This document shows positions 1 to 64,000 of a stretch of DNA of 64,000 nt, in pieces. The DNA lies in the NCBI RefSeq assembly GCF_900086705.1, contig NZ_LT575483.1, positions 1,693,534-1,757,533 of the forward strand. Reading direction: 5' to 3'. The position numbers and the translations under genes were made by a program. The notes beneath the pieces were generated by a model. The model was given only the letters and a program-made list of their open reading frames with translations. It did no database searches and was not told the DNA's origin. Position 1 is the stretch's first letter. Each line of letters opens with the position of its first letter. The stretch comes from Massilibacillus massiliensis. Its GTDB lineage: Bacteria; Bacillota; Negativicutes; FLKF01.

Positions 1-572
1 GGATTTTGCGCCACCACAGCCAGCAGACGATTGATTCTGCCTCTTTGGGCAAAATGTTGATCAATCACAACCTTGTCAATGAAGCCCATTCCTTCTGCCA
101 TGCTAATGGTCGCCTTTTTCGGCGTCTCACTGGAATCTCCACCGATAATCATCGTATGACTCATCACAGAAGCACCTGCACTGGTTCCGGCAAGCACCGC
201 TCCCTTCGCAAAAGTTTCTTTGATTGCCTTATCTATCACTGAACCACCCAAAATACTCGTCAAACGCAGCTGGTCTCCGCCGGTAAAAAAGATTCCTGTA
301 TAAGTCGAAAAATTCTCTGCTAAATGTTGATCAAATGCCTGTATACGATCTGCAATATGGATAATGTCCACTTCTTTCGCACCGAGCCATTCAAATACTA
401 ATTTATATTCAACACCGACTTCCTCAGGCAGCTCTGTGGCTGTTGTCATAACCGCAATCTTTGCATCTCTGCCCCCTGCACGCTCGATAAATGTACGAAG
501 TATTTGACATTCACCGGATTTATCCTCATTCCCACCAATAATCAACAATACCCCTTCAACCTTGCTTTGCAT
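1..572 (-). CDS. cphB: Cyanophycinase-like peptidase, C-terminus cut by window edge
   Basis: Reading the minus strand from an ATG at 572 gives an uninterrupted frame running off the left edge (about 190 residues). The start follows a GGAGGC ribosome site. The protein opens with a LLIIGGNEDKSG stretch, has GIFFTGGDQ in the middle and carries the nucleophile elbow GTSAGAS. These are hallmarks of the S51 serine peptidase family that includes cyanophycinase, which cuts the storage polymer cyanophycin (poly-Asp with Arg side chains) to beta-Asp-Arg dipeptides. The later IDQHFAQRGRINRL segment also fits. No cyanophycin synthetase is visible; it could lie beyond the edge. Other S51 peptidases (dipeptidase E) are shorter and match less well. 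Confidence 0.85.
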   Translation of the reverse strand, partial: MQSKVEGVLLIIGGNEDKSGECQILRTFIERAGGRDAKIAVMTTATELPEEVGVEYKLVFEWLGAKEVDIIHIADRIQAFDQHLAENFSTYTGIFFTGGDQLRLTSILGGSVIDKAIKETFAKGAVLAGTSAGASVMSHTMIIGGDSSETPKKATISMAEGMGFIDKVVIDQHFAQRGRINRLLAVVAQN

Positions 573-844
573 ATTAGCCTCCAAATCATAAATGTAGACT
601 TCGTTTAGGTGAAGTTTCGCCTTCATCTAATCCTTGCCAAATTGTCCAAAAACCGTTTCTACGCTCACCCAAAAGTAAGGCGCTATGCGGTTTTGTCATT
701 AGATAAAATCATCTTATACGAAATAGAACTCTCTATATTATTTGCCAACAATTCGGAAATTATATACATATTATTTTTAAAAAACACCATTCGAGGTGAA
801 AAATCATAAAATAATAAATAAATCATAAGAACAGGAGGCTTCTC

Positions 845-1222
845 ATGGACAATATATTAGAAAAAAAACGTGAGACTACAATACCCCAAAATAGGATCAT
901 TCGTATTGTAAAATCTTCACGTTTGCTTACCATCTTAGACGGTGATACTCTCATTTATCAATATCCTATTGCCATAGGCAAGCCAAGCACACCTACACCA
1001 GAAGGCAACTATGTAATCGCAACAAAAATCAATAACCCCGGCGGCATTTTAGGCTCACGCTGGATGGGATTAAATTATGATGCCTATGGAATCCACGGAA
1101 CCAATAGACCTTGGCTGATCGGTCAGATGGTTTCCAACGGCTGCATTCGTATGCATAATCAAAATGTTGAAACACTCTACTCTCTTGTGGCTTTAGGAAC
1201 CCCCGTTTACATTCGGAATTGA
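845..1222 (+). CDS. Small L,D-transpeptidase (YkuD domain)
   Basis: This 125-residue protein is little more than a single YkuD catalytic domain. His84 lies in GIHGTN and the nucleophile Cys100 in SNGCIRMHN, the signature of L,D-transpeptidases that make 3-3 peptidoglycan crosslinks or attach proteins to the wall. The TPEGNYVIATK segment is also typical. There is no signal peptide or membrane helix and no LysM domain, so export is unexplained; a cytoplasmic, mother-cell or spore role is possible given the sporulation genes nearby. An AGGAGG site precedes the ATG. The 3' end overlaps the tail of the convergent HipA-like kinase by 30 bp. Confidence 0.85.
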   Translation: MDNILEKKRETTIPQNRIIRIVKSSRLLTILDGDTLIYQYPIAIGKPSTPTPEGNYVIATKINNPGGILGSRWMGLNYDAYGIHGTNRPWLIGQMVSNGCIRMHNQNVETLYSLVALGTPVYIRN

Positions 1223-1975
1223 TGCCGTTAGCATGGCCGCGACTTCTTCTGCCATCTTACATCGCGTAAGAAGAAATGTTTTCAATTCTGCTCTAGTCTC
1301 TATATCGCTGAGCCATTCTTCTGGAATATCATCCACAATTTGTTCGATTTGTTCTTTTGTAATTGTTTGAAACTTCTCGACATAAGAAACAAAATCACCT
1401 TCTTGTAAATAATGCCGCAATAAGGTTCCATAAGCACGCCGCTTATTTAACTTAACACCGTTCAGCATAATTGCTAAATTTTCTTTTTCCCATCTGCCGC
1501 TGCCAAATAAGTGAGAGTTATCAATTGCATACATGCGGTAGCCATCGATTTCACGACGAATTAACATGTTTTTTCCATTTAAGGTTCGATCCCCATTATG
1601 AAACAAGTGATCAAATAACATCACCCCAGCAAATTGCTGCTTATTGGTTACCGCCTGCAAATGATAATGATGCACATATTTACAGTCCCGTAAATAATAC
1701 GTTGCAAAATGTAATCCGGCGATGACTCTTGCCCGCACCAATCGTTTAGAGCTTTTAATGAACTCCTCTGTTAAGGTCATCATATCACTGCGTGGAAAAC
1801 AAAGATCTGTTAATTGACCTATGCGGCTGGCTATATATTCATTTACTAAAACCTTAGTTCCCAATCGATTATTCTTTAACTTAACAACATAAGTTTCATC
1901 ATCATCCGCTCTGATCAAACGTGGCACTGTTACCCCGACACCAATTGCACCTATATATTCCTTTGCAAAAAGCAT
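1193..1975 (-). CDS. HipA-like kinase domain protein
   Basis: The roughly 260-residue protein has a HipA-type kinase fold: an N-terminal nucleotide-binding part with VVKLKNN, then a catalytic loop FDHLFHNGDRTLNGKN that resembles the HipA HxxNxDRHxxN loop, and YAIDNSHLF as the probable metal-binding Asp. It matches the short stand-alone HipA_2 type rather than true HipA toxins, which are about 430 residues. No HipB-like antitoxin lies next to it, so a toxin-antitoxin role is not supported. The start is placed at the second ATG (1975), seven bases after GGAGG; the first ATG at 1981 overlaps that site. The substrate is unknown. Confidence 0.7.
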   Translation of the reverse strand: MLFAKEYIGAIGVGVTVPRLIRADDDETYVVKLKNNRLGTKVLVNEYIASRIGQLTDLCFPRSDMMTLTEEFIKSSKRLVRARVIAGLHFATYYLRDCKYVHHYHLQAVTNKQQFAGVMLFDHLFHNGDRTLNGKNMLIRREIDGYRMYAIDNSHLFGSGRWEKENLAIMLNGVKLNKRRAYGTLLRHYLQEGDFVSYVEKFQTITKEQIEQIVDDIPEEWLSDIETRAELKTFLLTRCKMAEEVAAMLTASIPNVNGGS

Positions 1976-2074
1976 GTTCATCCCTCCATAAAGCGCATGC
2001 AGCGTCTTGACCAGCCTTTTACCCTGTCAAGATACTAAACTGATACATTATATGATAAATTTTCTTACATATGC

Positions 2075-2108
2075 AAAAAATGCACGCTAGATTCTAGCGT
2101 GCATTTTT
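2075..2108. terminator. Bidirectional terminator between HipA-like and SPOCS genes
   Basis: A ten-base perfect stem (TGCACGCTAG/CTAGCGTGCA) with an ATT loop is flanked by an A run on the left and seven T on the right. It lies just past the stop of the minus-strand SPOCS-SH3 gene and can work in both directions. Confidence 0.85.
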
Positions 2109-3056
2109 TTAATCATTCAAACTGACAAACCAACTAGCAAGCCATCCCGTCGTGCCATCTGATAATACAACTTTATACCAGCCAAAGGCTTGCTCTCTAA
2201 CCGTGACAACAGTGCCTTTGTTTACTTTTGTAATCGATGGATAATCCGTTCCCGGTCCGGTACGTACATTTACGCTGTTTCCTGTCAAAGTTCCGGTTCT
2301 GCCGTTGACTGACATATTCGTTCCGGCAGTAGGTTCTACTGTTTCCGTAACGATCACCTCTTCCGGAATGATTGGTTCCGGTATTGGCGGTACACCATAG
2401 GTCGACTGCATAAAGGAAATCTGCTCATCACTAAACTCAGAAGCTGAGGTTTTATTATCAGCAAAGCCGGATGTGCCATACATCGTTCCCGGTTCAATAG
2501 GCGACATCGTCGTAACTTCCATCTCTGCCATCGTCGTTACACGAGTCCAGAACTTCAACACGATCGTAATGTGTACTTTACGAGGCTGACATTCATCAAA
2601 GTCATAATCTACATATTCAACGCTGCAATCTGCAGTCGCCGTCATATCAGGATGCGCACCTTCGACTTCTATATCGCGAAGAAATTTAATATGACTTTTT
2701 TCAAATGCATGTACGGGTTCATTCGGCAGATCTGCCACATACATTACCTTAACCTCTAAATCACCACGAACAACTACTCTGTTTGGAATTACCTCTACGC
2801 CGTAAATATCTACATCTTTTACGTAGACATCCACGACTTGCCTTATATCTGGTTTTCTTTTTGGCACACACATATCAAATTCTAGTATTTTTTGCCGCAT
2901 TTCTGCTGCGAGTACCTGTTCAACCTCGATCACTTCCTGCATTGGCTGAGGGCATCCACAAAACATAGTTTGAGATGGATCGATCGGCCTTCCAGATATT
3001 CCTGTGGCTGATGCACTCGTTGTTGATTCAGAAGCTTGGCGTGTATTTTCGTCCAT
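2109..3056 (-). CDS. SPOCS (DUF3794) protein with C-terminal SH3 domain
   Basis: Residues about 40-190 form a SPOCS/DUF3794 domain: KILEFDMCVPKRKPDI, VVDVYVKDVDI, VVVRGDLEVKVMYVADLP, CSVEYVDYDF. This domain is found in spore and coat-assembly proteins of Firmicutes. After a proline-rich linker the last 65 residues form a bacterial SH3 domain (NSVNVRTGPGTDYPSITKV, GWYKVVLSDGTTGWL) that probably binds peptidoglycan. There is no signal peptide, consistent with synthesis in the mother cell. It lies 27 bp downstream of a paralogue in the same direction, with a GGGGGGAAG ribosome site in the gap, so the two are probably co-transcribed. The exact role is unknown. Confidence 0.8.
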   Translation of the reverse strand: MDENTRQASESTTSASATGISGRPIDPSQTMFCGCPQPMQEVIEVEQVLAAEMRQKILEFDMCVPKRKPDIRQVVDVYVKDVDIYGVEVIPNRVVVRGDLEVKVMYVADLPNEPVHAFEKSHIKFLRDIEVEGAHPDMTATADCSVEYVDYDFDECQPRKVHITIVLKFWTRVTTMAEMEVTTMSPIEPGTMYGTSGFADNKTSASEFSDEQISFMQSTYGVPPIPEPIIPEEVIVTETVEPTAGTNMSVNGRTGTLTGNSVNVRTGPGTDYPSITKVNKGTVVTVREQAFGWYKVVLSDGTTGWLASWFVSLND

Positions 3057-3083
3057 TTCTTCTTCCCCCCTTTCTCAGTGAAC

Positions 3084-3908
3084 TTATCCTTTCGGTTTAC
3101 TTGGTAATTCAGGTGCTGCCGGTGCCTGCGCTGCAGGTTGCGTTGCCGCTCCACTTGTCATATTTTGTGGCGGATTAATTTGCACTTCGCGATCTGCCAA
3201 TACTTTTGCATTAATTCTAAGCATTACGGAGACATCGAATTCGCGGAAACAAACCTCTTCGCAACATGGTTTACAATGTGGATCTGGTTTCATTGGCGGA
3301 CATTTAGGCGGACAAATTGGTTTATCTGGTGGACAAGGTGGTTTTGGATGGTGATGATGATGTGGATAGTCATCATCATCGCACGGATCATCACATGGAT
3401 CTCCGCAAGGATCGTCATGCCCGTACATATGATCATGATCATCGTCGTCCATATCGCCATGGTATTTATACTTATATGCACGCGACATCTCTGGTACATC
3501 GTAATCAACGAACTCAACCGTTGCAGTTGCATCTGCATCCATACCGCGTCTTGCCCCTATCATACTAATATCTTGCAACCATTTTATATGTTTGAGTTCC
3601 ACCGCATGCACCGGTTGATCCGGCAGACAAGCTACATAGATTACTTTTACTTCAAATTCCCCACGCACCATGACATGGTCGGTAATACAATCAACACTGT
3701 TTACCTCAACATTTTTTACAAAAACGTCGACAATCTGCTCAATGGAAGGTTTCTTTTTCGGCACGCACACATGTATATCTAAAATCTTTTGCTCTTCTCT
3801 TTCCCCCAACACCTGCCGAACAACAATTGTTTGCGGCCCCGTTGCTGCGCCCAGTGTGCAATAATCTGGCATCATATATTGATTAAAACGTCTCTTTCCA
3901 TCTTTCAC
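3084..3908 (-). CDS. SPOCS (DUF3794) protein with His/Asp/Cys-rich insert
   Basis: The N-terminal 140 residues align with the SPOCS domain of the downstream paralogue (KILDIHVCVPKKKPSI, MVRGEFEVKVIYVACLP, VEFVDYDVPE). The final strand of that domain (REFDVSVMLRINAKVLADREVQI) only appears after residue 221. Residues about 150-220 between them are a low-complexity insert of Asp and His runs, HHHHH, and many Cys-Pro pairs ending in CCEEVC, which looks like a metal-binding segment. The tail is Ala/Pro-rich. The start is GTG at 3908 behind AGGGGTG. It is first in a likely two-gene sporulation operon. Function unknown; the spore surface is the best guess from the family. Confidence 0.75.
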   Translation of the reverse strand: MKDGKRRFNQYMMPDYCTLGAATGPQTIVVRQVLGEREEQKILDIHVCVPKKKPSIEQIVDVFVKNVEVNSVDCITDHVMVRGEFEVKVIYVACLPDQPVHAVELKHIKWLQDISMIGARRGMDADATATVEFVDYDVPEMSRAYKYKYHGDMDDDDHDHMYGHDDPCGDPCDDPCDDDDYPHHHHHPKPPCPPDKPICPPKCPPMKPDPHCKPCCEEVCFREFDVSVMLRINAKVLADREVQINPPQNMTSGAATQPAAQAPAAPELPSKPKG

Positions 3909-4023
3909 TCAAATTCACCCCTTTTGTGTTTTCTATTTATATATATGTCTGGAATAAATTTTATGTGAAAAAAAATATAGAAACATTTATTTTTTATCTG
4001 CAATCTCTTTTACATAAGATTGA

Positions 4024-4064
4024 TAAAAAAAAGGAAAGTCTGCAAAATGCGGACTTTCCTTTTT
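4024..4064 (-). terminator. Terminator of the CAP-domain gene
   Basis: An eleven-base stem, AAAGGAAAGTC with GACTTTCCTTT, encloses a loop and has a run of A on its left, which becomes the U tail for the minus-strand gene ending at 4067. Confidence 0.85.
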
Positions 4065-4066
4065 AA

Positions 4067-4555
4067 CTACCTGTTGATAAATTCCTGTACGACATAAACT
4101 TTACCATTCGGTGCATGTTTTACGCCAATGCCTACTTCAGTATAATGTTCATTTAAGATATTTTCACGATGTGTTGGACTGTTCATAAAAGCAATTTCTG
4201 CTGCTTCTATCGTATCATTTAACGCTAAATTTTCGCCTGCATATTTGTATTCAATTCCTGCACGATCCATACGATTAAAGGGCGTTAATCCCTCTGGATT
4301 GTTATGTGCAAAGAATCCTCGTTTTATCATATCGTCCGCATAATTCTCAGCCAGATTATGCAGCTCCTGATTATATACAAGCGGCTCCAAGCCATGGGCA
4401 CTGCGATCACGATTAAGCAAAGTCAAAGCTTGCATTTCCTCCGTTGTCGCAGATTCCGATTTTGCAGCATAAGCAGAGTTTACAAAAACCCCACTTATCG
4501 TTGTCATTAACACAGCGAAAAAAACAGCAGCAAACAACCAGTGTTTTAATTTCAT
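4067..4555 (-). CDS. Secreted CAP-domain (SCP/PR-1, YkwD-like) protein
   Basis: The 162-residue protein has a signal peptide (MKLKHWLFAAVFFAVLMTTI, probable cleavage after AYAA) and a CAP domain from about residue 38. Diagnostic segments are LTLLNRDRSAHGLEPLVYNQEL, MIKRGFFAHNNPEG, AGENLAL, FMNSPTHRENILN and GIGVKHAPNGKVYVVQEF, which supply the conserved His and Glu residues. CAP proteins of this type (Bacillus YkwD, SafA-associated YkzD) are extracellular or spore-associated; biochemical function is not established. It has its own terminator and AAAGG ribosome site. The neighbouring sporulation genes suggest a spore link, but only by position. Confidence 0.85.
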   Translation of the reverse strand: MKLKHWLFAAVFFAVLMTTISGVFVNSAYAAKSESATTEEMQALTLLNRDRSAHGLEPLVYNQELHNLAENYADDMIKRGFFAHNNPEGLTPFNRMDRAGIEYKYAGENLALNDTIEAAEIAFMNSPTHRENILNEHYTEVGIGVKHAPNGKVYVVQEFINR

Positions 4556-4650
4556 TACAACATACCTTTCTGCAAATCCAAAGCCTACGCATCTTGAACA
4601 TTATTTTATTTTCTAGCAAAAAAAAAAAAATCCTTTAGGTAATATTTTCT

Positions 4651-5523
4651 CTAACAACTATATGGCGTTTTCGGTAACCCTAAACGGAATTTTCCTCTTG
4701 TTTCCACTCCGCCAACTCCTTCAATTCCAGTAACAGAAGCTGCAATTGCATCACTGACGTCAACCGTACGATTAATCGGCGTAAACGCTACTTTTTCAGC
4801 AATAAAAACAGGATCATATGCATGAATAAAAATCCTGGTTGGTGCAGACGCGAAGTTTGCACCAGCCGCTAAAATTGCCTCAAAATGAGATTGGCAAGCA
4901 CCGGCAAAAATGACTAAGTCATCTCTGCTAGGTTCAAATTCACGAACTTTCTTTACCGATTCAACGAAATATTTTGAATGACGATAATTGTTTATATCAT
5001 TAAAATCTTTTTTACTCCCAAGCAAAGCATCATGACCAGTTAATACCAGAATGTCGGGATGATACTGTTCTACCAAGCCAGTGACGAATATCGGCTGTTT
5101 TACTTCATCAATGCATCTGCCAACAGCATCTATGTTTAATTGGCTATATGTTTTTAGACACATCTTTAAATATTCCTCGTCACCATCAATATGCAACACT
5201 CGCCCTGGCAAATCAAAAAAAGAAAATTTTTTCGATGACTCACCCCTAAGTAAGTCTTTCTGTCTACGTTCACCTTTACGTCTATCAAAAGCGCGATCCA
5301 ACCCACTGCGCTGTATCCGTTCTAGATTTACAACTTCATTGCGTAGACATTCTGCCGTAATCGCTTCTAAATCATTGATTGGTGCATCTGCAACCAATCG
5401 TAAATGCATGCCTTTCAGCACACAGCTGCCTGCATTTTTTTCGTTTTTTTCTATATTAATGACTTTGAAAATAATATCTTTACCGTGAGATTTTCTAACT
5501 ACCAAATCGCCAATAGCAACCAC
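4651..5523 (-). CDS. yabG: Sporulation protease YabG
   Basis: The 290-residue sequence matches YabG over its length: an N-terminal MVAIGDLVVRKSHGKDIIFKV segment, the middle FFDLPGRVLHIDGDEEYL, PDILVLTGHDALL and IFAGACQSHFEAILAAGANFASAP, and the end VGGVETRGKFRLGLPKTPY. YabG is a mother-cell cysteine protease that processes spore coat and cortex proteins such as SpoIVA and SafA in Bacillus. The usual length is about 290 residues. The start is GTG behind GGAGGGGAGGG. In Bacillus yabG follows rsmA; here it is about 19 kb away from rsmA. It indicates an endospore former. Confidence 0.93.
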   Translation of the reverse strand: MVAIGDLVVRKSHGKDIIFKVINIEKNEKNAGSCVLKGMHLRLVADAPINDLEAITAECLRNEVVNLERIQRSGLDRAFDRRKGERRQKDLLRGESSKKFSFFDLPGRVLHIDGDEEYLKMCLKTYSQLNIDAVGRCIDEVKQPIFVTGLVEQYHPDILVLTGHDALLGSKKDFNDINNYRHSKYFVESVKKVREFEPSRDDLVIFAGACQSHFEAILAAGANFASAPTRIFIHAYDPVFIAEKVAFTPINRTVDVSDAIAASVTGIEGVGGVETRGKFRLGLPKTPYSC

Positions 5524-5679
5524 ACTGATCCCTCCCCTCCTCGTTAGTTCATATTATGTAGTAAAATGAAATTTTGCTACGCTGTAAGCAAAACTCTGTA
5601 AATCTATCAATGTAACAAAGTGAATCTACAATCAATATACTGTATCATCTTTAGTCTACAATTCGCGAGGTGAAATCGT

Positions 5680-6468
5680 ATGATATCTGCTATTGTCCCA
5701 GCAAAGAATGAAGCTGGGCGCGCTGTAACTGTACTAAGAAATTTAGCTTTGCTGCCAATTGATCACATTATTTTAATCGTCAATGGTTGTCGTGATACGA
5801 CACTTTATGAATCGCTCAATTTAAAACTTCCCAAACTACAATTACTTTATTTTCACGAGTGCCTTGGCATTGATGTTCCACGTGCAATCGGCGCCAAAGT
5901 TGCCTTAACACTCGGCAGTGATATCGTCCTTTTTATAGACGGTGACATGGTTGGTACCTTTAATGATAAATTAACTGAACTCCTCGAAACGACGCTCTCA
6001 AAAAAAATTGATATGGCCTTAACCAATTGCTATCCTACCGCACCTCGCCATATTGAAAAATGCAACCCAACATTCAAATGGCGTCTAAAATTAAACCAAG
6101 AACTAGCTTTAGATAAAAAGCTCAACATTGCCAGCCCTGTACATGGTCCGCATGTACTTTCAAAAAAATTACTCAAAGCGTTACCGCTCAACGAACTTGC
6201 GATTCCCCCAGTTTCATTGGCACTTGCCAAAAAGCATAAACTTAAAATAGAGATCGGTACGACCATCCCACATTATCTCCTTGGTTCCTCCGTCAAAGGT
6301 AACGTACATAGTACGAAAATCATTGACACCATCGTCGGCGACTGCCTCGAAGCAATTTCCCTCTACAAAAATGAACCCCGCACCCGCCAATGGTTAAACA
6401 AAACCTATATCGGTTACCACAATGAAAGACGCTTTGATATATTAGATGAAATTTTGACAGAAATATAA
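5680..6468 (+). CDS. Glycosyltransferase family 2-like protein
   Basis: The 262-residue protein starts with SAIVPAKNEAGRAVTVLRNL, the GT-A nucleotide-binding opening, and has the metal-binding DGD motif in VLFIDGDMVGTF. PVHGPHVLSKKLL may form part of the acceptor side. It has no membrane helices, so it is probably cytosolic or peripheral. Similar small GT2 proteins are found near sporulation genes in Firmicutes, but the acceptor cannot be read from the sequence. An AGGTG site precedes the ATG. It stands alone, with repeats downstream. Confidence 0.75.
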   Translation: MISAIVPAKNEAGRAVTVLRNLALLPIDHIILIVNGCRDTTLYESLNLKLPKLQLLYFHECLGIDVPRAIGAKVALTLGSDIVLFIDGDMVGTFNDKLTELLETTLSKKIDMALTNCYPTAPRHIEKCNPTFKWRLKLNQELALDKKLNIASPVHGPHVLSKKLLKALPLNELAIPPVSLALAKKHKLKIEIGTTIPHYLLGSSVKGNVHSTKIIDTIVGDCLEAISLYKNEPRTRQWLNKTYIGYHNERRFDILDEILTEI

Positions 6469-6558
6469 ACTTTCACTATCATTGTAATCATGTAAAATGA
6501 TGGCTGTCACGCTAAGACTACATTCACAAAAATATGAATGCACACCACTTACACAGAG

Positions 6559-6746
6559 GTCCTTTTGGCATTGCCCAAAAGAACGAAAAAGCTAGGCCTT
6601 AAGCCTCCAAAATACTTGAAAAATAATCGACTTACTAAAATTCTTAACTCGCTTCGCTCAGACAAACGAATTTCTTAACGTAAGCCAATTATTTTCATCC
6701 TTCGGAACGTATTTTTCCGGAAAAGGCCGAGTACGAAAACAAAAAC
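6559..6746 (+). repeat. Dispersed structured repeat, family A, copy 1
   Basis: This segment matches 23382-23733 over its whole length apart from a nested insertion in the other copy. In order it has a hairpin built on CTTTTGGC and CCAAAAG, a long stem-loop (left arm 6620-6640, right arm near 6675-6700) with the loop ACTCGCTTCGCTCAGACAAAC nearly unchanged, then a conserved tail with CCTTCGGAACGT and TTTTTCCGGAAAAGGCCG. No frame looks coding. Arm bases differ between copies but remain mostly paired. Confidence 0.8.
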
Positions 6747-6783
6747 TATATCATTCTAGTTCAACAGTACCTTTGTAATTTAA

Positions 6784-6829
6784 ATAATAAAAAGATCAAT
6801 CTATTTTTTGAGATTGATCTTTTTATTAT
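6784..6829. terminator. Strong bidirectional terminator
   Basis: AATAAAAAGATCAATCT pairs with AGATTGATCTTTTTATT around an eight-base loop. It would have ended the minus-strand transcript of the small ORF at 8535 before the IS element was inserted between them. Confidence 0.8.
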
Positions 6830-6974
6830 ACAAATACCTAGCAACCTATAAAGCCTCACACTGTTTTATAGGTTAACACTTCTGAAATACAGCAAGTGAT
6901 GCAAAAGTCTTCCTCCTACCACCACATTCATAATGATTTTCTAAAACTGTGATGTGCATAAATGACTATTGAAG

Positions 6975-6982
6975 AAAACTCA
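6975..6982. repeat. Left target-site duplication of the IS element
   Basis: AAAACTCA here is repeated exactly at 8344-8351, directly outside both inverted repeats of the IS256-type element. A perfect 8-bp duplication means one clean transposition with little later change. Confidence 0.9.
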
Positions 6983-6990
6983 GGGAGTGT

Positions 6991-7031
6991 AAAATAATCT
7001 GTGTAAGTATAAAACTTGCACAGATTATTTT
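6991..7031. terminator. Hairpin inside the left end of the IS
   Basis: AAAATAATCTGTG at 6991-7003 pairs perfectly with CACAGATTATTTT at 7019-7031, extended by AAG/CTT around the loop, and has A/T-rich flanks. It lies between the left inverted repeat and the transposase start, where it could stop read-through transcription into the transposase gene. Its function is inferred. Confidence 0.6.
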
Positions 7032-7075
7032 AATATTGGATAATAAAAAATATTAAACACGAAAAGGACGAAAAA

Positions 7076-8314
7076 ATGGCTAGAAAAAACTCTGAACAAG
7101 AACAGCTTGCCCAAGAAATTATTGCAAAATATCAACCAAAATCTGTCGAAGATATGCAAAATGCCTTAAAAGATATTTTCGGACCGATGTTCCAAGCAAT
7201 GCTAAAAGGTGAATTAGATCACCATCTTGGTTATTCAAGTAATGATCGTGGTGAAAAAGAATCCTCAAATCGTCGTAATGGGTATTCACAAAAAACTCTT
7301 AAAAGTTCTTTGGGTTCTATTCCAATTGATGTTCCGCGTGATCGTCAAGCGACTTTTAAGCCACAAATTATACCCAAACATAAAACCAATGTATCTGACA
7401 TTGAGCAAAAAGTTTTAGCGATGTATGCGCGTGGACTCAGTCAACGAGATATAGCCGCAACGATTGAAGATATCTATGGTTTTGAAATATCTCATGAACA
7501 AATTTCAATCATCACAGATAAAATATTAGAAGAGCTCGATCAATGGCAAAAACGTCCCTTAAATCCATTCTATCCATTTGTTTTTGTCGACTGCATGTAC
7601 GTGACAATTCGAAAAGATTATGAAGTTAAGAGTTGCGCAGTTTATACGATTCTTGGGTACAACATGGATGGTCATAAAGATATCTTAGGATTATGGATCA
7701 ATGAAAATGAAAGTAAGCATACCTGGATGCAAATCTTCGATGAGCTCAAGGCTAGAGGAATACAAGATATCGGATTCATCTGTATGGATGGATTGAGCGG
7801 ATTAGAAGATGGAGCTAAAGCAATATTTAAAGACGTAAATGTACAGAGATGTATCGTGCATTTAATAAGAAATTCTATAAAATATGTTCCAAGTAAGGAC
7901 TATAAGGGATTTACAGCCCAGTTAAAGAAAGTATATGGAGCTTCAAGTTTAAAAGCGGCAATTGCGGAATTTGAGCGATTTAAAGTGGCGTGGGCAAACT
8001 ATCCTGGAGCCGTTAGCGTATGGGAACGGAATTTCTCACATATAGAGCAGCTTTTTAATTACGGTAGTGCAGTGCGAAAGATTATGTACACAACAAATGC
8101 CATAGAAAGCGTGAATTCAAGTTTCCGAAAAGTGACAAAAAAAGGAGCGTTTCCAAATGAAAACGCCATACTGAAAGTATTGTATTTACGAGTTACAGAA
8201 CTTTATAAAAAATGGCATGATCGCCCAGTTCTCAATTGGTCTATGGTTCGAAACCAACTTTCAATTGATACTAGGATTCAGCCGATTTTTCAAAAATATG
8301 AACAACACTTTTAA
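7076..8314 (+). CDS. IS256-family (Mutator type) transposase
   Basis: The 412-residue protein is full length for the family. It has the N-terminal GELDHHLGYSSNDRG and SSNRRNGYSQKTLKSSLG segments, the catalytic Asp residues in FVDCMYVTI and GFICMDGLSGLEDG, the RCIVHLIRNS motif and the final catalytic Glu in TTNAIESVNSSFRK. The frame is undamaged. A weak GGACG site precedes the ATG. With the intact ends and target duplication this is a working transposase by sequence. Confidence 0.96.
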   Translation: MARKNSEQEQLAQEIIAKYQPKSVEDMQNALKDIFGPMFQAMLKGELDHHLGYSSNDRGEKESSNRRNGYSQKTLKSSLGSIPIDVPRDRQATFKPQIIPKHKTNVSDIEQKVLAMYARGLSQRDIAATIEDIYGFEISHEQISIITDKILEELDQWQKRPLNPFYPFVFVDCMYVTIRKDYEVKSCAVYTILGYNMDGHKDILGLWINENESKHTWMQIFDELKARGIQDIGFICMDGLSGLEDGAKAIFKDVNVQRCIVHLIRNSIKYVPSKDYKGFTAQLKKVYGASSLKAAIAEFERFKVAWANYPGAVSVWERNFSHIEQLFNYGSAVRKIMYTTNAIESVNSSFRKVTKKGAFPNENAILKVLYLRVTELYKKWHDRPVLNWSMVRNQLSIDTRIQPIFQKYEQHF

Positions 8315-8319
8315 TCTTG

Positions 8320-8535
8320 TTACACAAAATTCTTGACACTCCCAAAACTCAAGGGATCTCGGCTCTTCTTAGGATCCAGACTCGGCGGAATCAAAACTTC
8401 CCAAACAGTCCCGCGAAATCCACCATAACTTGTCGAAGTGCTCTTATTCTCCTTTACACCCAAATCATCAAGTTTACGTTGAAAATCCAAATATGCATAC
8501 GCTTTATTTAAGTAGTTATTAATTTCGAATACCAA
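8320..8535 (-). CDS. Small unknown ORF whose last codons were replaced by the IS
   Basis: A 71-residue frame from a TTG at 8535 runs into the IS right end. Joining the sequence across the 8-bp duplication shows that the pre-insertion frame ended two codons later (Leu-Gln-stop, stop at 6966-6968), so the IS swapped two residues for seven. No ribosome site is visible, and the frame stays open upstream to within 25 bases of the stop of the gene at 8558. It could therefore be the frameshifted tail of that gene rather than a separate protein. The segment STSYGGFRGTVWEVLIPP is not one I recognise. Confidence 0.35.
   Translation of the reverse strand: MVFEINNYLNKAYAYLDFQRKLDDLGVKENKSTSTSYGGFRGTVWEVLIPPSLDPKKSRDPLSFGSVKNFV
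8344..8351. repeat. Right target-site duplication of the IS element
   Basis: AAAACTCA, identical to 6975-6982. Confidence 0.9.
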
Positions 8536-8557
8536 TATATTATGATCTAAGTCTATT

Positions 8558-9502
8558 CTATATCACCACATTGACGATACTTCTACCTACCATTGTGTCT
8601 TGAATGTTTTTTATCTCTTCTTTTTGCGCACAACTTTTCATTTTATCATCCTGCATCATATTTTCATTTACTAGCTCAGTGACATCCATGAATGAAGTCT
8701 TCACAGTTTCACCTTCTGAATGAAATTCTTCCATAAATTTATTAATAAGTTCTTCTAGGGACTTACTCTCTAATTGAATTCTCAAAATTTTATCTCTCGA
8801 CAATTCTCCTAGCGCTGTAATGAAACTTTCGCCCATTTGTCTGGATTTTTTTTTCGCATCGCTTAAAGTCAAATCTCCAAAATACTCATCAAAAGCTTTA
8901 GTAGCATTTTTCATTTGTTCAGTAGATGGATCAGTATCAAGATATTCCCCATGAGCGGATTGAGTAACCACATTTTTGATATAATTAACAATACTATTTG
9001 TACCTTCGGAATCCATCTTATCTAACTTTTCCAATAACTCTTTATAATAATTATTATCTGTGCCAAAAATTTTCGAATAGTTATTTAAACATATATTAAG
9101 TTCTTGTGCTGCTCCGCCAAAATTACGCCAAGCATCCTGATGCCCATTAAAGGGTTCCAGCATAACATGAATCGAGCTTTCTATATTTCCGCCAAAAAAT
9201 TCTTGGGCTGCAATGTCATCTAATACTTTACGGATTGATGGATCTTTATCGGCCTTATAGGCAACAAATTCATTCTGATCAATCGATTCATCAATGTTCT
9301 CGCTATCTCCAACAAATCGTTTCATCAACATATTTTCTTTTTCATTCATTAATTGCAACATATAAGCGGGATTTTCCTCCAAATCACTGCCTAAATTATT
9401 ATTTTGTACCTGATTTTGTCCCACTTTCTGGCTGTTTATCGAATTTACAAACAATATTTTGTTCACATTTACATCCGTATTCTGTCTCACAATTCTTTGC
9501 AT
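8558..9502 (-). CDS. Unknown 314-residue helical protein
   Basis: I do not recognise this protein. It is acidic and mostly helical, with a Gln/Asn-rich N-terminus, no signal peptide and no membrane segment. Regions such as YYKELLEKLDKMDSEGT and SLEELINKFMEEFHSEGE look amphipathic. An AGGAGG site sits eight bases before the ATG, so it is a real gene. It is followed within 25 bp by the small ORF interrupted by the IS, which may be its frameshifted C-terminus. The c-di-GMP protein upstream is separated by a terminator. Confidence 0.6.
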   Translation of the reverse strand: MQRIVRQNTDVNVNKILFVNSINSQKVGQNQVQNNNLGSDLEENPAYMLQLMNEKENMLMKRFVGDSENIDESIDQNEFVAYKADKDPSIRKVLDDIAAQEFFGGNIESSIHVMLEPFNGHQDAWRNFGGAAQELNICLNNYSKIFGTDNNYYKELLEKLDKMDSEGTNSIVNYIKNVVTQSAHGEYLDTDPSTEQMKNATKAFDEYFGDLTLSDAKKKSRQMGESFITALGELSRDKILRIQLESKSLEELINKFMEEFHSEGETVKTSFMDVTELVNENMMQDDKMKSCAQKEEIKNIQDTMVGRSIVNVVI

Positions 9503-9583
9503 TTCTTTTCCTCCTTGAACTGGAAATAGGTATCTATTTTTAGTATATCCCTGTAAATTTTATTTTTCAACAATAAATTACAA

Positions 9584-9613
9584 AAGAGGTAATCTTATAC
9601 ACGATTACCTCTT
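9584..9613 (-). terminator. Terminator of the GGDEF/EAL gene
   Basis: GAGGTAATC and GATTACCTC pair around an eight-base loop, with AAAA on the left serving as the U tail for the minus-strand gene that stops at 9652. Confidence 0.75.
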
Positions 9614-9651
9614 CATAATTTATTATTTTATAGACATATATGATCACCATT

Positions 9652-12450
9652 TTATTTCCACATTAGTTTTTCAAACGCGTCGATCGGCATAGGCTTGGCG
9701 TAAAGGTATCCTTGGGCGAGATCACAGGAGCATGCTTTAAGAAAGGCTGCTTGTTTTGCCGTTTCTACACCTTCTGAAACCACTTTCATTCCTAACATTT
9801 TCGCCATTTGAATTACATGTTGAATAATAATTTTTTCTCGTATATTTTCTGCTCCATTATCCAAAAATTCCTTGTCCAACTTCAAATAATCTACGGGCAA
9901 ATCTCTCAATAACTTTAAGGAAGAATACCCGCTGCCGAAATCATCAATGGATATAGAAAAACCAAAATTTCTAAGCTTTTTCATCAAATTTATAATATCA
10001 GAAATCTTTTCTGTAAACACGCTTTCTGTAAGTTCTAATTCTATGTATCTTGTCGGAACATGATATCGCTTAGCTAATTGAACCAATACCGTTATAAAGG
10101 TCGGATCAGTCAAATACACCCTGGATAAATTCACTGAAATTGGCACGATTTCACGCCTTTGATCCAGCCATTTCCTTAAACTTGCGTAGACTGTTTCAAA
10201 TACATAAAAATCTAATTTTGCAATAAAACCATTTTTCTCAAACACCGGAATAAACTCTCCCGGCGACATAAATCCTTTTGTCGGACTGATCCAACGAACT
10301 AGAGCCTCCGCACCTCTTATTTTTCCCGTTGCCAATTCAATTTTAGGCTGATAATACACAATAAATTCTCGCTTCGTCAATGCCTCCTCTGCCATATCTT
10401 CGAGTGCTTTTTCTCGTAGTAAAGTCTGCAAAAACCGATCATTGTAAAAAACTAAACTCGTTTCATGCCCCTCTCTCGTTTTTCTTCTCGCTAGATCCGC
10501 CCGATCTATAACTGTATGAATCGAGCTGCCATCTGCTTTTAAAAGATAAACGCCACAGCTAAACACCAACTTATAGCAACCTGTTTTCGTACTCGTATAA
10601 TATTGTATTTTGCGGTGTAAAGATTTTAGCCATTGAATCAAAGTTTCTTTATTAATATATCGCGTCAAAATTAAAAATTTATCTGCCTCGGCCCTAGTAA
10701 ACATCCGATCCGGCGTAGCCATTTCTTTTAATTGATTGGCAATATACTTTAAAATTTCATCACCGACTTCAAATCCAAACATATCATTGATATACCGGAA
10801 TTTTTTTATATCAAAACAAATCATTACATAGGAATCTGCCTTATCATGATTTATTTTATCAATAATTTTCGCAGCATTTAACTTAAATTTATTTAAATTC
10901 CACATACCTGTCAATGCATCAGTATAAGCAAGTTTTTCTATTTCTTCTTGCGCACGCATCTTTACCAAATAAGATGCAATAAATTTTGCTACGATCATCA
11001 GAGAATCTATTTCTTCCTGTGTCCATTTTCTCACTCTTCGGCATTCATCAAACCCAATAAATCCTTTGAAATCATCATTTTCTGAAAACCCATACTGTAA
11101 AAGTGCTTTGATCCCGCAAGCTTTCCAATATGTTTTTAACCTCTGGACATCTGATAAACTGTATCTTTCCTCTATAACACGCAAGTCTTCAATATAAAAC
11201 AATCGCTCTTTTGCAATACCGTAAAAGCGAATTTTATCATGCTTTTTAATCCGTGATTCTACACTTTTATTACACCATTCATAAGTGAGATTCATGCTGG
11301 CATCCCACGGATCATTTTCAAAAATATAAACTCTGCTTACATTGAAATGTTTGCCAATCATACTCAATACCATATTAATGCCGCTGCGAAGATCCTTAGT
11401 TTCAAATAATATTTCAAAAATATTAATGAGTCCCAACATATAACTTTTCTTATTATAATCCACCAATTTGTTACTGTAAGCTGCAGTATCAGAAAGCGAA
11501 TCCACCGAGTTATATTGATTGGAATAAACTGAATGTTCTATTTTCTCGTCGTAAAATTTAAAGGCATTTTGTTTTAAAGACTTTGCTTCATTTAAAGCTT
11601 TATTGGCATTTGCAAAGAGTTTTTGATAATCGGTTCCATGCTCCGGGAAAAACGCGATACCAATATTACAAAAAATACGCTGCAACTGATTCTCTCCTGA
11701 ATACACGTGCCGAAAAATATTGCCCACCATCTTCGCTTTTTCTTCTATCTGTTGCATCGACTGAATGTCTTTAAAAAAAATAAGAAAATCATCCCCGCCA
11801 ACCCGTCCAATGATTTCTGTATCGATAAATTCTTTTTTTAACTCTGTTGATAAATCGAGCAGTACTGCATCACCAAATAAATGACCTACCTCATCATTGA
11901 TCTGCTTAAAATTATCAATATCAATCAACATACAAGCATGCCTTAAGTTTTTCCCAGTCGTTTCCAGATACTCTTGAATAATTTCTTGCATTGCTGATTT
12001 ATTATAAAAGCCTGTAAAAGAATCTATCTTAGCATGTCGATTTAACTGTTTTGTTCCAAACTCTGCAATCGTTTGTACTTTTTTATCATCGTTAAGATCC
12101 GTAAAAATTCCTTGAAAGATGATTCCATCCTTTGTTTGACATATTTTTTTTGCATGAAGCACGATCCACTTTATACTTTGATCCGGCATGATATGACGAT
12201 ATTTAAATTTTATCTTATCACCCTTCGAAAGTTGTTCTTTCATTAAAGTTTGTATGGGCTTAACTTCTTCTTGATTCACACTGATACCAAAATACATTTC
12301 AAACAAATTATGGTATTCGGCCTGCGTATATCCCATCATTTCAAAAAAAATTCGATTTGCCGTCAATAACTGAAATTTATTATTATAACGAAACTTAGCA
12401 ACTCCGCAAGGAAGCTCTTCTGCGATTGTTAAAAACCATTCATGTTCCAT
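9652..12450 (-). CDS. PAS-GGDEF-GAF-GGDEF-EAL cyclic-di-GMP protein
   Basis: The 932-residue protein has a PAS domain (residues about 5-125), a diguanylate cyclase domain with GRVGGDDFLIFF near 220, a GAF-like region (about 340-495), a second GGDEF-like domain whose signature is TRAEADKFLIL and so probably inactive, and an EAL domain in the last 250 residues. The EAL domain keeps EALVRW, SVNLSRVYL, ELELTES, IDDFGSGYSSL, DYLKLDKEFL and SEGVET, so phosphodiesterase activity is likely. No membrane helix is visible. The start is the ATG at 12450 behind TTGGAGCG; an upstream TTG lacks a site. It may switch between making and degrading c-di-GMP. Confidence 0.9.
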   Translation of the reverse strand: MEHEWFLTIAEELPCGVAKFRYNNKFQLLTANRIFFEMMGYTQAEYHNLFEMYFGISVNQEEVKPIQTLMKEQLSKGDKIKFKYRHIMPDQSIKWIVLHAKKICQTKDGIIFQGIFTDLNDDKKVQTIAEFGTKQLNRHAKIDSFTGFYNKSAMQEIIQEYLETTGKNLRHACMLIDIDNFKQINDEVGHLFGDAVLLDLSTELKKEFIDTEIIGRVGGDDFLIFFKDIQSMQQIEEKAKMVGNIFRHVYSGENQLQRIFCNIGIAFFPEHGTDYQKLFANANKALNEAKSLKQNAFKFYDEKIEHSVYSNQYNSVDSLSDTAAYSNKLVDYNKKSYMLGLINIFEILFETKDLRSGINMVLSMIGKHFNVSRVYIFENDPWDASMNLTYEWCNKSVESRIKKHDKIRFYGIAKERLFYIEDLRVIEERYSLSDVQRLKTYWKACGIKALLQYGFSENDDFKGFIGFDECRRVRKWTQEEIDSLMIVAKFIASYLVKMRAQEEIEKLAYTDALTGMWNLNKFKLNAAKIIDKINHDKADSYVMICFDIKKFRYINDMFGFEVGDEILKYIANQLKEMATPDRMFTRAEADKFLILTRYINKETLIQWLKSLHRKIQYYTSTKTGCYKLVFSCGVYLLKADGSSIHTVIDRADLARRKTREGHETSLVFYNDRFLQTLLREKALEDMAEEALTKREFIVYYQPKIELATGKIRGAEALVRWISPTKGFMSPGEFIPVFEKNGFIAKLDFYVFETVYASLRKWLDQRREIVPISVNLSRVYLTDPTFITVLVQLAKRYHVPTRYIELELTESVFTEKISDIINLMKKLRNFGFSISIDDFGSGYSSLKLLRDLPVDYLKLDKEFLDNGAENIREKIIIQHVIQMAKMLGMKVVSEGVETAKQAAFLKACSCDLAQGYLYAKPMPIDAFEKLMWK

Positions 12451-12635
12451 AAAACGCTCCAACTTTCACCATCATATGAGTTATTTAAACATATACTACA
12501 ATAAATTTTCATTATTTTTTATTATACTATAGGAGAAAAATTTTTTAAATTTTATATTTTAAATATCTTCATTTTTTATTTCTGTTTATATTTATTTTAT
12601 TTTAAATAATATTTCTCCTTTAATATAAATTATTG

Positions 12636-12665
12636 TTGACATGAATCCATTGGAAGTTTTATACT
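12636..12665 (+). promoter_or_regulatory. Sigma-A promoter of the cyd operon
   Basis: TTGACA at 12636-12641 is followed after 18 bases by TATACT at 12660-12665, about 45 bp before the cydA start. No repressor site is obvious. Confidence 0.75.
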
Positions 12666-12709
12666 TTATATAGATTGAGTGTATTTATATTCAGAGAGGA
12701 GAATTAAAG

Positions 12710-14074
12710 ATGGATGCTATTTTATTATCCAGATGGCAATTTGCAATCACAACAATTTATCACTTTTTATTTATTCCCTTGACTTTGGGACTGTCATTAT
12801 TTATAGCTATACTAGAAACCTTATATGTGAAAACAGGAAAAGAACAGTATAAACAGATGACAAAATTTTGGGGCAAGCTTTTTTTAGTCAACTTTGCAAT
12901 GGGTGTCGTTACAGGCATTGTCCAAGAATTTCACTTTGGTATGAACTGGTCGGAATATTCTAGATTCATGGGTGATATTTTTGGCGCCCCTCTTGCTTTA
13001 GAAGCTTTAACTGCATTTTTTATCGAATCTACTTTTTTAGGACTATGGATTTTCGGCTGGGATCGGCTTTCTAAAAAAATTCATTTGGCTTGTATCTGGC
13101 TTGTTGCTTTTGCCAGCAACCTTTCTGCCTTTTGGATTCTAGTTGCAAATTCATTTATGCAACATCCCGTTGGCTATACAATCCGTAATGGACGCGCAGA
13201 AATGCTTGATTTTACTGCACTTCTCACCAATCCATACGTAGCTGGCCAATTTTCTCATACTGTTTTATCCGGCATCGTAACTGCTGGTTTTTTCGTAGTT
13301 TCGATCAGTGCCTATCATTTACTCCGGAAAACGCACGTGGAATCATTTACGAGTACAATGAAAATCGGTTTAGTATGGACAATTATCGGCTTATTCGCTG
13401 TCATGGGCAGCGGTCATCTTCAAGCCCAATCACTCATCCATACACAACCAATGAAATTAGCTTCTATTGAGGCTTTGTGGAAAACTGAAAATCCCGCTCC
13501 GTTTACACTTTATACACAAATTGATCAAGAAAAACAAAAAAATTCTTCACAGATCGCGGTTCCCGGCATGCTCTCTTTTATGGTTTACAACCAATTCGAT
13601 GGAGAAATTAAAGGATTAACCGATCTACAAAAAACAAATGAACAACAATTTGGCCCTGGTGATTACATCCCTGATGTACCCGGTTTATTCTGGAGCTTCC
13701 GTATCATGGTTCTCGCCGGAGTAATCATGATTGGGATTGCAATCATCAATGCTTTCTACATTTTTACAAATAAATCTAGTGGGTATGCACTCGCATTAAA
13801 AGCATTGTTATTTGCACTGCCATTGCCATACATAGCAAACTCTACCGGCTGGTATGTTACGGAAGGCGGCAGACAGCCTTGGATCGTCGTAGGTCTGCAA
13901 AAAGTAAGTACCGCTATATCACCAAATATTACAACAACGGAAGTGTGGATTTCATTAATTGGCTTTACTCTGATTTATACAATCCTTGCTTACGTTGCGA
14001 TTTATGTATCCGTTAAATTCATCAAAAAAGGTCCTGAGACCCCATTACAATCGATGAAAGGTGGTCGGGCATAA
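12710..14074 (+). CDS. cydA: Cytochrome bd oxidase subunit I
   Basis: The 454-residue membrane protein carries the haem-ligand region RWQFAITTIYHFLFIPLTLG at the N-terminus, the second haem His region around QFSHTVLSG, and the GRQPW motif in TEGGRQPWIV. The periplasmic Q loop is short, as in Bacillus and other Firmicutes. With CydB it forms a quinol oxidase that reduces oxygen to water with high affinity; in an anaerobe this probably scavenges oxygen. An AGAGGAG site lies before the ATG. The stop overlaps the cydB start (TAATG). Confidence 0.97.
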   Translation: MDAILLSRWQFAITTIYHFLFIPLTLGLSLFIAILETLYVKTGKEQYKQMTKFWGKLFLVNFAMGVVTGIVQEFHFGMNWSEYSRFMGDIFGAPLALEALTAFFIESTFLGLWIFGWDRLSKKIHLACIWLVAFASNLSAFWILVANSFMQHPVGYTIRNGRAEMLDFTALLTNPYVAGQFSHTVLSGIVTAGFFVVSISAYHLLRKTHVESFTSTMKIGLVWTIIGLFAVMGSGHLQAQSLIHTQPMKLASIEALWKTENPAPFTLYTQIDQEKQKNSSQIAVPGMLSFMVYNQFDGEIKGLTDLQKTNEQQFGPGDYIPDVPGLFWSFRIMVLAGVIMIGIAIINAFYIFTNKSSGYALALKALLFALPLPYIANSTGWYVTEGGRQPWIVVGLQKVSTAISPNITTTEVWISLIGFTLIYTILAYVAIYVSVKFIKKGPETPLQSMKGGRA

Positions 14075-15081
14075 TGGATTTAAATATACTTTGGTTTATT
14101 CTAATTACCGTTCTTTTCATCGGTTTTTTCTTCTTAGAAGGATTCGACTACGGTGTAGGTGTACTCCTACCATTCTTAGGTAAAAACGATACCGAGCGTC
14201 GCATCATCATCAATACGATTGGGCCGGTTTGGGATGGCAATGAAGTCTGGATGATTACAGCCGGCGGTGCATTATTCGCAGCATTTCCTCACGTTTATGC
14301 CACAATGTTCAGCAGTTTTTATATCGCTTTATTTCTCATGCTGCTCGCATTGATCGCACGCGGCGTTACCTTTGAATTCCGCAGCAAAGATGAAAACCCG
14401 ATATGGCGCAGTACTTGGGATTGGACCCTTTGCATCAGCAGCGGAATCCCGGCACTTCTTTGGGGTGTTGCGGTAACCAACTTGATACAAGGAATTGCAA
14501 TCAACGAGAAGATGATTTATATTGGAACTTTCTTTGATTTATTAACACCGTATACAATTGTTGGCGGATTGGCTTTCTTATTTGTTTTTATTTTTCACGG
14601 TGCAATGTTCCTTGCTTTGAAAATTGAAAGCACGAGTATGATTGAAAGAGTCCGCGGTCTCGCACTTAAAAATGGGTTGATTGCAGCTGTCGTTTTTGTC
14701 ATCTGTATGATTTTAACCTATACAAATACAACTTTATTTTCCAGTGTCCTTGCTGCAAGCAGCTTAATCTTAGCAGCGATTACATTTGTAGCCGGCTACA
14801 TTTTTGCCTGGTTGAAAAAATATGGATTTGGCTTTATAATGAGTTCATTAGCAATTGTTTTAACTACGATTGCATTCTTCGCTGGATTATTCCCTCGCTT
14901 AATGGTTTCCAGTTTAAATCCAAATTGGAGTTTAACAATTTATAACGCTGCTTCTTCTACTTATACATTGCAAATTATGACCGTTGCAGCATTATGTTTG
15001 GTTCCTGTAGTCCTGATCTATCAAGGGTGGACTTACTGGGTATTCCGCAAGAGGGTTACGGCTAAAGACTTGGAGTATTAA
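14074..15081 (+). CDS. cydB: Cytochrome bd oxidase subunit II
   Basis: The 335-residue protein begins with a helix and then FFFLEGFDYGVGVLLPFLG, the conserved CydB opening, followed by GPVWDGNEVWMITAGGALFAAFP, which is diagnostic. About eight membrane helices follow. It binds CydA to form the oxidase. Its ATG overlaps the cydA stop, so translation is coupled. Confidence 0.97.
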   Translation: MDLNILWFILITVLFIGFFFLEGFDYGVGVLLPFLGKNDTERRIIINTIGPVWDGNEVWMITAGGALFAAFPHVYATMFSSFYIALFLMLLALIARGVTFEFRSKDENPIWRSTWDWTLCISSGIPALLWGVAVTNLIQGIAINEKMIYIGTFFDLLTPYTIVGGLAFLFVFIFHGAMFLALKIESTSMIERVRGLALKNGLIAAVVFVICMILTYTNTTLFSSVLAASSLILAAITFVAGYIFAWLKKYGFGFIMSSLAIVLTTIAFFAGLFPRLMVSSLNPNWSLTIYNAASSTYTLQIMTVAALCLVPVVLIYQGWTYWVFRKRVTAKDLEY

Positions 15082-15085
15082 TTGC

Positions 15086-16816
15086 ATGCTGGATAAACGC
15101 TTACTCACTGAAGCAAAAGTATATCGACATCGTTTTTTTAAAATTATTGGCTTAAGTATCATCAATGCAATTTGCATCGTGCTAACAGCTTATGAACTGA
15201 CCAAAATTATTCATGGTGTTTTTTTAGAAAAACTTCTTCTATCAGAAGTAGTATCGCCTCTCGCGATACTACTTTTCGTTATGTCTGTAAAATCAATTGT
15301 TTTATGGCTCACAGAAAATACTGCCCATACAATTGCCCAACAAATAAAACATGATTTACGTACACGCTTACTGCACCATTTGCTTGCCCTTGGTCCCATC
15401 ACCTTAGCCAGAGAACAAGTCGGCGAACTCATAAACCTGCTGACAGAAGGTATCGACCATTTAGATGACTATTTTACTAAATTTTTACCGCAAATCATCA
15501 GCACTGCAATTTTACCGCTTCTAATTCTTATGATCATTTTGCCAATTGACTATAAAACTGCTCTGATTCTCCTCTTTACCGCTCCACTCATTCCAATTTT
15601 CATGATCCTCATCGGTAAACGCGCCGACAAAGAAAATAAAAAACAATGGCAGACATTATCAAACATCAGTGCTTATTTTCTTGATGTGATTGAAGGATTA
15701 ACTACACTTAAAATATTAAATCAAAGCATTGCTCAAATAAAAAAAATTGAGACTTTGAGCAATGAATTTCGTGATATTACTTTAAAAGTGCTTCGTATTG
15801 CCTTTTTGTCTGCACTTATTTTAGAATTGGTTGCAACTTTGAGTGTAGCTTTAGTCGCAGTTACAGTTGGCTTACGTCTACTAAATGATAACATCACGTT
15901 CTCCACTGCTTTCTTTCTTTTATTAATTGCCCCAGAATTTTATCTTCCATTGCGTCAACTCGGTACAGCATTTCATGCATCTATGGCTGGAACCACTGCC
16001 GCAGATCACATCTATCAAGTCCTAAAAAATCCTGTGCACAAATCTACTGCAAAAGATCAGAAGGTCTCGTTTCATAAAACATCCAAGCTTGGCATTGCAT
16101 TTGAAAATGTTTCCTTCTCTTATCTAGCCAATCAACCTGTTCTAAATGAGATAAATTTTGCGATTGCTCCAGGAGAGCATGTTGCGATTGTTGGTGCCAG
16201 CGGTGCTGGTAAAACGACATTATTTCACCTGCTGTTAAATTTTATTCAGCCACAAAGCGGAAAAATTTTAATCAATCACACTGATTTATCCAGTATCGAA
16301 CAAACTGCGTGGTTAAAAAATATCGCTTACGTTCCACAAGCACCACATATCTTTGCACAAACAGTCGCTGAAAATATTGCAATGGCAAATACCGATGCAA
16401 CGTTTCAGGAGATTGAAGCAGCAGCAAAAGCTGCAATGGCACATGATTTCATTCAGCAGTTACCTCTAGGATATCAAACAATGCTTGGTGAGGGTGGTCA
16501 TCAATTAAGTGGTGGTCAAATGCGACGTATCGCAATTGCAAGAGCTTTTCTGCAAAATGCACCACTTATACTTTTAGACGAAGCAACATCTGGCTTAGAT
16601 GTCAATACAGAAGCCGATGTTACAACTGCACTCCATAAACTTACAAAAGAAAAAACTGTACTCATCATTGCTCATCGTTTACGTTCTGTTGAAACAGCAG
16701 ATAAAATTATTGTTATGCAACATGGACAGGTACTTGAAATTGGCAGCCATGATGAGCTCCTCCAGCAACGCGGCGCATACTTTACTCTATTAATGGCATA
16801 TCGAGGTGAACTATGA
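15086..16816 (+). CDS. cydD: CydD subunit of the heterodimeric ABC exporter CydDC
   Basis: The 576-residue half-transporter has an N-terminal six-helix membrane domain and a C-terminal ATPase: Walker A GASGAGKTT, signature LSGGQMRR, Walker B ILLDEATSGLD and the switch His in IAHRL. CydDC exports thiols such as cysteine and glutathione and is needed to assemble cytochrome bd. Placement right after cydB and length support CydD rather than a general exporter. A GGAG site near 15073 lies before the ATG. Confidence 0.93.
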   Translation: MLDKRLLTEAKVYRHRFFKIIGLSIINAICIVLTAYELTKIIHGVFLEKLLLSEVVSPLAILLFVMSVKSIVLWLTENTAHTIAQQIKHDLRTRLLHHLLALGPITLAREQVGELINLLTEGIDHLDDYFTKFLPQIISTAILPLLILMIILPIDYKTALILLFTAPLIPIFMILIGKRADKENKKQWQTLSNISAYFLDVIEGLTTLKILNQSIAQIKKIETLSNEFRDITLKVLRIAFLSALILELVATLSVALVAVTVGLRLLNDNITFSTAFFLLLIAPEFYLPLRQLGTAFHASMAGTTAADHIYQVLKNPVHKSTAKDQKVSFHKTSKLGIAFENVSFSYLANQPVLNEINFAIAPGEHVAIVGASGAGKTTLFHLLLNFIQPQSGKILINHTDLSSIEQTAWLKNIAYVPQAPHIFAQTVAENIAMANTDATFQEIEAAAKAAMAHDFIQQLPLGYQTMLGEGGHQLSGGQMRRIAIARAFLQNAPLILLDEATSGLDVNTEADVTTALHKLTKEKTVLIIAHRLRSVETADKIIVMQHGQVLEIGSHDELLQQRGAYFTLLMAYRGEL

Positions 16817-18540
16817 CTATTTTCTTTAAACTCATAAAACTTGTTCGCCCTGTTCTACCAACGATGCTGCTTGCTTTACTCCTCGCCTGGTGCAGTGTTG
16901 CCAGTTCAATTTCTTTGATGGCTGCTGCCGCTTATCTTATCGCCAGCGCGGCCTTGCATCCATTTATTTATGAACTCTCTTTAGCGATTGTCGGCGTACG
17001 TTTTTTCGGTATTTCCCGCGCAATATTTCGCTATACAGAACGATATGTGTCTCACGATGCAACTTTTCAGATTCTGACCAAACTTCGTGTCTGGTGTTAT
17101 CAAAAAATAGAACCACTTGCTCCAGCAAAGCTGAATGAATGGCAAAGTGGCGAAATTTTTAGTCTGCTGATTCATCATATCGACACACTCAAAGACTTTT
17201 ATTTAAGGGTACTTGCACCACCAATTATTGCATTCACAATTCTTGCAGCTCTCGGCGGCATACTCTGCTTTTATATTCCAACCTTAGCGCTCTTATTATC
17301 GATTGCTTTTCTTACCATCGGCATTGCAGTGCCGATGATCATTTACTATTTTAACAAGAGACATTCTGCCATATTGTTAAAAGCGCAAATGCAATTTAAA
17401 TCAAACTGCATTGATCTATTAATCGGCATTACAGAACTCATCGCATTTAATTACAAAACAATTGCAATGCGAAAAATTGCAAACAACTTAGAAGTAGTTG
17501 ATCAACAGCAAAATAAAGTATTCCGCATAAATTCATGTGCTGACGCCAGTGCAAATTTCATCGCAAATTTTACGATTTGGTGTATGCTCATCCTGCTCAT
17601 TCCAATGGTTCATACAGAACAAATCAGTGGTGTAACACTTGCAGTTTTGACTTTAGCACTGCAAAGCAGCTTTGAAGCGGTACTTGTTCTCCCTGCCGTC
17701 TGGCATTACTACGCAGAAAGCATGGCAGCTGCTAAACAGATTTTTCATATAATTGAGAGTGATACACCTGTGCGATCAGTAAAAGCTGAAAAAGATGTTA
17801 CTTTAGATACTAACTTTACACTGGATGTAAAAGAATTAAATTTTTCTTATCCGAATCAAAATCAAGTCCTGCACAATTTGTCCTTCTCATTAAAAAAAGG
17901 CGATAAAATCGCCATTGTTGGTACGAGTGGAGCAGGAAAAAGCACATTGATCAATGTGCTTTTACGTTTTTGGGAATATCAAAGTGGCAGCGTCAAACTA
18001 GGAGATATAGAATATAAGGCAAATCAGCCTGAAAATATCCGGCAGCATTTTAATGTAGTTGCACAGCATACACATATTTTCCATACTACGCTAGAAGAAA
18101 ATCTTCGTCTTGCCAATCCTCATGCTACACCAGACGACATTTCGCGCGTCATTGAGCAAGCAGAACTAAGCGAGTTTGTAAACAGCCTGCCTGATGGATT
18201 ACAAACAAATGTCGGACAAAACGGCAAACTTCTTTCCGGCGGTCAGAGACAAAGGCTCGCCATTGCCAGAGCCCTACTAAGACCCGCACCAATACTTCTT
18301 CTAGACGAACCAACTACCGGCTTAGACGCTATTACCGAAAGAAACATACTGCACACAATTGAACACACCTTAAAGGCGCACACAATTCTGCTCATCACAC
18401 ATCGCTTAGTCGGTCTGGAAAACATGCAGCAAATCTTCGTCATGGAGAATGGAAAATTCGTTGAACAAGGCACATTTCAAGAACTAATGCAGAAACAAGC
18501 AATTTTTTATCAAATGTACAATCATAAAATTGATTTTTAA
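16813..18540 (+). CDS. cydC: CydC subunit of the heterodimeric ABC exporter CydDC
   Basis: The 575-residue partner of CydD starts within the cydD stop (four-base overlap). It has the membrane domain with YLIASAALHPFI and GISRAIFRYTERYVSHDATF, which is typical for CydC, then an ATPase with GTSGAGKST, LSGGQRQR, LLLDEPTTGLD and a switch His in ITHRL. Both ATPase sites look complete. It is last in the operon and is followed at once by a terminator. Confidence 0.94.
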   Translation: MTIFFKLIKLVRPVLPTMLLALLLAWCSVASSISLMAAAAYLIASAALHPFIYELSLAIVGVRFFGISRAIFRYTERYVSHDATFQILTKLRVWCYQKIEPLAPAKLNEWQSGEIFSLLIHHIDTLKDFYLRVLAPPIIAFTILAALGGILCFYIPTLALLLSIAFLTIGIAVPMIIYYFNKRHSAILLKAQMQFKSNCIDLLIGITELIAFNYKTIAMRKIANNLEVVDQQQNKVFRINSCADASANFIANFTIWCMLILLIPMVHTEQISGVTLAVLTLALQSSFEAVLVLPAVWHYYAESMAAAKQIFHIIESDTPVRSVKAEKDVTLDTNFTLDVKELNFSYPNQNQVLHNLSFSLKKGDKIAIVGTSGAGKSTLINVLLRFWEYQSGSVKLGDIEYKANQPENIRQHFNVVAQHTHIFHTTLEENLRLANPHATPDDISRVIEQAELSEFVNSLPDGLQTNVGQNGKLLSGGQRQRLAIARALLRPAPILLLDEPTTGLDAITERNILHTIEHTLKAHTILLITHRLVGLENMQQIFVMENGKFVEQGTFQELMQKQAIFYQMYNHKIDF

Positions 18541-18547
18541 AAAATAT

Positions 18548-18588
18548 AGGGGTGTTGCACTAAGCAAATTAGTGTGGCACCTCTTTTT
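18548..18588 (+). terminator. Terminator of the cydABDC operon
   Basis: AGGGGTGTTGCACTAA pairs with TTAGTGTGGCACCTCT through Watson-Crick and G-U pairs, followed by TTTTTC. Its tail merges into a fragment of repeat family A. Confidence 0.8.
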
Positions 18589-18615
18589 CGTTCTTTTGGG
18601 CAATGCCAAAAGGAC
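18583..18615 (-). repeat. Repeat family A, 33-bp fragment
   Basis: Read on the minus strand this is identical over 33 bases to the first hairpin of copy 1 (6559-6591). Nothing of the rest of the element is present. It directly abuts the cyd terminator. Confidence 0.8.
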
Positions 18616-18680
18616 ACTTACGCATTGATGGATCAACTAAAGGGGGATAAATACGATTTAATACGACAGCCCCTTTGTAT

Positions 18681-20036
18681 TTATTCTTTGATTTTTAGAC
18701 CGCACTCTTCCATTAATTTTTTTGCCTCAACATATTGTGCGATCCCCAAGGCTACTTTTTTTGCATCTTTCATTGCTCGTACAACGGTTGCCGGTCCATG
18801 GACAACGTCGCCACCAGAAAATACACCATGTCTTGTCGTCATACCGTAAGGACGTTCTTTTGTTCTCACAAAGCCACCTTCATTTACCTCAATCCCATGT
18901 GTTGTAGCAATAATGCGTGCAGCTGGCTTTTGACCAATTGCAATAATCACCCGATCTGCCGGAATTGTTTCAAATTCACCTGTTCCAACCACTTTATCCC
19001 CTTGTTTTTCACGAATTTCACATTGGACTCCAGTTACTTTTGTATCGCCAACAAACTTTATCGGACTTTTTAATCCTGTGAAAATAACACCTTCTCTTTT
19101 TGCAACTTCAACCTCAGAAGGTAATGCAGCTATTTTATTTTCCGTCTCACGAAAGACGACAGTTACTTGTGCAGCATTCTCACGTTGTGCCGTTCTCGCA
19201 GCATCCATCGCTACATTTCCGGCGCCAATGATTACAACACGATCTCCGCCGCGAACCGGAATTTCTTCGCGATCAACACTGCCTTGATTTACTAAGGCAA
19301 CCATTTGCAATAAATAGGTGGCTTCCACTACACCAGGTAAATTTTTTCCTTCAATATTTAAATTTTTTGCAACTGAATTTCCTGTTCCAACAAAAACCGC
19401 ATCAAAACCTTGCAGGAAAATATCATCTAATGTTAAATCCTGCCCTACCATAACATTGGTTCTAAATTGCACACCAAGACGTTCAATTTTTTGGATCTCA
19501 CGGCGAACTACTGATTTCGACAAACGAAACGCCGGAATTCCATACATCAAAACGCCCCCGGGCTCTGATTGCGCATCAAAAACGGCTACTTTAAATCCCA
19601 TTTTCGCTAAGTCTCCAGCGACAGTGAGTCCAGCCGGACCTGACCCAATCACCGCAACGCGCCCTTTTTCTTCCCACAATTTTGGCAGCGGCGTAATCTC
19701 CAAATCTCCGTCCATATCTGCGATAAACCGTTCCAGTTTACCGATTTGTATTGCTCGCCCATCTGCATTTAAAACACAAGACCCTTCGCATTGTCGCTCT
19801 CTCGGACATACTCGTCCGCAAACAGCCGGAAGATTACTGCGTCTTGCGATAACCGCACTAGCCTGACCAAGATTCCCATTTGCAAGTTCTCTGATAAACG
19901 CCGGAATTTCGTTTTCAATTGGACATCCCCTTCGACAGGTTGGCTTGACACAATTCAAACAACGTTTTGCTTCAGCAACGGCTTCTTTTAATGTAAAACC
20001 TTTTGCTTTATAAATTTCCATAGTTTTATCATCCAT
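18681..20036 (-). CDS. NADPH-dependent glutamate synthase small-subunit-like oxidoreductase
   Basis: The 451-residue protein has the N-terminal iron-sulfur region with RCLNCVKPTCRRGCPIENE and CGRVCPRERQCEGSC, a FAD-binding GSGPAGLTVAGDLAKMG and an NADPH-binding GAGNVAMDAARTAQR. This architecture is shared by GltD, the stand-alone archaeal/clostridial GltA, and NfnB/SudA, which pairs with a ferredoxin-NAD reductase-like subunit. No such partner or glutamate synthase large subunit is adjacent, so a single-gene GltA-like enzyme is the best call. An AGGGGC site lies before the ATG. Confidence 0.85.
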   Translation of the reverse strand: MDDKTMEIYKAKGFTLKEAVAEAKRCLNCVKPTCRRGCPIENEIPAFIRELANGNLGQASAVIARRSNLPAVCGRVCPRERQCEGSCVLNADGRAIQIGKLERFIADMDGDLEITPLPKLWEEKGRVAVIGSGPAGLTVAGDLAKMGFKVAVFDAQSEPGGVLMYGIPAFRLSKSVVRREIQKIERLGVQFRTNVMVGQDLTLDDIFLQGFDAVFVGTGNSVAKNLNIEGKNLPGVVEATYLLQMVALVNQGSVDREEIPVRGGDRVVIIGAGNVAMDAARTAQRENAAQVTVVFRETENKIAALPSEVEVAKREGVIFTGLKSPIKFVGDTKVTGVQCEIREKQGDKVVGTGEFETIPADRVIIAIGQKPAARIIATTHGIEVNEGGFVRTKERPYGMTTRHGVFSGGDVVHGPATVVRAMKDAKKVALGIAQYVEAKKLMEECGLKIKE

Positions 20037-20635
20037 ATTTCATGCCCCTATTCCTTAAAAGTCAGTCTACATTTTTACAAAGTCATAAATAATAACAATG
20101 AAATTATAAATTACAGACATCATTATAGCATTGTTTTCTTTAAATAACTAGATGAAAACGTATAAAAATGCAAGTTATTTTGTGAACTTATTCATTTTGG
20201 GAAAAATTTAACATACTTTTTAATTGAAATAATAATTATAATATTTAAACAATTTAATAATATACAAGAATCCAAGTATTTTTATCCGCTCTTTTAAATC
20301 AATGATATCAACTATGCATTGATCTTGTATTAAAAAACAATCGCCTTTTATCTTCATTTCAGCTATAGATTCTTATACGATTTATTTTTGAATAATTATT
20401 CATACACCTCATATTCATTTATTATCATGCACAATTATAAAATCAAATGAAACTTTATATCGACTGCAGGCAAACATTGACTAGAATCGACTCAAATCAA
20501 TGCTCTGTTTTCGCAACAGCTTTTGAGCAAAAATTTAAAACTAAAATGACTTGCGTTATTTACTTTTGCTAAAATGCTGTGATTGTATTATGATATAATT
20601 TATTGAGTACACTATTTGCACAGGAGTGATTTTAT
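20037..20635. other. AT-rich intergenic gap, nothing recognised
   Basis: About 600 bases separate two divergent genes. I see no coding frame, no repeat copy and no strong hairpin. A TATAAT at 20594-20599 is a plausible -10 for the plus-strand gene at 20636, but no matching -35 is at the right distance. Confidence 0.5.
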
Positions 20636-21343
20636 ATGAATACAGCACAATTTGATGAACTTGTTCATCTTGTTATGGAAAGCAAACTAAAACCACCGCA
20701 TTTTTTATTTCATGGCGGTTATGATGATTGGCATACACGTGCCAGATTAGCACACTTTCTTGCTATGCCCGACTTCAACAAAACCGATGAGGCCGTTGAA
20801 CTTTTCAAAACAATTGTTGAGGCCGAAGTAGATGAAGAAAATTCTGAAGATGTTGAAGAAAAAGTCTTTGCTTTGCAACGTCTTAGTACGTGTTTACGCA
20901 CACAAAAAGATCAGTTGGAGAACGCTCTGAATTACATAAATTTAGCCATAGAATTGGCTGAAAGCACAGATTTTTTATATAAATACGTTTTACGCGGGGA
21001 ACTGTGGGCAGACCGTTGGGTTACACTCCATATGCAAAAGAAAACTGATGTTGCAATTGATGAAGTAAATGAAAAAATCGAAGTTTATGAATCCATTCCA
21101 ATTCATCATAACAGCTATCTTTATTTCGCCTATCGTTTCAAAGCACAAATCGCCGGTGCAAACGGCACGACCTTAATTGCAAAAGATTTCATGCACAAAG
21201 CACTTTCTTTTATGGAAATAGAAGAGTCCTTTAAGGAAGGTTTAGAAGTCGCATTCTCTGCAACACATGACAATGCCTCTTGGATTTTAAGCGATATTGA
21301 TAAAGCAACGCCATCGATTGATCAATGCAATTGGGATATTTGA
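20636..21343 (+). CDS. Unknown TPR-like helical protein
   Basis: The 235-residue protein is acidic, soluble and helical. Segments such as ALQRLSTCLRTQKDQLENALNYINLAIELAES look like tetratricopeptide-type helix pairs, but no strict repeat is visible. HFLFHGGYDDWHTRARLAHFLA at the N-terminus is unusual and His/Trp-rich. I cannot assign a function. A CAGGAG site precedes the ATG, so it is a real gene. It stands alone between a gap and a repeat. Confidence 0.6.
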   Translation: MNTAQFDELVHLVMESKLKPPHFLFHGGYDDWHTRARLAHFLAMPDFNKTDEAVELFKTIVEAEVDEENSEDVEEKVFALQRLSTCLRTQKDQLENALNYINLAIELAESTDFLYKYVLRGELWADRWVTLHMQKKTDVAIDEVNEKIEVYESIPIHHNSYLYFAYRFKAQIAGANGTTLIAKDFMHKALSFMEIEESFKEGLEVAFSATHDNASWILSDIDKATPSIDQCNWDI

Positions 21344-21360
21344 AAAAGACTTACAAATTG

Positions 21361-21426
21361 GGACAGATAGGTCGCGGGTCGGCGATAAGCATTCATCTTC
21401 GTACTAGTTTATCAGTGGAACCGGTT
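21361..21426 (-). repeat. Repeat family B, internally deleted copy
   Basis: On the minus strand it starts like the long copies (CCGGTTCCACTGATAAACTAGTACGAAGAT) and then jumps straight to their last 40 bases (GAATGCTTATCGCCGACCCG to CTATCTGTCC). The central hairpin is missing. The 3' part is closest to the copy at 44790. Confidence 0.8.
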
Positions 21427-21466
21427 TAGCTATTTTGCGGTAATGACAAAAGAAAAGCATATAATT

Positions 21467-21515
21467 TAGGGGATACACTAAGACTTTTGTAAACAAAACC
21501 TTAGTGTATCCCCTT
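21467..21515. terminator. Bidirectional terminator downstream of exonuclease III
   Basis: A stem of about 15 bases, AGGGGATACACTAAG with CTTAGTGTATCCCCT, is followed by TTTATAA on the plus strand. It serves the minus-strand gene stopping at 21529 and possibly the plus-strand gene stopping at 21343. Confidence 0.8.
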
Positions 21516-21528
21516 TATAATTTCATTC

Positions 21529-22284
21529 TCAAAATATTTCTAAACTAACCGGACAGTGGTCACTCCCCAACATATCATCATGGATACTAGCTTGCCGGAT
21601 GCGATCTTTGATTTGATCGGAAACGAGGAAATAATCAATTCTCCACCCTGCATTATTCGCGCGTGCTTGCCGCATATAAGACCACCAACTATAGATGCCA
21701 GTTTTATCGGGATATAAATAACGAAAACTATCTGTAAAGCCAGCATTCAATAAAATCGTCATTTTTTCTCGTTCCTCATCCGTAAATCCCGCATTACGAC
21801 GGTTGCTTTGTGGATTTTTCAGATCAATTTCCTGATGTGCAACATTTAAATCTCCACAAACAATCACCGGTTTTTTCTCGTCTAAAGCCTTCAAATATGA
21901 ACGAAAATCATCTTCCCACTGCATTCTATAAGCGAGACGCTCCAGTTCTCGCTTGGAATTCGGTGTATACACTGTAACTAAATAGAATGTGTCAAATTCC
22001 AGTGTAATTACACGACCTTCTTGATCATGTTCTTCTATACCTAAACCATATTGAACATTGATCGGCGTATGTTTCGTAAATACAGCTGTACCTGAATACC
22101 CTTTTTTAACGGCACTATTCCAATATTGCTGATAGCCGTCAAGATGAACTTCTGCCTGTCCTTGCTGCATTTTGGTTTCTTGTAAACAAAAAATATCCGC
22201 ATTGAGCGTTTGAAAAACTTCCATAAAGTTTTTTCCCAAACAAGCTCTAAGTCCATTTACATTCCAAGATATCATTTTCACCAT
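21529..22284 (-). CDS. xth: Exodeoxyribonuclease III (class II AP endonuclease)
   Basis: The protein has all ExoIII motifs in order: ISWNVNGLRA, CLQETKMQ with the metal-binding Glu, TVYTPNS, CGDLNVAHQEIDL, AGFTDSFR, YSWWSYM, WRIDYFLVS and the catalytic SDHCPVSL. It cuts DNA at abasic sites in base-excision repair. Length (about 251) is normal. The start is taken as the ATG at 22284 with GGGAAG five bases upstream; a GTG two codons earlier would be too close to that site. It is a single gene with its own terminator. Confidence 0.95.
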   Translation of the reverse strand: MVKMISWNVNGLRACLGKNFMEVFQTLNADIFCLQETKMQQGQAEVHLDGYQQYWNSAVKKGYSGTAVFTKHTPINVQYGLGIEEHDQEGRVITLEFDTFYLVTVYTPNSKRELERLAYRMQWEDDFRSYLKALDEKKPVIVCGDLNVAHQEIDLKNPQSNRRNAGFTDEEREKMTILLNAGFTDSFRYLYPDKTGIYSWWSYMRQARANNAGWRIDYFLVSDQIKDRIRQASIHDDMLGSDHCPVSLEIF

Positions 22285-22317
22285 GCACACTTCCCTTCAT
22301 TTTCGACCTGACTTATA

Positions 22318-23178
22318 TTATTTTAACCACGCGTTTATTTTAGAAAATACTTTTGTTGCATTATCATAAAACACGGCCTGCTGATGTTCCTCTGGAATCA
22401 GTCGTTTTATCAACTCTACATAATTTTGCATATTCACCAATGGCCAATCTGAACCATACATAATTTTGTCGTACCGCGATAAATACGTAAGCCATGTTTT
22501 TATTTGCTCTAAATAACCGTGATAATTTTCATAAAACCAATCTACAGAAAATTTACCCTCAGCCAGACCTGATAAATCAATATAAACATTCGGATTTTTT
22601 TTCGCCACTTCCGTAGCATCCACAATCCATGGATTTCCATAATGCGCCATAACAAAACGAACACGCGGGAAGTTTACCGCAACCTCATCAACAGTCAAAG
22701 GATGAGAGTATTTTAACAATCCAGCAGCATTTGCAGTATCTCCCGTATGAATAACGACAGGAATATCATACTGTTCCGCCAAGGTATAAAAAGGATGATA
22801 TACAGGATCATTCACATGAAAATGCTGATATCCGGCATATACTTTTAAACCGACAACATCTGTATCTTTCACTCTCGCTTCAAATGCTTGAAGACTTTCT
22901 TGCGCATTTTCTTTTGTAATCGCAGCTGTATCAATCCCCAGACACTGTACTAAAAATTTCGGATGTGATACTTTGCCGAAATTTATCGTAAGTGGATAAC
23001 TGATCTGTTGATTATTGTCTTTGCCATCAACCCCCATACCAATTCCCAAAACAATATTTTGTTCATGAAAAACATGTTGTAAATGTTCTAATGTATCTAA
23101 ATGACCTGCATTTAACGCCGTATTTTTAAAATGCGGTGTTGCAGAAAAATGTAAATGTGCATCAATAATTTTCATCAT
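22318..23178 (-). CDS. Amidohydrolase-family metal-dependent hydrolase
   Basis: The 286-residue TIM-barrel protein has the metal-binding DAHLHF at its start, VVIHTGDTAN and FVMAHYGNPW with later His ligands, and the Asp in MYGSDWPL. This is the amidohydrolase-2 (COG2159) group, which includes decarboxylases and lactonases, so the substrate is open. Two ATGs in tandem follow AGAAGG; either could start. It runs toward exonuclease III, 33 bp away, and may be co-transcribed. Confidence 0.8.
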   Translation of the reverse strand: MMKIIDAHLHFSATPHFKNTALNAGHLDTLEHLQHVFHEQNIVLGIGMGVDGKDNNQQISYPLTINFGKVSHPKFLVQCLGIDTAAITKENAQESLQAFEARVKDTDVVGLKVYAGYQHFHVNDPVYHPFYTLAEQYDIPVVIHTGDTANAAGLLKYSHPLTVDEVAVNFPRVRFVMAHYGNPWIVDATEVAKKNPNVYIDLSGLAEGKFSVDWFYENYHGYLEQIKTWLTYLSRYDKIMYGSDWPLVNMQNYVELIKRLIPEEHQQAVFYDNATKVFSKINAWLK

Positions 23179-23381
23179 GTTGCCTTCTTTCAGTTTGCTC
23201 TTTACTGTTTTTATTATAACATATGGATGAAAAATGTAGCATGTATTTGCAGTGCATGCTACGAATGTTTAGTTTCTATAGTCTACATAAATTTTATATT
23301 TACATAATATTTTTATAAGGAAGAAAGTGTACTTAGTAAGATTTTATTTATATAGCCTTAGTGTATCCATAATACGAAGAT

Positions 23382-23733
23382 GTACTTTTGGCATCGCCTC
23401 AAAAGTACCAAAAAGATGAGTACATTGACTAGGTTAAACTTTTGGTTATCTTACGTATCTTTTTCTGACTTGCTTCGTTGTCGTCATCTTACATATATCC
23501 GATATGCGCGACGCCTCCGCCTAGCAAGACAAAAAAATCTCCGCAATCTAACCTTAAATTTCAACCTAGTCAATGTACTAGCCTCAAGCCTCCAAAACCC
23601 TTGAAAAAAGAGCAACTTACTAAAATCCTGAACTCGCTACGCTCAGACAAACGGATTTCTTTACGTAAGTTGCTCTTTTTTCATCCTTCGGAACGTGTTT
23701 TTCCGGAAAAGGCCGGGAACGAAAACAAAAACT
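23382..23733 (+). repeat. Dispersed structured repeat, family A, copy 2 (with nested insert)
   Basis: It matches copy 1 at 6559-6746 but is interrupted at about 23417-23581 by another palindromic element. Its first hairpin is perfect (GTACTTTTGG and CAAAAGTAC). Its main stem is also perfect over 18 bases (GAAAAAAGAGCAACTTAC with its complement). The loop and the downstream CATCCTTCGGAACGT and TTTTTCCGGAAAAGGCCG blocks match copy 1. Confidence 0.8.
23417..23581. repeat. Palindromic element C nested inside repeat A copy 2
   Basis: The ends GAGTACATTGACTAGGTT and AACCTAGTCAATGTACTA are inverted repeats, and the arms continue to pair imperfectly for about 45 bases to GACTTGCT/AGCAAGAC. Removing it restores a sequence close to copy 1 (AAAAAG then CTAG-CC-AAGCCTCC). 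On the minus strand its hinge and centre (GCTAGGCG, AGGCGTCG, GATGACGAC, AACGAAGCA) resemble the core of family B. Confidence 0.7.
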
Positions 23734-23770
23734 GCCGCATTAAAATGCGACAGTCAGACTGTAGACAAAG

Positions 23771-23802
23771 TAACGTATATTCACAAAAGTGAATATACGT
23801 TA
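23771..23802. terminator. Perfect hairpin between repeats A and B, probable rsmA terminator
   Basis: TAACGTATATTCAC pairs perfectly with GTGAATATACGTTA around AAAA. For minus-strand transcripts leaving rsmA the stem is followed by CTTTGTCT, a weak U tail. It directly adjoins the left end of repeat B copy 1. Confidence 0.55.
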
Positions 23803-23803
23803 C

Positions 23804-23979
23804 TAAAATCCGTTCCACTTATAATTAGTACGAAGATAGGTCGCCGGTTGGCGAGAAGTGTTCAGCTGCTAGGCGCAGCCAGAAGTTGCGAAGGAGTCGT
23901 ACTCATGTACGTCGACGAGCAGCATCTGGCGGCAACGACGCAGATGGGCGCTTATCGCCAACCCGCTACCTATCTGTCC
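23804..23979 (+). repeat. Dispersed palindromic repeat, family B, copy 1
   Basis: About 175 bases that fold into one long hairpin. The outer arms are AGATAGGT..GCCGGTTGGCGA and their complement near CGCCAACCCGCTACCTATCT. The inner arm CCAGAAGTTGC pairs with GCAGCATCTGG. The tip GGAGTCGTACTC..GTACGTCGACGAG is the same in the copy at 44790. It fills the gap just past the rsmA stop. A short open frame across it is a shadow of the palindrome. Confidence 0.85.
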
Positions 23980-23985
23980 CCTAGA

Positions 23986-24828
23986 TTACTTAATTTGATT
24001 CGCAATCGCCGCAAATTCCTGCAAACTTAGGGTTTCACCACGTCTAGTCCCATCAATATCTGCTTTGTCGATTGCCATTTTTATTGTTTCGACTGGAATT
24101 CCCATCGTTTTTAATGCATTGTTCAGCGTTTTACGACGTTGGGAAAACGCTGCTTTGACTACACGAAAAAACATTTTTTCACTTTCAACCTCTACCGCTG
24201 GCTGCGTACGCACATCACAGCAGATCACAACGGAATCCACCGCAGGGGAAGGAATAAATGATTTTGGCGGAACGTCTGCTACAATTTTGGGTTCCGTGTA
24301 ATATTGCACAGCCACCGACAACGCACCATAATCTTTTTTACCCGGTTTAGCGACCATGCGATCGGCCACTTCTTTTTGCACCATTGTAACGAGTTTTGTC
24401 ACTGGCAAACGCTGTTCTAAAAGTGCCATAATGATCGGCGTTGTAATATAATACGGTAAATTCGCAACAACCTTAAATTGTGCACTCTGCACAATCTCAG
24501 GAATATTGACTTTCAAAATATCTCCATGCACGATGCGAACATTTTCATAGCCTTCTAAAGTCTTTGCCAATACTTCTGGGAGCCTGTTATCAATCTCAAC
24601 AGCAACTACATTTGCCTTAGCTTCGGCTAATGCTTGCGTCAATGTCCCAATTCCCGGACCGATCTCAAGTACCGTCTCCCCTTCTTGAATATCTGCAGCA
24701 TCCACGATATCATGGACGATGCTCTCATCAATCAAAAAGTTTTGCCCTAATTTTTTGCTCATATGAATATCAAATGTTTTTAATATATGTTTTGTCACTT
24801 CGCGTTTTGCGATTGTAGGCTGGATCAT
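23986..24828 (-). CDS. rsmA: 16S rRNA dimethyladenosine transferase
   Basis: The 280-residue protein has the KsgA opening KKLGQNFLIDESIVHDIVDAA, the SAM-binding LEIGPGIGTLTQALAE, VVAVEIDNRL and the catalytic VVANLPYYITTPIIM. It methylates two adjacent adenines at the 3' end of 16S rRNA. Its start overlaps the rnmV stop by four bases, so the two are translated together, as in Bacillus. Confidence 0.97.
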   Translation of the reverse strand: MIQPTIAKREVTKHILKTFDIHMSKKLGQNFLIDESIVHDIVDAADIQEGETVLEIGPGIGTLTQALAEAKANVVAVEIDNRLPEVLAKTLEGYENVRIVHGDILKVNIPEIVQSAQFKVVANLPYYITTPIIMALLEQRLPVTKLVTMVQKEVADRMVAKPGKKDYGALSVAVQYYTEPKIVADVPPKSFIPSPAVDSVVICCDVRTQPAVEVESEKMFFRVVKAAFSQRRKTLNNALKTMGIPVETIKMAIDKADIDGTRRGETLSLQEFAAIANQIK

Positions 24829-25388
24829 TCAGTCGTAATCTCCTCTGCTATCTCGGCATCCAAAACAGTTACCGCACGAGTAAACTCTGCTTTGGTGACA
24901 CCATAATGATTTAATCTTCTCAAAAAAGTTTTAGCATTTGCGTAACCAATCCCTAAAACTGCACCAACTTTTGCTCGCCTTTGTGTTGCATCGTCCATTC
25001 CGCTTAAACCTGCCGCGATTAAGTCGGCTGCTGTAAAAAGCTGTGTCGGTGTCCATTCTAAATACCGCACCTTTTCCAAGGCTGCCCGAATTGCATTTGG
25101 CGAAGCCTGCTCTATACCAATGTCGTTATTGGCTGTTGCTTCCTCTTTTGGTACAAAAGCATGTTTGGCATTCGGAAAACGTTTACTAAGAAATCTGCGG
25201 ATTCTCTCTCCAGCACCATCCGGATCTGTCATGATAATAATACCACGCTTTTCATAGGCTTGCCGTATATCTTCAATCATATACGGTTTTAAGCTAAAGC
25301 CACCCGTTATGATACAATCCGCCTCTACAGCCTTACGGATTGCGACCACATCTTGTTTGCCCTCTACTACCAGAACCTCTTTTATCAT
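24825..25388 (-). CDS. rnmV: Ribonuclease M5
   Basis: The 187-residue protein begins with a Toprim domain (VLVVEGKQDVVAIRKAV, then IIIMTDPDGAGERIRRFLSKRFP) and ends with the M5-specific domain (LSGMDDATQRRAKVGAVLGIGYANAKTFLRRLNHYGVT). It matures the 5S rRNA ends. The Toprim Glu and DxD residues are intact. It is upstream of and overlaps rsmA. Confidence 0.95.
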   Translation of the reverse strand: MIKEVLVVEGKQDVVAIRKAVEADCIITGGFSLKPYMIEDIRQAYEKRGIIIMTDPDGAGERIRRFLSKRFPNAKHAFVPKEEATANNDIGIEQASPNAIRAALEKVRYLEWTPTQLFTAADLIAAGLSGMDDATQRRAKVGAVLGIGYANAKTFLRRLNHYGVTKAEFTRAVTVLDAEIAEEITTE

Positions 25389-25530
25389 TTTAAAACCTAC
25401 TATCCCTTAAATTCATGTTTATATCTATAAGTAAGTACGATGTTCTCCATCTATGACGATACATATAAACAGATAAAAGCTATACCTGTCAAATTCCACT
25501 TCATTATTTTAACATGCAAAGACGCGTAAC

Positions 25531-25572
25531 ACAAACAAAGAGCTGCCGCAAAATTTCTTTTGGGCAGCCCCG
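25531..25572 (-). terminator. Terminator of the YabE-like gene
   Basis: GAGCTGCC and GGCAGCCC pair over at least six bases around a 15-base loop; on the minus strand the stem is followed by CTTTGTTTGTG. Confidence 0.6.
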
Positions 25573-25576
25573 TCTT

Positions 25577-26551
25577 TTATTCTAATATATAAACTTTCAC
25601 GGAACGTCGTCCGAAACTTATCGCCTCGCTATAAGTTTCCATACATAAATCAATAATATTTCCATTGATCGCTCCACCAGTATCAGCTGCAACTGCCACA
25701 CCATATCCAGGTATGTATAGCCGCGTTCCCAAAGGTATTACAGACGGATCGACTGCAACAACACCATGTCTGGCAGTCATTCCTGTAGCCGTAATTCCAT
25801 TGCCGTTACCATCGGTAGGCAAATATGCTGTTGCTTCCATATAGATCGCACGTCTAAACCGCATCGCGCCACGAGAAGTATCTACCGTATCACGTGTACC
25901 AACTTTAATAATCTCAGAAGTTGCAGGTTTTATGACTTTTTCGCCGATAACTTCCTCTTTTACTTTGACTCCATCATCATAATGGACTTTGACAGTGACG
26001 GCTTTTACGCCATTTTCACCAGACTGCACAAGTTCTTCTGATCCTGTTTCCATTGTAGGATCAGGTTGACGCTCTGTTTTGTATTGTTCTTCTTCTTCAC
26101 GTTCAATGGTTTCATCTGATACTTCAACCACTTTTATATTAACATTTGCTGTAATTTTCGTTTCCGGATTCGGTTCGACTCTAATTGCCTCACCTGTAAT
26201 TTCTAACGCATTAAGTAATTCTCCAACAGTTGGTTTCCCTGTCATCATTTGATTGCTTGTACCCTTATAGGTAACAGTTACAGGAACAGCGCGATAAACG
26301 GTAATCATAGTTTTATCTTTTACTTTTTCTGTTGATAAACGATATTCATCCTGCGGCCCTAGTTGAATGCCCGCTTGTTCAATAATTTGTTTAGGGTCGC
26401 TTTTTAATGTAGTTACAGCCACGCTGTTTCCATCGGCGATCACTTCAATGTTTTTTTGTCCCCAAACAAAGCCTGATACCAATACCATAATCAGCACTAG
26501 TATTACGATCATGAGTGTTTTTTTGTTGGAAAATATTGCTTTTATACTCAT
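25577..26551 (-). CDS. YabE-like cell-wall protein (DUF348, G5 and 3D domains)
   Basis: The protein has an N-terminal membrane anchor (TLMIVILVLIMVLVSGFVW), a DUF348 repeat around residues 30-110, a G5 domain near 170-220 (VKAVTVKVHYDDGVKVKEEVIGEKVI) and a C-terminal 3D domain with MEATAYLPTDGNGNGITATG, GVVAVDPSVIPLGT and AADTGGAINGNIIDL, where the three Asp lie. Bacillus YabE is an Rpf/Sps-like murein hydrolase regulator of the same order. The start is the ATG at 26551 with AGGGGGAA upstream; an in-frame start 19 codons earlier has no site. Confidence 0.88.
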   Translation of the reverse strand: MSIKAIFSNKKTLMIVILVLIMVLVSGFVWGQKNIEVIADGNSVAVTTLKSDPKQIIEQAGIQLGPQDEYRLSTEKVKDKTMITVYRAVPVTVTYKGTSNQMMTGKPTVGELLNALEITGEAIRVEPNPETKITANVNIKVVEVSDETIEREEEEQYKTERQPDPTMETGSEELVQSGENGVKAVTVKVHYDDGVKVKEEVIGEKVIKPATSEIIKVGTRDTVDTSRGAMRFRRAIYMEATAYLPTDGNGNGITATGMTARHGVVAVDPSVIPLGTRLYIPGYGVAVAADTGGAINGNIIDLCMETYSEAISFGRRSVKVYILE

Positions 26552-26800
26552 TAAATTCCCCCTTCGAAAGAACTTTCGCATTATATCATGTAAACATTTT
26601 TTTGTCAAACATTACTTCAATTTTTAACCAAAAAATTTCTTCCTCTATTGTAAATATCTATGCAAAAGATGTTCATTTGATGTTGAAATTTATCCAACAC
26701 GTTACATACTCATCATATGCAATATCTGGGAATAATATTCATAAAAATTCCTGACTAAAATTATCTGCATTTTTACAGCCGTTTTTTCATTAAATCATAG

Positions 26801-26862
26801 ATAAAAATAAAAACTGCACCACCAAATATTAGGTCTTCATTATCTAATATTTGGGATACAGT
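26801..26862 (-). terminator. Terminator of the tatD end of the metG-tatD unit
   Basis: CCAAATATTAG pairs with CTAATATTTGG and an outer AACTG/CAGTT extends the stem; on the minus strand a run TTTTTATTTTTA follows. Confidence 0.8.
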
Positions 26863-26880
26863 TCATTCTATTTTACAAAT

Positions 26881-27654
26881 TTATTTTTTTATTTTTATTG
26901 CAAACAAATCACATACATTTTGTGTAGTCACTTTGGCGAAAGTATCAAAATCTATATTGCGCAATTTAGCTACATGTTCTGCTACAAGCCGAACATAGGC
27001 AGGTTCATTTCGCTTACCGCGAAATGGTACAGGCGTGAGGTAAGGACTGTCTGTTTCGATCAGCAATCGTTCCAATGGAATGCTTGCCATAATTTCCGGT
27101 AATTTAGCTGCATTTTTAAATGTAACCGGGCCATCTACCCCCAAATACCATCCCATTTTAATCAATTCTTTCGCCATTTCCATACTACCTGCAAAACAAT
27201 GTACAACGCCAACAAGCCCCTTGCCTTCGCGTTTTAAAATCTCCATCGTATCTCCGTGTGCATCACGGCTGTGAATACTCACAGGCATATGCATTTGACG
27301 CGCAACATCTAACTGGCGGATAAATACCTCTTTTTGCGTTTGTCGTGGTGATAAATCATAATAATAATCTAAGCCAATTTCGCCAATGCCCACGACCTTA
27401 TTATGCTGCGTCCATTCCGCAAGCTGTTGATAATCTGATTGGAGCACTTTTTCAGCTTCATGCGGATGAACACCGACGACTGCATAAATCTCTTCATGTT
27501 CTTCCGCAAGTTTTATAGATCGCAGAGAAGATTCCATATCCGCGCCAACATTGATGAAATATCCAACACCATTTTCTTTCGCGCGTGCAATAACCGCTAA
27601 ACGATCATCATCGAATTTTTCATCGTCTAAATGTGCATGAGAATCAAATAACAT
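26881..27654 (-). CDS. tatD: TatD-family metal-dependent DNase
   Basis: The 257-residue TIM-barrel protein has FDSHAHLDDEKF, VGVHPHEAEK, GIGEIGLDYYYD, HSRDAHGDTMEIL, GVVHCFAGSMEMAKE and LIETDSPYL, which supply all metal ligands of the TatD family. It equals Bacillus YabD. It starts two bases after the metG stop with an AAGGTG site inside metG, so it is co-transcribed. Confidence 0.94.
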   Translation of the reverse strand: MLFDSHAHLDDEKFDDDRLAVIARAKENGVGYFINVGADMESSLRSIKLAEEHEEIYAVVGVHPHEAEKVLQSDYQQLAEWTQHNKVVGIGEIGLDYYYDLSPRQTQKEVFIRQLDVARQMHMPVSIHSRDAHGDTMEILKREGKGLVGVVHCFAGSMEMAKELIKMGWYLGVDGPVTFKNAAKLPEIMASIPLERLLIETDSPYLTPVPFRGKRNEPAYVRLVAEHVAKLRNIDFDTFAKVTTQNVCDLFAIKIKK

Positions 27655-27656
27655 TT

Positions 27657-29600
27657 TTATTTCACCTTACTACCAACCGGCATATCTACTTCTACTACCT
27701 TTAATGCTTCATCCATGGAGGCAGCAAGTACCATTCCATGCGATACAACACCGCGAATTTTTGCCGGTTTTAAATTAATTATCATAACAACATGCTTACC
27801 AATCAAGTCTTGCGGTGCATAATGCTTCGCGATTCCTGAAATAATGGTTCTCTGTTCCGTTCCTAAATCCACAGTTAACATAAGAAGTTTATCTGCCTTT
27901 TGCACCTTTTCAGCTGCCAATACTTTTACAACACGTAAATCCATTTTTGCAAATTCATCTATTGTAATTTCCGTAGATTCCGAAGGTGCTGTGCGCTTTT
28001 CTTCAGCCTTTACTGTGCCTGATTTTTTATCTATTTTAGCTGCTTTTTCAGTTACAAGCTCTTTCTCTTCTTCAATTCTCGGGAAAATTTGTTCTGGTTG
28101 GTTGATTTTCGTTCCAACCGGTGTTTGCCCCCATTTTTTTATGTCTACCATTTGCACCGTTGTAAAATCTTTGTTCAAGCCTAACTGCGCCCAAATTTTT
28201 GGTGCAGTCGTTGGCATAAATGGTGAAATCAAAATGCTGATGATGCGCAAACTTTCAACTAAATTATACATCACTGTATTTAAACGTTCTTTTTTCAGCG
28301 GATCTTTTGCCAAAGCCCAAGGTGCTGTTTCGTCAATATATTTATTCGTGCGGCTGATAAAGGACCAAACTAGCTTGATTGTTGCACTGATATCCATGTT
28401 ATCCATCATTTTTTCATAGTCTGCCACAGTTTTTTCTGCCAACTCAATCAAAGAAGCATCTATAGGATCGCCTTGTATTGGTGCTTCTAAAATTCCATCA
28501 TTAAATTTCTGTGCCATATTCAAAGTGCGATGCAGCAAATTGCCTAAATCATTTGCAAGATCGGAATTAATTCTTTGGATCAATGCATCTCGTGAAAAAT
28601 TCCCATCCATGCCAAGATTAATTTCCCGCAGCAAGAAATATCGAATTGTATCTGCACCAAATTCTTCAATTAACCCGACTGGATCAACAACATTTCCCTT
28701 TGATTTTGACATCTTGTCGCCTTCAACAATCAACCAGCCATGTCCATAGACCTTTTTCGGCAGTTCGAGCCCTAATGCCATTAAAATAATCGGCCAAATA
28801 ATCGAGTGGAATCGAACAATTTCTTTCCCTACTAAATGAATATCTGCCGGCCAATATTTTGCAAATTTTTCATCATCAGATAGGTATCCGGCAGCTGTTA
28901 TATAGTTGGTCAAAGCATCAAACCATACATAAATTACATGTTTATCGTCAATCGGCACAGGAATGCCCCAATCGAACGTTGTTCTTGAGATACAAAGATC
29001 TTCCAATCCGCTCTTAATAAAATTGATCATTTCATTACGACGTGATGTCGGTTGGATAAAATCAGGATTTTCTTCAATAAATGCAAGTAAACGGTCTTGA
29101 TACTTTGACATCCGGAAAAAGTAACTTTCTTCTTGCACAGATTCAACTGGACGACCGCAGTCTGGACATTTTCCATCTACCAATTGACGTTCTAGCCAAA
29201 ACGTTTCACAAGGCGTACAATATAGGCCTTCATAATTACTTTTGTAAATATCTCCCTGTTCATAAATTCTCTTAAAAATTGCTTGTACTACTTTATGATG
29301 TCTTTCTTCTGTAGTACGAATAAAGTCATCATTCGATATATTTAAAAGTTTCCATAAATTTTGAAATCCAGCAACGATTTTGTCTACATATTGAATTGGT
29401 GTGACACCCTGCTCAGCTGCTTTACGTTGAATTTTTTGCCCATGTTCATCGGAACCTGTCAAAAATAAAACATCATATCCTGCCAATCGTCTATAACGAG
29501 CAATCGAATCGGCAATTGTCGTGCAATATGCATGTCCAATGTGCAATTTGTCACTCGGATAATAAATTGGTGTTGTTATGTAGAATGATTTTTTTTTCAT
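27657..29600 (-). CDS. metG: Methionyl-tRNA synthetase
   Basis: The 647-residue class I synthetase has TTPIYYPSDKLHIGHAYCTT (HIGH), the zinc-binding CTPCETFW and CPDCGRP, KMSKSKGNVVDP (KMSKS) and a C-terminal EMAP/Trbp-type tRNA-binding domain from about residue 550 (IDEFAKMDLRVVKVLAAEKV, ISGIAKHYAPQDLIGK). A Lys/Glu-rich linker of about 35 residues joins the two parts. The ATG at 29600 follows AAAGGGG; an upstream TTG overlaps that site. No T-box is visible upstream. Confidence 0.96.
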   Translation of the reverse strand: MKKKSFYITTPIYYPSDKLHIGHAYCTTIADSIARYRRLAGYDVLFLTGSDEHGQKIQRKAAEQGVTPIQYVDKIVAGFQNLWKLLNISNDDFIRTTEERHHKVVQAIFKRIYEQGDIYKSNYEGLYCTPCETFWLERQLVDGKCPDCGRPVESVQEESYFFRMSKYQDRLLAFIEENPDFIQPTSRRNEMINFIKSGLEDLCISRTTFDWGIPVPIDDKHVIYVWFDALTNYITAAGYLSDDEKFAKYWPADIHLVGKEIVRFHSIIWPIILMALGLELPKKVYGHGWLIVEGDKMSKSKGNVVDPVGLIEEFGADTIRYFLLREINLGMDGNFSRDALIQRINSDLANDLGNLLHRTLNMAQKFNDGILEAPIQGDPIDASLIELAEKTVADYEKMMDNMDISATIKLVWSFISRTNKYIDETAPWALAKDPLKKERLNTVMYNLVESLRIISILISPFMPTTAPKIWAQLGLNKDFTTVQMVDIKKWGQTPVGTKINQPEQIFPRIEEEKELVTEKAAKIDKKSGTVKAEEKRTAPSESTEITIDEFAKMDLRVVKVLAAEKVQKADKLLMLTVDLGTEQRTIISGIAKHYAPQDLIGKHVVMIINLKPAKIRGVVSHGMVLAASMDEALKVVEVDMPVGSKVK

Positions 29601-29943
29601 TAAATAAACCCCTTTCAAAATAGCTATGATAAGATAAATAAATTTTTATCCATATAAAAAGAAATAATTCCATCTTTTTCGCACATTTACTGTTTTTAAA
29701 CAGTAAAAATTTCTGGATAGAAGCTCCATATCATTTTATATTATCACCAAAATTAACTCACATCAATATCTACCGCATCCCTAAAACTCTATTTCAACGG
29801 AATATTATGCACCCATTTTAACGCATATAGCTTTTATACTGCAAACATCTCCAATAATTTACAGTATATACCTTAATTTTTGAATTTAAACCCATAATTA
29901 TTAAATTTTTATAAAAATTTGTTATGCTAGGATAAAAAAATCG

Positions 29944-29974
29944 TTCGACACTTTTCTACATTTTATGCTATAAT
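29944..29974 (+). promoter_or_regulatory. Upstream promoter of abrB
   Basis: TCGACA at 29945-29950 and TATAAT at 29969-29974 are 18 bases apart. It lies about 95 bases upstream of the stronger promoter. Confidence 0.5.
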
Positions 29975-30039
29975 ATATTAGAAAATTTCATTTTTTTATG
30001 TAAAACGAACCAAGTCTGACTTTTTTGGAATAAATAGGG

Positions 30040-30068
30040 TTGACACCTATTGCAATATCTGGTATTAT
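30040..30068 (+). promoter_or_regulatory. Main sigma-A promoter of abrB
   Basis: TTGACA at 30040-30045, 17-base spacer, TATTAT at 30063-30068; about 60 bases before the GTG start. Confidence 0.85.
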
Positions 30069-30127
30069 TTAGTTAGACGGATTTTGTCGAACATTGTTGA
30101 ATGAAAATGAATAAGGGAGAGATTACT

Positions 30128-30385
30128 GTGAAATCAACTGGTATTGTACGCAAAGTAGATGAATTAGGTAGGGTAGTTATTCCAATTGAATTACGCCGCA
30201 CACTTGCAATTGAAGAAAAAGATGCTTTAGAAATTTATGTAGACCAAGACCGCATCGTTCTTCGCAAATATGAACCATCTTGTGCTTGTGTTTTCTGTGG
30301 TAATGCTGATCATGTTACAAAATACAAAGGTAAAAATGTTTGTTCCGAATGTGCAACAGCACTGAATCAATCGTCTGATAATTAA
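30128..30385 (+). CDS. abrB: AbrB-family transition-state regulator with a C-terminal zinc finger
   Basis: The 85-residue protein starts with the swapped-hairpin DNA-binding domain STGIVRKVDELGRVVIPIELRRTL and EEKDALEIYVDQDRIVLRKY, nearly identical to Bacillus AbrB. The C-terminal half differs: it has CACVFCGN and NVCSECA, four Cys in two pairs, suggesting a zinc ribbon in place of the usual oligomerisation tail. The start is GTG at 30128 with AAGGGAGA eight bases before it; the earlier ATG at 30101 has no ribosome site. It probably controls post-exponential and sporulation genes. Position matches Bacillus (between metG and rsmI). Confidence 0.92.
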   Translation: MKSTGIVRKVDELGRVVIPIELRRTLAIEEKDALEIYVDQDRIVLRKYEPSCACVFCGNADHVTKYKGKNVCSECATALNQSSDN

Positions 30386-30403
30386 TCTATCTCTACATAT
30401 GAG

Positions 30404-30447
30404 AGTACCATATACAAGGCAAACGCCTCGTTATGGTACTTTTTTTT
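30404..30447. terminator. Terminator shared by abrB and rsmI
   Basis: AGTACCATA pairs with TATGGTACT around a GC-containing loop and is followed by TTTTTTT on the plus strand. The rsmI stop (30431) lies inside the hairpin. Confidence 0.85.
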
Positions 30448-31300
30448 CGCCTTCTAGTACTGCTTGATAAACCTCACGCTTTGCCAAATCAAGTTTTACT
30501 GCCGTCTCTTTCATTGCTGCTTTTTTATCCATTCCCGCTTCTATCAACTGCAAAACCATTTCATATGGCGATACTTGCTTAGCCAAGGTGTCTTGACCTT
30601 CCTGTGCACACGTTGCATTGCCTTCAATGATTAGACAAAATTCACCGCGTGGCTGATTTATATCAAAATGCTCTTTTAAACTCAATAAATTGCCTCGAAC
30701 AAATTCTTCAAATTTTTTCGTAAGTTCACGTGCGGCAACTGCGCGGCGATCGCCCAAAACTTCCATCAATTCTTTTAGTGTTGCCTTCAAACGATGCGGT
30801 GATTCATAAAATAATAAAGTTGTTTGATTTTCTACCAAATTTTCTAAAACTTCACGACGTTTTTTTGCTGTCTTTGGTAAAAACCCAATAAAAGTGAACC
30901 GTGTCGTATCAAGCCCCGAACAAATCAGCCCTGACAATGCTGCATTTGCCCCCGGCAACGGTGTTACCGTAATTCCTGCTTCAATCGCAAGCTCAACTAG
31001 ATGACTGCCTGGATCTGCAATTCCCGGCAGTCCGGCATCACTAACAACAACGATATCCTTTCCCGATAAAAGTTGTTCAATCAACTCCGGGCCTTTCTCC
31101 AATTTATTATGTTCATGATAACTGGTCAACGGTGTGTGTATCGTGAAATGGGTGAGTAATTTCCGTGTATGCCTGGTATCTTCTGCTGCTATCAGATCCG
31201 CCTCACCAAGAATTCTTACTGCTCTAAACGTCATATCTTCCAAATTCCCGATTGGGGTCGCACATAAATATAAAATTCCACATGTCTTTGACAATTCCAT
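30431..31300 (-). CDS. rsmI: 16S rRNA (cytidine-2'-O-)-methyltransferase
   Basis: The 289-residue protein has LYLCATPIGNLEDMTFRAVRIL, AEDTRHTRKLLTHF, SDAGLPGIADPGSHLV, PLPGANAALSGLICSGL and FYESPHRL, the standard RsmI series. It methylates C1402 of 16S rRNA. The C-terminal 60 residues carry a typical small extra domain (YEMVLQLIEAGMDKKAAMKE). An AAAGGAG site precedes the ATG. It is last in the yaaR-rsmI run. Confidence 0.95.
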   Translation of the reverse strand: MELSKTCGILYLCATPIGNLEDMTFRAVRILGEADLIAAEDTRHTRKLLTHFTIHTPLTSYHEHNKLEKGPELIEQLLSGKDIVVVSDAGLPGIADPGSHLVELAIEAGITVTPLPGANAALSGLICSGLDTTRFTFIGFLPKTAKKRREVLENLVENQTTLLFYESPHRLKATLKELMEVLGDRRAVAARELTKKFEEFVRGNLLSLKEHFDINQPRGEFCLIIEGNATCAQEGQDTLAKQVSPYEMVLQLIEAGMDKKAAMKETAVKLDLAKREVYQAVLEGEKKVP

Positions 31301-31335
31301 AAGATCACTCCTTTATTCTCAATAAAAATATCGTA

Positions 31336-31378
31336 AGGAAAGGCTGCGTACAAAATAAAATTTGCCGCAGCCCTTTTT
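31336..31378 (-). terminator. Weak terminator between the methylase and rsmI
   Basis: GGCTGCG and CGCAGCC pair around a 17-base loop; the minus-strand tail TTTCCTTA is poor, so some read-through into rsmI is likely. Confidence 0.5.
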
Positions 31379-31382
31379 ATGC

Positions 31383-32111
31383 CTACTTTTGATAATATTT
31401 TAATACTTCGTCACTATACGTTCCATCCTGTTTATATATAATCAAAGATTGCGCAACATCAATACCAGGTTTTGCACCAACAACACCTTCGATTAATACC
31501 ATTGTAGGTTTTTTATCCAAGGTTCCCTGCACCATACGCATCCGTTTAGGTTCAATATTCGCCTGGTGCATTGTTACGATGATTTCAGCAATTCGTTCAG
31601 GCAAGTGCACCATGGCAAAACGGCCTTTAAATTTAAGCAAATGCTTTGCAGCATGCACAACATCCTGTAAATTTGCCAAAATCTCATGCCGAGCAATCGC
31701 AATATCATCATGAAAACTGATTTTCCCCGCTTGAATTGATCTGTATGGCGGATTGCTGACAACCAAATCAAAGCCACCTGCCAATACTTCTGCTTTAATC
31801 TTTCGTAAATCCATTGCCCGCATGACAATCCGATTTTCTAACCCATTGTATAGAACGCTGCGCCTTGCCATATCCGTCATAATCGGATTTATTTCAAATC
31901 CTTCCACAGCTGCAGCACCACGTGCCGCCATCAATAACGCAATAACGCCTGTACCAGTTCCTAGATCTGCCACTTTATCTTTAGGTTTCAACATAGCAAA
32001 ATGTGCCAATAATACAGCATCTAAAGAAAATTTAAATTGTTGATCGTGCTGAATAATCTTCATATCTTGGATCAACAAATCATCCAAATGCTCTCCAGGT
32101 TGCAGGTCCAT
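31383..32111 (-). CDS. TrmN6-type SAM-dependent methyltransferase (YabB-like)
   Basis: The protein has the SAM motif VADLGTGTGVIALLMAARG, EINPIMTDMARRSVLYNGL and the catalytic VVSNPPYRS, with FSLDAVLLAHF near the start. This is the TrmN6/YfiC group that methylates adenine 37 of tRNA-Val; Bacillus YabB holds the same position. The start is the ATG at 32111, one base past the ricT stop (TAAGATG), suggesting translational coupling; longer in-frame starts inside ricT lack sites. Confidence 0.88.
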   Translation of the reverse strand: MDLQPGEHLDDLLIQDMKIIQHDQQFKFSLDAVLLAHFAMLKPKDKVADLGTGTGVIALLMAARGAAAVEGFEINPIMTDMARRSVLYNGLENRIVMRAMDLRKIKAEVLAGGFDLVVSNPPYRSIQAGKISFHDDIAIARHEILANLQDVVHAAKHLLKFKGRFAMVHLPERIAEIIVTMHQANIEPKRMRMVQGTLDKKPTMVLIEGVVGAKPGIDVAQSLIIYKQDGTYSDEVLKYYQK

Positions 32112-32112
32112 C

Positions 32113-32931
32113 TTACATTTCGTCTTTTTCAACAACATCTTCCCATGTGAGAACAATCGTTTTGTTGTCATCTAATAATACGGTCGCAGTCTTTCGTTGA
32201 TTGTTAATTGAAATAACTTTACCTTCGCCTTCAAGCGTAATAACTCTTGCCCCTTGTTTTGGTGCAGTAATCTTTTTATGCGGACAATTACAATAGCACT
32301 CATTTTCATATTTTAAACAACACATCAACCGACCACAAATCCCTGAAATTTTCGTTGGATTTAAGGATAGATTTTGTTCCTTCGCCATGCGAATTGAAAC
32401 TGGTTCAAAATCGCCAAGAAACGTTGCACAACAAAGCGGACGTCCGCAGCAACCAATCCCGCCCATTAATTTTGCTTCATCACGTACACCAATTTGGCGA
32501 AGTTCAATTCTCGTTCTGAACACTGCCGCCAAATCTTTTACCAGTTCTCTAAAATCAATTCTTCCTTCTGCTGTAAAATAGAAAATGATTTTATTGACAT
32601 CAAACGTATATTCAACGTCAATCAATTTCATAGGAAGTCCATGCGCTGCTATTTTTTTCTCGCAAATTTGAAATCCTTCTTGTTCTTTCGCACGATTTTC
32701 CTTTAGTTTCTCCATATCGGCTTTTGTCGCTTTACGCTGTACCGTCTTAAGCGGCGAAACAATTTGATCTTCTTCCACCTGTCTTGGCCCGATTACGACT
32801 TGTCCATATTCTACGCCGCGCGCAGTTTCTACAATGACATCATCAAACTCAGCGATTTTTAATGTGCCAGGATCAAAATAATATATTTTACCCGCTTTTT
32901 TAAAGCGTACTCCTACTACTGTATACAACAT
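32113..32931 (-). CDS. ricT: RicT/YaaT-like PSP1 protein
   Basis: The 272-residue PSP1-domain protein contains VETARGVEYGQVVIGPRQV, KIIFYFTAEGRIDFRELVKDLA, IGCCGRPLCCATFLGDFEPVSIRMAKEQNLSLNPTKISG and CGRLMCCLKYENECYCNCP. The Cys-rich parts bind the iron-sulfur clusters of the Bacillus RicAFT complex, which drives RNase Y processing and affects Spo0A phosphorylation. RicA and RicF are not in the window. It precedes the methylase gene and has an AGGAGG site. Confidence 0.94.
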   Translation of the reverse strand: MLYTVVGVRFKKAGKIYYFDPGTLKIAEFDDVIVETARGVEYGQVVIGPRQVEEDQIVSPLKTVQRKATKADMEKLKENRAKEQEGFQICEKKIAAHGLPMKLIDVEYTFDVNKIIFYFTAEGRIDFRELVKDLAAVFRTRIELRQIGVRDEAKLMGGIGCCGRPLCCATFLGDFEPVSIRMAKEQNLSLNPTKISGICGRLMCCLKYENECYCNCPHKKITAPKQGARVITLEGEGKVISINNQRKTATVLLDDNKTIVLTWEDVVEKDEM

Positions 32932-33040
32932 CTAGCCTCCTATAATGATAAATTTATTTCGCGATTTTTAACTTCATAGAAGCTCTCTTAAAACAATGAT
33001 ACATCTTTTCACCCATTTGGGAAACAAGCATATAGAGGCA

Positions 33041-34027
33041 CTACACGCCGGATGATAAATCCCGCAATTTTATGAATAGCTGTTCTATCGCCAATCTTGC
33101 ATTCACATTGGACTTTAACATCTGCCAAGTATGATCTACTTCATGCATTGCCAAAATCAATTTTCGTGTTGACCATCTTTCTCTTTCTACATTGAGTTGC
33201 TCAATTAGATCACGATTATAGACAAGAGAACCTTCTGTATCACTATGCAAAATTAGTATATCACGTAGTATTCTATTTAAATCAAGCAATATTCGACTTA
33301 AATTTGTTCGTTCTACTTCACTCAAGCTTCTACTTTCCTGCCAGAAAGTTTCCAGATCACAATGCATCATTTGATTCATGATATTGAAAGCACGATTCCG
33401 AATATCCAGTCCCTCTTGCTCTATTAAGTCAAGTGCCTTACCGAAACTACCGTCTGCAAGCTTAGCAATTAAATTTGCCGTTTTATCATCGCATTCTCTA
33501 AGCTGCAGAGCTTCTGCTAAAAGTTCACTGGCAATCGGCTGAAAAGTAACCAGCATACAACGCGATAAAATAGTATCCAGAATCTGATACCTGCTGGCAG
33601 CAATTAAAATGAAGATCGCATTTCCGGTTGGTTCTTCTAAGGTTTTGAGTAAGCTATTTGCCGATTGCACCGTCATACAATCCGCTTTATCGATGATAAC
33701 TACTCGTTTATCAGCCAAATAAGGCGCCAAAGAAACATCGGTTTGCAATTTTCTAATTTGCTCTATTTTTATCGTTTGCCCTTCTGGTTTGACCACAAAA
33801 AAATCCGGATGATTTTTCGATGTAAATGCTTGACACGATTTACAACACCCACAAGGTTTTTGCTCATTTTCACAGCAAAGCGCCTTTGCAAATATTGTTG
33901 CTGCCAAGAATTTACCGACACCTTCCGGTCCAATAAATAAAAGGGCATGAGGCGATTTATCCAAAGCAGCTAGGTTTTGCAGACGAGCAATCGTCTGCTG
34001 ATTTCCAACAAATTCTTCCCAGCGCAT
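33041..34027 (-). CDS. holB: DNA polymerase III delta-prime subunit
   Basis: The 328-residue AAA protein has LLFIGPEGVGKFLAATIFAKALCC, the zinc-binding set CCENEQKPCGCCKSCQAF, VVIIDKADCMTVQSANSLLKTLEEP (Walker B region) and an SRC-like sensor SRCMLVTFQP. It is part of the clamp loader. The P-loop has Phe where Ser or Thr is usual after GK, so ATP binding may be lost, as in some delta-prime subunits. Its ATG overlaps the yaaR stop. Order yaaR-holB-ricT matches Bacillus. Confidence 0.93.
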   Translation of the reverse strand: MRWEEFVGNQQTIARLQNLAALDKSPHALLFIGPEGVGKFLAATIFAKALCCENEQKPCGCCKSCQAFTSKNHPDFFVVKPEGQTIKIEQIRKLQTDVSLAPYLADKRVVIIDKADCMTVQSANSLLKTLEEPTGNAIFILIAASRYQILDTILSRCMLVTFQPIASELLAEALQLRECDDKTANLIAKLADGSFGKALDLIEQEGLDIRNRAFNIMNQMMHCDLETFWQESRSLSEVERTNLSRILLDLNRILRDILILHSDTEGSLVYNRDLIEQLNVERERWSTRKLILAMHEVDHTWQMLKSNVNARLAIEQLFIKLRDLSSGV

Positions 34028-34473
34028 TACATATATAAATCGACAAGCAAACCGCGAATTGCATCTTGTTTTGCAACAATATTTAATTTCGTGGCTTGAC
34101 CAAGTCTAATATCCTCTGCCATATCAGATAAAACCCGATCCACTTGTTTTACCGTTGTATATACCTTTTGTCTGCCTTGCCTATCCCAGCCTGTTTTTGT
34201 TTGCATTGTATACATACGTGAGACGGCCTCACCAATAAAAGATTTAATTAATTCCCGATAACTCTTAAGTTCCGAATAAGTCGGTGTTTCCGTCAATTTT
34301 GCCCCTTGTTCGTCAATTTCATTTAATAGATCATTTAAATGCTCTATCGAAATTTCATCTTGATTGCGTTTAAGTTCCGTAGAAAATGCATCTTCTTTTT
34401 TGTCAACAGTTGTACTTGCTTCATGCTCATTAATGATAAATGAACTACTCGTACCCATATTGTTAATCTTCAT
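34027..34473 (-). CDS. yaaR: YaaR-family (DUF327) protein
   Basis: The 148-residue helical protein has ELKSYRELIKSFIGEAVSRMYTMQTKTGWDRQGRQKVYTTVKQVDRVLSDMAEDIR, the DUF327 core conserved in Bacillus YaaR. Function is unknown. The N-terminal 40 residues are acidic and probably flexible. An AAAGG site precedes the ATG. It is translationally coupled to holB by a one-base overlap. Confidence 0.9.
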   Translation of the reverse strand: MKINNMGTSSSFIINEHEASTTVDKKEDAFSTELKRNQDEISIEHLNDLLNEIDEQGAKLTETPTYSELKSYRELIKSFIGEAVSRMYTMQTKTGWDRQGRQKVYTTVKQVDRVLSDMAEDIRLGQATKLNIVAKQDAIRGLLVDLYM

Positions 34474-34816
34474 AGAAAACAGCCTTTCAGAAAATTTATT
34501 TTAAAAGTATCTATCCTACATATCCGTCATCGAAACAAAATGCATCTATGCTTCGAGTACTTTATATACTTAGTTTAAATTATAATTGTTTTCCTAAAAA
34601 TAAGCAATAAAACAAAAGAGCTAGTCATCCATCAAATTTAAAGCAATTGGACAAATCGCATGAAATTTGTCGTCCCCTAAGACGAAGAAACCGCCTATAT
34701 CAATTATATAAGGCGGTGACGGCATCGCTGATAGGCGGAAACCGCCTGACAAAAGCACTGTAAATTTTAAATTTTAAATTGCCAGATATCGTAATGTACT
34801 AACTTTCTAATCTGAT
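34474..34816. other. Intergenic gap with several hairpins, possible structured RNA
   Basis: Between yaaR and the guanylate-kinase-like gene lie four nearby inverted repeats: GGACAAAT/ATTTGTCGTCC near 34650, TCGTC/GACGA near 34672-34685, ACCGCCTATAT/ATATAAGGCGGT near 34690-34716, and AGGCGGAAACCGCCT near 34733-34747. The second pair of stems share CCGCC/GGCGG, so alternative folds are possible. No U tract follows, so a simple terminator is unlikely. Confidence 0.45.
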
Positions 34817-35404
34817 TTAGATTTCATTCAACAGCATCTCTTTGATTTCTTTAATGCAAGCTGCCAAGTTATGATTTTTATAAAAATGCTGAATATGTGC
34901 CGCCTTTAAATTTTTCAAACTAAAGTCTTGATTATCTGCCAAAAATCGTCTGCACATTTCATCATAGTTTGGATGAATCTGCTTTCTTTCTCTTCTGAGT
35001 GCTCGCTCTAAACGGACGCCATCGGTCACATGAATATAAATCGGCACCACAAAATCACTGCCATAATATTGCTGTAATTTTTGATATGCCTCTAACGTCG
35101 TAATCATTAGATAGCTATTATCGGCTAAATTGATCTGCCCATCATCAATTGTACAATACGTCCAAACACCTTTTACTGTATGATAATCGCGGCATTCAAT
35201 TACTTTATTTTGTCTTGTATAGCGTTCTATCGTATCCAGGTCAGTAAAATGATACTCCCGCCCTTGCTGCTCATTTTTACGAATTGGACGCGTTGTATAA
35301 AGAATGATCGGTTTAAGCTGCAAGCTCTCTTGATTTAGTAATTTCTTAAATATTGTATCTTTACCAGAGCTGCTTTTCCCCATAAGACAAAATATCTTTC
35401 CCAT
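34817..35404 (-). CDS. Guanylate kinase-like nucleotide kinase
   Basis: The 195-residue protein has the P-loop LMGKSSSGKDTIFKKLL, the GMP-binding ILYTTRPIRKNEQQGREYHF and the lid region ERALRRERK. These fit guanylate kinase, although GYHT-type residues after the lid are diverged (NKVIECRDYHTVKGVWTYCT). In Bacillus thymidylate kinase sits here, so this gene replaces tmk in the order. It has a GGAGGAAG site. Whether it is the main Gmk or a paralogue cannot be told. Confidence 0.75.
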   Translation of the reverse strand: MGKIFCLMGKSSSGKDTIFKKLLNQESLQLKPIILYTTRPIRKNEQQGREYHFTDLDTIERYTRQNKVIECRDYHTVKGVWTYCTIDDGQINLADNSYLMITTLEAYQKLQQYYGSDFVVPIYIHVTDGVRLERALRRERKQIHPNYDEMCRRFLADNQDFSLKNLKAAHIQHFYKNHNLAACIKEIKEMLLNEI

Positions 35405-35446
35405 GTAATCTCTTCCTCCAACCTGTATACTTTACCAAATGATGCC

Positions 35447-36907
35447 TCACTTCACAACTTTAATTTTCCTTAAGTGAACATCTTCTGGCCCAACGACTTT
35501 CAAACCAGCCCGCTGCATTTGCAAACAATACGCAATGACTGCACGGCTAATTTTTTCACCCGGACAAATAATCGGAATACCGGGAGGATAAAACGTAATC
35601 ATCTCTGCACAAACCATACCTTCAGCTTCTGCAAATAAAACAGTCTGTTTATCGGCAAACAATGCATCGCGCGGCGACAGCAGCGCAGCTGGAATCGCTG
35701 GATATACAGCCGATTCATGGCTCATTTGCTGACACTTCCTTTTATAATTGGCAGCTAAATCGGCAAGCGACCGTACAAGCCCCTCTACTTCATTGCGCTG
35801 ATCTGCATATGAAATAATGAATAACACGTTGAAAATATCGGATAACTCTGCTTGTATTTTATACTGATGCCGTAAAATTTGTTCCGCTTCTGTACCGCTC
35901 AGTCCCAGCCCCTTAACAGTCACAGTTAATTTTGTAACATCCAATTGATAAAACCCTGCTGTCATTTTTTCTTCACCAAAACAATATAATCCATCGATCT
36001 TATTAATTTCTTTTCTTGCCCAGTTCGACAGCTCAATCGCTTTGGCCAGCAGTTGGGTTCCCTCTGTCGCCATTTGCATACGAGCAACATCCAAAGAAGC
36101 CATCAATAAATAGTTAGGACTTGTTGACTGCACTAAGCTCAGCATTGCCCTCAGACGATTTAGATCAACACGGTCCCCTTTTACATGCAATACTGAACTC
36201 TGTGTCATCGCACCAATGATCTTATGCGTACTTTGCGCCACGAGATCTGCACCAGCATCCAAAGCCTGCATTGGCAGGGTAGGATAGAATTTAAAATGCG
36301 GGCCATGCGCTTCGTCCACGAGCAAAAGCATCGAATTCTCATGAACGATCTGTGCAACCTTCTGCAAATCTGCAGCCACACCATAATACGTCGGATACAC
36401 CATGAGGACGGCTTTTGCTTGTGGGTATTTTGCAATCGTCTTCGCAACCTCTTCTGGCGTCACTGCCATTGCAATTCCCAACTCTTGATCAATCTCCGGC
36501 TGCATAAAAATCGGTATAGCACCACTTAACATAATCCCGCCGAGCACGGATCGATGCGCATTGCGCGGTACGATGATCTGATCACCTGGATTTACCGCTG
36601 CAAGAATCATCGCATGAATCGCTCCTGTGGTTCCATTGATGACAAAATAGCTTTCATCGGCTCCATACAAAGCTGCCATCAATTCTTGGGCTGCTTTTAA
36701 ACATGTCTGCGGTTCATGCAAATCATCTAATTCAGCCATTAAAGAAACTTCCATTGCTAAGCCTGTGTCTGTAACGACATCTCGAAAAACTTTGTGCATA
36801 CCCCTGCCCTGTTTATGTCCAGGCGTATGAAATGGAATTGCGCCGTCCTCAATATAAGTACGCATCGCTGTTAATAACGGTGTTTCTACCTGTTTATATT
36901 CTCTCAA
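35447..36907 (-). CDS. PLP-dependent Orn/Lys/Arg decarboxylase (YaaO/SpeA type)
   Basis: The 486-residue protein has IPFHTPGHKQGRG, FVINGTTGAIHAMILAAVNPGDQIIVPRNAHRS, LLLVDEAHGPHF and the PLP Lys in AQSTHKIIGAMTQSS, then a C-terminal domain ending in FYPPGIPIICPGE. It lacks the N-terminal wing domain of the large enterobacterial enzymes, as in Bacillus SpeA. The substrate could be arginine or lysine. The TTG start lies 11 bp after the stop of the upstream kinase, with AGGCGGAG between them. Confidence 0.88.
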   Translation of the reverse strand: MREYKQVETPLLTAMRTYIEDGAIPFHTPGHKQGRGMHKVFRDVVTDTGLAMEVSLMAELDDLHEPQTCLKAAQELMAALYGADESYFVINGTTGAIHAMILAAVNPGDQIIVPRNAHRSVLGGIMLSGAIPIFMQPEIDQELGIAMAVTPEEVAKTIAKYPQAKAVLMVYPTYYGVAADLQKVAQIVHENSMLLLVDEAHGPHFKFYPTLPMQALDAGADLVAQSTHKIIGAMTQSSVLHVKGDRVDLNRLRAMLSLVQSTSPNYLLMASLDVARMQMATEGTQLLAKAIELSNWARKEINKIDGLYCFGEEKMTAGFYQLDVTKLTVTVKGLGLSGTEAEQILRHQYKIQAELSDIFNVLFIISYADQRNEVEGLVRSLADLAANYKRKCQQMSHESAVYPAIPAALLSPRDALFADKQTVLFAEAEGMVCAEMITFYPPGIPIICPGEKISRAVIAYCLQMQRAGLKVVGPEDVHLRKIKVVK

Positions 36908-36918
36908 ACTCTCCGCCT

Positions 36919-38085
36919 CTATTCTACATCCACCAATGGTACCAATACGCGAATTTTGGTTCCTTGAAATGCTTTTGAATCAACAATCATCTGACCTTTT
37001 AAAATTTTGACGCGTTCTTCCATACCAAGCAAGCCATAACAATCCGATTCACGATGGGTACTATCCACCTCATTCAGATTAAAGCCCTGCCCGGCATCCT
37101 CAATCACGACAGATATGTATTCGCTATTATATTCAATGACAACTTTCGCATGATCCACTGCCGCATGCTTGTGAACATTATTCAATGCTTCTTGAATCAC
37201 TCTAAATAAACTAATTTCAATATGACTTGCTACCTTTGCCTCTGCACCAATTACATTAAAATCAACCGTAAGACCAACACGCTGTTCTAGTTTATTAATA
37301 AAATAATGAATCGTCGCGATAAGACCTAAATCATCCAGCGTCATTGGCCGTAAATCGAAAATAATCTTCCTCGTTTCGCTTAAACAAATACGAATTTGCT
37401 CACGAAGTTCTCTGAGTTCCTCTTTCGCTTTTTCTATATCCTTGTCAATCAGTCGTTCACAAGCACTTGATCGATAAATTACATTTGCCATAAGCTGCGC
37501 CGGACCATCATGAATCTCCCGCGAAACTCTAAGCCGCTCATCCTCCTGTGCCTTGATCACAAGCGGAGCAAATAATTTATCTTGATGCACACTTTCCATC
37601 TTGGATGCAACCGCACTAAATTGTGCTGTCAAATAGCCTAGAACGACACCAACCTGCGCAACCAATTGTTTTGCTTTCTCTGCCGTTTTTTGCAATTTTC
37701 TGAGCCGAATTTCCAAATCATTTCGCTGTTTGATCAGATTCTGCTCCTGCTCATGCATAACTGCCAAACGAACCTGTAAATCTTTCGTTTGATCGTAACA
37801 AAGTTTAATATCCGCTTCTGTATACGTTTTAAAATTACCGCTTACATCCATCAGACGTTGCCTTGACTGCTTCTCTAAGGCAGTGAGTTCATCGACTTTC
37901 TTAATCGTTGTTTCCAAGGTTTCTTTCAGCACATCAATATCATTTTGTACACAAATCACTTCATTGCGTGCACCTTCATAAATCTCAAAAATCTGTGTTT
38001 TACTTTCTTCCATTACCTGCATCGTGTTTTTAAGGATTTGATCCAATGTTTTTTCATCTATGATTGCCATACTTTTATCATCCAT
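36919..38085 (-). CDS. DegS-like cytoplasmic sensor histidine kinase
   Basis: The 388-residue protein has a long N-terminal coiled coil (about residues 15-140) and no membrane helix, then the HisKA_3 motif EDERLRVSREIHDGPAQ with His192, FDLRPMTLDDLGL, and an ATPase with ALNNVHKHA (N box), EDAGQGF and YGLLGMEERVKIL. This is the DegS layout. No DegU-type response regulator is next to it in this window, which is unusual. It reads into the decarboxylase gene and probably shares its transcript. A DnaA-box cluster lies upstream. Confidence 0.88.
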   Translation of the reverse strand: MDDKSMAIIDEKTLDQILKNTMQVMEESKTQIFEIYEGARNEVICVQNDIDVLKETLETTIKKVDELTALEKQSRQRLMDVSGNFKTYTEADIKLCYDQTKDLQVRLAVMHEQEQNLIKQRNDLEIRLRKLQKTAEKAKQLVAQVGVVLGYLTAQFSAVASKMESVHQDKLFAPLVIKAQEDERLRVSREIHDGPAQLMANVIYRSSACERLIDKDIEKAKEELRELREQIRICLSETRKIIFDLRPMTLDDLGLIATIHYFINKLEQRVGLTVDFNVIGAEAKVASHIEISLFRVIQEALNNVHKHAAVDHAKVVIEYNSEYISVVIEDAGQGFNLNEVDSTHRESDCYGLLGMEERVKILKGQMIVDSKAFQGTKIRVLVPLVDVE

Positions 38086-38277
38086 TCTCGCAAAATTCTA
38101 CTGCCTGCTCACTGCGTGTTTTTAAATGCAACAAAAAATTTCTTGATATTTGACGCTTCTATAGTCTATGCACGCTTCTCTATTTTTTTGATTCGCTAAA
38201 AATGATCATAATACCTGCAAGTCAAATTTCCCAGCTGCATCCTGTGTAAATTTTTATTATCAACAATCGACCTATTT

Positions 38278-38388
38278 TGTGGATAACTCGTTATCCACAA
38301 GAATTAAGGTTAATTTTTCTGCATAAATCGTCAATCCATCCATAGTTATCCACAGTTTTATCCGGAATGTGAATAAAAAAGTGGATAA
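38278..38388. promoter_or_regulatory. Cluster of DnaA boxes upstream of the DegS-like kinase
   Basis: Within 111 bases there are three exact TTATCCACA boxes (38278-38286 minus, 38291-38299 plus, 38346-38354 plus), one TTATTCACA (38368-38376 minus) and one with a single mismatch (38380-38388 minus, TTATCCACT). The first two face each other across CTCG. A further near-match (ATTTACACA, minus) is at 38243-38251. There is no dnaA or dnaN here. It could control the kinase, titrate DnaA, or be part of an origin. Confidence 0.75.
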
Positions 38389-38391
38389 CTT

Positions 38392-38424
38392 AAAAAATCT
38401 GCTCGTTTTTGAGCAGATTTTTTA
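38392..38424. terminator. Bidirectional terminator of the lysine/ornithine decarboxylase gene
   Basis: AAAAAATCTGCTC pairs with GAGCAGATTTTTT around GTTTTT, giving U tails both ways. It ends the minus-strand gene stopping at 38435. Confidence 0.85.
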
Positions 38425-38434
38425 ACATTTTTTT

Positions 38435-39574
38435 CTATTTTTTAATCAAATTTTTGACGTTCTCCCATGCAATGATTGGCGTTTTTGCAAAACCATTAAA
38501 TTCTGTAGCGGACGCAGACGTATACGCCCCGCAATTTGGAACTAATAAAACATCGCCAATTTCAAGTTCCGGACTCATTTTATCCCTGAATAAAACATCC
38601 AATGAATCACAGCTAGGTCCAGCAAAAGTTACAGGTTTCTGCTCTCCGTCTTTAAATGAATCAAGCTCAAAATCCCAATGATCAAAAATAATACCAGAGA
38701 AAGTACCATATACACCGTCATCTAAGAAATACCATTGTTGATGGTTTCTGCACTGCACACCAATTACACTCGTAATTAAATTAACTGCGGTACCACAGAG
38801 ATAACGTCCAGGCTCCGCCCAAATTTCGGTAGCAGGAAATAATGCATCAAGTGCTTCCTGAATTTCTTTGGCTATCGTAAGTAAGTCCACTTCTGTTTCC
38901 AAGGTTGATATCGGCAATCCGCCGCCAATATCCAAAACCCGCAGATGGAAGCCCTCTTTTTCCGCTTCATCAAATAATTTACGACATATTTGCAACGCTT
39001 CAACATGCGCTTCGGCTGTCGGCGATTGGCTGCCGACATGAAAACATAAACCACCAACGTCTAACCCTTGTGCACGTGCTATCTTCAAAAGACTGATTAC
39101 ATCTTCTGGTGCTGCACCAAATTTTTTATTTAAATCCACTAAAGCTTTTGGATTATCCACACGAACTCTTAATAAAACCATACCGTCTGGTACAGCCTTT
39201 GCCATTTTATAGATTTCGCTTTCACTATCAAAAGTAAATTTATTTACACCCGTCTTTTTAGCAACAGCAAGTCCCTTTGGTGTTTTAAAAGGATTTGCAT
39301 AAACCATGCGGTCAGCTGAAATTCCCATCCTTGTCAACTGTAGCATCTCACCGTCTGAAGCTACATCAAAATGCGATCCCAAATCGGCTAATGTCTTTAC
39401 AATCCGTTCATCCGGATTTGCTTTTACCGCATAAAAAACTTTTACCTTAGGTAAATGCTCCTCTAAAAATCGGTAATTATAGGCTATTTGTTCTAACGAT
39501 ACTACTAAAAGCGGAGTCGTATACTCCTTTGCTAAATGATGTACGGCCTCTTTTGTTAGTCGAAAACTGTTCAT
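38435..39574 (-). CDS. Lysine/ornithine decarboxylase, eukaryotic-ODC fold (group IV)
   Basis: The 379-residue enzyme has the PLP Lys51 in FYAVKANP, HVGSQ, VLDIGGGLP, AEPGRY, and the catalytic Cys322 in GPSCDSLD, with CGAYT near the end. This is the ODC fold, not the DapDC (LysA) pattern, and is closest to the dual lysine/ornithine decarboxylase of Selenomonas ruminantium. From memory, that enzyme's lysine preference depends on residues around 44-46, 54 and 322; here Pro54 and the Ser before Cys are kept. Cadaverine or putrescine made by it is attached to peptidoglycan in Negativicutes. It has its own terminator. Confidence 0.85.
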   Translation of the reverse strand: MNSFRLTKEAVHHLAKEYTTPLLVVSLEQIAYNYRFLEEHLPKVKVFYAVKANPDERIVKTLADLGSHFDVASDGEMLQLTRMGISADRMVYANPFKTPKGLAVAKKTGVNKFTFDSESEIYKMAKAVPDGMVLLRVRVDNPKALVDLNKKFGAAPEDVISLLKIARAQGLDVGGLCFHVGSQSPTAEAHVEALQICRKLFDEAEKEGFHLRVLDIGGGLPISTLETEVDLLTIAKEIQEALDALFPATEIWAEPGRYLCGTAVNLITSVIGVQCRNHQQWYFLDDGVYGTFSGIIFDHWDFELDSFKDGEQKPVTFAGPSCDSLDVLFRDKMSPELEIGDVLLVPNCGAYTSASATEFNGFAKTPIIAWENVKNLIKK

Positions 39575-39706
39575 ATCCCTCTCCCATTCTAAATAAATTT
39601 TTCATACTGCAAATAAATTGTTTTGCGTTATGTATTATTTCCCGTCGAAAGGAAAAATCCTGCAAGAAAATACGATAAAAACGAAACATTTTATGGCAAA
39701 AATAAA

Positions 39707-39764
39707 GACTAACAATACCTACGTAAAATTTTACCGCAAAAAATTTTTACGTATATTGTTAGTC
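39707..39764. terminator. Terminator of the coat-like gene
   Basis: GACTAACAATA and TATTGTTAGTC plus TACGTAAAA/TTTTACGTA form a long, slightly offset stem past the minus-strand stop at 39779; A/T-rich flanks. Confidence 0.65.
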
Positions 39765-39778
39765 ATGATATGAATCAT

Positions 39779-40159
39779 TTACCTTCTTGGATAACAGCCA
39801 TATCCCATCCCATAATTAAATCCATAAGGGCGACAATACATTCCATGTCCGCCATAATAATACCTTGGATAACATCCATAAAATACAGGAGGTTGATGTA
39901 TATACCAGCCATATCCACCATAGCCGCCGTATCCATACGGATAGCACATGCCTTTTCTAGGGTGACATACGCCTACCCAACTTTTGCCGGGATAACATTT
40001 TGAAGAACTATATGTGCTATAACTGCTGGCACTGCTGCTGCTCGCTTTACGACCATCAGCATATCCATCAAACTCTTCCCCTTCATCGTCTTGAAAATCA
40101 TCGATTTCCGGGTGTTCCCATTTTGCTCGTTTATCTTCTTCTTTACGTTTATCGGTCAT
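39779..40159 (-). CDS. Gly/Tyr-rich spore-coat-like protein
   Basis: The roughly 126-residue protein has a charged N-terminus (TDKRKEEDKRAKWEHPEIDD), a Ser-rich middle and a C-terminal half rich in Gly, Tyr, Pro and Cys (YGYGGYGGYGWY, YYYGGHGMYCRPYGF). There is no signal peptide. Composition is like CotY/CotT-type coat proteins that form insoluble crosslinked layers. The start is the ATG at 40159 with GAGGTG upstream. The assignment rests on composition and the sporulating context. Confidence 0.6.
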   Translation of the reverse strand: MTDKRKEEDKRAKWEHPEIDDFQDDEGEEFDGYADGRKASSSSASSYSTYSSSKCYPGKSWVGVCHPRKGMCYPYGYGGYGGYGWYIHQPPVFYGCYPRYYYGGHGMYCRPYGFNYGMGYGCYPRR

Positions 40160-40217
40160 ATAAAAACACCTCACTTAAAATACAGTATCAACGCCTACTG
40201 CATAGTATGAAATAAAT

Positions 40218-43169
40218 TCAATTTAAGTGCGCTGTTTTTTGGACATTTTCTCTATAAAGCAATACCTTTCTCACATCATCTTCAGTTACTGCAGTTTTCA
40301 ATCGTGCAATAACTTCATCAGATTGAAAATGTTGATAAAGATACCTAATGTCATCTTTCCCATTCATATCAAGTGCAAGCAAGCAGATAAATTGGGTGCG
40401 CTTTTTTCCCGCCCATAGAATTGGTTTTTCAGTCTTGGCAAACAAAATTGCAGATGTATAAACATATGAACTATCTGCATGCGGCAGCGCTACTGTTTGG
40501 TGTATTAAGTATGCCCCCATTTTCTCTCGTTCTAAAACCGCTTTTTCATACCCTTCTTTTACATAATTCTCATTTATAAGTAACTGACACATTTTTTTCA
40601 ACACTTTGGTTTTCGTATCATATGCTTTCCCTAAGAGCAGAATCTTCACACGCTGAATCACTTGCGGAACTGCATTTACTTTTTCTTCTATCGGCATTGG
40701 TCTGCGCATCGAATGCGCTAATAACTCGGCCAACTGTTCTTTGCCTTCCTTTGACAACAGCATATTCACTGAAAAATAGGGAATGCCTCGAAGCTTTGGG
40801 TCTACACTTCCGACAACAGCTACAATATCATATTGCATTGAAAAGTTCTCAATTTGTTGATCAATATCCTGACTGCCAATGATGCCAACATGTAAATATA
40901 CGACTTCATGCAATTCTTCACCAAACAATTTTTTCAATTGCTCTTTACAGTATAGAGCAACGCCCTCTCCTGTAAAACAAATCGTTAGGATTGCTTTTTT
41001 GCGTAAAAGCAAAGACGTTTTAATATGATTTTTAGGTGAAAGATAATTTAAAGATTCTATCCCCTGCACCACATTCGCCAGATTCGATCCCGGTAAAACA
41101 CTGCGTCTTAAAGCTTCAATCACCATAACGGTATCCACGCGATCCATTGTCTCTACCCGAATTTTAGTTCGCACTTGAATCATTTCTCCAAAAGTAAGCA
41201 AAGAGCCTAAATCTGCAAGAATTAATACCCCTTTTCCTTCATCCGCGTGTCTTACCACAGCACTCAAACGTTCTAATGCCGCACCTGGTTTTTCATCAAA
41301 GCTCATATTAAACGGTTTTCCATGCGTCATATTCAACAATTTATTGGCAATTTCCAACATGCTGCCGCCGACATTTCCATGCGTAGCCACAACCACGCCG
41401 ACGTTTCCTTCTTCTTCTTTCTCATTCCCATGTAAATATAACGCAATATAACTCGTCTCATCCTCAGGTAAATCCATCTGACAACGTTTTTTTATCAAAG
41501 CAACCATTTTTTCCGCAACCGCATATTCTTGCTTAAACTTTCTTTTCACATCTTCCAAATTGGGATTGATAATTTTCTTGCCTTGATTCAATCGGGCAAA
41601 TGTAGCATTTAAATGAATCGCTAAACAATAGACAAGTGATTCATCCAATTTTCCTAATTCAGCTTCGGCAATTTTTAAAACTTCTTGGGCTAAATATATC
41701 GCTTCATCTCCAATTACTTTAGCAACTTCCTGCAAGCTCAACGGCGCTAATCGATGCTTTACATGAACCATAACCCGCTGTAAATTCCGTTTTATTTCAT
41801 CACCGACCAATTCCTTGACCTGTTGTTCATTCATGCCCTTTTGCATACAATTCATATGTAATTTCTCAATAGATCCATAAAACTCTTTTGGAAAACTATA
41901 CACATCCTCCTCAAGCAAAGTTGGCACCTGGCATTGTTTAGGATGAAACAAAAAATCCTTCCAGACAAGACTCTCCAGTGCCTGCCTTTGACTTTGAATC
42001 TTTAACAGCCCTTTCTTTACATATAGGCTAAGCCCCGACAAATCTACTTTTACAGCGTCTTCTTTTTTCGTGACATAGTTTAAAAAACTTTTTGCACAAA
42101 TCACTTGAATATCACTTCTGAGCTGCCCGATATTCCCTTTACAATCATATAAAAGAAAGGCTTTGATCACATCCAATGAAACCTCTAGTTTTGCATTCAT
42201 TCTAGATGATTCATAGCTGAAAAATCTCTGAATAAGCTGAAGCCGTTCTGTTAATGGACGATCAAGCAACGGCGGAAGATGAATCAGCATCGGAATACGC
42301 CGCTTAAAAGTAGCAAGTAAGGCTGTCTCTATATTTTCCGTAGTTGCCGCAATCAGTTGCACATTTGCCTGCCGTGCTGCATACGTTTCACCTAATCGCC
42401 GATAACTCCCTTTATCAATTAAATGAAATAACATTTCTTGGCCTTCTGCTGACAAACGGTGTACTTCATCAAGAAACAAAATACCACCATCCGTTTGTTC
42501 AATCAATCCTTTTCGATCCGTTACCGCACCAGTATAAGCACCCTTTACTGCACCAAAAAGCTGCGTGATTAAAAGTTGTGAATTTTCAGCATAATCTGCG
42601 CAATTTAATACATGAAACGGTGCATTATCCGGCAAACTTCTCGCTTTTAAAGCAAAGCGATACATCGCCTCGACTAACTCACTTTTTCCAACCCCAGTCT
42701 CGCCAACAATCAAACAATGTAAGCCATGCGGTGGATAGAGCATGGTCGCCTTCGCTTGCTGAATCAGGGGATTTAGACTCCCGCCTACGCCAACTAGATT
42801 CGCAAAGGCATCCTGCTCTGTACCTTCTTCTTCATCGCGCTCTGCACAAGCTAAATCTTCTGCGGGGTCTTGGCGCATATGCGCTGTTTTTATATATTTA
42901 TTTAGTAAATAAATTGATAAAGAATAACCTTTTTTTCTTAATGTTTCCTGCATTTCCTGCTTTGAATACGCTTTGTTCCTCTGCATCATACGCTGCATTT
43001 CCTCATAAATATAGGCTTGTTTCCGCTCTCTAGAATCTTGTATTTTTAACTCCTTACGCAATGAAGTAACATACTCCCGACTGACCAAAAACTTTTTTGC
43101 CAGAGCTGTATCCGTATATGGTTGATTATGATCTTCCTCGGCAATGTATTGTTGGATTTGTTTTCTCAT
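40218..43169 (-). CDS. LevR-type sigma-54 activator with RpoN-box-like N-terminus and EIIA-Fru C-terminus
   Basis: The 983-residue protein has in order: residues 4-50 resembling the sigma-54 RpoN-box DNA-binding domain (IAEEDHNQPYTDTALAKKF, LKIQDSRERK); a sigma-54 AAA domain with GETGVGKS at 156, GAYTGA at 210 and LFLDE at 231; a PRD; an EIIA-Man-like domain (GVVVATHGNVGGSML); an EIIB-Gat-like domain; and a final EIIA-Fru domain with phosphorylatable His in VALPHAD. Classical LevR proteins end in a second PRD. GAYTGA replaces GAFTGA. The ATG at 43169 follows AGGAGG. No PTS genes are adjacent, so its target is unknown. Confidence 0.85.
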   Translation of the reverse strand: MRKQIQQYIAEEDHNQPYTDTALAKKFLVSREYVTSLRKELKIQDSRERKQAYIYEEMQRMMQRNKAYSKQEMQETLRKKGYSLSIYLLNKYIKTAHMRQDPAEDLACAERDEEEGTEQDAFANLVGVGGSLNPLIQQAKATMLYPPHGLHCLIVGETGVGKSELVEAMYRFALKARSLPDNAPFHVLNCADYAENSQLLITQLFGAVKGAYTGAVTDRKGLIEQTDGGILFLDEVHRLSAEGQEMLFHLIDKGSYRRLGETYAARQANVQLIAATTENIETALLATFKRRIPMLIHLPPLLDRPLTERLQLIQRFFSYESSRMNAKLEVSLDVIKAFLLYDCKGNIGQLRSDIQVICAKSFLNYVTKKEDAVKVDLSGLSLYVKKGLLKIQSQRQALESLVWKDFLFHPKQCQVPTLLEEDVYSFPKEFYGSIEKLHMNCMQKGMNEQQVKELVGDEIKRNLQRVMVHVKHRLAPLSLQEVAKVIGDEAIYLAQEVLKIAEAELGKLDESLVYCLAIHLNATFARLNQGKKIINPNLEDVKRKFKQEYAVAEKMVALIKKRCQMDLPEDETSYIALYLHGNEKEEEGNVGVVVATHGNVGGSMLEIANKLLNMTHGKPFNMSFDEKPGAALERLSAVVRHADEGKGVLILADLGSLLTFGEMIQVRTKIRVETMDRVDTVMVIEALRRSVLPGSNLANVVQGIESLNYLSPKNHIKTSLLLRKKAILTICFTGEGVALYCKEQLKKLFGEELHEVVYLHVGIIGSQDIDQQIENFSMQYDIVAVVGSVDPKLRGIPYFSVNMLLSKEGKEQLAELLAHSMRRPMPIEEKVNAVPQVIQRVKILLLGKAYDTKTKVLKKMCQLLINENYVKEGYEKAVLEREKMGAYLIHQTVALPHADSSYVYTSAILFAKTEKPILWAGKKRTQFICLLALDMNGKDDIRYLYQHFQSDEVIARLKTAVTEDDVRKVLLYRENVQKTAHLN

Positions 43170-43346
43170 CATTTCCCTCCTGAATGATTGATTATGTAAA
43201 CTCATAAAGTAAAAAATCTGAATCTACATAATTTTAATCTTCCATAAGTTCTACATTTAAACATCCTCATCTTTTTACCTTCAAAGAGTCCAGCAAAAAC
43301 AAATAAACACCACGCTCTTATTGTGATGCAATCTCTCAAATATAAA

Positions 43347-43372
43347 AGGAGACTACCTTCAGCAGTCTCCCA
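43347..43372 (-). terminator. Short terminator of the chemoreceptor gene
   Basis: GGAGACT pairs with AGTCTCC, extended by G-U pairs; on the minus strand TTTTATAT follows. Confidence 0.55.
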
Positions 43373-43413
43373 AGTTCTTTCATTGCATGCATCGCTCTAT
43401 TTTATAGTTTCAT

Positions 43414-44595
43414 TTATTTTACTTCACTTAGCTGTCTTGTGACTTCTACCAGATGATTGCTGCTTGCTTTCATATGATCTAACGCAGTGAATATACCTTG
43501 TATTGCTTGGCTTTCCTTCTGTGAATCTGTTGCCATCTTCACAAACAATTCTTTATTTGCTGTCATACTTCCAGATAAATCTTTTAAGGGCTGCACAATC
43601 TCTTGTGTTGAATTTTGAATCTCTTCAACCGCACGATAAATCGTTTCTGTCGATTTTTGACTTTCAACTGCCAATTTACCCACTTCGCGTGCAACAACAG
43701 AAAAACCGCGTCCTAATTCGCCCACACGCGCCGCCTCTATCGTAGCATTCAATGCCAGCAAATTTGTTTCACTCGAAATATGTTTTATCGTATCCACGAT
43801 TTTACCGATATTTTTTGCGGCATCAACAAGAATTGTTGATAAACCACTAATTTGCGACAGCTGCTCTATCCCTAAATTCATTTTTTCATTTAAAGCTCGA
43901 AAAGACGCCGTCTCTTCCTCAAATGCTTGTCCTACTGCTGCAACGACTTCACTAATATGATGAATTTGCTCAGATAACGCATTTGAACTGTTTTGGACGT
44001 TCCCCGCTAGTTGCCGATATTCGAATAAACTAACCCAACGCATTAGCGCACAAGCAGCTTCAACATTCAACACTCGTTTTGCAACAATTAATTGTACATT
44101 TGATTTTAGTACATGCCGATATTTAGTTAAATATCCGCCTGCTCCTACGATTGTTTCAATTCCAACAAGATACTCCGCTGTTTCCAACGCTGCAGTAACT
44201 TCGCGTTCCGAAATTTCATCATAAGGAATCAGTTTAAAATTAATATGATGAATTCCCATATCTTCACAATAACGTACAAGCTGCTTCGCGTAACTTGTTG
44301 AGTTATTGAAGACATACACATCCTGCCCCGCTGGAACCTGCGCCAACGCAACAAAAAATTCTCCTGCTGGTACCATATCTACACCGACAAGTTTGTCACT
44401 AGAAACTTTTTGTGAGGTTTCTGCTATTCGTGAAGAAACGCATACGACAAGATCTTCGGTGATGTCATGACCAATTTCTTTAAAAGCACAAGCTCTTCCT
44501 TGCATGTTTTTTCCCATAACCGGTTTTATCGCAGCCAAAAGCTCTTCAGCAATTGCTTTACCACCTGCAACTGTTAAGACACGAATATTTTCCAC
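43414..44595 (-). CDS. Soluble methyl-accepting chemoreceptor-like protein
   Basis: The 393-residue protein lacks membrane helices. The C-terminal half is an MCP signalling domain with the hairpin tip [33 protein letters not shown] (slightly altered around [11 protein letters not shown]) and coiled-coil flanks. Residues 1-190 form an unfamiliar alpha/beta sensor with [35 protein letters not shown] and [15 protein letters not shown]. The start is GTG with GTAGGAG nine bases upstream. The ligand is unknown. No che genes are near. Confidence 0.8.
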
Positions 44596-44753
44596 AACGT
44601 TAACTCCTACATTCTTTATTTTTTGCTAAAATTATACGCTTTATTAAAATTATAGTAAGAGTATACTTGTTTTGTCTATACAGTTTGTATTTATTATTGT
44701 TATTCTAGAATAACAATTTATTATAATCCATACATTAAAAGGCCAGAAAACAA

Positions 44754-44786
44754 GGGGATGCCACATTGCAAATGCGGCATCCCCTG
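44754..44786 (-). terminator. Terminator of the methionine-importer operon
   Basis: GGGGATGCC pairs with GGCATCCCC and the stem continues CATT/AATG; on the minus strand TTGTTTTC follows. Repeat B lies between it and the last metQ stop. Confidence 0.75.
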
Positions 44787-44789
44787 ACT

Positions 44790-44964
44790 AAATCCGGTCC
44801 ACTTATAAACTAGTACGAAGATAGGTTGCCGGTTGGTGAGAAGTATTCAGCTGCTAGGCGCAGCAAGGGGTTGTGAAGGAGTCGTACTCGTGTACGTCGA
44901 CGAGTAACACCTTGTTGCAACGACGCAGATGAATGCTTATCGCCGACCCGCCACCTATCTGTCC
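44790..44964 (+). repeat. Dispersed palindromic repeat, family B, copy 2
   Basis: It aligns end to end with 23804-23979. The tip GGAGTCGTACTC..GTACGTCGACGAG is unchanged, while the inner arm reads GCAGCAAGGGGTTGT with its partner TAACACCTTGTTGC, paired differently from copy 1. As in copy 1 it lies just past the stop of a minus-strand gene, with a hairpin at its other side. Confidence 0.85.
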
Positions 44965-44980
44965 ATAGTATACACACTAG

Positions 44981-45811
44981 TTAAAACGCAGGCAAAATCG
45001 CCCCTTTATATTTCTCGTTGATGAATTTCTTTACTTCTTCAGATTTCATTGCTTTTACAAGCTTTTGAATTTCAGGACGATTTTCATCACCTTGGCGTGC
45101 AACTAGAATATTTACATAAGGAGAATCGTTTTGTTCAATAAACAACGCATCTTTGGAAGGTGTCAAATTGGCTTCCAATGCATAGTTCGTATTTATGACT
45201 GCAATTGTAACATCATCTAAAGAACGAGGAATCTGTGCCGCTTCTAATTCTTTAAAGCTTAACTTTTTATCATTTTGTACTACATCAGCAACAGTTCCAT
45301 TAATTCCAACGCCATCTTTTAATGTAATAAGCCCAGCTTTCGCTAAAAGTGCCAACGCACGACCGCCATTGGTTGGATCATTTGGTATTGCTACGGAACT
45401 GCCTTCAGCAAGTTCCTCTAATTTTTTCACTTTCTTTGAATAAATCCCCATTGGTTCGATATGAATCCCTGCAACATTGACTAATTTTAAATTACGTTCT
45501 GCAGCAAATTTTTCTAAATAAGGCGTATGTTGAAAATAGTTTGCATCTAACTCCTTATCCGCAACTGCTAAATTCGGCTGCACATAATCACTGAACTCAA
45601 CAATTTGTAAATCAATTCCCTCTTTTGCAAGCAAAGGTTTTACAACTTCCAAAATTTCAGCGTGTGGTACTGCTGTAGCACCAACTTTTAATACAGTTTT
45701 TGCAGATGAATCTGCGCCTTTATCCGCTGCCGGAGCCTCAGATTTACCACAACCAGCTACAGCAAAAACCACCATCAACAAAGTAACAAGCAATAAACCA
45801 ATCTTCCTCAT
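44981..45811 (-). CDS. metQ: Methionine ABC transporter substrate-binding lipoprotein (second copy)
   Basis: The protein has a lipoprotein signal (LLLVTLLMVVFAVAGCGKS) and the NlpA/MetQ fold: KVGATAVPHAEILEVVKPLL, VEFSDYVQPNLAVADKELDANYFQHTPYL, SVAIPNDPTNGGRALALLAKAGLI. It binds methionine outside the inner membrane. The ATG at 45811 follows GGGGGTAGGA. A gap of about 150 bases after metI contains a possible TATAAT-like -10 on the minus strand, so it may also be transcribed on its own. Confidence 0.93.
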   Translation of the reverse strand: MRKIGLLLVTLLMVVFAVAGCGKSEAPAADKGADSSAKTVLKVGATAVPHAEILEVVKPLLAKEGIDLQIVEFSDYVQPNLAVADKELDANYFQHTPYLEKFAAERNLKLVNVAGIHIEPMGIYSKKVKKLEELAEGSSVAIPNDPTNGGRALALLAKAGLITLKDGVGINGTVADVVQNDKKLSFKELEAAQIPRSLDDVTIAVINTNYALEANLTPSKDALFIEQNDSPYVNILVARQGDENRPEIQKLVKAMKSEEVKKFINEKYKGAILPAF

Positions 45812-45962
45812 TGTTCCTACCCCCATTTATAATTTGTCTGCAGACTAGCATTTAGATAAAAATTATACTCTAAACCAAGTCTTACTTTATCTCAAGATAA
45901 AAAAGTCTCCCTACCTTGCACCTGCATGAGAACCTCTTTCATCCTTAGATTTCGAATTATTT

Positions 45963-46616
45963 CTAGCGTTTGTTTAGACGTCTGGAAATCGCATCACCAA
46001 TAGATTGCACCAGTTGTACTTGAATAATTAAAATAATGACGGTTGCAAGCATAACATCACCGCGGAAACGTTGATATCCATAACGAATTGCCAGATCTCC
46101 TAGCCCACCGCCGCCGATTGCACCAGCCATTGCCGAATAGCCAATTAAGCTGATAATCGTAATCGTAATTCCAGAAATTAAGGAAGGCATTGCTTCCGGC
46201 AATAGCACATGCCAGATAATCTGCATCGGCGTTGCCCCCATCGCTTTAGCGGCCTCAATCACGCCATACTCAACTTCTTTTAAAGAAGTTTCTACTAAAC
46301 GCCCCACGAATGGAATGGCAGCAATGGTAAGTGGCACCATTGCTGCAGTGGTACCAATCGATGTGCCAACAATCATCCTCGTAAGTGGAATAATTGCTAC
46401 CATTAAAATAATAAACGGTGTTGACCTCGCTGCGTTAACAACAGCGCCCAAAACGCGATTTATCGTCAAATTTTCTAAAATATGTCCCTTATCTGTAGTT
46501 ACTAGAATAACGCCGAGCGGAATTCCTACGATTGCCGAAATCAGGGAAGATACGAAGACCATATAGGTTGTTTCGCCAAGTGCCTTCACAAGCAACATAA
46601 CCATATCAGCTGACAT
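45963..46616 (-). CDS. metI: Methionine ABC transporter permease
   Basis: The 217-residue protein has about five membrane helices and the permease EAA loop VIEAAKAMGATPMQIIWHVLLPEAMPSLISG. RSTPFIILMVAIIPLTR is typical of MetI. The start is the ATG at 46616, seven bases after GAGGTG; an upstream TTG lacks spacing. It overlaps the metN stop by 11 bases. Confidence 0.95.
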   Translation of the reverse strand: MSADMVMLLVKALGETTYMVFVSSLISAIVGIPLGVILVTTDKGHILENLTINRVLGAVVNAARSTPFIILMVAIIPLTRMIVGTSIGTTAAMVPLTIAAIPFVGRLVETSLKEVEYGVIEAAKAMGATPMQIIWHVLLPEAMPSLISGITITIISLIGYSAMAGAIGGGGLGDLAIRYGYQRFRGDVMLATVIILIIQVQLVQSIGDAISRRLNKR

Positions 46617-47643
46617 AGCCAATCACCTCAATTCCCAGATTTCTATCTTGTAAGTATTTCAATGCCTTTTCAATTTCGGCATCTTCACCTGTGATCTCAA
46701 GTACCAAAGTTCCATACGGCGTATTTTTAATATGATCGACATTGCCATAAATGATATTTGTATCTACCTGAAATCTACGAATCACACCAGAAATAACAGG
46801 CTCATCTGCCGAATCACCGATAAACGATAACCGTACCAATAAATTACTGCCTGGAACTGGAGTTTTCGATATCTCGGCATTTTTAAACGCTTCCGGTATA
46901 TCGCGATTGATAATTACACTAATAAATTCTTTTGTAATCTCGGCCTGAGGATTTGTAAAAACTTCTAAAACCGTACCTTCTTCTGCAATTACCCCATTTT
47001 CAATAACAGCGACCTTATCACAGATCTCTTTAATTACCTGCATCTCATGCGTAATCAATACAACGGTTAACTGCAATTTTTGGTTAATATCCTTTATCAA
47101 TGCCAGAATAGATTTGGTCGTTTGCGGATCAAGCGCCGAGGTCGCTTCATCACAAAGCAATACTTTAGGATCACTGGCAAGCGCTCTCGCAATCCCTACA
47201 CGCTGCTTCTGACCACCAGAAAGCTGTGCTGGATACTGGTCTCTTTTATCTGCCAGCCCGACGAGTTCTAATAATGGTAAAACTTTTTTTTCAATTTCTA
47301 CCTTACTCATACCAATGAGTCTCAAAGGAAACGCAATATTATCATACACAGTTGCGGAAGACAACAAATTAAAATGTTGAAAAATCATGCCAATATTTTT
47401 ACGTGCAGCTCTAAGCTGGCTCGCATTCATTGCAGTTAAATCTTCACCATCCACGACGACTATCCCTTTTGTCGGTTTTTCCAGCATATTGATACAACGA
47501 ATTAAGGTACTTTTTCCTGCACCACTAAGTCCAATCACACCGTAAATCTCGCCGCGCTTTACATGAAGATTGATCCCCTTAAGCGCGTGGATTGGGCCTG
47601 ATGCACCATCATATGTCTTTTCTATAGTAGAAAGTTTAATCAC
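46606..47643 (-). CDS. metN: Methionine ABC transporter ATP-binding protein
   Basis: The 345-residue ATPase has Walker A GLSGAGKST, signature LSGGQKQR, Walker B VLLCDEATSALDP and the switch His in ITHEM, followed by a C-terminal NIL (ferredoxin-like) domain from about residue 265 (VRLSFIGDSADEPVISGVIRRF) that binds methionine to inhibit transport. The start is GTG with AAAGGAG 11 bases upstream. It forms the importer with MetI and the two MetQ proteins. Confidence 0.96.
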   Translation of the reverse strand: MIKLSTIEKTYDGASGPIHALKGINLHVKRGEIYGVIGLSGAGKSTLIRCINMLEKPTKGIVVVDGEDLTAMNASQLRAARKNIGMIFQHFNLLSSATVYDNIAFPLRLIGMSKVEIEKKVLPLLELVGLADKRDQYPAQLSGGQKQRVGIARALASDPKVLLCDEATSALDPQTTKSILALIKDINQKLQLTVVLITHEMQVIKEICDKVAVIENGVIAEEGTVLEVFTNPQAEITKEFISVIINRDIPEAFKNAEISKTPVPGSNLLVRLSFIGDSADEPVISGVIRRFQVDTNIIYGNVDHIKNTPYGTLVLEITGEDAEIEKALKYLQDRNLGIEVIGYVS

Positions 47644-47668
47644 TTACGTTCACTGCTCCTTTTACGAC

Positions 47669-48490
47669 TTACCAAGCTGCGATTGTCGAGCCTTTAAAAT
47701 GCTCATCAATAAATGCTTTTACTTCATCCGATTGATATGCTTTTATGAATTTTTTATACACTGGATTATCCTTGTCTTTAGACTGCACTGCAATAACGTT
47801 TGCATATGGAGAATTTGCATCTTCCATCGCCAAAGAATCTTTTGTTGGCACTAACCCTGCTACAATTGCAAAATTTGTATTGATTACTGCAAGATCCACG
47901 TCCTTCAAGGAAAGTGGTACTTGTGCTGCTTCTAACTCTTTAATTTGCAGATTTTTAGGATTTTCAGCAATATCTGCTGCAGTAGCACTAAGCCCAGCGT
48001 TTGGCTTTAGTTTAATTAAGCCAACCTTTTCTAACAACAACAATGCCCGGCCGCCATTTGTCGGATCATTTGGAATTGATACGATAGAACCATCTTTTAC
48101 ATCTGCAATCGCTTTTACCTTCTGCGAATAGATACCAATTGGGAAAATCACTGTTTTGGCAACACTTTCGATCTTATAGCCACGATCGTTTACCTGTGCA
48201 TCTAAGAACGGCTGATGTTGATAACTGTTTAAATCAATTTCACCCTGACTAAGTGCCATATTTGGCTGCACATAATCATTAAATTCAATAATTTCAACAT
48301 TAAGTCCATCTTTTTCCGCTACTTTTTTAACTGCTTCTAGAATTTCAGCATGCGGTCCTGCCGTCACGCCCACTTTAATAGATTTTTTCTCCGATTTAGC
48401 AGCATCTTGATCTGCTCCGCAACCTGCAAACACGACCATGCTGAAGATCGCCAGCACTGCGATTATCAATAATTTCAGTTGTTTTGACAT
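47669..48490 (-). CDS. metQ: Methionine ABC transporter substrate-binding lipoprotein (first copy)
   Basis: The 273-residue protein has a lipobox VVFAGCG after a short signal peptide, and NlpA/MetQ motifs KVGVTAGPHAEILEAVKKVA, VEIIEFNDYVQPNMALSQGEIDLNSYQHQPFL and VSIPNDPTNGGRALLLLEKVGLIKL. It is first in the operon, directly behind the SAM riboswitch, with GGAGG before its ATG. It differs from the second copy mainly in the middle region, so ligand preference may differ. Confidence 0.95.
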   Translation of the reverse strand: MSKQLKLLIIAVLAIFSMVVFAGCGADQDAAKSEKKSIKVGVTAGPHAEILEAVKKVAEKDGLNVEIIEFNDYVQPNMALSQGEIDLNSYQHQPFLDAQVNDRGYKIESVAKTVIFPIGIYSQKVKAIADVKDGSIVSIPNDPTNGGRALLLLEKVGLIKLKPNAGLSATAADIAENPKNLQIKELEAAQVPLSLKDVDLAVINTNFAIVAGLVPTKDSLAMEDANSPYANVIAVQSKDKDNPVYKKFIKAYQSDEVKAFIDEHFKGSTIAAW

Positions 48491-48527
48491 TGTACACTAC
48501 CTCCAAATAAAATTTTTTTGCGAATAC

Positions 48528-48559
48528 AAAAAAGCCCTTTCCCTTATGGAAAAGAGCCC
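48528..48559 (-). terminator. Riboswitch-controlled terminator
   Basis: AAAGCCCTTTCCCTTA and TGGAAAAGAGCCC pair imperfectly; on the minus strand the stem ends in CTTTTTTG. It is the expression platform of the SAM riboswitch. Confidence 0.8.
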
Positions 48560-48690
48560 GTAAAATCAACGTTTCTCTTCTCTCATCTTCAGGAAAAATT
48601 CCTGCTGGAATTGGCACCACTGCATTTCTGCCGGTTGCCGGGCGTCATTGGGCCAGTACCCTCGACCACTCTTGATAAGAGCTCTCCTAT
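48560..48690 (-). ncRNA. SAM-I (S-box) riboswitch aptamer
   Basis: Read on the minus strand it contains CTTATCAAGAGTGGTCGAGG, the block ACTGGCCCAATGACGCC, CGGCAACC, GTGGTGCCAATTCCAGCAGG and CCTGAAGATGAGAG in the order of the SAM-I aptamer. It should end transcription of the methionine importer when S-adenosylmethionine is plentiful. Confidence 0.95.
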
Positions 48691-48707
48691 ATTTAACTAT
48701 GGTATTG

Positions 48708-48736
48708 ATACTATCATTTCTCTATAGCATTGTCAA
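48708..48736 (-). promoter_or_regulatory. Sigma-A promoter of the methionine-importer operon
   Basis: On the minus strand TTGACA (48736-48731), 17 bases, TAGTAT (48713-48708), placed directly before the riboswitch. Confidence 0.8.
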
Positions 48737-48850
48737 TAGTCATTCTCCATATTACAATTAGAAATATTTTATTACATAACCTTGCTTTTATACGGAAATC
48801 AATTTAAAATTTAAGTAATGCTGTAAAATTTAACGATAGGTGTGATTATC

Positions 48851-49267
48851 TTGGGTATATTCTCAAAATTCTTTGCAAAAAAACAGGCTCAGCAAGCCGT
48901 TATTCCAAAAGATATAATTCCAAAAGAAAAAGAAACCGTTCGGAAAGCATTCGGAATTTACTGCCATAGCAAACATGGTACATCCTCAAATGGTAAAAAA
49001 CTTTGCCCTAAATGTACGGCACTTCTCGCAACCGTCATGCTAAAGATGAACCGTTGTCCTTATGGGTTTACAAAACCGATCTGTGAAAAATGTAAAACGC
49101 CTTGCTTCGGCACTGCACAAACCAAAGAATTTTTAGTTATCATGAGTGGCGCTAAAACAAAAATGTTTTTTAAACACCCAATCATGACGATGAAACATAT
49201 GCTGTATGGCATGCGCAAGGAAGCAAAAAAAGATGACAAAAAAGATACGAAAAAAAATAAAAAATAA
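48851..49267 (+). CDS. YgbA-family (nitrous-oxide-stimulated promoter) protein
   Basis: The protein of about 138 residues has the Cys-rich core IYCHSKHGTSSNGKKLCPKC, NRCPYGFTKPICEKCKTPCFG and the following MSGAKTKMFFKHPIMTMKHM, matching E. coli YgbA, which is induced by NO stress. The Cys/His set probably binds metal or an iron-sulfur cluster. The tail is a Lys/Asp run. I prefer the TTG at 48851 (eight bases after AGGTG) to the GTG at 48842, which overlaps that site. It faces the flavin reductase-rubredoxin gene. Confidence 0.85.
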   Translation: MGIFSKFFAKKQAQQAVIPKDIIPKEKETVRKAFGIYCHSKHGTSSNGKKLCPKCTALLATVMLKMNRCPYGFTKPICEKCKTPCFGTAQTKEFLVIMSGAKTKMFFKHPIMTMKHMLYGMRKEAKKDDKKDTKKNKK

Positions 49268-49310
49268 ATAAACGGGATATTGCGACGGAGCAATATCCCG
49301 ATTTTATTTA
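49265..49310. terminator. Terminator between the YgbA-like and rubredoxin genes
   Basis: CGGGATATTG pairs perfectly with CAATATCCCG around CGACGGAG, with ATTTTATTT on the right and A/T on the left; works for both convergent genes. Confidence 0.85.
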
Positions 49311-49940
49311 ACTTTGTTTTTTAAATTGTGATTTTGGTTGCTGACAAATCGGACAAACAAAATCATCTGCTTCTTTTTCAATGTCACCCTCATATATATA
49401 TCCGCAGACGCCACAGACATATTTGTCCGTTATGACCTCTTCTCGATACGTTGGTGCATTTTTAGGTGCTTTCCCCTTGATTACATCATGATAATACTGA
49501 TAGGTCATCGGCGGAAAATCGATTCCCTTCATCGCATTACTCACGCGTCCCAGAATAACAAAATGTGTCTTTGTTTCCTGCATATGAACGACATCGACTG
49601 CGATATAGCCACAAACATTTTCTTTTACAACCGGCAACGCATCGAAATACATGAATTCAAAGCCGGTAAACTTATCCGTATCACGCCCCGATGTAAAACC
49701 TAGCTTAGCGATCACATTTTGATTTGTTTTCTCCGAAATGATAGATACACTAAACTTTCCTGTAGCTTTTATAGCCTCATAAGTAAAATTGTTTTTATTC
49801 ATGCTGACTGCAATAATAGGCGCTTCCTCATTGGTAATTTGCACAACTGTATTGACAATGCAGCCCGTTGGTCTTTCCTCATCTAAAGTCCCGATTGCAT
49901 ACATACCATAAGAAAGTTTCCACAGCACTGATTTATCCAT
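49308..49940 (-). CDS. Flavin reductase-rubredoxin fusion (high-molecular-weight rubredoxin)
   Basis: Residues 1-160 are a flavin-reductase-like FMN-binding domain (LSYGMYAIGTLDEERPTGCIVNTVVQITNEEAP, GKFSVSIISEKTNQ); residues 170-210 are rubredoxin with CGVCGYIYEGD and CPICQQP, four iron-binding Cys. This is the Moorella Hrb layout, which passes electrons from NAD(P)H to flavodiiron proteins that reduce NO or oxygen. No flavodiiron gene is in the window. An AGGAGG site precedes the ATG. Confidence 0.93.
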   Translation of the reverse strand: MDKSVLWKLSYGMYAIGTLDEERPTGCIVNTVVQITNEEAPIIAVSMNKNNFTYEAIKATGKFSVSIISEKTNQNVIAKLGFTSGRDTDKFTGFEFMYFDALPVVKENVCGYIAVDVVHMQETKTHFVILGRVSNAMKGIDFPPMTYQYYHDVIKGKAPKNAPTYREEVITDKYVCGVCGYIYEGDIEKEADDFVCPICQQPKSQFKKQS

Positions 49941-49983
49941 TATAAAACCTCCTAAACCGCAATTTATTCCTATACCAATTGTT

Positions 49984-50050
49984 CCCCAAATAGTATGATA
50001 CCAATAATCATAGTTTACATAGTACCCATTTATCCATTACAAAGCCTCCA
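49984..50050 (-). pseudogene. Degenerate copy of the first codons of the flavin reductase-rubredoxin gene
   Basis: About 40 bases upstream of the real gene the minus strand reads GGAGGC, then ATGGATAAAT, and encodes MDKWVLCKL-stop, against MDKSVLWKLSYGMYAIG in the intact gene. Similarity continues for roughly 20 codons past the stop and then fades. It looks like the remnant of a tandem duplication. Confidence 0.55.
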
Positions 50051-50142
50051 TGATGAGCCTTTATTCATGACGCCCCCATTTTCCAATAGCCTGTATATTC
50101 GCAAGTTGCATGCAGAAAGCGTTAACTTTCGGATAAATTACA

Positions 50143-50172
50143 ATGCAGAGCGTATTAAAATGCGCTCTGCAT
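50143..50172. terminator. Isolated hairpin in the gap before the EamA gene
   Basis: ATGCAGAGCG and TGCGCTCTGCAT pair around ATTAAAA. No good U tail is seen, so it may be an old terminator of the duplicated gene region. The rest of the 357-base gap (49941-50297) holds the gene remnant and AT-rich sequence. Confidence 0.4.
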
Positions 50173-50297
50173 AAGCACTAGTCTAGTTTATTTTATCATT
50201 ATCATTTATTATATCACGATCTAATAAAACTACAATTGCAATCGTAAAACGATAAAAAATGAATTACGAAACTGAAAAGGGTAAATAGGAGATTTTT

Positions 50298-51227
50298 ATG
50301 TACAAAATTTTACGCATCTTACAACAGAAATTGTCCCCTGTTACATTAGCCAATCTTGCCATGATCATTACGATGATTGCTTGGGGAACTTCATTTATCA
50401 GCACAAAAATTGTCTTAAAGGAAGTACCACCTATTACACTGGCATTTATTCGTTTTTTTATCACATCGATCATTTTATATGGAATCATCAAAAAAACTGA
50501 ACCAAACACCTTTGTCGCATCGGCAGACAAATGGCGCCTCGCACTTATAGGGTTTATCGGTATTTCGATATATTTTTACTTAGAAAACACCGGAATTAAA
50601 TTCACATCTGCTTCAAATGCTTCATTAATTACCTCCTTCGTACCCATTCTATCCATCGCATTGAATATGCTGTTTTTTAAAGCAAGGCTAAGCGGTCTTG
50701 AAGCGATTGGCGTTTTCATCGGAATTATTGGTGCATACCTGACGATCACCGCGAACGGAACGATTGATTTTACCTCCGATAATTTTAAGGGAAATCTCTA
50801 CATGATCGGCGCAATGATTGCTTGGGCAATCTATACTTTACTCAGTAAAAAAATGCAAAAGAAATATTCCGGACTTTGCATTCTAACTTACCAAACGATT
50901 TTCGCAACGCTGAGTCTCATTCCGTTCACGTTATTAGAATACAATACATGGCAAACCATTTCGGCAACCTCTTTTCTCCATATTTTATACTTGGCAAGCA
51001 TCTGCTCCGCACTCGGCTATTTTCTCTATGGTTATGCGCTAAAAACAGTTGATGTCGTCATAACAACACTCTATCTCAACTGTGTTCCCGTTGTTGGTGT
51101 AATCAGCGGTTATCTGATTTTAAATGAAACCATCCTCCCCATCCAAATCTTCGGCGGCATGATCATTATCGCAGGAATTTTCATTGCAAATTTGAATCAT
51201 ACACTCGCATTATTTAGCAAAAAGTAG
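50298..51227 (+). CDS. EamA-family (DMT) transporter
   Basis: The 309-residue protein has ten hydrophobic helices in two halves, each with an EamA-type opening (ANLAMIITMIAWGTSFISTKIVLKEVPPITLAFIRF; NLYMIGAMIAWAIYTLLSKKM). Members export amino acids or metabolites; the substrate is unknown. ATAGGAG precedes the ATG. It converges with the HxlR gene, four bases apart. Confidence 0.88.
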   Translation: MYKILRILQQKLSPVTLANLAMIITMIAWGTSFISTKIVLKEVPPITLAFIRFFITSIILYGIIKKTEPNTFVASADKWRLALIGFIGISIYFYLENTGIKFTSASNASLITSFVPILSIALNMLFFKARLSGLEAIGVFIGIIGAYLTITANGTIDFTSDNFKGNLYMIGAMIAWAIYTLLSKKMQKKYSGLCILTYQTIFATLSLIPFTLLEYNTWQTISATSFLHILYLASICSALGYFLYGYALKTVDVVITTLYLNCVPVVGVISGYLILNETILPIQIFGGMIIIAGIFIANLNHTLALFSKK

Positions 51228-51231
51228 TATT

Positions 51232-51567
51232 TTATTTGTGAATAATTTGACGATCATCGATATGCGCATGTCCCCATTCACATAAACACTCTAAAACAGG
51301 CATCAGGGTTAACCCTTTTTCAGATAAAGAATATTCAACCTTTGGAGGTACTTGAGAATACTCTTTACGAACAATTAACTGATCCGCTTCCAATTCTTTA
51401 AGTTGTGTACTGAGCATTTTATGCGTAACCGTTTCGAGTGAACGCTTTAATTCGCCATACCGTAAAACCCGTTTTTTCCAAAGCCAAAATAGTATATGCA
51501 TTTTCCATTTACCATCAATTAAAGACATTGCATAGGCAAAAGGTTTAATATTCACTTCATGATCCAT
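51232..51567 (-). CDS. HxlR-family transcriptional regulator
   Basis: The 111-residue winged-helix protein has SLIDGKWKMHILFWLWKKRVLRYGELKRSLETVTHKMLSTQLKELEADQLIVRKEY and PKVEYSLSEKGLTLMPVL, the full HxlR pattern. It lacks the Cys near the N-terminus used by some redox-sensing members. It is divergent from a flavin reductase gene 101 bp away, the likely target; AGGGAGAG precedes its ATG. Confidence 0.92.
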   Translation of the reverse strand: MDHEVNIKPFAYAMSLIDGKWKMHILFWLWKKRVLRYGELKRSLETVTHKMLSTQLKELEADQLIVRKEYSQVPPKVEYSLSEKGLTLMPVLECLCEWGHAHIDDRQIIHK

Positions 51568-51668
51568 TTATACTCTCCCTATAGATAGTATCTCACAAAA
51601 AAGTACGTACTTTCCATCTTTTGTATAGTAGTATATCATTGAAACTATCAGATGGAAAGGAGTATAAG

Positions 51669-52208
51669 ATGATGAAAAAAGAAATTGAAGTGTTTGACTA
51701 TGCCAATGAAATTATGAAGGCCGTCAAAACAGGCATCTTATTAACTACAAAAGCTGCTGACAAGGTAAATGCGATGACGATCGGCTGGGGTACACTCGGC
51801 GTCAAATGGGCAAAACCAATTTTTATCGTTTACGTTAGAGAAAATCGCTTTACCAAACAACAACTTGAAGAAAATCCCGAGTTCACGATCAATGTCCCAT
51901 ACGGAACATTCGATAAAAAAATACTAGGTATCTGCGGAACCAAATCCGGTCGTACAGTTGATAAAATTAAAGAACTTAACTTAACACTCGAGCACCCGAA
52001 ACATATCTCTGTCCCTGCAATTAAGGAACTGCCTTTAACACTTGAATGTAAAGTGATATACAAACAAAAGCAAGATACCACGCAAATTCCCGAAGAAATC
52101 AAGAACACCTTCTACCCACAAGATGTCGACAGTACATTCCATGGTGCAAATAAAGACTTCCATATCGCATATTATGGAGAAATCGTCAGCGCCTATATCG
52201 TCGAATAG
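51669..52208 (+). CDS. Flavin reductase-like FMN-binding protein (flavoredoxin)
   Basis: The 179-residue protein has KAVKTGILLTTKAADKVNAMTIGWGTLGVKWAKPIFIVYVRENRFT and NPEFTINVPYG, the flavin-reductase-like split-barrel pattern. It binds FMN and may serve as an electron carrier or reductase. The ATG at 51669 follows AAGGAG by six bases; longer in-frame starts have none. It is probably regulated by the divergent HxlR protein. Confidence 0.88.
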   Translation: MMKKEIEVFDYANEIMKAVKTGILLTTKAADKVNAMTIGWGTLGVKWAKPIFIVYVRENRFTKQQLEENPEFTINVPYGTFDKKILGICGTKSGRTVDKIKELNLTLEHPKHISVPAIKELPLTLECKVIYKQKQDTTQIPEEIKNTFYPQDVDSTFHGANKDFHIAYYGEIVSAYIVE

Positions 52209-52249
52209 AATACGCTACCTACATACGACAATTAAAAATCCCACTCATT

Positions 52250-52305
52250 AGACCGAGAATGCTAACCAAGTAAATCAGGTTAGCATTCTCGGTCTATATT
52301 TTTTA
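52250..52305 (+). terminator. Strong terminator after the flavin reductase gene
   Basis: AGACCGAGAATGCTAACC pairs perfectly with GGTTAGCATTCTCGGTCT around ten bases, followed by ATATTTTTTA. Confidence 0.93.
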
Positions 52306-52437
52306 TTATAGTTTATCAGTCATTATTACTTTATCCTAGAATCACATTTTACTTAAGCAAAAACATCCCAATTGCAGTTCCTTTCTTTCTATTGTAAAAT
52401 AGCCCTATGTGTAAATATTTTTTAGTGAGGTATAGAG

Positions 52438-53076
52438 ATGAAGGCTTTTATTTTTGACATGGACGGCGTAATCATTGACAGCGAACCAATTAACACAGGG
52501 CTGGCGATCAAAACGGTTGCGCATTTTGGCAAGAGTATTACCAGTAATGAAATGGAAAAATACGCGGGATCAACGATGAAAGTTATTTTCTCTAGCATTA
52601 AAGAAAATAAGCAAATCAATGCTCCGTTAGAAGAAATCATCACTTATATGCAAGCGAGTATGCTTAGAAATTTAATAGAAACAGAAATTGAACCAATCAA
52701 AGGCATTCGACAACTTCTCTCCAATTTAAAAACAAACAATATCCCAACTGCGATTGCTTCTTCCTCACCGAAACATATAATTGAAGCAGTCGTTGATAAA
52801 TTTAAATTGGCTGATTATTTTGCGCATCTCGTCAGTGGAAATGAAGTAAAACACAGTAAGCCCGATCCAGAGATTTATCTTGTAACAGCAGAAAAACTAG
52901 GTGTCTTGCCTAACGAATGCGTTGTGCTTGAAGATTCAACAAATGGCGTAAATGCAGCAAAAAACGCCGGTATGACATGTATCGGCTTTAGAAATCTAAA
53001 TTCCGGCAATCAAGATATCTCCCGTGCAGACCTGATTGTAGATACAATCGGTAAAATCGACCTTAATAAAATTTAA
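52438..53076 (+). CDS. HAD-family phosphatase, beta-phosphoglucomutase type (copy 1)
   Basis: The 212-residue protein has FDMDGVIIDSEP (nucleophile and acid/base Asp), ASSSPKHIIEAV, a conserved Lys in KHSKPDPEIYL and EDSTNGVNAAKNAGM with the metal Asp. The cap is the small helical type. Substrates are sugar or polyol phosphates; the exact one is not evident. A GAGG site precedes the ATG. A paralogue follows 20 bp later. Confidence 0.9.
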   Translation: MKAFIFDMDGVIIDSEPINTGLAIKTVAHFGKSITSNEMEKYAGSTMKVIFSSIKENKQINAPLEEIITYMQASMLRNLIETEIEPIKGIRQLLSNLKTNNIPTAIASSSPKHIIEAVVDKFKLADYFAHLVSGNEVKHSKPDPEIYLVTAEKLGVLPNECVVLEDSTNGVNAAKNAGMTCIGFRNLNSGNQDISRADLIVDTIGKIDLNKI

Positions 53077-53096
53077 ACATAAAGAGAGGTAATTTT

Positions 53097-53738
53097 ATGA
53101 AGGCTTTCATATTTGATATGGATGGCGTAATTATTGATAGCGAACCAATTTATTTAGAAATCAACAAAAAAACTTTACACCATTTTAACATCACTGTCTC
53201 TACAGAAGATTTTAACCAATTTGTTGGCATGACAGATCATGGCGTATACGCAATCGTAAAAGAAAAATATCAGGTACCTCAAACAATAGACGAAATGCTG
53301 GCCTACCAAAGTGATCTCGTCTGGAGCACCTTCAAACATTTAGAAGCTGAACCGATTGATGGAATTCCAGAGTTGTTACAAACCTTAAAAGAACAGCATA
53401 TTGCCACTGCAGTAGCCTCTTCTTCACCAAAAAAAATTATCGAGATCATCTTGCGTCAACTTAAACTCGATAATTATTTCAACTTGATCGTCAGTGGACA
53501 AGAAGTCGCGCAGGGAAAACCTGCACCGGATATATTTTTAGAAACGGCCCAAAGGCTTCAGATTTCGCCAGCGGATTGCGTCGTACTTGAAGATTCTAAA
53601 AACGGATCTATTGCCGCAAAAAAAGCCGGTATGACTTGTATCGGATTTCAAAACCTTAGTTCTGGAAATCAAGACCTGCGTCAAGCAGATTTTATTGTAG
53701 ATTCGATTCCTGCAATTGATATTTTCAACTTAAAATAA
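53097..53738 (+). CDS. HAD-family phosphatase, beta-phosphoglucomutase type (copy 2)
   Basis: The 213-residue protein repeats the whole pattern of the upstream gene: FDMDGVIIDSEPI, ASSSPKKIIEIIL, GKPAPDIFLETA, EDSKNGSIAAKKAGMTCIGF. The first 16 residues and the C-terminal GMTCIGF..NLxSGNQD region are nearly identical in both, so this is a tandem duplication with a diverged cap, probably giving a different substrate. AGAGAGG precedes the ATG, and the two are co-transcribed. Confidence 0.9.
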   Translation: MKAFIFDMDGVIIDSEPIYLEINKKTLHHFNITVSTEDFNQFVGMTDHGVYAIVKEKYQVPQTIDEMLAYQSDLVWSTFKHLEAEPIDGIPELLQTLKEQHIATAVASSSPKKIIEIILRQLKLDNYFNLIVSGQEVAQGKPAPDIFLETAQRLQISPADCVVLEDSKNGSIAAKKAGMTCIGFQNLSSGNQDLRQADFIVDSIPAIDIFNLK

Positions 53739-53745
53739 ATTAAAT

Positions 53746-53795
53746 AAAAACCAGATGATCTATACATTCGCCTATCTATCATCTGGTTTATTTTG
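53746..53795 (+). terminator. Terminator of the HAD pair
   Basis: AAACCAGATGAT pairs with ATCATCTGGTTT around 19 bases, followed by ATTTTGATT. Confidence 0.8.
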
Positions 53796-53861
53796 ATTGA
53801 CTGCCACTTTATTCTATACTATGATTAAGTACATCATACAAGAAAGAAAGTAGATATCACT

Positions 53862-54764
53862 ATGACTGAAGTAGAACAAATCAATTGTCGTAAAAAAGGA
53901 ATTGTCCTTGTATTACTTGGTGCAATCCTTTGGGGAGCCTCGGGTGTTGCCGCACAATATTTATTTCATTATAAACACTTAAGCCCAGAATGGCTGGTTG
54001 TCGTACGACTGCTTACCTCCGGGCTTTTATTATTGCTTTACGATTTTATAAAGAACCGTGCCAATCTCTTTTATATCTGGAAGATCAAGCACGATCGCTG
54101 TCAATTACTTTTATTTAGTATCTTTGGCATGCTAGGCGTACAATATACATATTTCGCCGCCATTCAACACGGTAATGCAGCCACAGCGACGATTTTACAG
54201 TATCTCATGCCAGTCATCGTCGCATGCTATTTAGCCCTCCGTTATAAAAAGCCGCCCAATAAATTAGAACAGATTTCGATCTTTTTGGCGATGCTCGGTA
54301 CATTCTTACTCGTAACCAAAGGCGATTTTCGTAACCTCGCGATCTCCCCACTCGCATTATTTTGGGGTATTGCCTCAGCTTTTTGCGCTGCTTTCTATAC
54401 ATTACAACCTAAATATCTGCTCAGCCATTGGCGTTCACCGCTTGTCATTGGTTGGGGAATGCTCACGGGCGGAATCATTATGAGTCCAATCAATCCGCCT
54501 TGGAAATTCAGCGGTATTTGGGATATCGACACCTTCTTCGTTATATGTTTCATCATCTTGTTTGGCACCGTTATCGCTTTCTACTCCTATTTAGAAAGTA
54601 TTAAATACATCCTGCCGACAGAAACTAGTACACTTGCATCCATGGAGCCACTTTCAGCTGTTCTTCTTTCCATCTATTGTCTTCATACACCTTTTGGGTG
54701 GATTGATTATATCGGTGGATTATCCATAATGGCAACCGTATTTCTCTTAGCTAAAAAACAATAA
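53862..54764 (+). CDS. EamA-family (DMT) transporter
   Basis: The 300-residue, ten-helix protein opens with KKGIVLVLLGAILWGASGVAAQYLF and SPEWLVVVRLLTSGLLLL and has the second-half ISPLALFWGIASAFCAAFYTLQPKYLL and LPTETSTLASMEPLSAVLLS. It is only distantly like the EamA gene at 50298. The substrate is unknown. It ends at a bidirectional terminator shared with the convergent Cof-type gene. Confidence 0.88.
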   Translation: MTEVEQINCRKKGIVLVLLGAILWGASGVAAQYLFHYKHLSPEWLVVVRLLTSGLLLLLYDFIKNRANLFYIWKIKHDRCQLLLFSIFGMLGVQYTYFAAIQHGNAATATILQYLMPVIVACYLALRYKKPPNKLEQISIFLAMLGTFLLVTKGDFRNLAISPLALFWGIASAFCAAFYTLQPKYLLSHWRSPLVIGWGMLTGGIIMSPINPPWKFSGIWDIDTFFVICFIILFGTVIAFYSYLESIKYILPTETSTLASMEPLSAVLLSIYCLHTPFGWIDYIGGLSIMATVFLLAKKQ

Positions 54765-54799
54765 AAAACTACTTGCTCAAACGAGCAAGTAGTTTTTTA
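54764..54799. terminator. Bidirectional terminator overlapping the Cof-type gene end
   Basis: AAAAAACTACTTGCTC pairs with GAGCAAGTAGTTTTTT around AAAC. The right arm encodes the last codons of the minus-strand gene and its stop lies in the loop. Confidence 0.9.
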
Positions 54800-55592
54800 T
54801 TGCATATGCGACACCATGTTCATCGTTTGTCTTTGTAACATAGCTTGCCGCTTCTTTTACTTCTGGCTCAGCATTTTCCATAGCAAAAGAGTATCCGGCC
54901 ATCCGCATCATGCTAATATCATTATGATGATCACCAAACACCGCAATCCGCTCGGGTTTAATCTGATACTTTTCAGCCAAGATTCTTACCGCCGCTCCCT
55001 TATTTACAGCTTTATCGGTAATATCCAGCCCATTTTTTTCAGATATCACAAACGTGTTTTTCCCACTCGGATTGTAACGTTGCTTTAGCTTAGCCACTTG
55101 CTGATCAGAAAGTTTCCAAATGAACATTTTTAACACTTGTTCCGTCGGCAAATCCTCAACTTTTTCCATCGTACAAATTGATATTTTAAAATCTTTCGGC
55201 ACTTTTTCATTATAATGATGAAAAATATTTACCCGCTCACTGTTTGCCGCACAAAACATATGATCACACACACTAGCCGTGAAATCATATCCGTTGTCGA
55301 AACAATAGCATATCATCTTTTCCACAAATCTCTTTTCCATATATTTATGATATAAAATTTCATTTGTCATCGGGCTTCGCACCAAAGCACCATTACAGGC
55401 AATAATCGGCTCTTCAATTCCAATCTGAGCCGATAAAGCTTTTACATACACATCATTTCGCCCTGTCGCCAAAACAATCTTTACACCATGTTTTTTTAGC
55501 TCTTGCAAGGCCTGCATATTTTCAAAGCTGATTTCTCCTTTAGAATTTAGCAGTGTACCATCAAGATCACATACACAACAATCTATTTTCAT
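54777..55592 (-). CDS. Cof-type HAD hydrolase
   Basis: The 271-residue protein has CDLDGTLLNSKGEI, LATGRNDVYVKAL, the large C2b cap, a Lys in KGAAVRILAEKY and FGDHHNDISMMRMAGYSFAM. It is the Cof/YidA type, which dephosphorylates sugar phosphates or FMN/PLP-like molecules. The last codons and stop are inside a terminator hairpin. AATGGAG precedes the ATG. Confidence 0.92.
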   Translation of the reverse strand: MKIDCCVCDLDGTLLNSKGEISFENMQALQELKKHGVKIVLATGRNDVYVKALSAQIGIEEPIIACNGALVRSPMTNEILYHKYMEKRFVEKMICYCFDNGYDFTASVCDHMFCAANSERVNIFHHYNEKVPKDFKISICTMEKVEDLPTEQVLKMFIWKLSDQQVAKLKQRYNPSGKNTFVISEKNGLDITDKAVNKGAAVRILAEKYQIKPERIAVFGDHHNDISMMRMAGYSFAMENAEPEVKEAASYVTKTNDEHGVAYAIKNYLLV

Positions 55593-55617
55593 CTTATCGA
55601 CTCCATTGATTTCAAAC

Positions 55618-58431
55618 TTATTTTACATCATCTTTTACATGAACTCTGCTTGGCAAACTGCTTAAAAAATAACAAATCTCGGCATCCGGCACCTCAAGCA
55701 ATAGCTTCATTCCTTCATTGCCTACAACCCTCTGCAAATACAAAAATTCATCCTGTCTTTCCTTTTGAATCTGCTGACTCCAATCCGGTGTTTGCAACGC
55801 TTGCTTCGAATGAACCCGATCAAACATACACGCCGCATGTAAATAAATACGAATCATTGCATCTTGTGTAATTGCCTCATCAAAAAAGTACTCCGCTATT
55901 TTTTCAACCAAGTTTTTACAACATACAGCAACTTTTTTCACAGACAAACTTTTGACAAACTTACTCAATTGCCCCGCTAACACTTCATAAACATCCGTTA
56001 TCACAGGTCTCTCTTCAATTGGTAATTCTCCCTCTAGGATGTCAAGCTGCAACAAATTCTCGACACGTTTCAATCCTTCTTTAGAGAATAATTCACTGAC
56101 ATGAACAAATGGGACGTGTTTCACTTTTGGCTCAATACTCCCAATGATCAGATGCAGTTTATCCCCTAAATTCCCCTGAATTTCCTCGACATCTTGCATC
56201 GCTCCAGCTGTAATAAAGTGCATTCCTTTCATACTCGGCACATGATTTCGTAGAATTTCCTTAATCTGCTCTGCTACCCCTTCACCGCTTGCACAGGTAA
56301 TCAGAATCGTCCCTTTTAGTTCCGCCACAGAATTGGTAGGATACCTTCTTTGCCGTAATGTCATCGTATACTCATCATACGCTTCATAAATATGCGCAAC
56401 GGCCTGCTCCAAAGTCTCATCCGTCGTCAATACACGACGACCAGCCTCCAGTACCAATGCAGTTGTTACATTTGGGATGATTTTAACCGGCACTTTAGTT
56501 TCTTTCACCAGCATATTTTCCATTGTAACTAAAAAGCCCATATCTACAAGTACAATCACACCACTGCCTTGATTACGCTTGATAATCACCTCTTGCAGTT
56601 CTTCTACCGTTTGTGCGTTGCTTCTATTGAGCGGGATATCATATGCTTTCACATGATCGGTTCCTAATAAATTATTTGCAACTTCCGCCATGCTTTGCGC
56701 GGTTCCCCGTCCATGCGCGGCAATAATCATTCCAATTCTCGGCTTTAGCGGTTCTTCACAGCCATGAATTAAAAACATCGCAATAAACCCAAGCTCATCC
56801 GGCGATATATCTGTCTGCAGTTTGGCAGATAACAAATCGATATGATCCAGTACTACCTGATATGCCGCTTCATGCTCTGCTTTAATCATTTTTAAATTCG
56901 GATTATAAATAATCCGCCCAGAAATCACGCGTTCTCTAAACTGTTGCAAGTGTAATGCCAGCGCAACCAAGGTTCTTCGACCATATTTTCTTTTCAACTT
57001 ACTCGCGGCATCATTTAATAAAACATTGGCCGTTTCCCAAATATTCTGCTCTATGATGCTGACCGGCATATCGGCTGCATCAGCCTTTGCCAAAGATTGC
57101 GCAGCGGAGCCAAAATATTTTTCTAAATCTTTGCCGACTTTTTCTTCGATCTCTTCATCTGATATTTCCATTTTACGATAACTATTAATTTTTTTGTCCA
57201 CATACTCGTATAAATCCCGATGCAAATCATAGTCGTTAACTGCTCCGTTGATCATCATTTCTCCATCGGGCTCAATCAAAATACCTTCTCTGAACAGCCG
57301 ATTGATTGCATCATCAAGCACGGTTTGATTTCTTACCATAGAAAAAATCCGCTGTGGAATCGCATCAACATCCACGGTTAATTTATCATGCGCAGCCGCT
57401 AAACTCGATAAATAGCTTTTTGCACAACAAAGCTGCAGATCATTACGGAGTTCCCCAATATTTGCCGGACAATTATAGTGCGTAAAAGTCTCCAAGGCCT
57501 GTCCGGAAATAAAGATCGGTACCCCTAGGCGAATCGCTTCCTGACGAACAAAATGAACAATTAAACGAATCCTCTCGTTAATCGGTCGTTCATTAATTCT
57601 CGGCAACGTAATCTGCACAGGAATCCTCCGCCGAAATGTGAGTAAAAGAGAACTCGATATATCCTCAGAGGTAGCACCAATAATCATCAACTGTGCCTTC
57701 CGCTCTCCCCGCGTTTCTCCCAATCGGCGATAAACGCCTTTATCTACCAACATAAAAAGTAGTTCTTGTCCAGTCGAAGGCAAGCGATGAATTTCATCTA
57801 AAAATAAAATGCCACCTTTTGCGCGATCTACCACGCCTTCATGATCTTCATTCGCTCCTGTAAAAGCACCTTTTACATAACCAAACAATTGTGCCAGCAA
57901 TAGCTGCGCATTATCTGCATAATCGGCACAACCAAACGTAATAAACGGAACCGACTCTTTCGTCGTCCACATTTCTGTTGCATACTTCCACATCGCTTCA
58001 GCCAGTAAATTCTTTCCGACTCCACTTTCACCGCAGATTAACGTATGCAAACCATTTGGCGGATATACAATCGCTGCTTTCGCCAATTCTATCTGTGCTT
58101 TTATACTGCCACCACTGCCAACAATACCTGAAAATGCAGTTGGTTGAACCGTATGCAAAGTTTTCTTTAAATTTTGAATTTTTAAATTGGGCTCTTTTTC
58201 AACTTTTTTATGCATATACGTACGCTCACGATTGCCAATCGCATAGTATAAAACCGGCCTAGTACCAGTTTTTTCGATATACCCCAATTTATATAATTTA
58301 TTCAAATCGGCCGATGCATCGCTGCGATGGATATTCAACTCCAATGCCACTGTAGCCGCATTTACACCTTTTCTAGAAGCTTCGTCCGTACAGGACTCTA
58401 CATATTCCATTACTCTATCAATTCTAGCCAT
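55618..58431 (-). CDS. LevR-type sigma-54 activator of the PTS operon
   Basis: The 937-residue protein has an N-terminal winged helix (residues 1-65), a sigma-54 AAA domain with GESGVGKN at 134, GAFTGA at 188 and LFLDEIHR, a PRD, an EIIA-Man-like domain (MIIAAHGRGTAQSMAEV), an EIIB-Gat-like domain and a second PRD near the end (RIYLHAACMFDRV). This is the classical LevR order. Phosphorylation of PRD His residues by the PTS should set activity. It lies downstream of the mannose-type PTS genes in the same direction and probably activates their -24/-12 promoter beyond the right edge. Confidence 0.93.
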   Translation of the reverse strand: MARIDRVMEYVESCTDEASRKGVNAATVALELNIHRSDASADLNKLYKLGYIEKTGTRPVLYYAIGNRERTYMHKKVEKEPNLKIQNLKKTLHTVQPTAFSGIVGSGGSIKAQIELAKAAIVYPPNGLHTLICGESGVGKNLLAEAMWKYATEMWTTKESVPFITFGCADYADNAQLLLAQLFGYVKGAFTGANEDHEGVVDRAKGGILFLDEIHRLPSTGQELLFMLVDKGVYRRLGETRGERKAQLMIIGATSEDISSSLLLTFRRRIPVQITLPRINERPINERIRLIVHFVRQEAIRLGVPIFISGQALETFTHYNCPANIGELRNDLQLCCAKSYLSSLAAAHDKLTVDVDAIPQRIFSMVRNQTVLDDAINRLFREGILIEPDGEMMINGAVNDYDLHRDLYEYVDKKINSYRKMEISDEEIEEKVGKDLEKYFGSAAQSLAKADAADMPVSIIEQNIWETANVLLNDAASKLKRKYGRRTLVALALHLQQFRERVISGRIIYNPNLKMIKAEHEAAYQVVLDHIDLLSAKLQTDISPDELGFIAMFLIHGCEEPLKPRIGMIIAAHGRGTAQSMAEVANNLLGTDHVKAYDIPLNRSNAQTVEELQEVIIKRNQGSGVIVLVDMGFLVTMENMLVKETKVPVKIIPNVTTALVLEAGRRVLTTDETLEQAVAHIYEAYDEYTMTLRQRRYPTNSVAELKGTILITCASGEGVAEQIKEILRNHVPSMKGMHFITAGAMQDVEEIQGNLGDKLHLIIGSIEPKVKHVPFVHVSELFSKEGLKRVENLLQLDILEGELPIEERPVITDVYEVLAGQLSKFVKSLSVKKVAVCCKNLVEKIAEYFFDEAITQDAMIRIYLHAACMFDRVHSKQALQTPDWSQQIQKERQDEFLYLQRVVGNEGMKLLLEVPDAEICYFLSSLPSRVHVKDDVK

Positions 58432-58524
58432 TTCCTGTACTCCTTATTTATCCTTCGAAGTAAACCGCTATTTCTATCATAATTAATTCCTGCAATAAAA
58501 GCTAAATCCTTCTGCAACTCCATG

Positions 58525-59583
58525 CTAACGGCAATTCTTTGAACGTAAATTTATTCCATACGCTTTCGATATTTCCTCTAACTCTTGCACAATTTCGCTT
58601 GATAAACCAATTCCTTCTTTTCGCAGCCTTTTCTCTAGGTTTTGCTCACGTTCACCAGGAAGGTAAATTTCACTGACACCATCTATTTTATCTGTATTTT
58701 TTATCATCTGACAAAAACTTTCGATACGATCATAATATGAATCTAACGATATAAATGCATCTGCTTTTACAATCATAAAAAAATGACCAACGTCCGCTTT
58801 AGTCTCCCCATTCTTGTAAGCCGCAACCTCAGTGCCAAATTGTGCATTCGTTATGATACCACTTAGCAAATCCACTGCCATAGACAGAGCATACCCTTTT
58901 GGACCCGCCATAGGAAGGATCATGCCCATAAGTGCTTCATTAGGATCTGTTGTTATATTTCCCTTTTGATCCATAGCCCAACCTTCCGGTATTTCAATTC
59001 CCTTTTTCGCAGCAGAAATAATTTTACCTCGCGCAACGACACTCGTCGCCATATCTATGATGATTGGACACTGCTCTTTTCTCGGAAAACCAAAAGCAAT
59101 TGGATTCGTTCCCAGGCAAGCCTTCTTTCCACCCCAAGGTGCCAGTGCTGCTAAAGCATTTGTCAAGCCGATGCTGATATAATTCTTCTTTGCCGCAATC
59201 TCACAATAAAATCCAGCCATGCCAAAATGATTGCTATTATTTACGCCCACTGCACAAATGCCAAATTCATCCGCGATCTGCAATGCCTCATCTAAAGCTT
59301 TACACATAACCGCTGCACCAAGACCATTATCACCATCTATGGTCAGCAACGCAGGCCATGGTTTTTGTACTTTAATCTTCGGGGTTGGATTGATCGTATT
59401 ATTTTTAATGCGCATAAGATATCTAGATAAACGGCTTATCCCGTGTGTAGAAATTCCCCAAAGTTCGGCTTTTAATAAATTATCCGCAACCTTATCGCTA
59501 TCATCCAATGGCACTCCAACCTTGCAAAAACATTGTATGATAAACTTTTTTAATTCTTCCTCAGAAAACAGTATATGATTCAT
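58525..59583 (-). CDS. Ldh-family (malate/L-lactate/ureidoglycolate type) NAD(P)H-dependent oxidoreductase
   Basis: The 352-residue protein has AELWGISTHGISRLSRY, VGVNNSNHFGMAGFYCEIAAKKNYISIGLTNALAALAPWGGKKACLGTNPIAFGFPR, DMATSVVARGKI and GPKGYALSMAVDLLSG, diagnostic for the LDH2/MDHG family (YiaK, AllD, ComC). These reduce 2-keto acids such as diketogulonate. In this operon it probably acts on a keto-sugar acid. It follows EIID across an intercistronic hairpin and has an AGGAAGG site. Confidence 0.92.
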   Translation of the reverse strand: MNHILFSEEELKKFIIQCFCKVGVPLDDSDKVADNLLKAELWGISTHGISRLSRYLMRIKNNTINPTPKIKVQKPWPALLTIDGDNGLGAAVMCKALDEALQIADEFGICAVGVNNSNHFGMAGFYCEIAAKKNYISIGLTNALAALAPWGGKKACLGTNPIAFGFPRKEQCPIIIDMATSVVARGKIISAAKKGIEIPEGWAMDQKGNITTDPNEALMGMILPMAGPKGYALSMAVDLLSGIITNAQFGTEVAAYKNGETKADVGHFFMIVKADAFISLDSYYDRIESFCQMIKNTDKIDGVSEIYLPGEREQNLEKRLRKEGIGLSSEIVQELEEISKAYGINLRSKNCR

Positions 59584-59628
59584 AAAGTAACCGCCTTCCT
59601 AAAATTTACAAACTTTGTTTCTTATACA

Positions 59629-59670
59629 ATGAGCTAGTAAAAATCAAAATCATTGATTTTACTAGCTCAT
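59629..59670 (-). promoter_or_regulatory. Intercistronic hairpin between EIID and the dehydrogenase gene
   Basis: ATGAGCTAGTAAAA and TTTTACTAGCTCAT pair with the inner ATCA/TGAT extending the stem. No U run follows on the minus strand, so it may protect upstream PTS mRNA or partly end transcription. Confidence 0.6.
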
Positions 59671-59682
59671 ATCATCTGTATT

Positions 59683-60513
59683 TTATTTAATAAGCCCCAA
59701 TGCACCACCGGCTAAAGCGAAAACAAATAATGCTAAAAGCACGGTAACGACGCGGTATCCTCGCATAATCGCCTGCCAGCTCACAACGGTGATTGCAAGC
59801 GGCAATATTTTCGGTACGATTTTATCCATCATATCCTTAATTACAATTTCTTTTCCACCTAAAACCGGTGCCCAGGCAAAATCCACTGTAATGAATTTAC
59901 ATACCATAATCCCGAGAACAAACAAGCCCATAATTGAGAAGAAAGTTGTTAACTTTTTAAACAATCCACCTTCTAAAATTGCAGTAACAGCAGTCGTCCC
60001 CAATTGATAACCCTTTTTGATACTAAGTCTTGTAATCGTGTAATCATAACCAAGCATTGCACAAGCAAAGACAATCGGCCCCATAATACTGCCTGACGCT
60101 GCCCAGCCTAAACAGATACCGAGAATGACTGGTTTGTACAACGCACCAGAAATTGTATCACCAATCCCTGCAAGTGGTCCCATAAGTGACGATTTCAAAT
60201 CGATGATCGTCGATTCATCAATATCGCCGCCCTTTGCCTTTTGTTCTTCCAAAGCAATAACAATTCCATGAATCACCGCACCCCAGCGCGGTTCTGTATT
60301 AAAAAATATCATATGCCGTTTTAAACCAGCTACAACCTGATCGTGATCATTTGGATATAATTTTTTCAGAAGCGGCCCCATCATAGATGCGAACCCGCCC
60401 GCCTGCATTCTTTGATAATTATAGGCTAAATGGCTCATAATCCACCAACGGAAAATTGCAAATTCAAGATCCAGTTTAGATAATCCGATTTCAGCTGTTT
60501 TGTTATTTGCCAT
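59683..60513 (-). CDS. Mannose-family PTS EIID component
   Basis: The 276-residue membrane protein has LEFAIFRWWIMSHLAYNYQRMQAGGFASMMGPLLKKLY, MIFFNTEPRWGAVIHGIVIALEEQKAKG and SSLMGPLAGIGDTISGAL, standard for EIID of the mannose family. With EIIC it forms the sugar channel. Its ATG overlaps the EIIC stop (TAATG), with the ribosome site inside EIIC. Confidence 0.96.
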   Translation of the reverse strand: MANNKTAEIGLSKLDLEFAIFRWWIMSHLAYNYQRMQAGGFASMMGPLLKKLYPNDHDQVVAGLKRHMIFFNTEPRWGAVIHGIVIALEEQKAKGGDIDESTIIDLKSSLMGPLAGIGDTISGALYKPVILGICLGWAASGSIMGPIVFACAMLGYDYTITRLSIKKGYQLGTTAVTAILEGGLFKKLTTFFSIMGLFVLGIMVCKFITVDFAWAPVLGGKEIVIKDMMDKIVPKILPLAITVVSWQAIMRGYRVVTVLLALFVFALAGGALGLIK

Positions 60514-61283
60514 TATATTTCATCCTCCTCATCATGCATTTGGTTACCAGCATTTGCAGGTTCTGGCTGCAAGGAAATATACACATATCCCATAGCAGCA
60601 CCTAAAAATGCAGCAAACAATAAATTGTTCATTCCCGTAAATGCGCTAATTGCAAATCCTACACCGAAAAATACCAATAAGTCCTTACGTGCCATATATT
60701 TTAATAACATTGCAATACCAACTGCCGGTAATACCTTACCTACGGTATTAAAACCTGCAACCCCCCAAGCAGGAATCGCTGCAAGAAGACCTTCAATCAC
60801 TGGCGGACCATAATAAGCAGCCAAAAATGCCGGAATCCCTCTTACTAAAATAACAACAAATTGCGAAGGAACCGCTTGCAGAATCATCAGTTTCTTTATA
60901 TCGCCTTTTTCTGCACATTTATCCTGCAAAGAAGGAATCGCCGAGTTTGCCGACATAAATAAAATCCATGCATAATTACCAATAACACCGATCGACACTG
61001 CCATTACAACAGCCTGTTCCGTACTAATATTACTTTGAATTGCAACGGCTGTCCCCAAAAGTCCAGCTGAATACAAATCTGACGGATTCGCTCCACCTGT
61101 GCTGTTCCAACCTAAAAATGCCACATTAATCGCCGCACCAATGATCATACCCTCTATCGGTTGTCCATAAATAACGCCGACCCAAAAACCTGCCATAATC
61201 GGCTCGCGAATCAGCCACCAACCCAGTGGATTCGATGAACTTTGCAGCCAGCCTAAAATCCCGATCATAATTGCTTCAATCAT
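60513..61283 (-). CDS. Mannose-family PTS EIIC component
   Basis: The 257-residue membrane protein has LIREPIMAGFWVGVIYGQPIEGMIIGAAINVAFLGWNSTGGANPSDLYSAGLLGTAVAI and the mannose-family EIIC helices. It ends in an acidic MHDEEDEI that holds the EIID ribosome site. The ATG at 61283 follows GGAGGG; six extra upstream codons have no site. Substrate likely a sugar acid from its neighbours. Confidence 0.95.
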   Translation of the reverse strand: MIEAIMIGILGWLQSSSNPLGWWLIREPIMAGFWVGVIYGQPIEGMIIGAAINVAFLGWNSTGGANPSDLYSAGLLGTAVAIQSNISTEQAVVMAVSIGVIGNYAWILFMSANSAIPSLQDKCAEKGDIKKLMILQAVPSQFVVILVRGIPAFLAAYYGPPVIEGLLAAIPAWGVAGFNTVGKVLPAVGIAMLLKYMARKDLLVFFGVGFAISAFTGMNNLLFAAFLGAAMGYVYISLQPEPANAGNQMHDEEDEI

Positions 61284-61370
61284 GAAATATTCCCTCCTCA
61301 AATCATTACAAAATCTAGCTTTACGAATGCCTTATTTTATTTGCTAGGAATCACTACACTATCTCTACGA

Positions 61371-61853
61371 TTAGAAACTTATATTAACTGATTTATAATC
61401 CATTTTCTTATCTTCTGGCGTCGCTTGGAAAAATACGTTTACTTTTTCTACCATCTTCTTAATCAATTCATTATCTTCTTCATTCAATGTCATATTCAAA
61501 TACACCGCTTTGCGTCCAGGACCTGCACCTAACCCGCCAATCTGCAAATCTTCAATCGGAAATCCTTTTTCCCAAGTTGCGTAAGTGGTAGGAATATCTT
61601 TAAATAAAATAATTGCTTTCCCTTCACCCAATTGATTTTTATTCCACGCTGCAATAAAACGATCAATTCCCACAATACTGCATTTTACATCTGAAGGCAT
61701 TGCCATCCGATAAATATTACTCATCACAGGGTCCTTTGATAAATTATCATTTACGATAATAATCTTCGTTGCTTGCGTATCCTTCAACCATCTTGCCACG
61801 ACTTGTCCATGAATTAATCGAAAATCAACTCTAATTAAAGAAATTTTAGCCAT
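61371..61853 (-). CDS. Mannose-family PTS EIIB component
   Basis: The 160-residue cytosolic protein has His15 in RVDFRLIHGQVV, the phosphorylation site, and KGFPIEDLQIGGLGAGPGRKAVYLNMTL. It takes phosphate from EIIA and passes it to the incoming sugar. It is a separate protein, not fused to EIIA. Confidence 0.96.
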   Translation of the reverse strand: MAKISLIRVDFRLIHGQVVARWLKDTQATKIIIVNDNLSKDPVMSNIYRMAMPSDVKCSIVGIDRFIAAWNKNQLGEGKAIILFKDIPTTYATWEKGFPIEDLQIGGLGAGPGRKAVYLNMTLNEEDNELIKKMVEKVNVFFQATPEDKKMDYKSVNISF

Positions 61854-61874
61854 CTACACTCACTCTTTCTACTT

Positions 61875-62312
61875 TTATATTGAATCGTCTTCTACTTTTT
61901 GAATTTCAAGCTCTGTTAAAATATTTTTACAACCTGATTTTCCAGATTGTATCACAGCCTCTGCCAACTCTTCACCACGCATACTAAAGCGTAAAGAAAG
62001 TGCCTCAATCAGCATGCATAAGTTTACCCCGGCAACGGCAGCAATTTTTCTCTGACTTGCGACGGCCGCCGAAACATTGGACGGTGTGCCGCCAAACAAA
62101 TCACTCATGATCAATGACCCTTCAGGCATCGTATCTAAAATTGTCTGCACATCGATAATTAAATCCGCTGGATCCATTCCCGGTAACAAAGACAAAGCTT
62201 TCACATTTTCCTGGGCACCGACGATCATCTCAGCACTCTTTATAAGTTCCTCTCCAAAAATCCCGTGTGTTATTACAAGAATTCCTGGAATCGCATGTTG
62301 ATATTCTGACAT
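61875..62312 (-). CDS. Mannose-family PTS EIIA component
   Basis: The 145-residue protein has the phosphorylatable His16 in LVITHGIFGEELI and MSDLFGGTPSNVSAA, as in the EIIA-Man fold. The start is the ATG at 62312 with GGAGGAA upstream. It lies 20 bp before EIIB. A C-terminal Cys-containing segment (SGKSGCKNIL) is uncommon. Confidence 0.94.
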   Translation of the reverse strand: MSEYQHAIPGILVITHGIFGEELIKSAEMIVGAQENVKALSLLPGMDPADLIIDVQTILDTMPEGSLIMSDLFGGTPSNVSAAVASQRKIAAVAGVNLCMLIEALSLRFSMRGEELAEAVIQSGKSGCKNILTELEIQKVEDDSI

Positions 62313-62340
62313 ACAAAATTCCTCCATTTAGACGTTTTGC

Positions 62341-62988
62341 TTATTGACGAGCTTTGGCAATCGCTGCTAAAAATTCTTGCGTTGCCTGCGTTACCTTGCC
62401 ATAGTCTCCATCTTTTTTATGTGCCTTCGCAATATAACTTCCCACACCAACTGCAACGCATCCAGCTTCTAGCCATTCACCAACATTTTCAGGGGTTACA
62501 CCGCCGAAAGGTACAAGTGCTGCAGTTGGCATTGGCGCACGTAAGGTTTTTACATATTTAGGACCATAAAAATCTGCTGGGAATAACTTAATGATATCTG
62601 CTCCAGCTGCCATAGAATCTGAGATCTCTGTCGGAGACATCGCACCCGATACAGTAACCGCCTGATAACGATTCGCTATACGTATCATATCTTCATTAAA
62701 GCTTGAGCTTACCAACATTTCTGCACCGGCTAAAAGAGCTGCACTCGCGTTTTCAGCATCTAAAACCGTACCAACACCAATCACAATTCCTTGACTGCTA
62801 TATTTACTTGTCAATCTTTTAATAATTTGCAATACATCTGGAACTGCAAAAGGAATCTCTAATGCCTTTGCTCCACCGGCAATCGCCGCTTCAGCAATTT
62901 TATAAGCATCTTCGGCATCATCAGACCGAATAATTGCAATCATTCCAGTTTCATAGATTGATTTTAAATTCTCTAATTTTTTCCACAT
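62341..62988 (-). CDS. eda: KDPG/KHG-type aldolase with altered active site
   Basis: The 215-residue protein is an Eda-family TIM barrel: AIIRSDDAEDAYKIAEAAIAGGAKALEIPF, GIVIGVGTVLDAENASAALLAGAEMLVSSSF and the Schiff-base Lys in DIIKLFPADFYGPKYV. The conserved EVTLRT is replaced by EIPFAV, keeping the Glu but not the Arg that contacts substrate in E. coli KDPG aldolase, so the substrate may differ. The start is the ATG at 62988 nine bases after AAGGGG; an earlier ATG overlapping the upstream stop has no site. Confidence 0.88.
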   Translation of the reverse strand: MWKKLENLKSIYETGMIAIIRSDDAEDAYKIAEAAIAGGAKALEIPFAVPDVLQIIKRLTSKYSSQGIVIGVGTVLDAENASAALLAGAEMLVSSSFNEDMIRIANRYQAVTVSGAMSPTEISDSMAAGADIIKLFPADFYGPKYVKTLRAPMPTAALVPFGGVTPENVGEWLEAGCVAVGVGSYIAKAHKKDGDYGKVTQATQEFLAAIAKARQ

Positions 62989-63005
62989 AGTCTTTATCCC
63001 CTTTA

Positions 63006-63962
63006 TCATTTTATCACAGAATATTTAGCCTTCTGCCCCGACAAAACCCTTGCAACTTCTTCTGCTGCCATTACACCAGCTCCAACAATCGCTTCTCTGG
63101 TATATGCACCAGCATGCGCTGTTAAAATAACATTTTCTAATGCCAACAACGGAGAATCTCCCAATGGTTCACGCGGATGTACATCTAGTGCCGCACCGGC
63201 AATCACGCCCGATTGCAGCGCCTCATATAAATCTGCCTCCACAACAAGCTCCCCACGCGCCGTATTGATGAGAAATGCAGTCTTTTTCATGCCCTGTAAT
63301 CGTTCTTTATTCACCATGCCGATGGTCTCTTCGATTGCCGGTGCATGCAAAGAAACAAAATCTGCTTCTTTAAAAAGTTCATCTAAGGAAACATACGTTA
63401 CACCATACTGTTCAATAAAGTCCTGACGAGGATATACATCATACGCTAAAATTTTCATTCCAAACGCATACGCCCTTTTCGCAACTTCACCGCCGATATT
63501 TCCCATTCCGACGATTCCAAGCACTTTGCCTCCAAGCTCTACGCCTGTATGACGATACCAGCCTTTATCTCTGATTTTGCGATCCATTGCCGGAATATTT
63601 CTTGCGATAGACAACATCATGCCCACAGCCAAATCCGCAACAGATTTACTATTCGCCCCCGGTGTAATCGTAACATCAATGCCATGCTCTTTTGCCGCAT
63701 CAACATCGATTGTATTATACCCAACACCCTGTTTTGCAACAATTTTAAGCGTAGGTGCGCCAGCAGCCAAAACTGCGGCAGTTACCTTATCACTTCCCGC
63801 GATCATTCCATCCGCACCTTGTATCATATCGACCAACTCAGCTTCTGTTAATGTGCGGTCATAAGGATTCAAAATCAATTCATAGCCTTGCGCTTCTAGA
63901 ATTTTCATTGCTTCTGCGGACCTTGATCTCGCTCTCGATCCAACGAGAACTTTTTTCTTCAT
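63006..63962 (-). CDS. D-isomer 2-hydroxyacid dehydrogenase (SerA-like)
   Basis: The 318-residue protein has LGIVGMGNIGGEVAKRA (NAD binding), FLINTARGELV with the catalytic Arg, DVHPREPL with the Glu and TAHAGAYT with the His. It is the phosphoglycerate/2-ketogluconate reductase type, lacking the SerA regulatory ACT domain. In this operon it probably oxidises or reduces a C2 hydroxyl of a sugar acid. AAGGGG precedes the ATG. Confidence 0.93.
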   Translation of the reverse strand: MKKKVLVGSRARSRSAEAMKILEAQGYELILNPYDRTLTEAELVDMIQGADGMIAGSDKVTAAVLAAGAPTLKIVAKQGVGYNTIDVDAAKEHGIDVTITPGANSKSVADLAVGMMLSIARNIPAMDRKIRDKGWYRHTGVELGGKVLGIVGMGNIGGEVAKRAYAFGMKILAYDVYPRQDFIEQYGVTYVSLDELFKEADFVSLHAPAIEETIGMVNKERLQGMKKTAFLINTARGELVVEADLYEALQSGVIAGAALDVHPREPLGDSPLLALENVILTAHAGAYTREAIVGAGVMAAEEVARVLSGQKAKYSVIK

Positions 63963-64000
63963 TTACTCAACCCCTTATCATGGCAACTTCGATTCATTTC

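Follow-up and report, generated by a model that had tools for sequence, protein, structure and literature searches.

Sigma-54 works together with AAA+ activators, and in the textbook account of this partnership the two contact different DNA through parts that are unrelated. Activators of the LevR/CelR type consist of an N-terminal DNA-binding head, an AAA+ domain with a GAFTGA-type loop, PRD1, an EIIA-Man domain, an EIIB-Gat-like region and a C-terminal PRD2; they are controlled by PTS phosphorylation and act at -24/-12 promoters provided with UAS elements. This control through PTS phosphorylation has been published, and the Discussion of the same paper, citing Deutscher (2014), mentions LevR-like regulators in which PRD2 is replaced by an EIIA-Mtl-like domain (PMC10864463). 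Regulators of the MtlR/LicR type differ in having two PRDs and no sigma-54 central domain (PMC10864463). In sigma-54 itself (RpoN), the RpoN box comprises residues 454–463 (PMC2680985), and either of the replacements R455A or R456A abolishes binding to the -24 element (PMC7175178).

The gene described here lies in the window, the 64,000-nucleotide stretch of Massilibacillus massiliensis DNA that was analysed. Its product belongs to a sub-family with most of the features listed above for LevR/CelR-type activators, the EIIB-Gat-like region by position, but with the ordinary head exchanged for a tandem of RpoN-box-like modules and PRD2 for an EIIA-2 tail. The LevR-like regulators with an EIIA-Mtl-like domain have the same tail swap and very likely belong to the same sub-family; where that paper mentions them, the head is not called RpoN-like (PMC10864463). 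The tail swap is already known, whereas a RpoN-like head on an activator is without description in the open-licence papers searched. The heads are matched by Pfam itself, and the architecture may therefore be on record in domain databases.

Domain Organization of the Activator

The coding sequence (40218–43169, minus strand; ORF translation, Pfam, NCBIfam) specifies a PTS-controlled sigma-54 activator of 983 aa, a variant of the LevR type; an in-frame ATG upstream, at 43205, is a possible alternative start that would give 995 aa. All features of the gene given below are on the minus strand. The head is made up of module 1 (residues 1–51, 43017–43169), a RpoN-box-like helix-turn-helix with a basic SRERK tail found by Pfam, hhalign and Foldseek, and module 2 (residues 52–97, 42879–43016), a weaker RpoN-box-like helix-turn-helix found by hhalign. 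The AAA+ sigma-54 interaction domain follows (residues 134–286, 42312–42770; Pfam Sigma54_activat, 131.5 bits), with K162 in Walker A, D234/E235 in Walker B and R290/R291 just past the domain end. Its sigma-54 contact loop, of the GAFTGA type by motif and alignment, reads GAYTGA (residues 210–215, 42525–42542), as an earlier note on this DNA had observed.

As in other LevR-type proteins, the AAA+ domain is succeeded by PRD1 (residues 496–581, 41427–41684), which carries His519, and then by an EIIA-Man-like domain (residues 591–690, 41100–41399) with His597, both detected by Pfam. The EIIB-Gat-like region (about residues 722–815, 40725–41006), which includes Cys731, has no separate Pfam match and is placed by the LevR/DagR domain order; the alignment to the DagR model reaches residue 823. 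The protein ends in an EIIA-2 (Fru/Mtl-type) tail (Pfam PTS_EIIA_2, residues 845–970, 40260–40637) with His897 in the sequence VALPHAD. Pfam finds no PRD2 at the C-terminus, in agreement with the proposal that an EIIA-Fru domain has replaced the C-terminal PRD; the mid-protein PRD at 496–581 had been omitted from that proposal. With EIIA-2 where PRD2 is expected, the protein is filed as a variant of the LevR-type activators. The best NCBIfam model is DagR, at 431.8 bits against a curated cut-off of 1400, so that the protein does not qualify as a DagR equivalog. Nor is it a sigma-54 factor itself, as Pfam detects no other sigma-54 regions (activator-interacting or core-binding) in it.

Distribution and Conserved Residues of the Sub-family

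Twelve LevR-type proteins, matched over most of their length, are present in the M. massiliensis genome. Besides the window protein, four of these have the same head and an EIIA-2 tail: L002, which is 70% identical to the window protein, L003, L004 and L006; the remaining seven have an ordinary head. Searches of the family and the order to which this organism belongs gave matches in its own genome only. When 398 genomes were sampled evenly across the phylum, a match was present in 30, of which 28 lie outside the class, one genome (G388) with a 72-aa frame only. Two families had matches in 8 of 9 and 8 of 13 genomes, respectively. The nearest named relative, at 55%, is from Propionispora sp. 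2/2-37.

The RpoN-like head and an EIIA-2-like tail occur together in all 46 full-length members, five of which were used for building the model, and in none of the seven ordinary paralogues. The sub-family is spread through Bacillota with its head always coupled to an EIIA-2 tail. The Walker residues, R290/R291, His519, His597, Cys731 and His897 are invariant in the 46 members. The contact loop is GAFTGA in 32, GAYTGA in five, and GAFSGA and GSFTGA in four each, with one missed by the search pattern. The suggestion that the protein senses the PTS by a different route is supported by the EIIA-2 tail and the retention of every phospho-acceptor site.

Relation of the Head to the RpoN Box of Sigma-54

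Module 1 of the window protein is homologous to the RpoN-box domain of sigma-54, which reads the -24 element. Positions 105–160 of the Pfam model Sigma54_DBD (PF04552) align with residues 1–51. With the whole protein as query the score, 17.3 bits, falls short of the 22.8 bits that Pfam requires; it passes this cut-off when the N-terminus alone (24.3 bits) or the genomic frame (25.8 bits) is scanned. A search of the whole genome with PF04552 gave RpoN, encoded separately at G000:C6:1111936-1112409 (190.6 bits), and, over the cut-off, exactly the five activators named above, with scores from 36.4 down to 22.9 bits; it did not retrieve any of the seven ordinary LevR-type proteins. A sub-threshold Sigma54_DBD match of 13.3 bits also occurs in a 218-aa open frame (L019, G000:C6:229655-229810).

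Among 27 family N-termini scanned out of 58, Sigma54_DBD matched all 27 (best E-value 4.7e-11) and was the sole family to do so; the runner-up matched 10. Profile comparison with hhalign, the kind of check proposed by the earlier note, gave a probability of 99.4 and a score of 94.2 over 50 columns for module 1 against the RpoN box. The match spans the whole domain including the basic tail, and the score was still 90.3 with just seven rows. By comparison, 100 column shuffles gave a mean of 9.6 and a maximum of 15.4, the reversed profile 7.8, and the ordinary LevR-type N-termini of the same genome 11.9. Against full-length RpoN, module 1 prefers the RpoN box to the -12 helix-turn-helix (100.3 vs. 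23.1). Reciprocally, a profile of five N-termini run over 380 genomes of the class retrieved many other activators and then short stretches at the C-terminal end of sigma-54-sized frames, with E-values down to 3e-11. These frames were taken as RpoN: all extracted rows are 428–515 aa long with a C-terminal match, except L071, which has 358 aa. The sequence sets, drawn from part of the profile hits, comprise 67 distinct N-termini (58 without near-copies) and 27 RpoN C-termini (26 without near-copies).

The structure of residues 1–100 was predicted with AlphaFold2 from a two-row alignment (pLDDT 87.8), and its six predicted helices may be assigned to two modules of three helices each. In the PDB, sigma-54 structures took all of the ten top places with Foldseek, led by the complex of the RpoN domain with the -24 element (2o8k; rmsd 1.5, 34% identity, probability 1.00), yet the E-value of this best match was only 0.046. 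With VIA, 2o8k gave a Z-score of 5.2 and an rmsd of 1.4 over 51 residues, a middling score that is mixed with those of AraC-type and SelB tandem helix-turn-helices. The likeness of the N-terminal 50 residues to RpoN noticed at the outset is thereby upheld by family search, profile comparison and predicted structure.

The RpoN-box letters, and with them the class A equivalents of R455 and R456, were assigned by an alignment with the RpoN rows and by the ARRTVAKYR numbering. Module 1 aligns with the C-terminal RpoN-box domain (2o8k) along its length and basic tail, and on this assignment its first arginine is kept in 58 of 58 sequences. It differs from the RpoN box in being five residues shorter before the recognition helix, in the second position, which is never arginine (0 of 58; RE in 44), in standing off the sigma factor and in being present as two copies. 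In the window protein the two positions are occupied by RE (module 1) and IY (module 2); among the 58 sequences, module 2 has RR in three.

The second copy was called weaker by the earlier note, and it is real yet weaker. With hhalign, module 2 matches the RpoN box with a probability of 97.1 and a score of 45.5 (shuffle maximum 15.9, reversed 9.0), and in full-length RpoN it scores 47.6 on the RpoN box against 14.5 on the -12 helix-turn-helix. When module 2 alone was scanned with Pfam, Sigma54_DBD was found in 5 of 25 members, behind the transposase family HTH_Tnp_Tc3_2 in 10 of 25, which makes the second copy the weaker claim; the module 2 of the window protein gave no Sigma54_DBD match. Module 2 is probably derived from the RpoN-box domain or shares an ancestor with it, to judge by these profiles. 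Modules 1 and 2 compared directly score 18.3 (shuffle maximum 13.7), a weak value by which internal duplication is likely, though unproven.

A joint takeover of the -12 and -24 domains of sigma-54 was also considered, as VIA-align superposes the entire model on sigma-54 from about residue 342 to 469, at Z-scores up to 6.6. It was rejected: the sequence match of either module to the -12 helix-turn-helix is poor (23.1 and 14.5), and AraC-type and SelB tandems score alike. When 95 module 1 sequences were placed in a tree together with 27 RpoN rows, one branch split the activators from RpoN (support 100/96), so that only one change is required and repeated capture of the RpoN box was rejected. The tree has 52 columns and is midpoint rooted, and for this reason it does not give the direction of the transfer.

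Promoters and Upstream Elements

Many genes of the family are directly preceded by a -24/-12 site: 38 of 67 loci in the class set and 24 of 36 in the phylum and family set, both of which include own-genome copies, with approximately 0.03 expected per set from shuffles. For the score of a site, we chose the weights by hand on the basis of the known consensus. These sites indicate that many of the regulators are themselves sigma-54 dependent and probably autoregulated. The upstream region of the window gene (43170–43430), examined by site scan and alignment, has neither a -24/-12 site nor the ATGTAAR repeats of its 70% paralogue. Sigma-70-type promoters and terminators around the window gene were no more frequent than in shuffles (15 vs. 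12.2 and 3 vs. 2.1, respectively).

In the clade of the window protein, the paired element ATGTAAR-N15-ATGTAAR, with a spacing of 22 bp, is found exact and in the same place before three orthologues, L016 (the same locus as L002), L047 and L048, with 0 of 300 shuffles for each, and the sequence around it is 66–77% identical among the three. The pair was rejected as a family-wide element: at the other nine loci tested the best matches have 2–4 mismatches, four in the case of the window gene, and the sister clades tested have no exact pair. The sole exact pair in the M. massiliensis genome precedes L002. If one mismatch is tolerated, the count rises to 19, compared to 13 for a control pattern, and the pair alone is therefore no predictor of a regulon.

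A clostridial clade has a conserved UAS, TGGCAT-N3-WTGTGG, present with at most one mismatch in 5 of 6 loci of the family in which it was defined and in 6 of 9 loci of a second family, the rest of which have 2, 2 and 3 mismatches; the count omits L156 and L179, which are near-copies of L155. Because this UAS is at the same time imperfectly palindromic, and several of the promoters in this clade have a similar word (TTGCATAAAATGTG) across their -12 element, its likeness to a -24 element may be incidental. In the upstream regions of L155–L160, L169, L170 and L179–L184, several clostridial promoters carry a copy of the UAS-like word (GCATAAAATGTG) that lies across their -12 element, as though the regulator or some other factor might bind the promoter as well.

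Genomic Context and a Paralogue

The ten neighbouring proteins scanned around the window gene include a LysA-like protein, a MetQ/MetI/MetN/MetQ cluster, a chemotaxis-type protein and a histidine kinase, and none is a PTS protein, which bears out the remark that the gene has no PTS neighbour. In the methionine ABC transporter cluster (44981–48490, minus strand), MetI and MetN lie between two MetQ lipoproteins. Directly downstream of the activator, at 39779–40174 on the minus strand, is a gene for a 131-aa protein rich in Ser, Tyr and Gly that has no Pfam or NCBIfam match and may be coat-like. Elsewhere in the window, a second LevR-type sigma-54 activator (55618–58431, minus strand) combines a head of the ordinary kind with a PRD-like region at the C-terminus; it is upstream of a dehydrogenase gene (58525–59583) and of what appears, by eye from the translations, to be a mannose-family PTS operon (59683–62327).

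The 70% identity of L002 to the window protein extends over 980 aa, and the recognition helix of module 1 is near-identical in the two. Downstream of L002 are genes for EIIA-2, PTS_IIB, EIIC-GAT, two zinc dehydrogenases, a split transketolase and RpiB, a Gat-type PTS operon whose content would fit the use of a pentitol or hexitol. From no more than this identity and the similar recognition helices, the Gat-type PTS operon of L002 is named as the probable target that the window gene, an orphan paralogue, would control in trans.

Proposed Mechanism and Alternatives

We consider it likely that the window gene encodes an orphan LevR-type activator whose tandem RpoN-box-derived head tethers it to a UAS, whose activity is controlled by PTS phosphorylation and which acts in trans on the operon of its paralogue. 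The observations behind this reading are the domain order, the homology of module 1, the invariance of the catalytic and acceptor residues and the conservation of upstream elements. The head would tether the activator to upstream sites, in the window clade presumably the ATGTAAR repeats 22 bp apart, some 55–85 bp above the -24 element of the Gat-type PTS operon, and would be unlikely to recognise the -24 element. With its GAYTGA loop, the AAA+ ring would remodel the sigma-54 holoenzyme. Activity would be set by PTS phosphorylation at His519 (PRD1), His597 (EIIA-Man), Cys731 (EIIB) and His897 (EIIA-2), each with a presumed sign, and the EIIA-2 tail may assume the inhibitory role held by PRD2 in LevR and CelR. 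The window copy, being without the autoregulatory promoter of its paralogue, would probably act in trans on the putative target beside L002.

The earlier note had the head bind promoter -24 elements directly, and in that event it would compete or cooperate with the sigma-54 holoenzyme. Homology to the -24-reading domain and the -24-like hexamer of the clostridial UAS speak for such binding. The RE and IY found in place of the arginine pair (RR in 0 of 58 for module 1) and the ATGTAAR repeats at 22 bp, conserved in the window clade instead of TGGCAC, disfavour it, as does the loss of -24 binding in RpoN when either arginine is changed to alanine (PMC7175178); the claim finds no support here, and we hold it to be highly improbable for the window protein. 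A weaker, related form is rather unlikely: a sigma-54 domain would have been captured and duplicated by its own activators, part of the family would still read a -24-like code, with the clostridial enhancer a -24 hexamer without a working -12, and the change of R456 to E or D would separate the specificities while the window clade drifted to ATGTAAR. If this were true, the letters recognised by the activator at the enhancer would be related to those recognised by the sigma factor at the promoter. That small helix-turn-helix domains have converged, with no common ancestry, could be argued from the shortness of such domains, the resemblance of module 2 to further families and the middling structural Z-scores. 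Against it, the match covers the full domain and basic tail, stands far above the shuffles, the -12 helix-turn-helix and the ordinary LevR heads, and involves the one family that matched all 27 N-termini; convergence is already largely refuted for module 1, and for the likeness as a whole we judge it highly improbable.

Two further alternatives concern the role of the window copy. It is quite unlikely to be a copy of the L002 regulator that is decaying and serves no purpose at present, as might be suggested by its lack of a PTS neighbour and of the promoter and UAS of its paralogue, for the frame of 983 codons is unbroken and no catalytic or acceptor residue has been lost. It might instead be a partner or antagonist of the paralogue in mixed AAA+ rings, a proposal with which the extent of their identity and their near-identical recognition helices would be compatible and which we regard as very unlikely. 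Trans action of an orphan activator on the paralogue's operon is the reading that we prefer.

Significance

The head of this activator is homologous to the promoter-reading domain of sigma-54, so that the activator and the factor that it activates share a DNA-reading part. This raises the question of how a small fold that served to read the promoter (-24) may be adapted to an enhancer, and of whether either protein might occupy or mistake the sites of the other. The sub-family comes with predicted UAS elements. The combination of a RpoN-like head with an EIIA-2 tail is a clean marker for a widespread and poorly annotated group of PTS-controlled regulators.

Follow-up and report, generated by a model that had tools for sequence, protein, structure and literature searches.

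In Pseudomonas, KguD of the kgu operon is a 2-keto-6-phosphogluconate reductase. Judged by sequence comparison, the kgu operon together with Edd/Eda probably has three features in common with the locus described here: the substrate is phosphorylated at C6, a dehydrogenase of the D-2-hydroxyacid type works on C2, and a KDPG aldolase follows downstream. Our locus differs in having a mannose-family PTS and no 2-ketogluconate permease or kinase in the operon, in the addition of an LDH2-family dehydrogenase (LDH2), in the absence of Edd from the operon and in its sigma-54/LevR control; moreover, its SerA-type dehydrogenase (SerA) is nearest to phosphoglycerate dehydrogenases and carries an NAD signature. 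The Salmonella dga operon for D-glucosaminate also contains a LevR-type sigma-54 activator, a mannose-family EIIABCD and a KDPG-type aldolase, but two dehydrogenases are found here in place of the DgaE-type ammonia-lyase and the regulator falls far below the DagR cut-off. For sulfolactate, SlcC/ComC has been described as a racemase made from two dehydrogenases (PMC12421959). By analogy, the SerA- and LDH2-type enzymes of our single gene set may likewise have opposite stereospecificity, but here they are accompanied by a PTS and an aldolase, sulfolactate lyase is absent, and LDH2 is dispensable and scores below the L-sulfolactate dehydrogenase cut-off. A literature search covering few subscription papers returned neither a paper on this gene set nor a described PTS for 2-ketogluconate or 3-deoxyaldonates.

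The window analysed is a stretch of 64,000 nucleotides from Massilibacillus massiliensis. The eight proteins that a first-pass annotation had placed there in a single direction were all found on the minus strand, with Pfam family matches far above cut-off (Table 1), and their folds are not in doubt. The genes run from 63962 to 55618 with SerA first and LevR eighth. The SerA and aldolase genes share 4 bases, EIIC and EIID share 1, and every intergenic gap from SerA through LevR is shorter than 100 bases. An ATG six codons into the EIIC gene may be its true start.

Table 1. Features of the operon and its 3' end (window coordinates).
Feature	Position	Strand	Support
SerA-type D-2-hydroxyacid dehydrogenase (gene 1)	63006..63962	-	Pfam 2-Hacid_dh_C 2.6e-62
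KDPG/KHG-type aldolase	62341..63009	-	Pfam 9.6e-37
Mannose-family PTS EIIA	61875..62327	-	Pfam EIIA-man 1.1e-21
Mannose-family PTS EIIB	61371..61853	-	Pfam PTSIIB_sorb 1.7e-43
Mannose-family PTS EIIC	60513..61301	-	Pfam EII-Sor 1.4e-59
Mannose-family PTS EIID	59683..60513	-	Pfam EIID-AGA 1.2e-78
LDH2-family dehydrogenase (YbiC/ComC/AllD type)	58525..59583	-	Pfam Ldh_2 8.1e-120
LevR-type sigma-54 activator	55618..58431	-	Pfam Sigma54_activat 4.7e-37, PRD x2, EIIA-man
Cof-type HAD-IIB phosphatase (gene 9)	54777..55592	-	TIGR00099 221.7 bits (cut-off 137)
Strong intrinsic-terminator-like stem (20 pairs followed by a T run) where the HAD gene ends	54759..54802	-	Pattern scan

The first-pass annotation had proposed a search past position 64000 for a -24/-12 promoter and for a dehydratase. 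A perfect -24/-12 site (TGGCACGGTTTTTGC) lies upstream of SerA at window-equivalent 64046-64032, and the pattern TGGCAY-N5-TTGC is found 5' of the first gene in 11/11 loci of the operon; 19.9 kb of sequence contain 3 matches to it, where 0.14 would be expected. Together with the LevR domains, this promoter supports sigma-54/LevR control. Past 64000 the operon gains neither a dehydratase nor a kinase. Upstream of the site are a terminator-like stem and then an unrelated unit with permease, LrgAB-like and glycyl-radical-enzyme genes. No Rfam element, riboswitches included, reached its gathering score at the operon. As already suspected, this is not a glucosaminate operon: no DgaE-type PLP ammonia-lyase (TIGR01437) is encoded in it or beyond the edge, and the best NCBIfam match of the regulator, DagR, reaches 496.8 bits against a cut-off of 1400. 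TIGR01437 exceeds its cut-off in only one of the nine carrier genomes, which is not that of the window.

The operon was found at ten other Negativicutes loci, in Pelosinus, Propionispora, Propionispira, Pectinatus and others. None of these loci has a dehydratase within the operon, so that its absence, first noticed in the window, holds for them all; a kinase or secondary permease is likewise absent from every locus examined. Eight unrelated genes kept in one order across genera form a real operon and not a chance assembly. Genome searches at family and order level returned only the window's own genome. A complete genome from a distant Bacillota lineage in another part of the phylum (L172) has an operon with LevR, mannose PTS, LDH2, SerA, KDPG aldolase and a -24/-12 promoter, again without a dehydratase; it also carries a duplicate EIIA/EIIB pair and a decarboxylating 6-phosphogluconate dehydrogenase (Gnd), which exceeds both NCBIfam cut-offs and is the only one in that genome. 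Its PTS, SerA and LDH2 share no more than 29-45% identity with those of the window. At least one other lineage has assembled the same gene set anew from parts that are only distant relatives. With its phosphatase gene, this is a nine-gene operon maintained across several genera of anaerobes, and the cultured carriers Pelosinus, Propionispira and Pectinatus make its function experimentally accessible.

SerA is among the best-conserved enzymes of the operon (63-76% identity). In the alignment its catalytic Arg-Glu-His are all present and an Asp closes the second beta strand (YDVYPR), which predicts NAD use; its closest solved chain is the phosphoglycerate dehydrogenase 1wwk. Relatives at 41-49% identity (L184, L203, L195, L197, L191, L201, L178 and L026) have gluconokinase-like kinases, Edd-like dehydratases, Gnd or LarA-family proteins as neighbours. 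One of them, L026, lies in the window genome and its SerA forms the sister branch of the window clade (99% SH-aLRT); this locus contains a GntP permease, an FGGY kinase nearest to gluconokinase and a KDPG aldolase, and an IlvD/Edd-like gene (L089) adjoins it. The LarA neighbours were considered as proof of a gluconate 2-epimerase and rejected: the solved chains nearest to them are those of malate and lactate racemases and not the solved D-gluconate 2-epimerase, so that a hexonate substrate for them is a guess. The Schiff-base lysine of the operon aldolase aligns within IIKLFPAD; the protein matches NCBIfam PRK06552 at 215 bits, below the cut-off of 238. LDH2, whose best NCBIfam match is L-sulfolactate dehydrogenase (322.7 bits, cut-off 500), is the only strong member of its family in the window genome. 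It occurs with SerA in 9 of the 11 operon loci; Propionispira and Pectinatus keep the operon without it. LDH2 is an accessory in this operon, and the operon does not depend on a two-dehydrogenase epimerisation.

Tentatively, we favour as a possible function the use of 2-keto-aldonates of the 2-ketogluconate type, under sigma-54/LevR control, by a PTS variant of 2-ketogluconate use. The mannose-family PTS would import the acid and phosphorylate it at C6, consistent with the earlier proposal of a sugar acid phosphorylated on entry, and the NAD-linked SerA would interconvert 2-keto-6-phosphogluconate and 6-phosphogluconate, in the role of Pseudomonas KguD; PTS and SerA would thereby stand in for permease, kinase and reductase. 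LDH2, with opposite stereospecificity, could admit the C2 epimer (mannonate type) through the same 2-keto intermediate, making the pair a two-dehydrogenase epimerase used by some lineages only. 6-Phosphogluconate would leave through 6-phosphogluconate dehydrogenase or, in genomes with an Edd-like enzyme at another locus, by way of that enzyme. The aldolase would take KDPG made by that Edd-like enzyme or, in genomes without one, derived from 2-keto-3-deoxygluconate that the operon's PTS also brings in. Several comparisons point in this direction: the L172 gene set with its Gnd, the kinase, Edd-like, Gnd and LarA context of SerA relatives, the L026 sister locus, the presence of 6-phosphogluconate dehydrogenase (PF00393) in 9/9 genomes tested and the survival of the operon without LDH2 in two genera. 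Three further loci (L180, L188 and L189) have LevR, mannose PTS and SerA with neither aldolase nor dehydratase; such a make-up is consistent with SerA itself yielding a central metabolite. If correct, acids of the 2-ketogluconate type would be a new substrate class for the mannose-family PTS.

Carriers without Edd speak against this reading. Two Propionispora-group genomes (G027 and G045) and Pectinatus encode IlvD alone and lack a 6-phosphogluconate dehydratase, so that an Edd route cannot feed their aldolase, and the complete L172 genome has no PF00920 (IlvD/Edd) protein at all. In these genomes the 2-ketogluconate reading gives no tight reason for an aldolase directly behind SerA, and PTS import of 2-keto-3-deoxygluconate is an added assumption. 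Other dehydratases encoded elsewhere were considered and discarded, as their presence is inconsistent: enolase-superfamily enzymes (PF13378) have no match above cut-off in G027, and altronate/galactarate dehydratases (PF04295) are missing from G045.

Direct oxidation, the main rival, would remove the difficulty. Here the PTS would import a 3-deoxyaldonate (metasaccharinate type), and SerA and LDH2 would each oxidise one C2 epimer, yielding KDPG or a homologue with a shorter chain for the aldolase to cleave into pyruvate and glyceraldehyde 3-phosphate; since the imported acid carries no oxygen at C3 from the start, this route can do without a dehydratase. SerA and aldolase would then be joined by a single chemical step, LDH2 would be optional and the Edd-less carriers would be accounted for. 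The two genes are adjacent in 11/11 operon loci and in L023, L026, L166, L170, L172, L199 and L200, and in L024, L027 and L204 the partners of SerA are a DHDPS-type aldolase and a PTS. Unrelated loci in which a pyruvate-type aldolase directly follows SerA without a dehydratase (L023, L024, L170, L199 and L200) fit this route better than the 2-ketogluconate reading, and the predicted NAD signature of SerA suits oxidation and does not favour reduction. However, 3-deoxyaldonates are uncommon substrates, our literature searches found no such pathway, the Gnd of the L172 operon is left without a role, and the route does not explain why SerA relatives lie among gluconokinase and Edd-like genes. We consider this route somewhat unlikely. 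If true, it would be a dehydratase-free relative of the Entner-Doudoroff scheme, reaching pyruvate without the dehydratase on which that scheme relies, and Bacillota operons that combine different transporters and aldolases would follow its logic.

The full route of the first-pass annotation, in which LDH2 oxidation and SerA reduction epimerise an aldonate-6-phosphate to 6-phosphogluconate, an Edd-like enzyme elsewhere dehydrates the latter and the operon aldolase cuts KDPG, appears improbable. Pairs of LDH2 and SerA do recur (L172, L204 and L069-L071), in L172 and L204 within independently assembled PTS operons, SlcC/ComC offers a published precedent (PMC12421959), and the window genome has the IlvD/Edd-like protein beside its sister SerA locus. 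That protein, however, reaches 325 bits where the Edd cut-off is 708, the Propionispora-group and Pectinatus genomes lack Edd, and the Propionispira and Pectinatus operons are otherwise intact without LDH2. Moreover, epimerisation by itself yields no 2-keto-3-deoxy acid, the kind of substrate that the aldolase requires. Epimerisation survives as a possible optional extension and not as a necessary step or as the supply of aldolase substrate.

It is very unlikely that the PTS imports 2-keto-3-deoxygluconate alone, with the aldolase cutting KDPG and the dehydrogenases only re-oxidising NADH by turning pyruvate into D- and L-lactate. No dehydratase would be needed, and both families include D- or L-lactate dehydrogenases as distant matches; yet SerA is a well-conserved first gene, its relatives sit in sugar-acid and not lactate loci, and its best PDB match is not a lactate dehydrogenase. 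Cleavage of 2-keto-6-phosphogluconate to glyceraldehyde 3-phosphate and hydroxypyruvate, which SerA would reduce to D-glycerate, would account for the missing dehydratase and agrees with the kinship of SerA to hydroxypyruvate reductases and with transketolase genes near L024 and L027, but is hardly credible, as to our knowledge KDPG aldolases use pyruvate and not hydroxypyruvate as donor and the operons contain no recognisable glycerate kinase.

The HAD phosphatase gene starts 25 bases 3' of LevR and falls outside the interval first annotated (55618-63962). It adjoins LevR in 5 of the 10 other loci, with 49-55% identity.

A single minus-strand operon fills the last 9 kb of the window, as established by gene calls and family searches (table). 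These analyses confirmed every part named in the first-pass annotation, which had described a PTS-coupled sugar-acid operon with two dehydrogenases and an aldolase, and added a HAD phosphatase as ninth gene. No minus-strand terminator-like site was found by the terminator scan from LDH2 to the end of this gene. A tandem duplication apparently produced two neighbouring genes for HAD-like proteins (52438-53076 and 53097-53738), whose products of 212 and 213 aa share their first 18 residues.

Features of the operon in the window
Feature	Position	Strand	Basis or remark
SerA-type dehydrogenase	63962-63006	minus	gene call and family search
KDPG-type aldolase	63009-62341	minus	gene call and family search
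EIIA	62327-61875	minus	gene call and family search
EIIB	61853-61371	minus	gene call and family search
EIIC	61301-60513	minus	gene call and family search
EIID	60513-59683	minus	gene call and family search
LDH2-family dehydrogenase	59583-58525	minus	gene call and family search
LevR-type activator	58431-55618	minus	gene call and family search
Cof-type HAD phosphatase (ninth gene)	55592-54777	minus	25 bases beyond LevR
Terminator-like stem after the HAD phosphatase gene, 20 pairs	54802-54759	minus	terminator scan

The genome past the window edge was read as locus L009 (window = L009 + 54466). The first-pass annotation had suggested looking beyond position 64000 for a -24/-12 promoter, and a perfect site, TGGCACGGTTTTTGC, is present there upstream of SerA (L009 9580-9566, equivalent to window 64046-64032), preceded by GTAGTGTAGTG repeats. 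Matches to this promoter type number 3 in 19.9 kb versus 0.14 expected from shuffling. Further minus-strand matches lie inside the LDH2 (window 58823-58837) and LevR (56946-56960) genes. The dehydratase thought possibly to lie past the edge is not there, and L009 holds no additional operon gene upstream of SerA. The next genes, beyond a terminator-like stem and named by eye from their sequences, encode a permease, LrgA/LrgB-like proteins and a glycyl-radical enzyme with its activase; with a GntR regulator they form a separate minus-strand unit (L009 10195-16175).

The same operon was retrieved from eight further genomes (L057-L064) by a class-wide search with larger fetches, and a scan of species genomes found it in Propionispira arboris (L111) and Pectinatus haikarae (L112), with Pelosinus and Propionispora among the named carriers. 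Identity across copies is 63-76% for SerA and 73-82% for EIIC. Every copy has a -24/-12 site before its first gene, mostly TGTAGTGGCAYG-N4-TTGCA, and a CTACACTAC/GTAGTGTAG repeat lies upstream of this site in most of them. LDH2 is relocated to the operon front in L061; the L064 contig ends inside LDH2, and in L063 an antisense ORF masks the EIIA slot. No copy contains a dehydratase or a kinase within the operon, and the lack of a dehydratase noted initially thus holds throughout. LDH2 is absent from the operon in both P. arboris and P. haikarae, showing that it is dispensable; at its usual place P. arboris has a group II intron fragment (L111 14587-14763; Rfam RF02001, 37 bits, gathering score 32). 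Of the scheme first proposed, PTS entry stands and epimerisation by both dehydrogenases as an obligatory step does not.

Sequence conservation is lower for the window aldolase (58-61% identity) than for SerA compared in the same way (71-76%), which places the aldolase with the more divergent members of the operon. It reads PFGGV where its orthologues read PTGGV, with Phe in place of Thr at a position that adjoins the phosphate-binding loop and that we take to bear on specificity.

Dehydratases elsewhere in carrier genomes were sought as PF00920 matches, typed with NCBIfam for some genomes. G027, G045 (Propionispora) and Pectinatus have one match each, an IlvD equivalog, so that Edd cannot feed the aldolase in these three carriers. 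Three members occur in the window genome: IlvD, an IlvD/Edd-like protein (L089; 325 bits against the Edd model, cut-off 708) and one more. Other dehydratase families are patchy among carriers. DgaE is above cut-off in a single carrier.

The SerA alignment was used to search the whole phylum for relatives; their contexts were read, and 55 SerA rows were placed in a tree. SerA of locus L026, a paralogue encoded in the window genome itself, branches as sister to the window clade (99% SH-aLRT). Its neighbours are a GntP permease, a KDPG aldolase, an FGGY kinase closest to gluconokinase and, in divergent orientation, the IlvD/Edd-like gene noted above. Loci of other relatives contain gluconokinase-like kinases, Edd-like dehydratases, 6-phosphogluconate dehydrogenases (Gnd) and LarA-family proteins, company suggesting that this SerA branch probably acts in aldonate metabolism. 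The mannose-PTS link to SerA arose more than once. In L172 (genome G339, one contig, 99% complete), an operon (5503-15767) with its own -24/-12 site encodes LevR, EIIA, EIIB, EIIC, EIID, EIIA, EIIB, LDH2, SerA, KDPG aldolase and decarboxylating Gnd; its PTS, LevR, SerA and LDH2 are only 29-45% identical to those of the window. This Gnd is the only one of its genome, in which no PF00920 protein was found. Only LevR, PTS and SerA are present in L180, L188 and L189, whose SerA proteins fall in the L172 branch. L204 (11-6240) combines a galactitol-type PTS with SerA, LDH2 and a DHDPS-type aldolase; like the L172 operon, it is independent and belongs to other Bacillota. The LDH2 proteins of L172 and L204 resemble the window LDH2 no more closely than they do LDH2 proteins from unrelated loci (35-37% identity), an indication that they were recruited separately.

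Three observations favour a 2-keto-aldonate, e.g. 2-ketogluconate, as substrate, and we tentatively infer this reading: relatives of SerA keep gluconate-type company, the L172 operon includes Gnd, and some operons have PTS and SerA but no aldolase. SerA would connect the imported 2-keto-aldonate to 6-phosphogluconate, and LDH2 would let in the alternative C2 epimer; 6-phosphogluconate would be carried onward by Gnd or an Edd-like enzyme, and the aldolase would handle KDPG. A less likely substrate is a 3-deoxyaldonate whose two C2 epimers SerA and LDH2 would oxidise directly to KDPG; in its favour, SerA adjoins the aldolase in many loci without dehydratase, and all readable SerA rows but L198 carry the NAD signature (Asp ending the second beta strand). 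Both readings agree with most of the observations, and the 2-keto-aldonate is preferred only tentatively. Within the literature covered, the nearest known pathway in chemistry is the Pseudomonas kgu pathway. Enterococci reportedly ferment 2-ketogluconate via 2-keto-6-phosphogluconate.

A SerA-type and LDH2-type pair, SlcC/ComC, is established as a sulfolactate racemase (PMC12421959). Among the nickel-dependent LarA enzymes are epimerases that act on D-gluconate and D-mannonate (PMC7583248, PMC11770544). The LarA proteins near SerA relatives could be counterparts of the LDH2/SerA pair, but the nearest solved structures of the two tested are malate and lactate racemases.

The window genome has a second PTS locus (L023, G000:C6:2180000-2199000; 4152-14227), where a divergent LevR is followed by SerA, KDPG aldolase, EIIB, EIIC, EIID, two mannitol-dehydrogenase-family proteins, EIIA and a ribulose-phosphate-epimerase-like protein, with a -24/-12 site upstream and no dehydratase. 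A SerA-type dehydrogenase and a DHDPS-family aldolase, again without dehydratase, accompany a mannose-type PTS in L024 (G000:C6:2205000-2224000; 7626-15179) and a galactitol-type PTS in L027 of the same genome (8006-12394). Possible non-PTS counterparts of the operon are L170, L199, L200, L194 and L198, in which no dehydratase was recognised; they pair SerA with KDPG aldolase. ABC transporters and FGGY kinases are present in most of these loci, and an aldehyde dehydrogenase or aldehyde:ferredoxin oxidoreductase in some.
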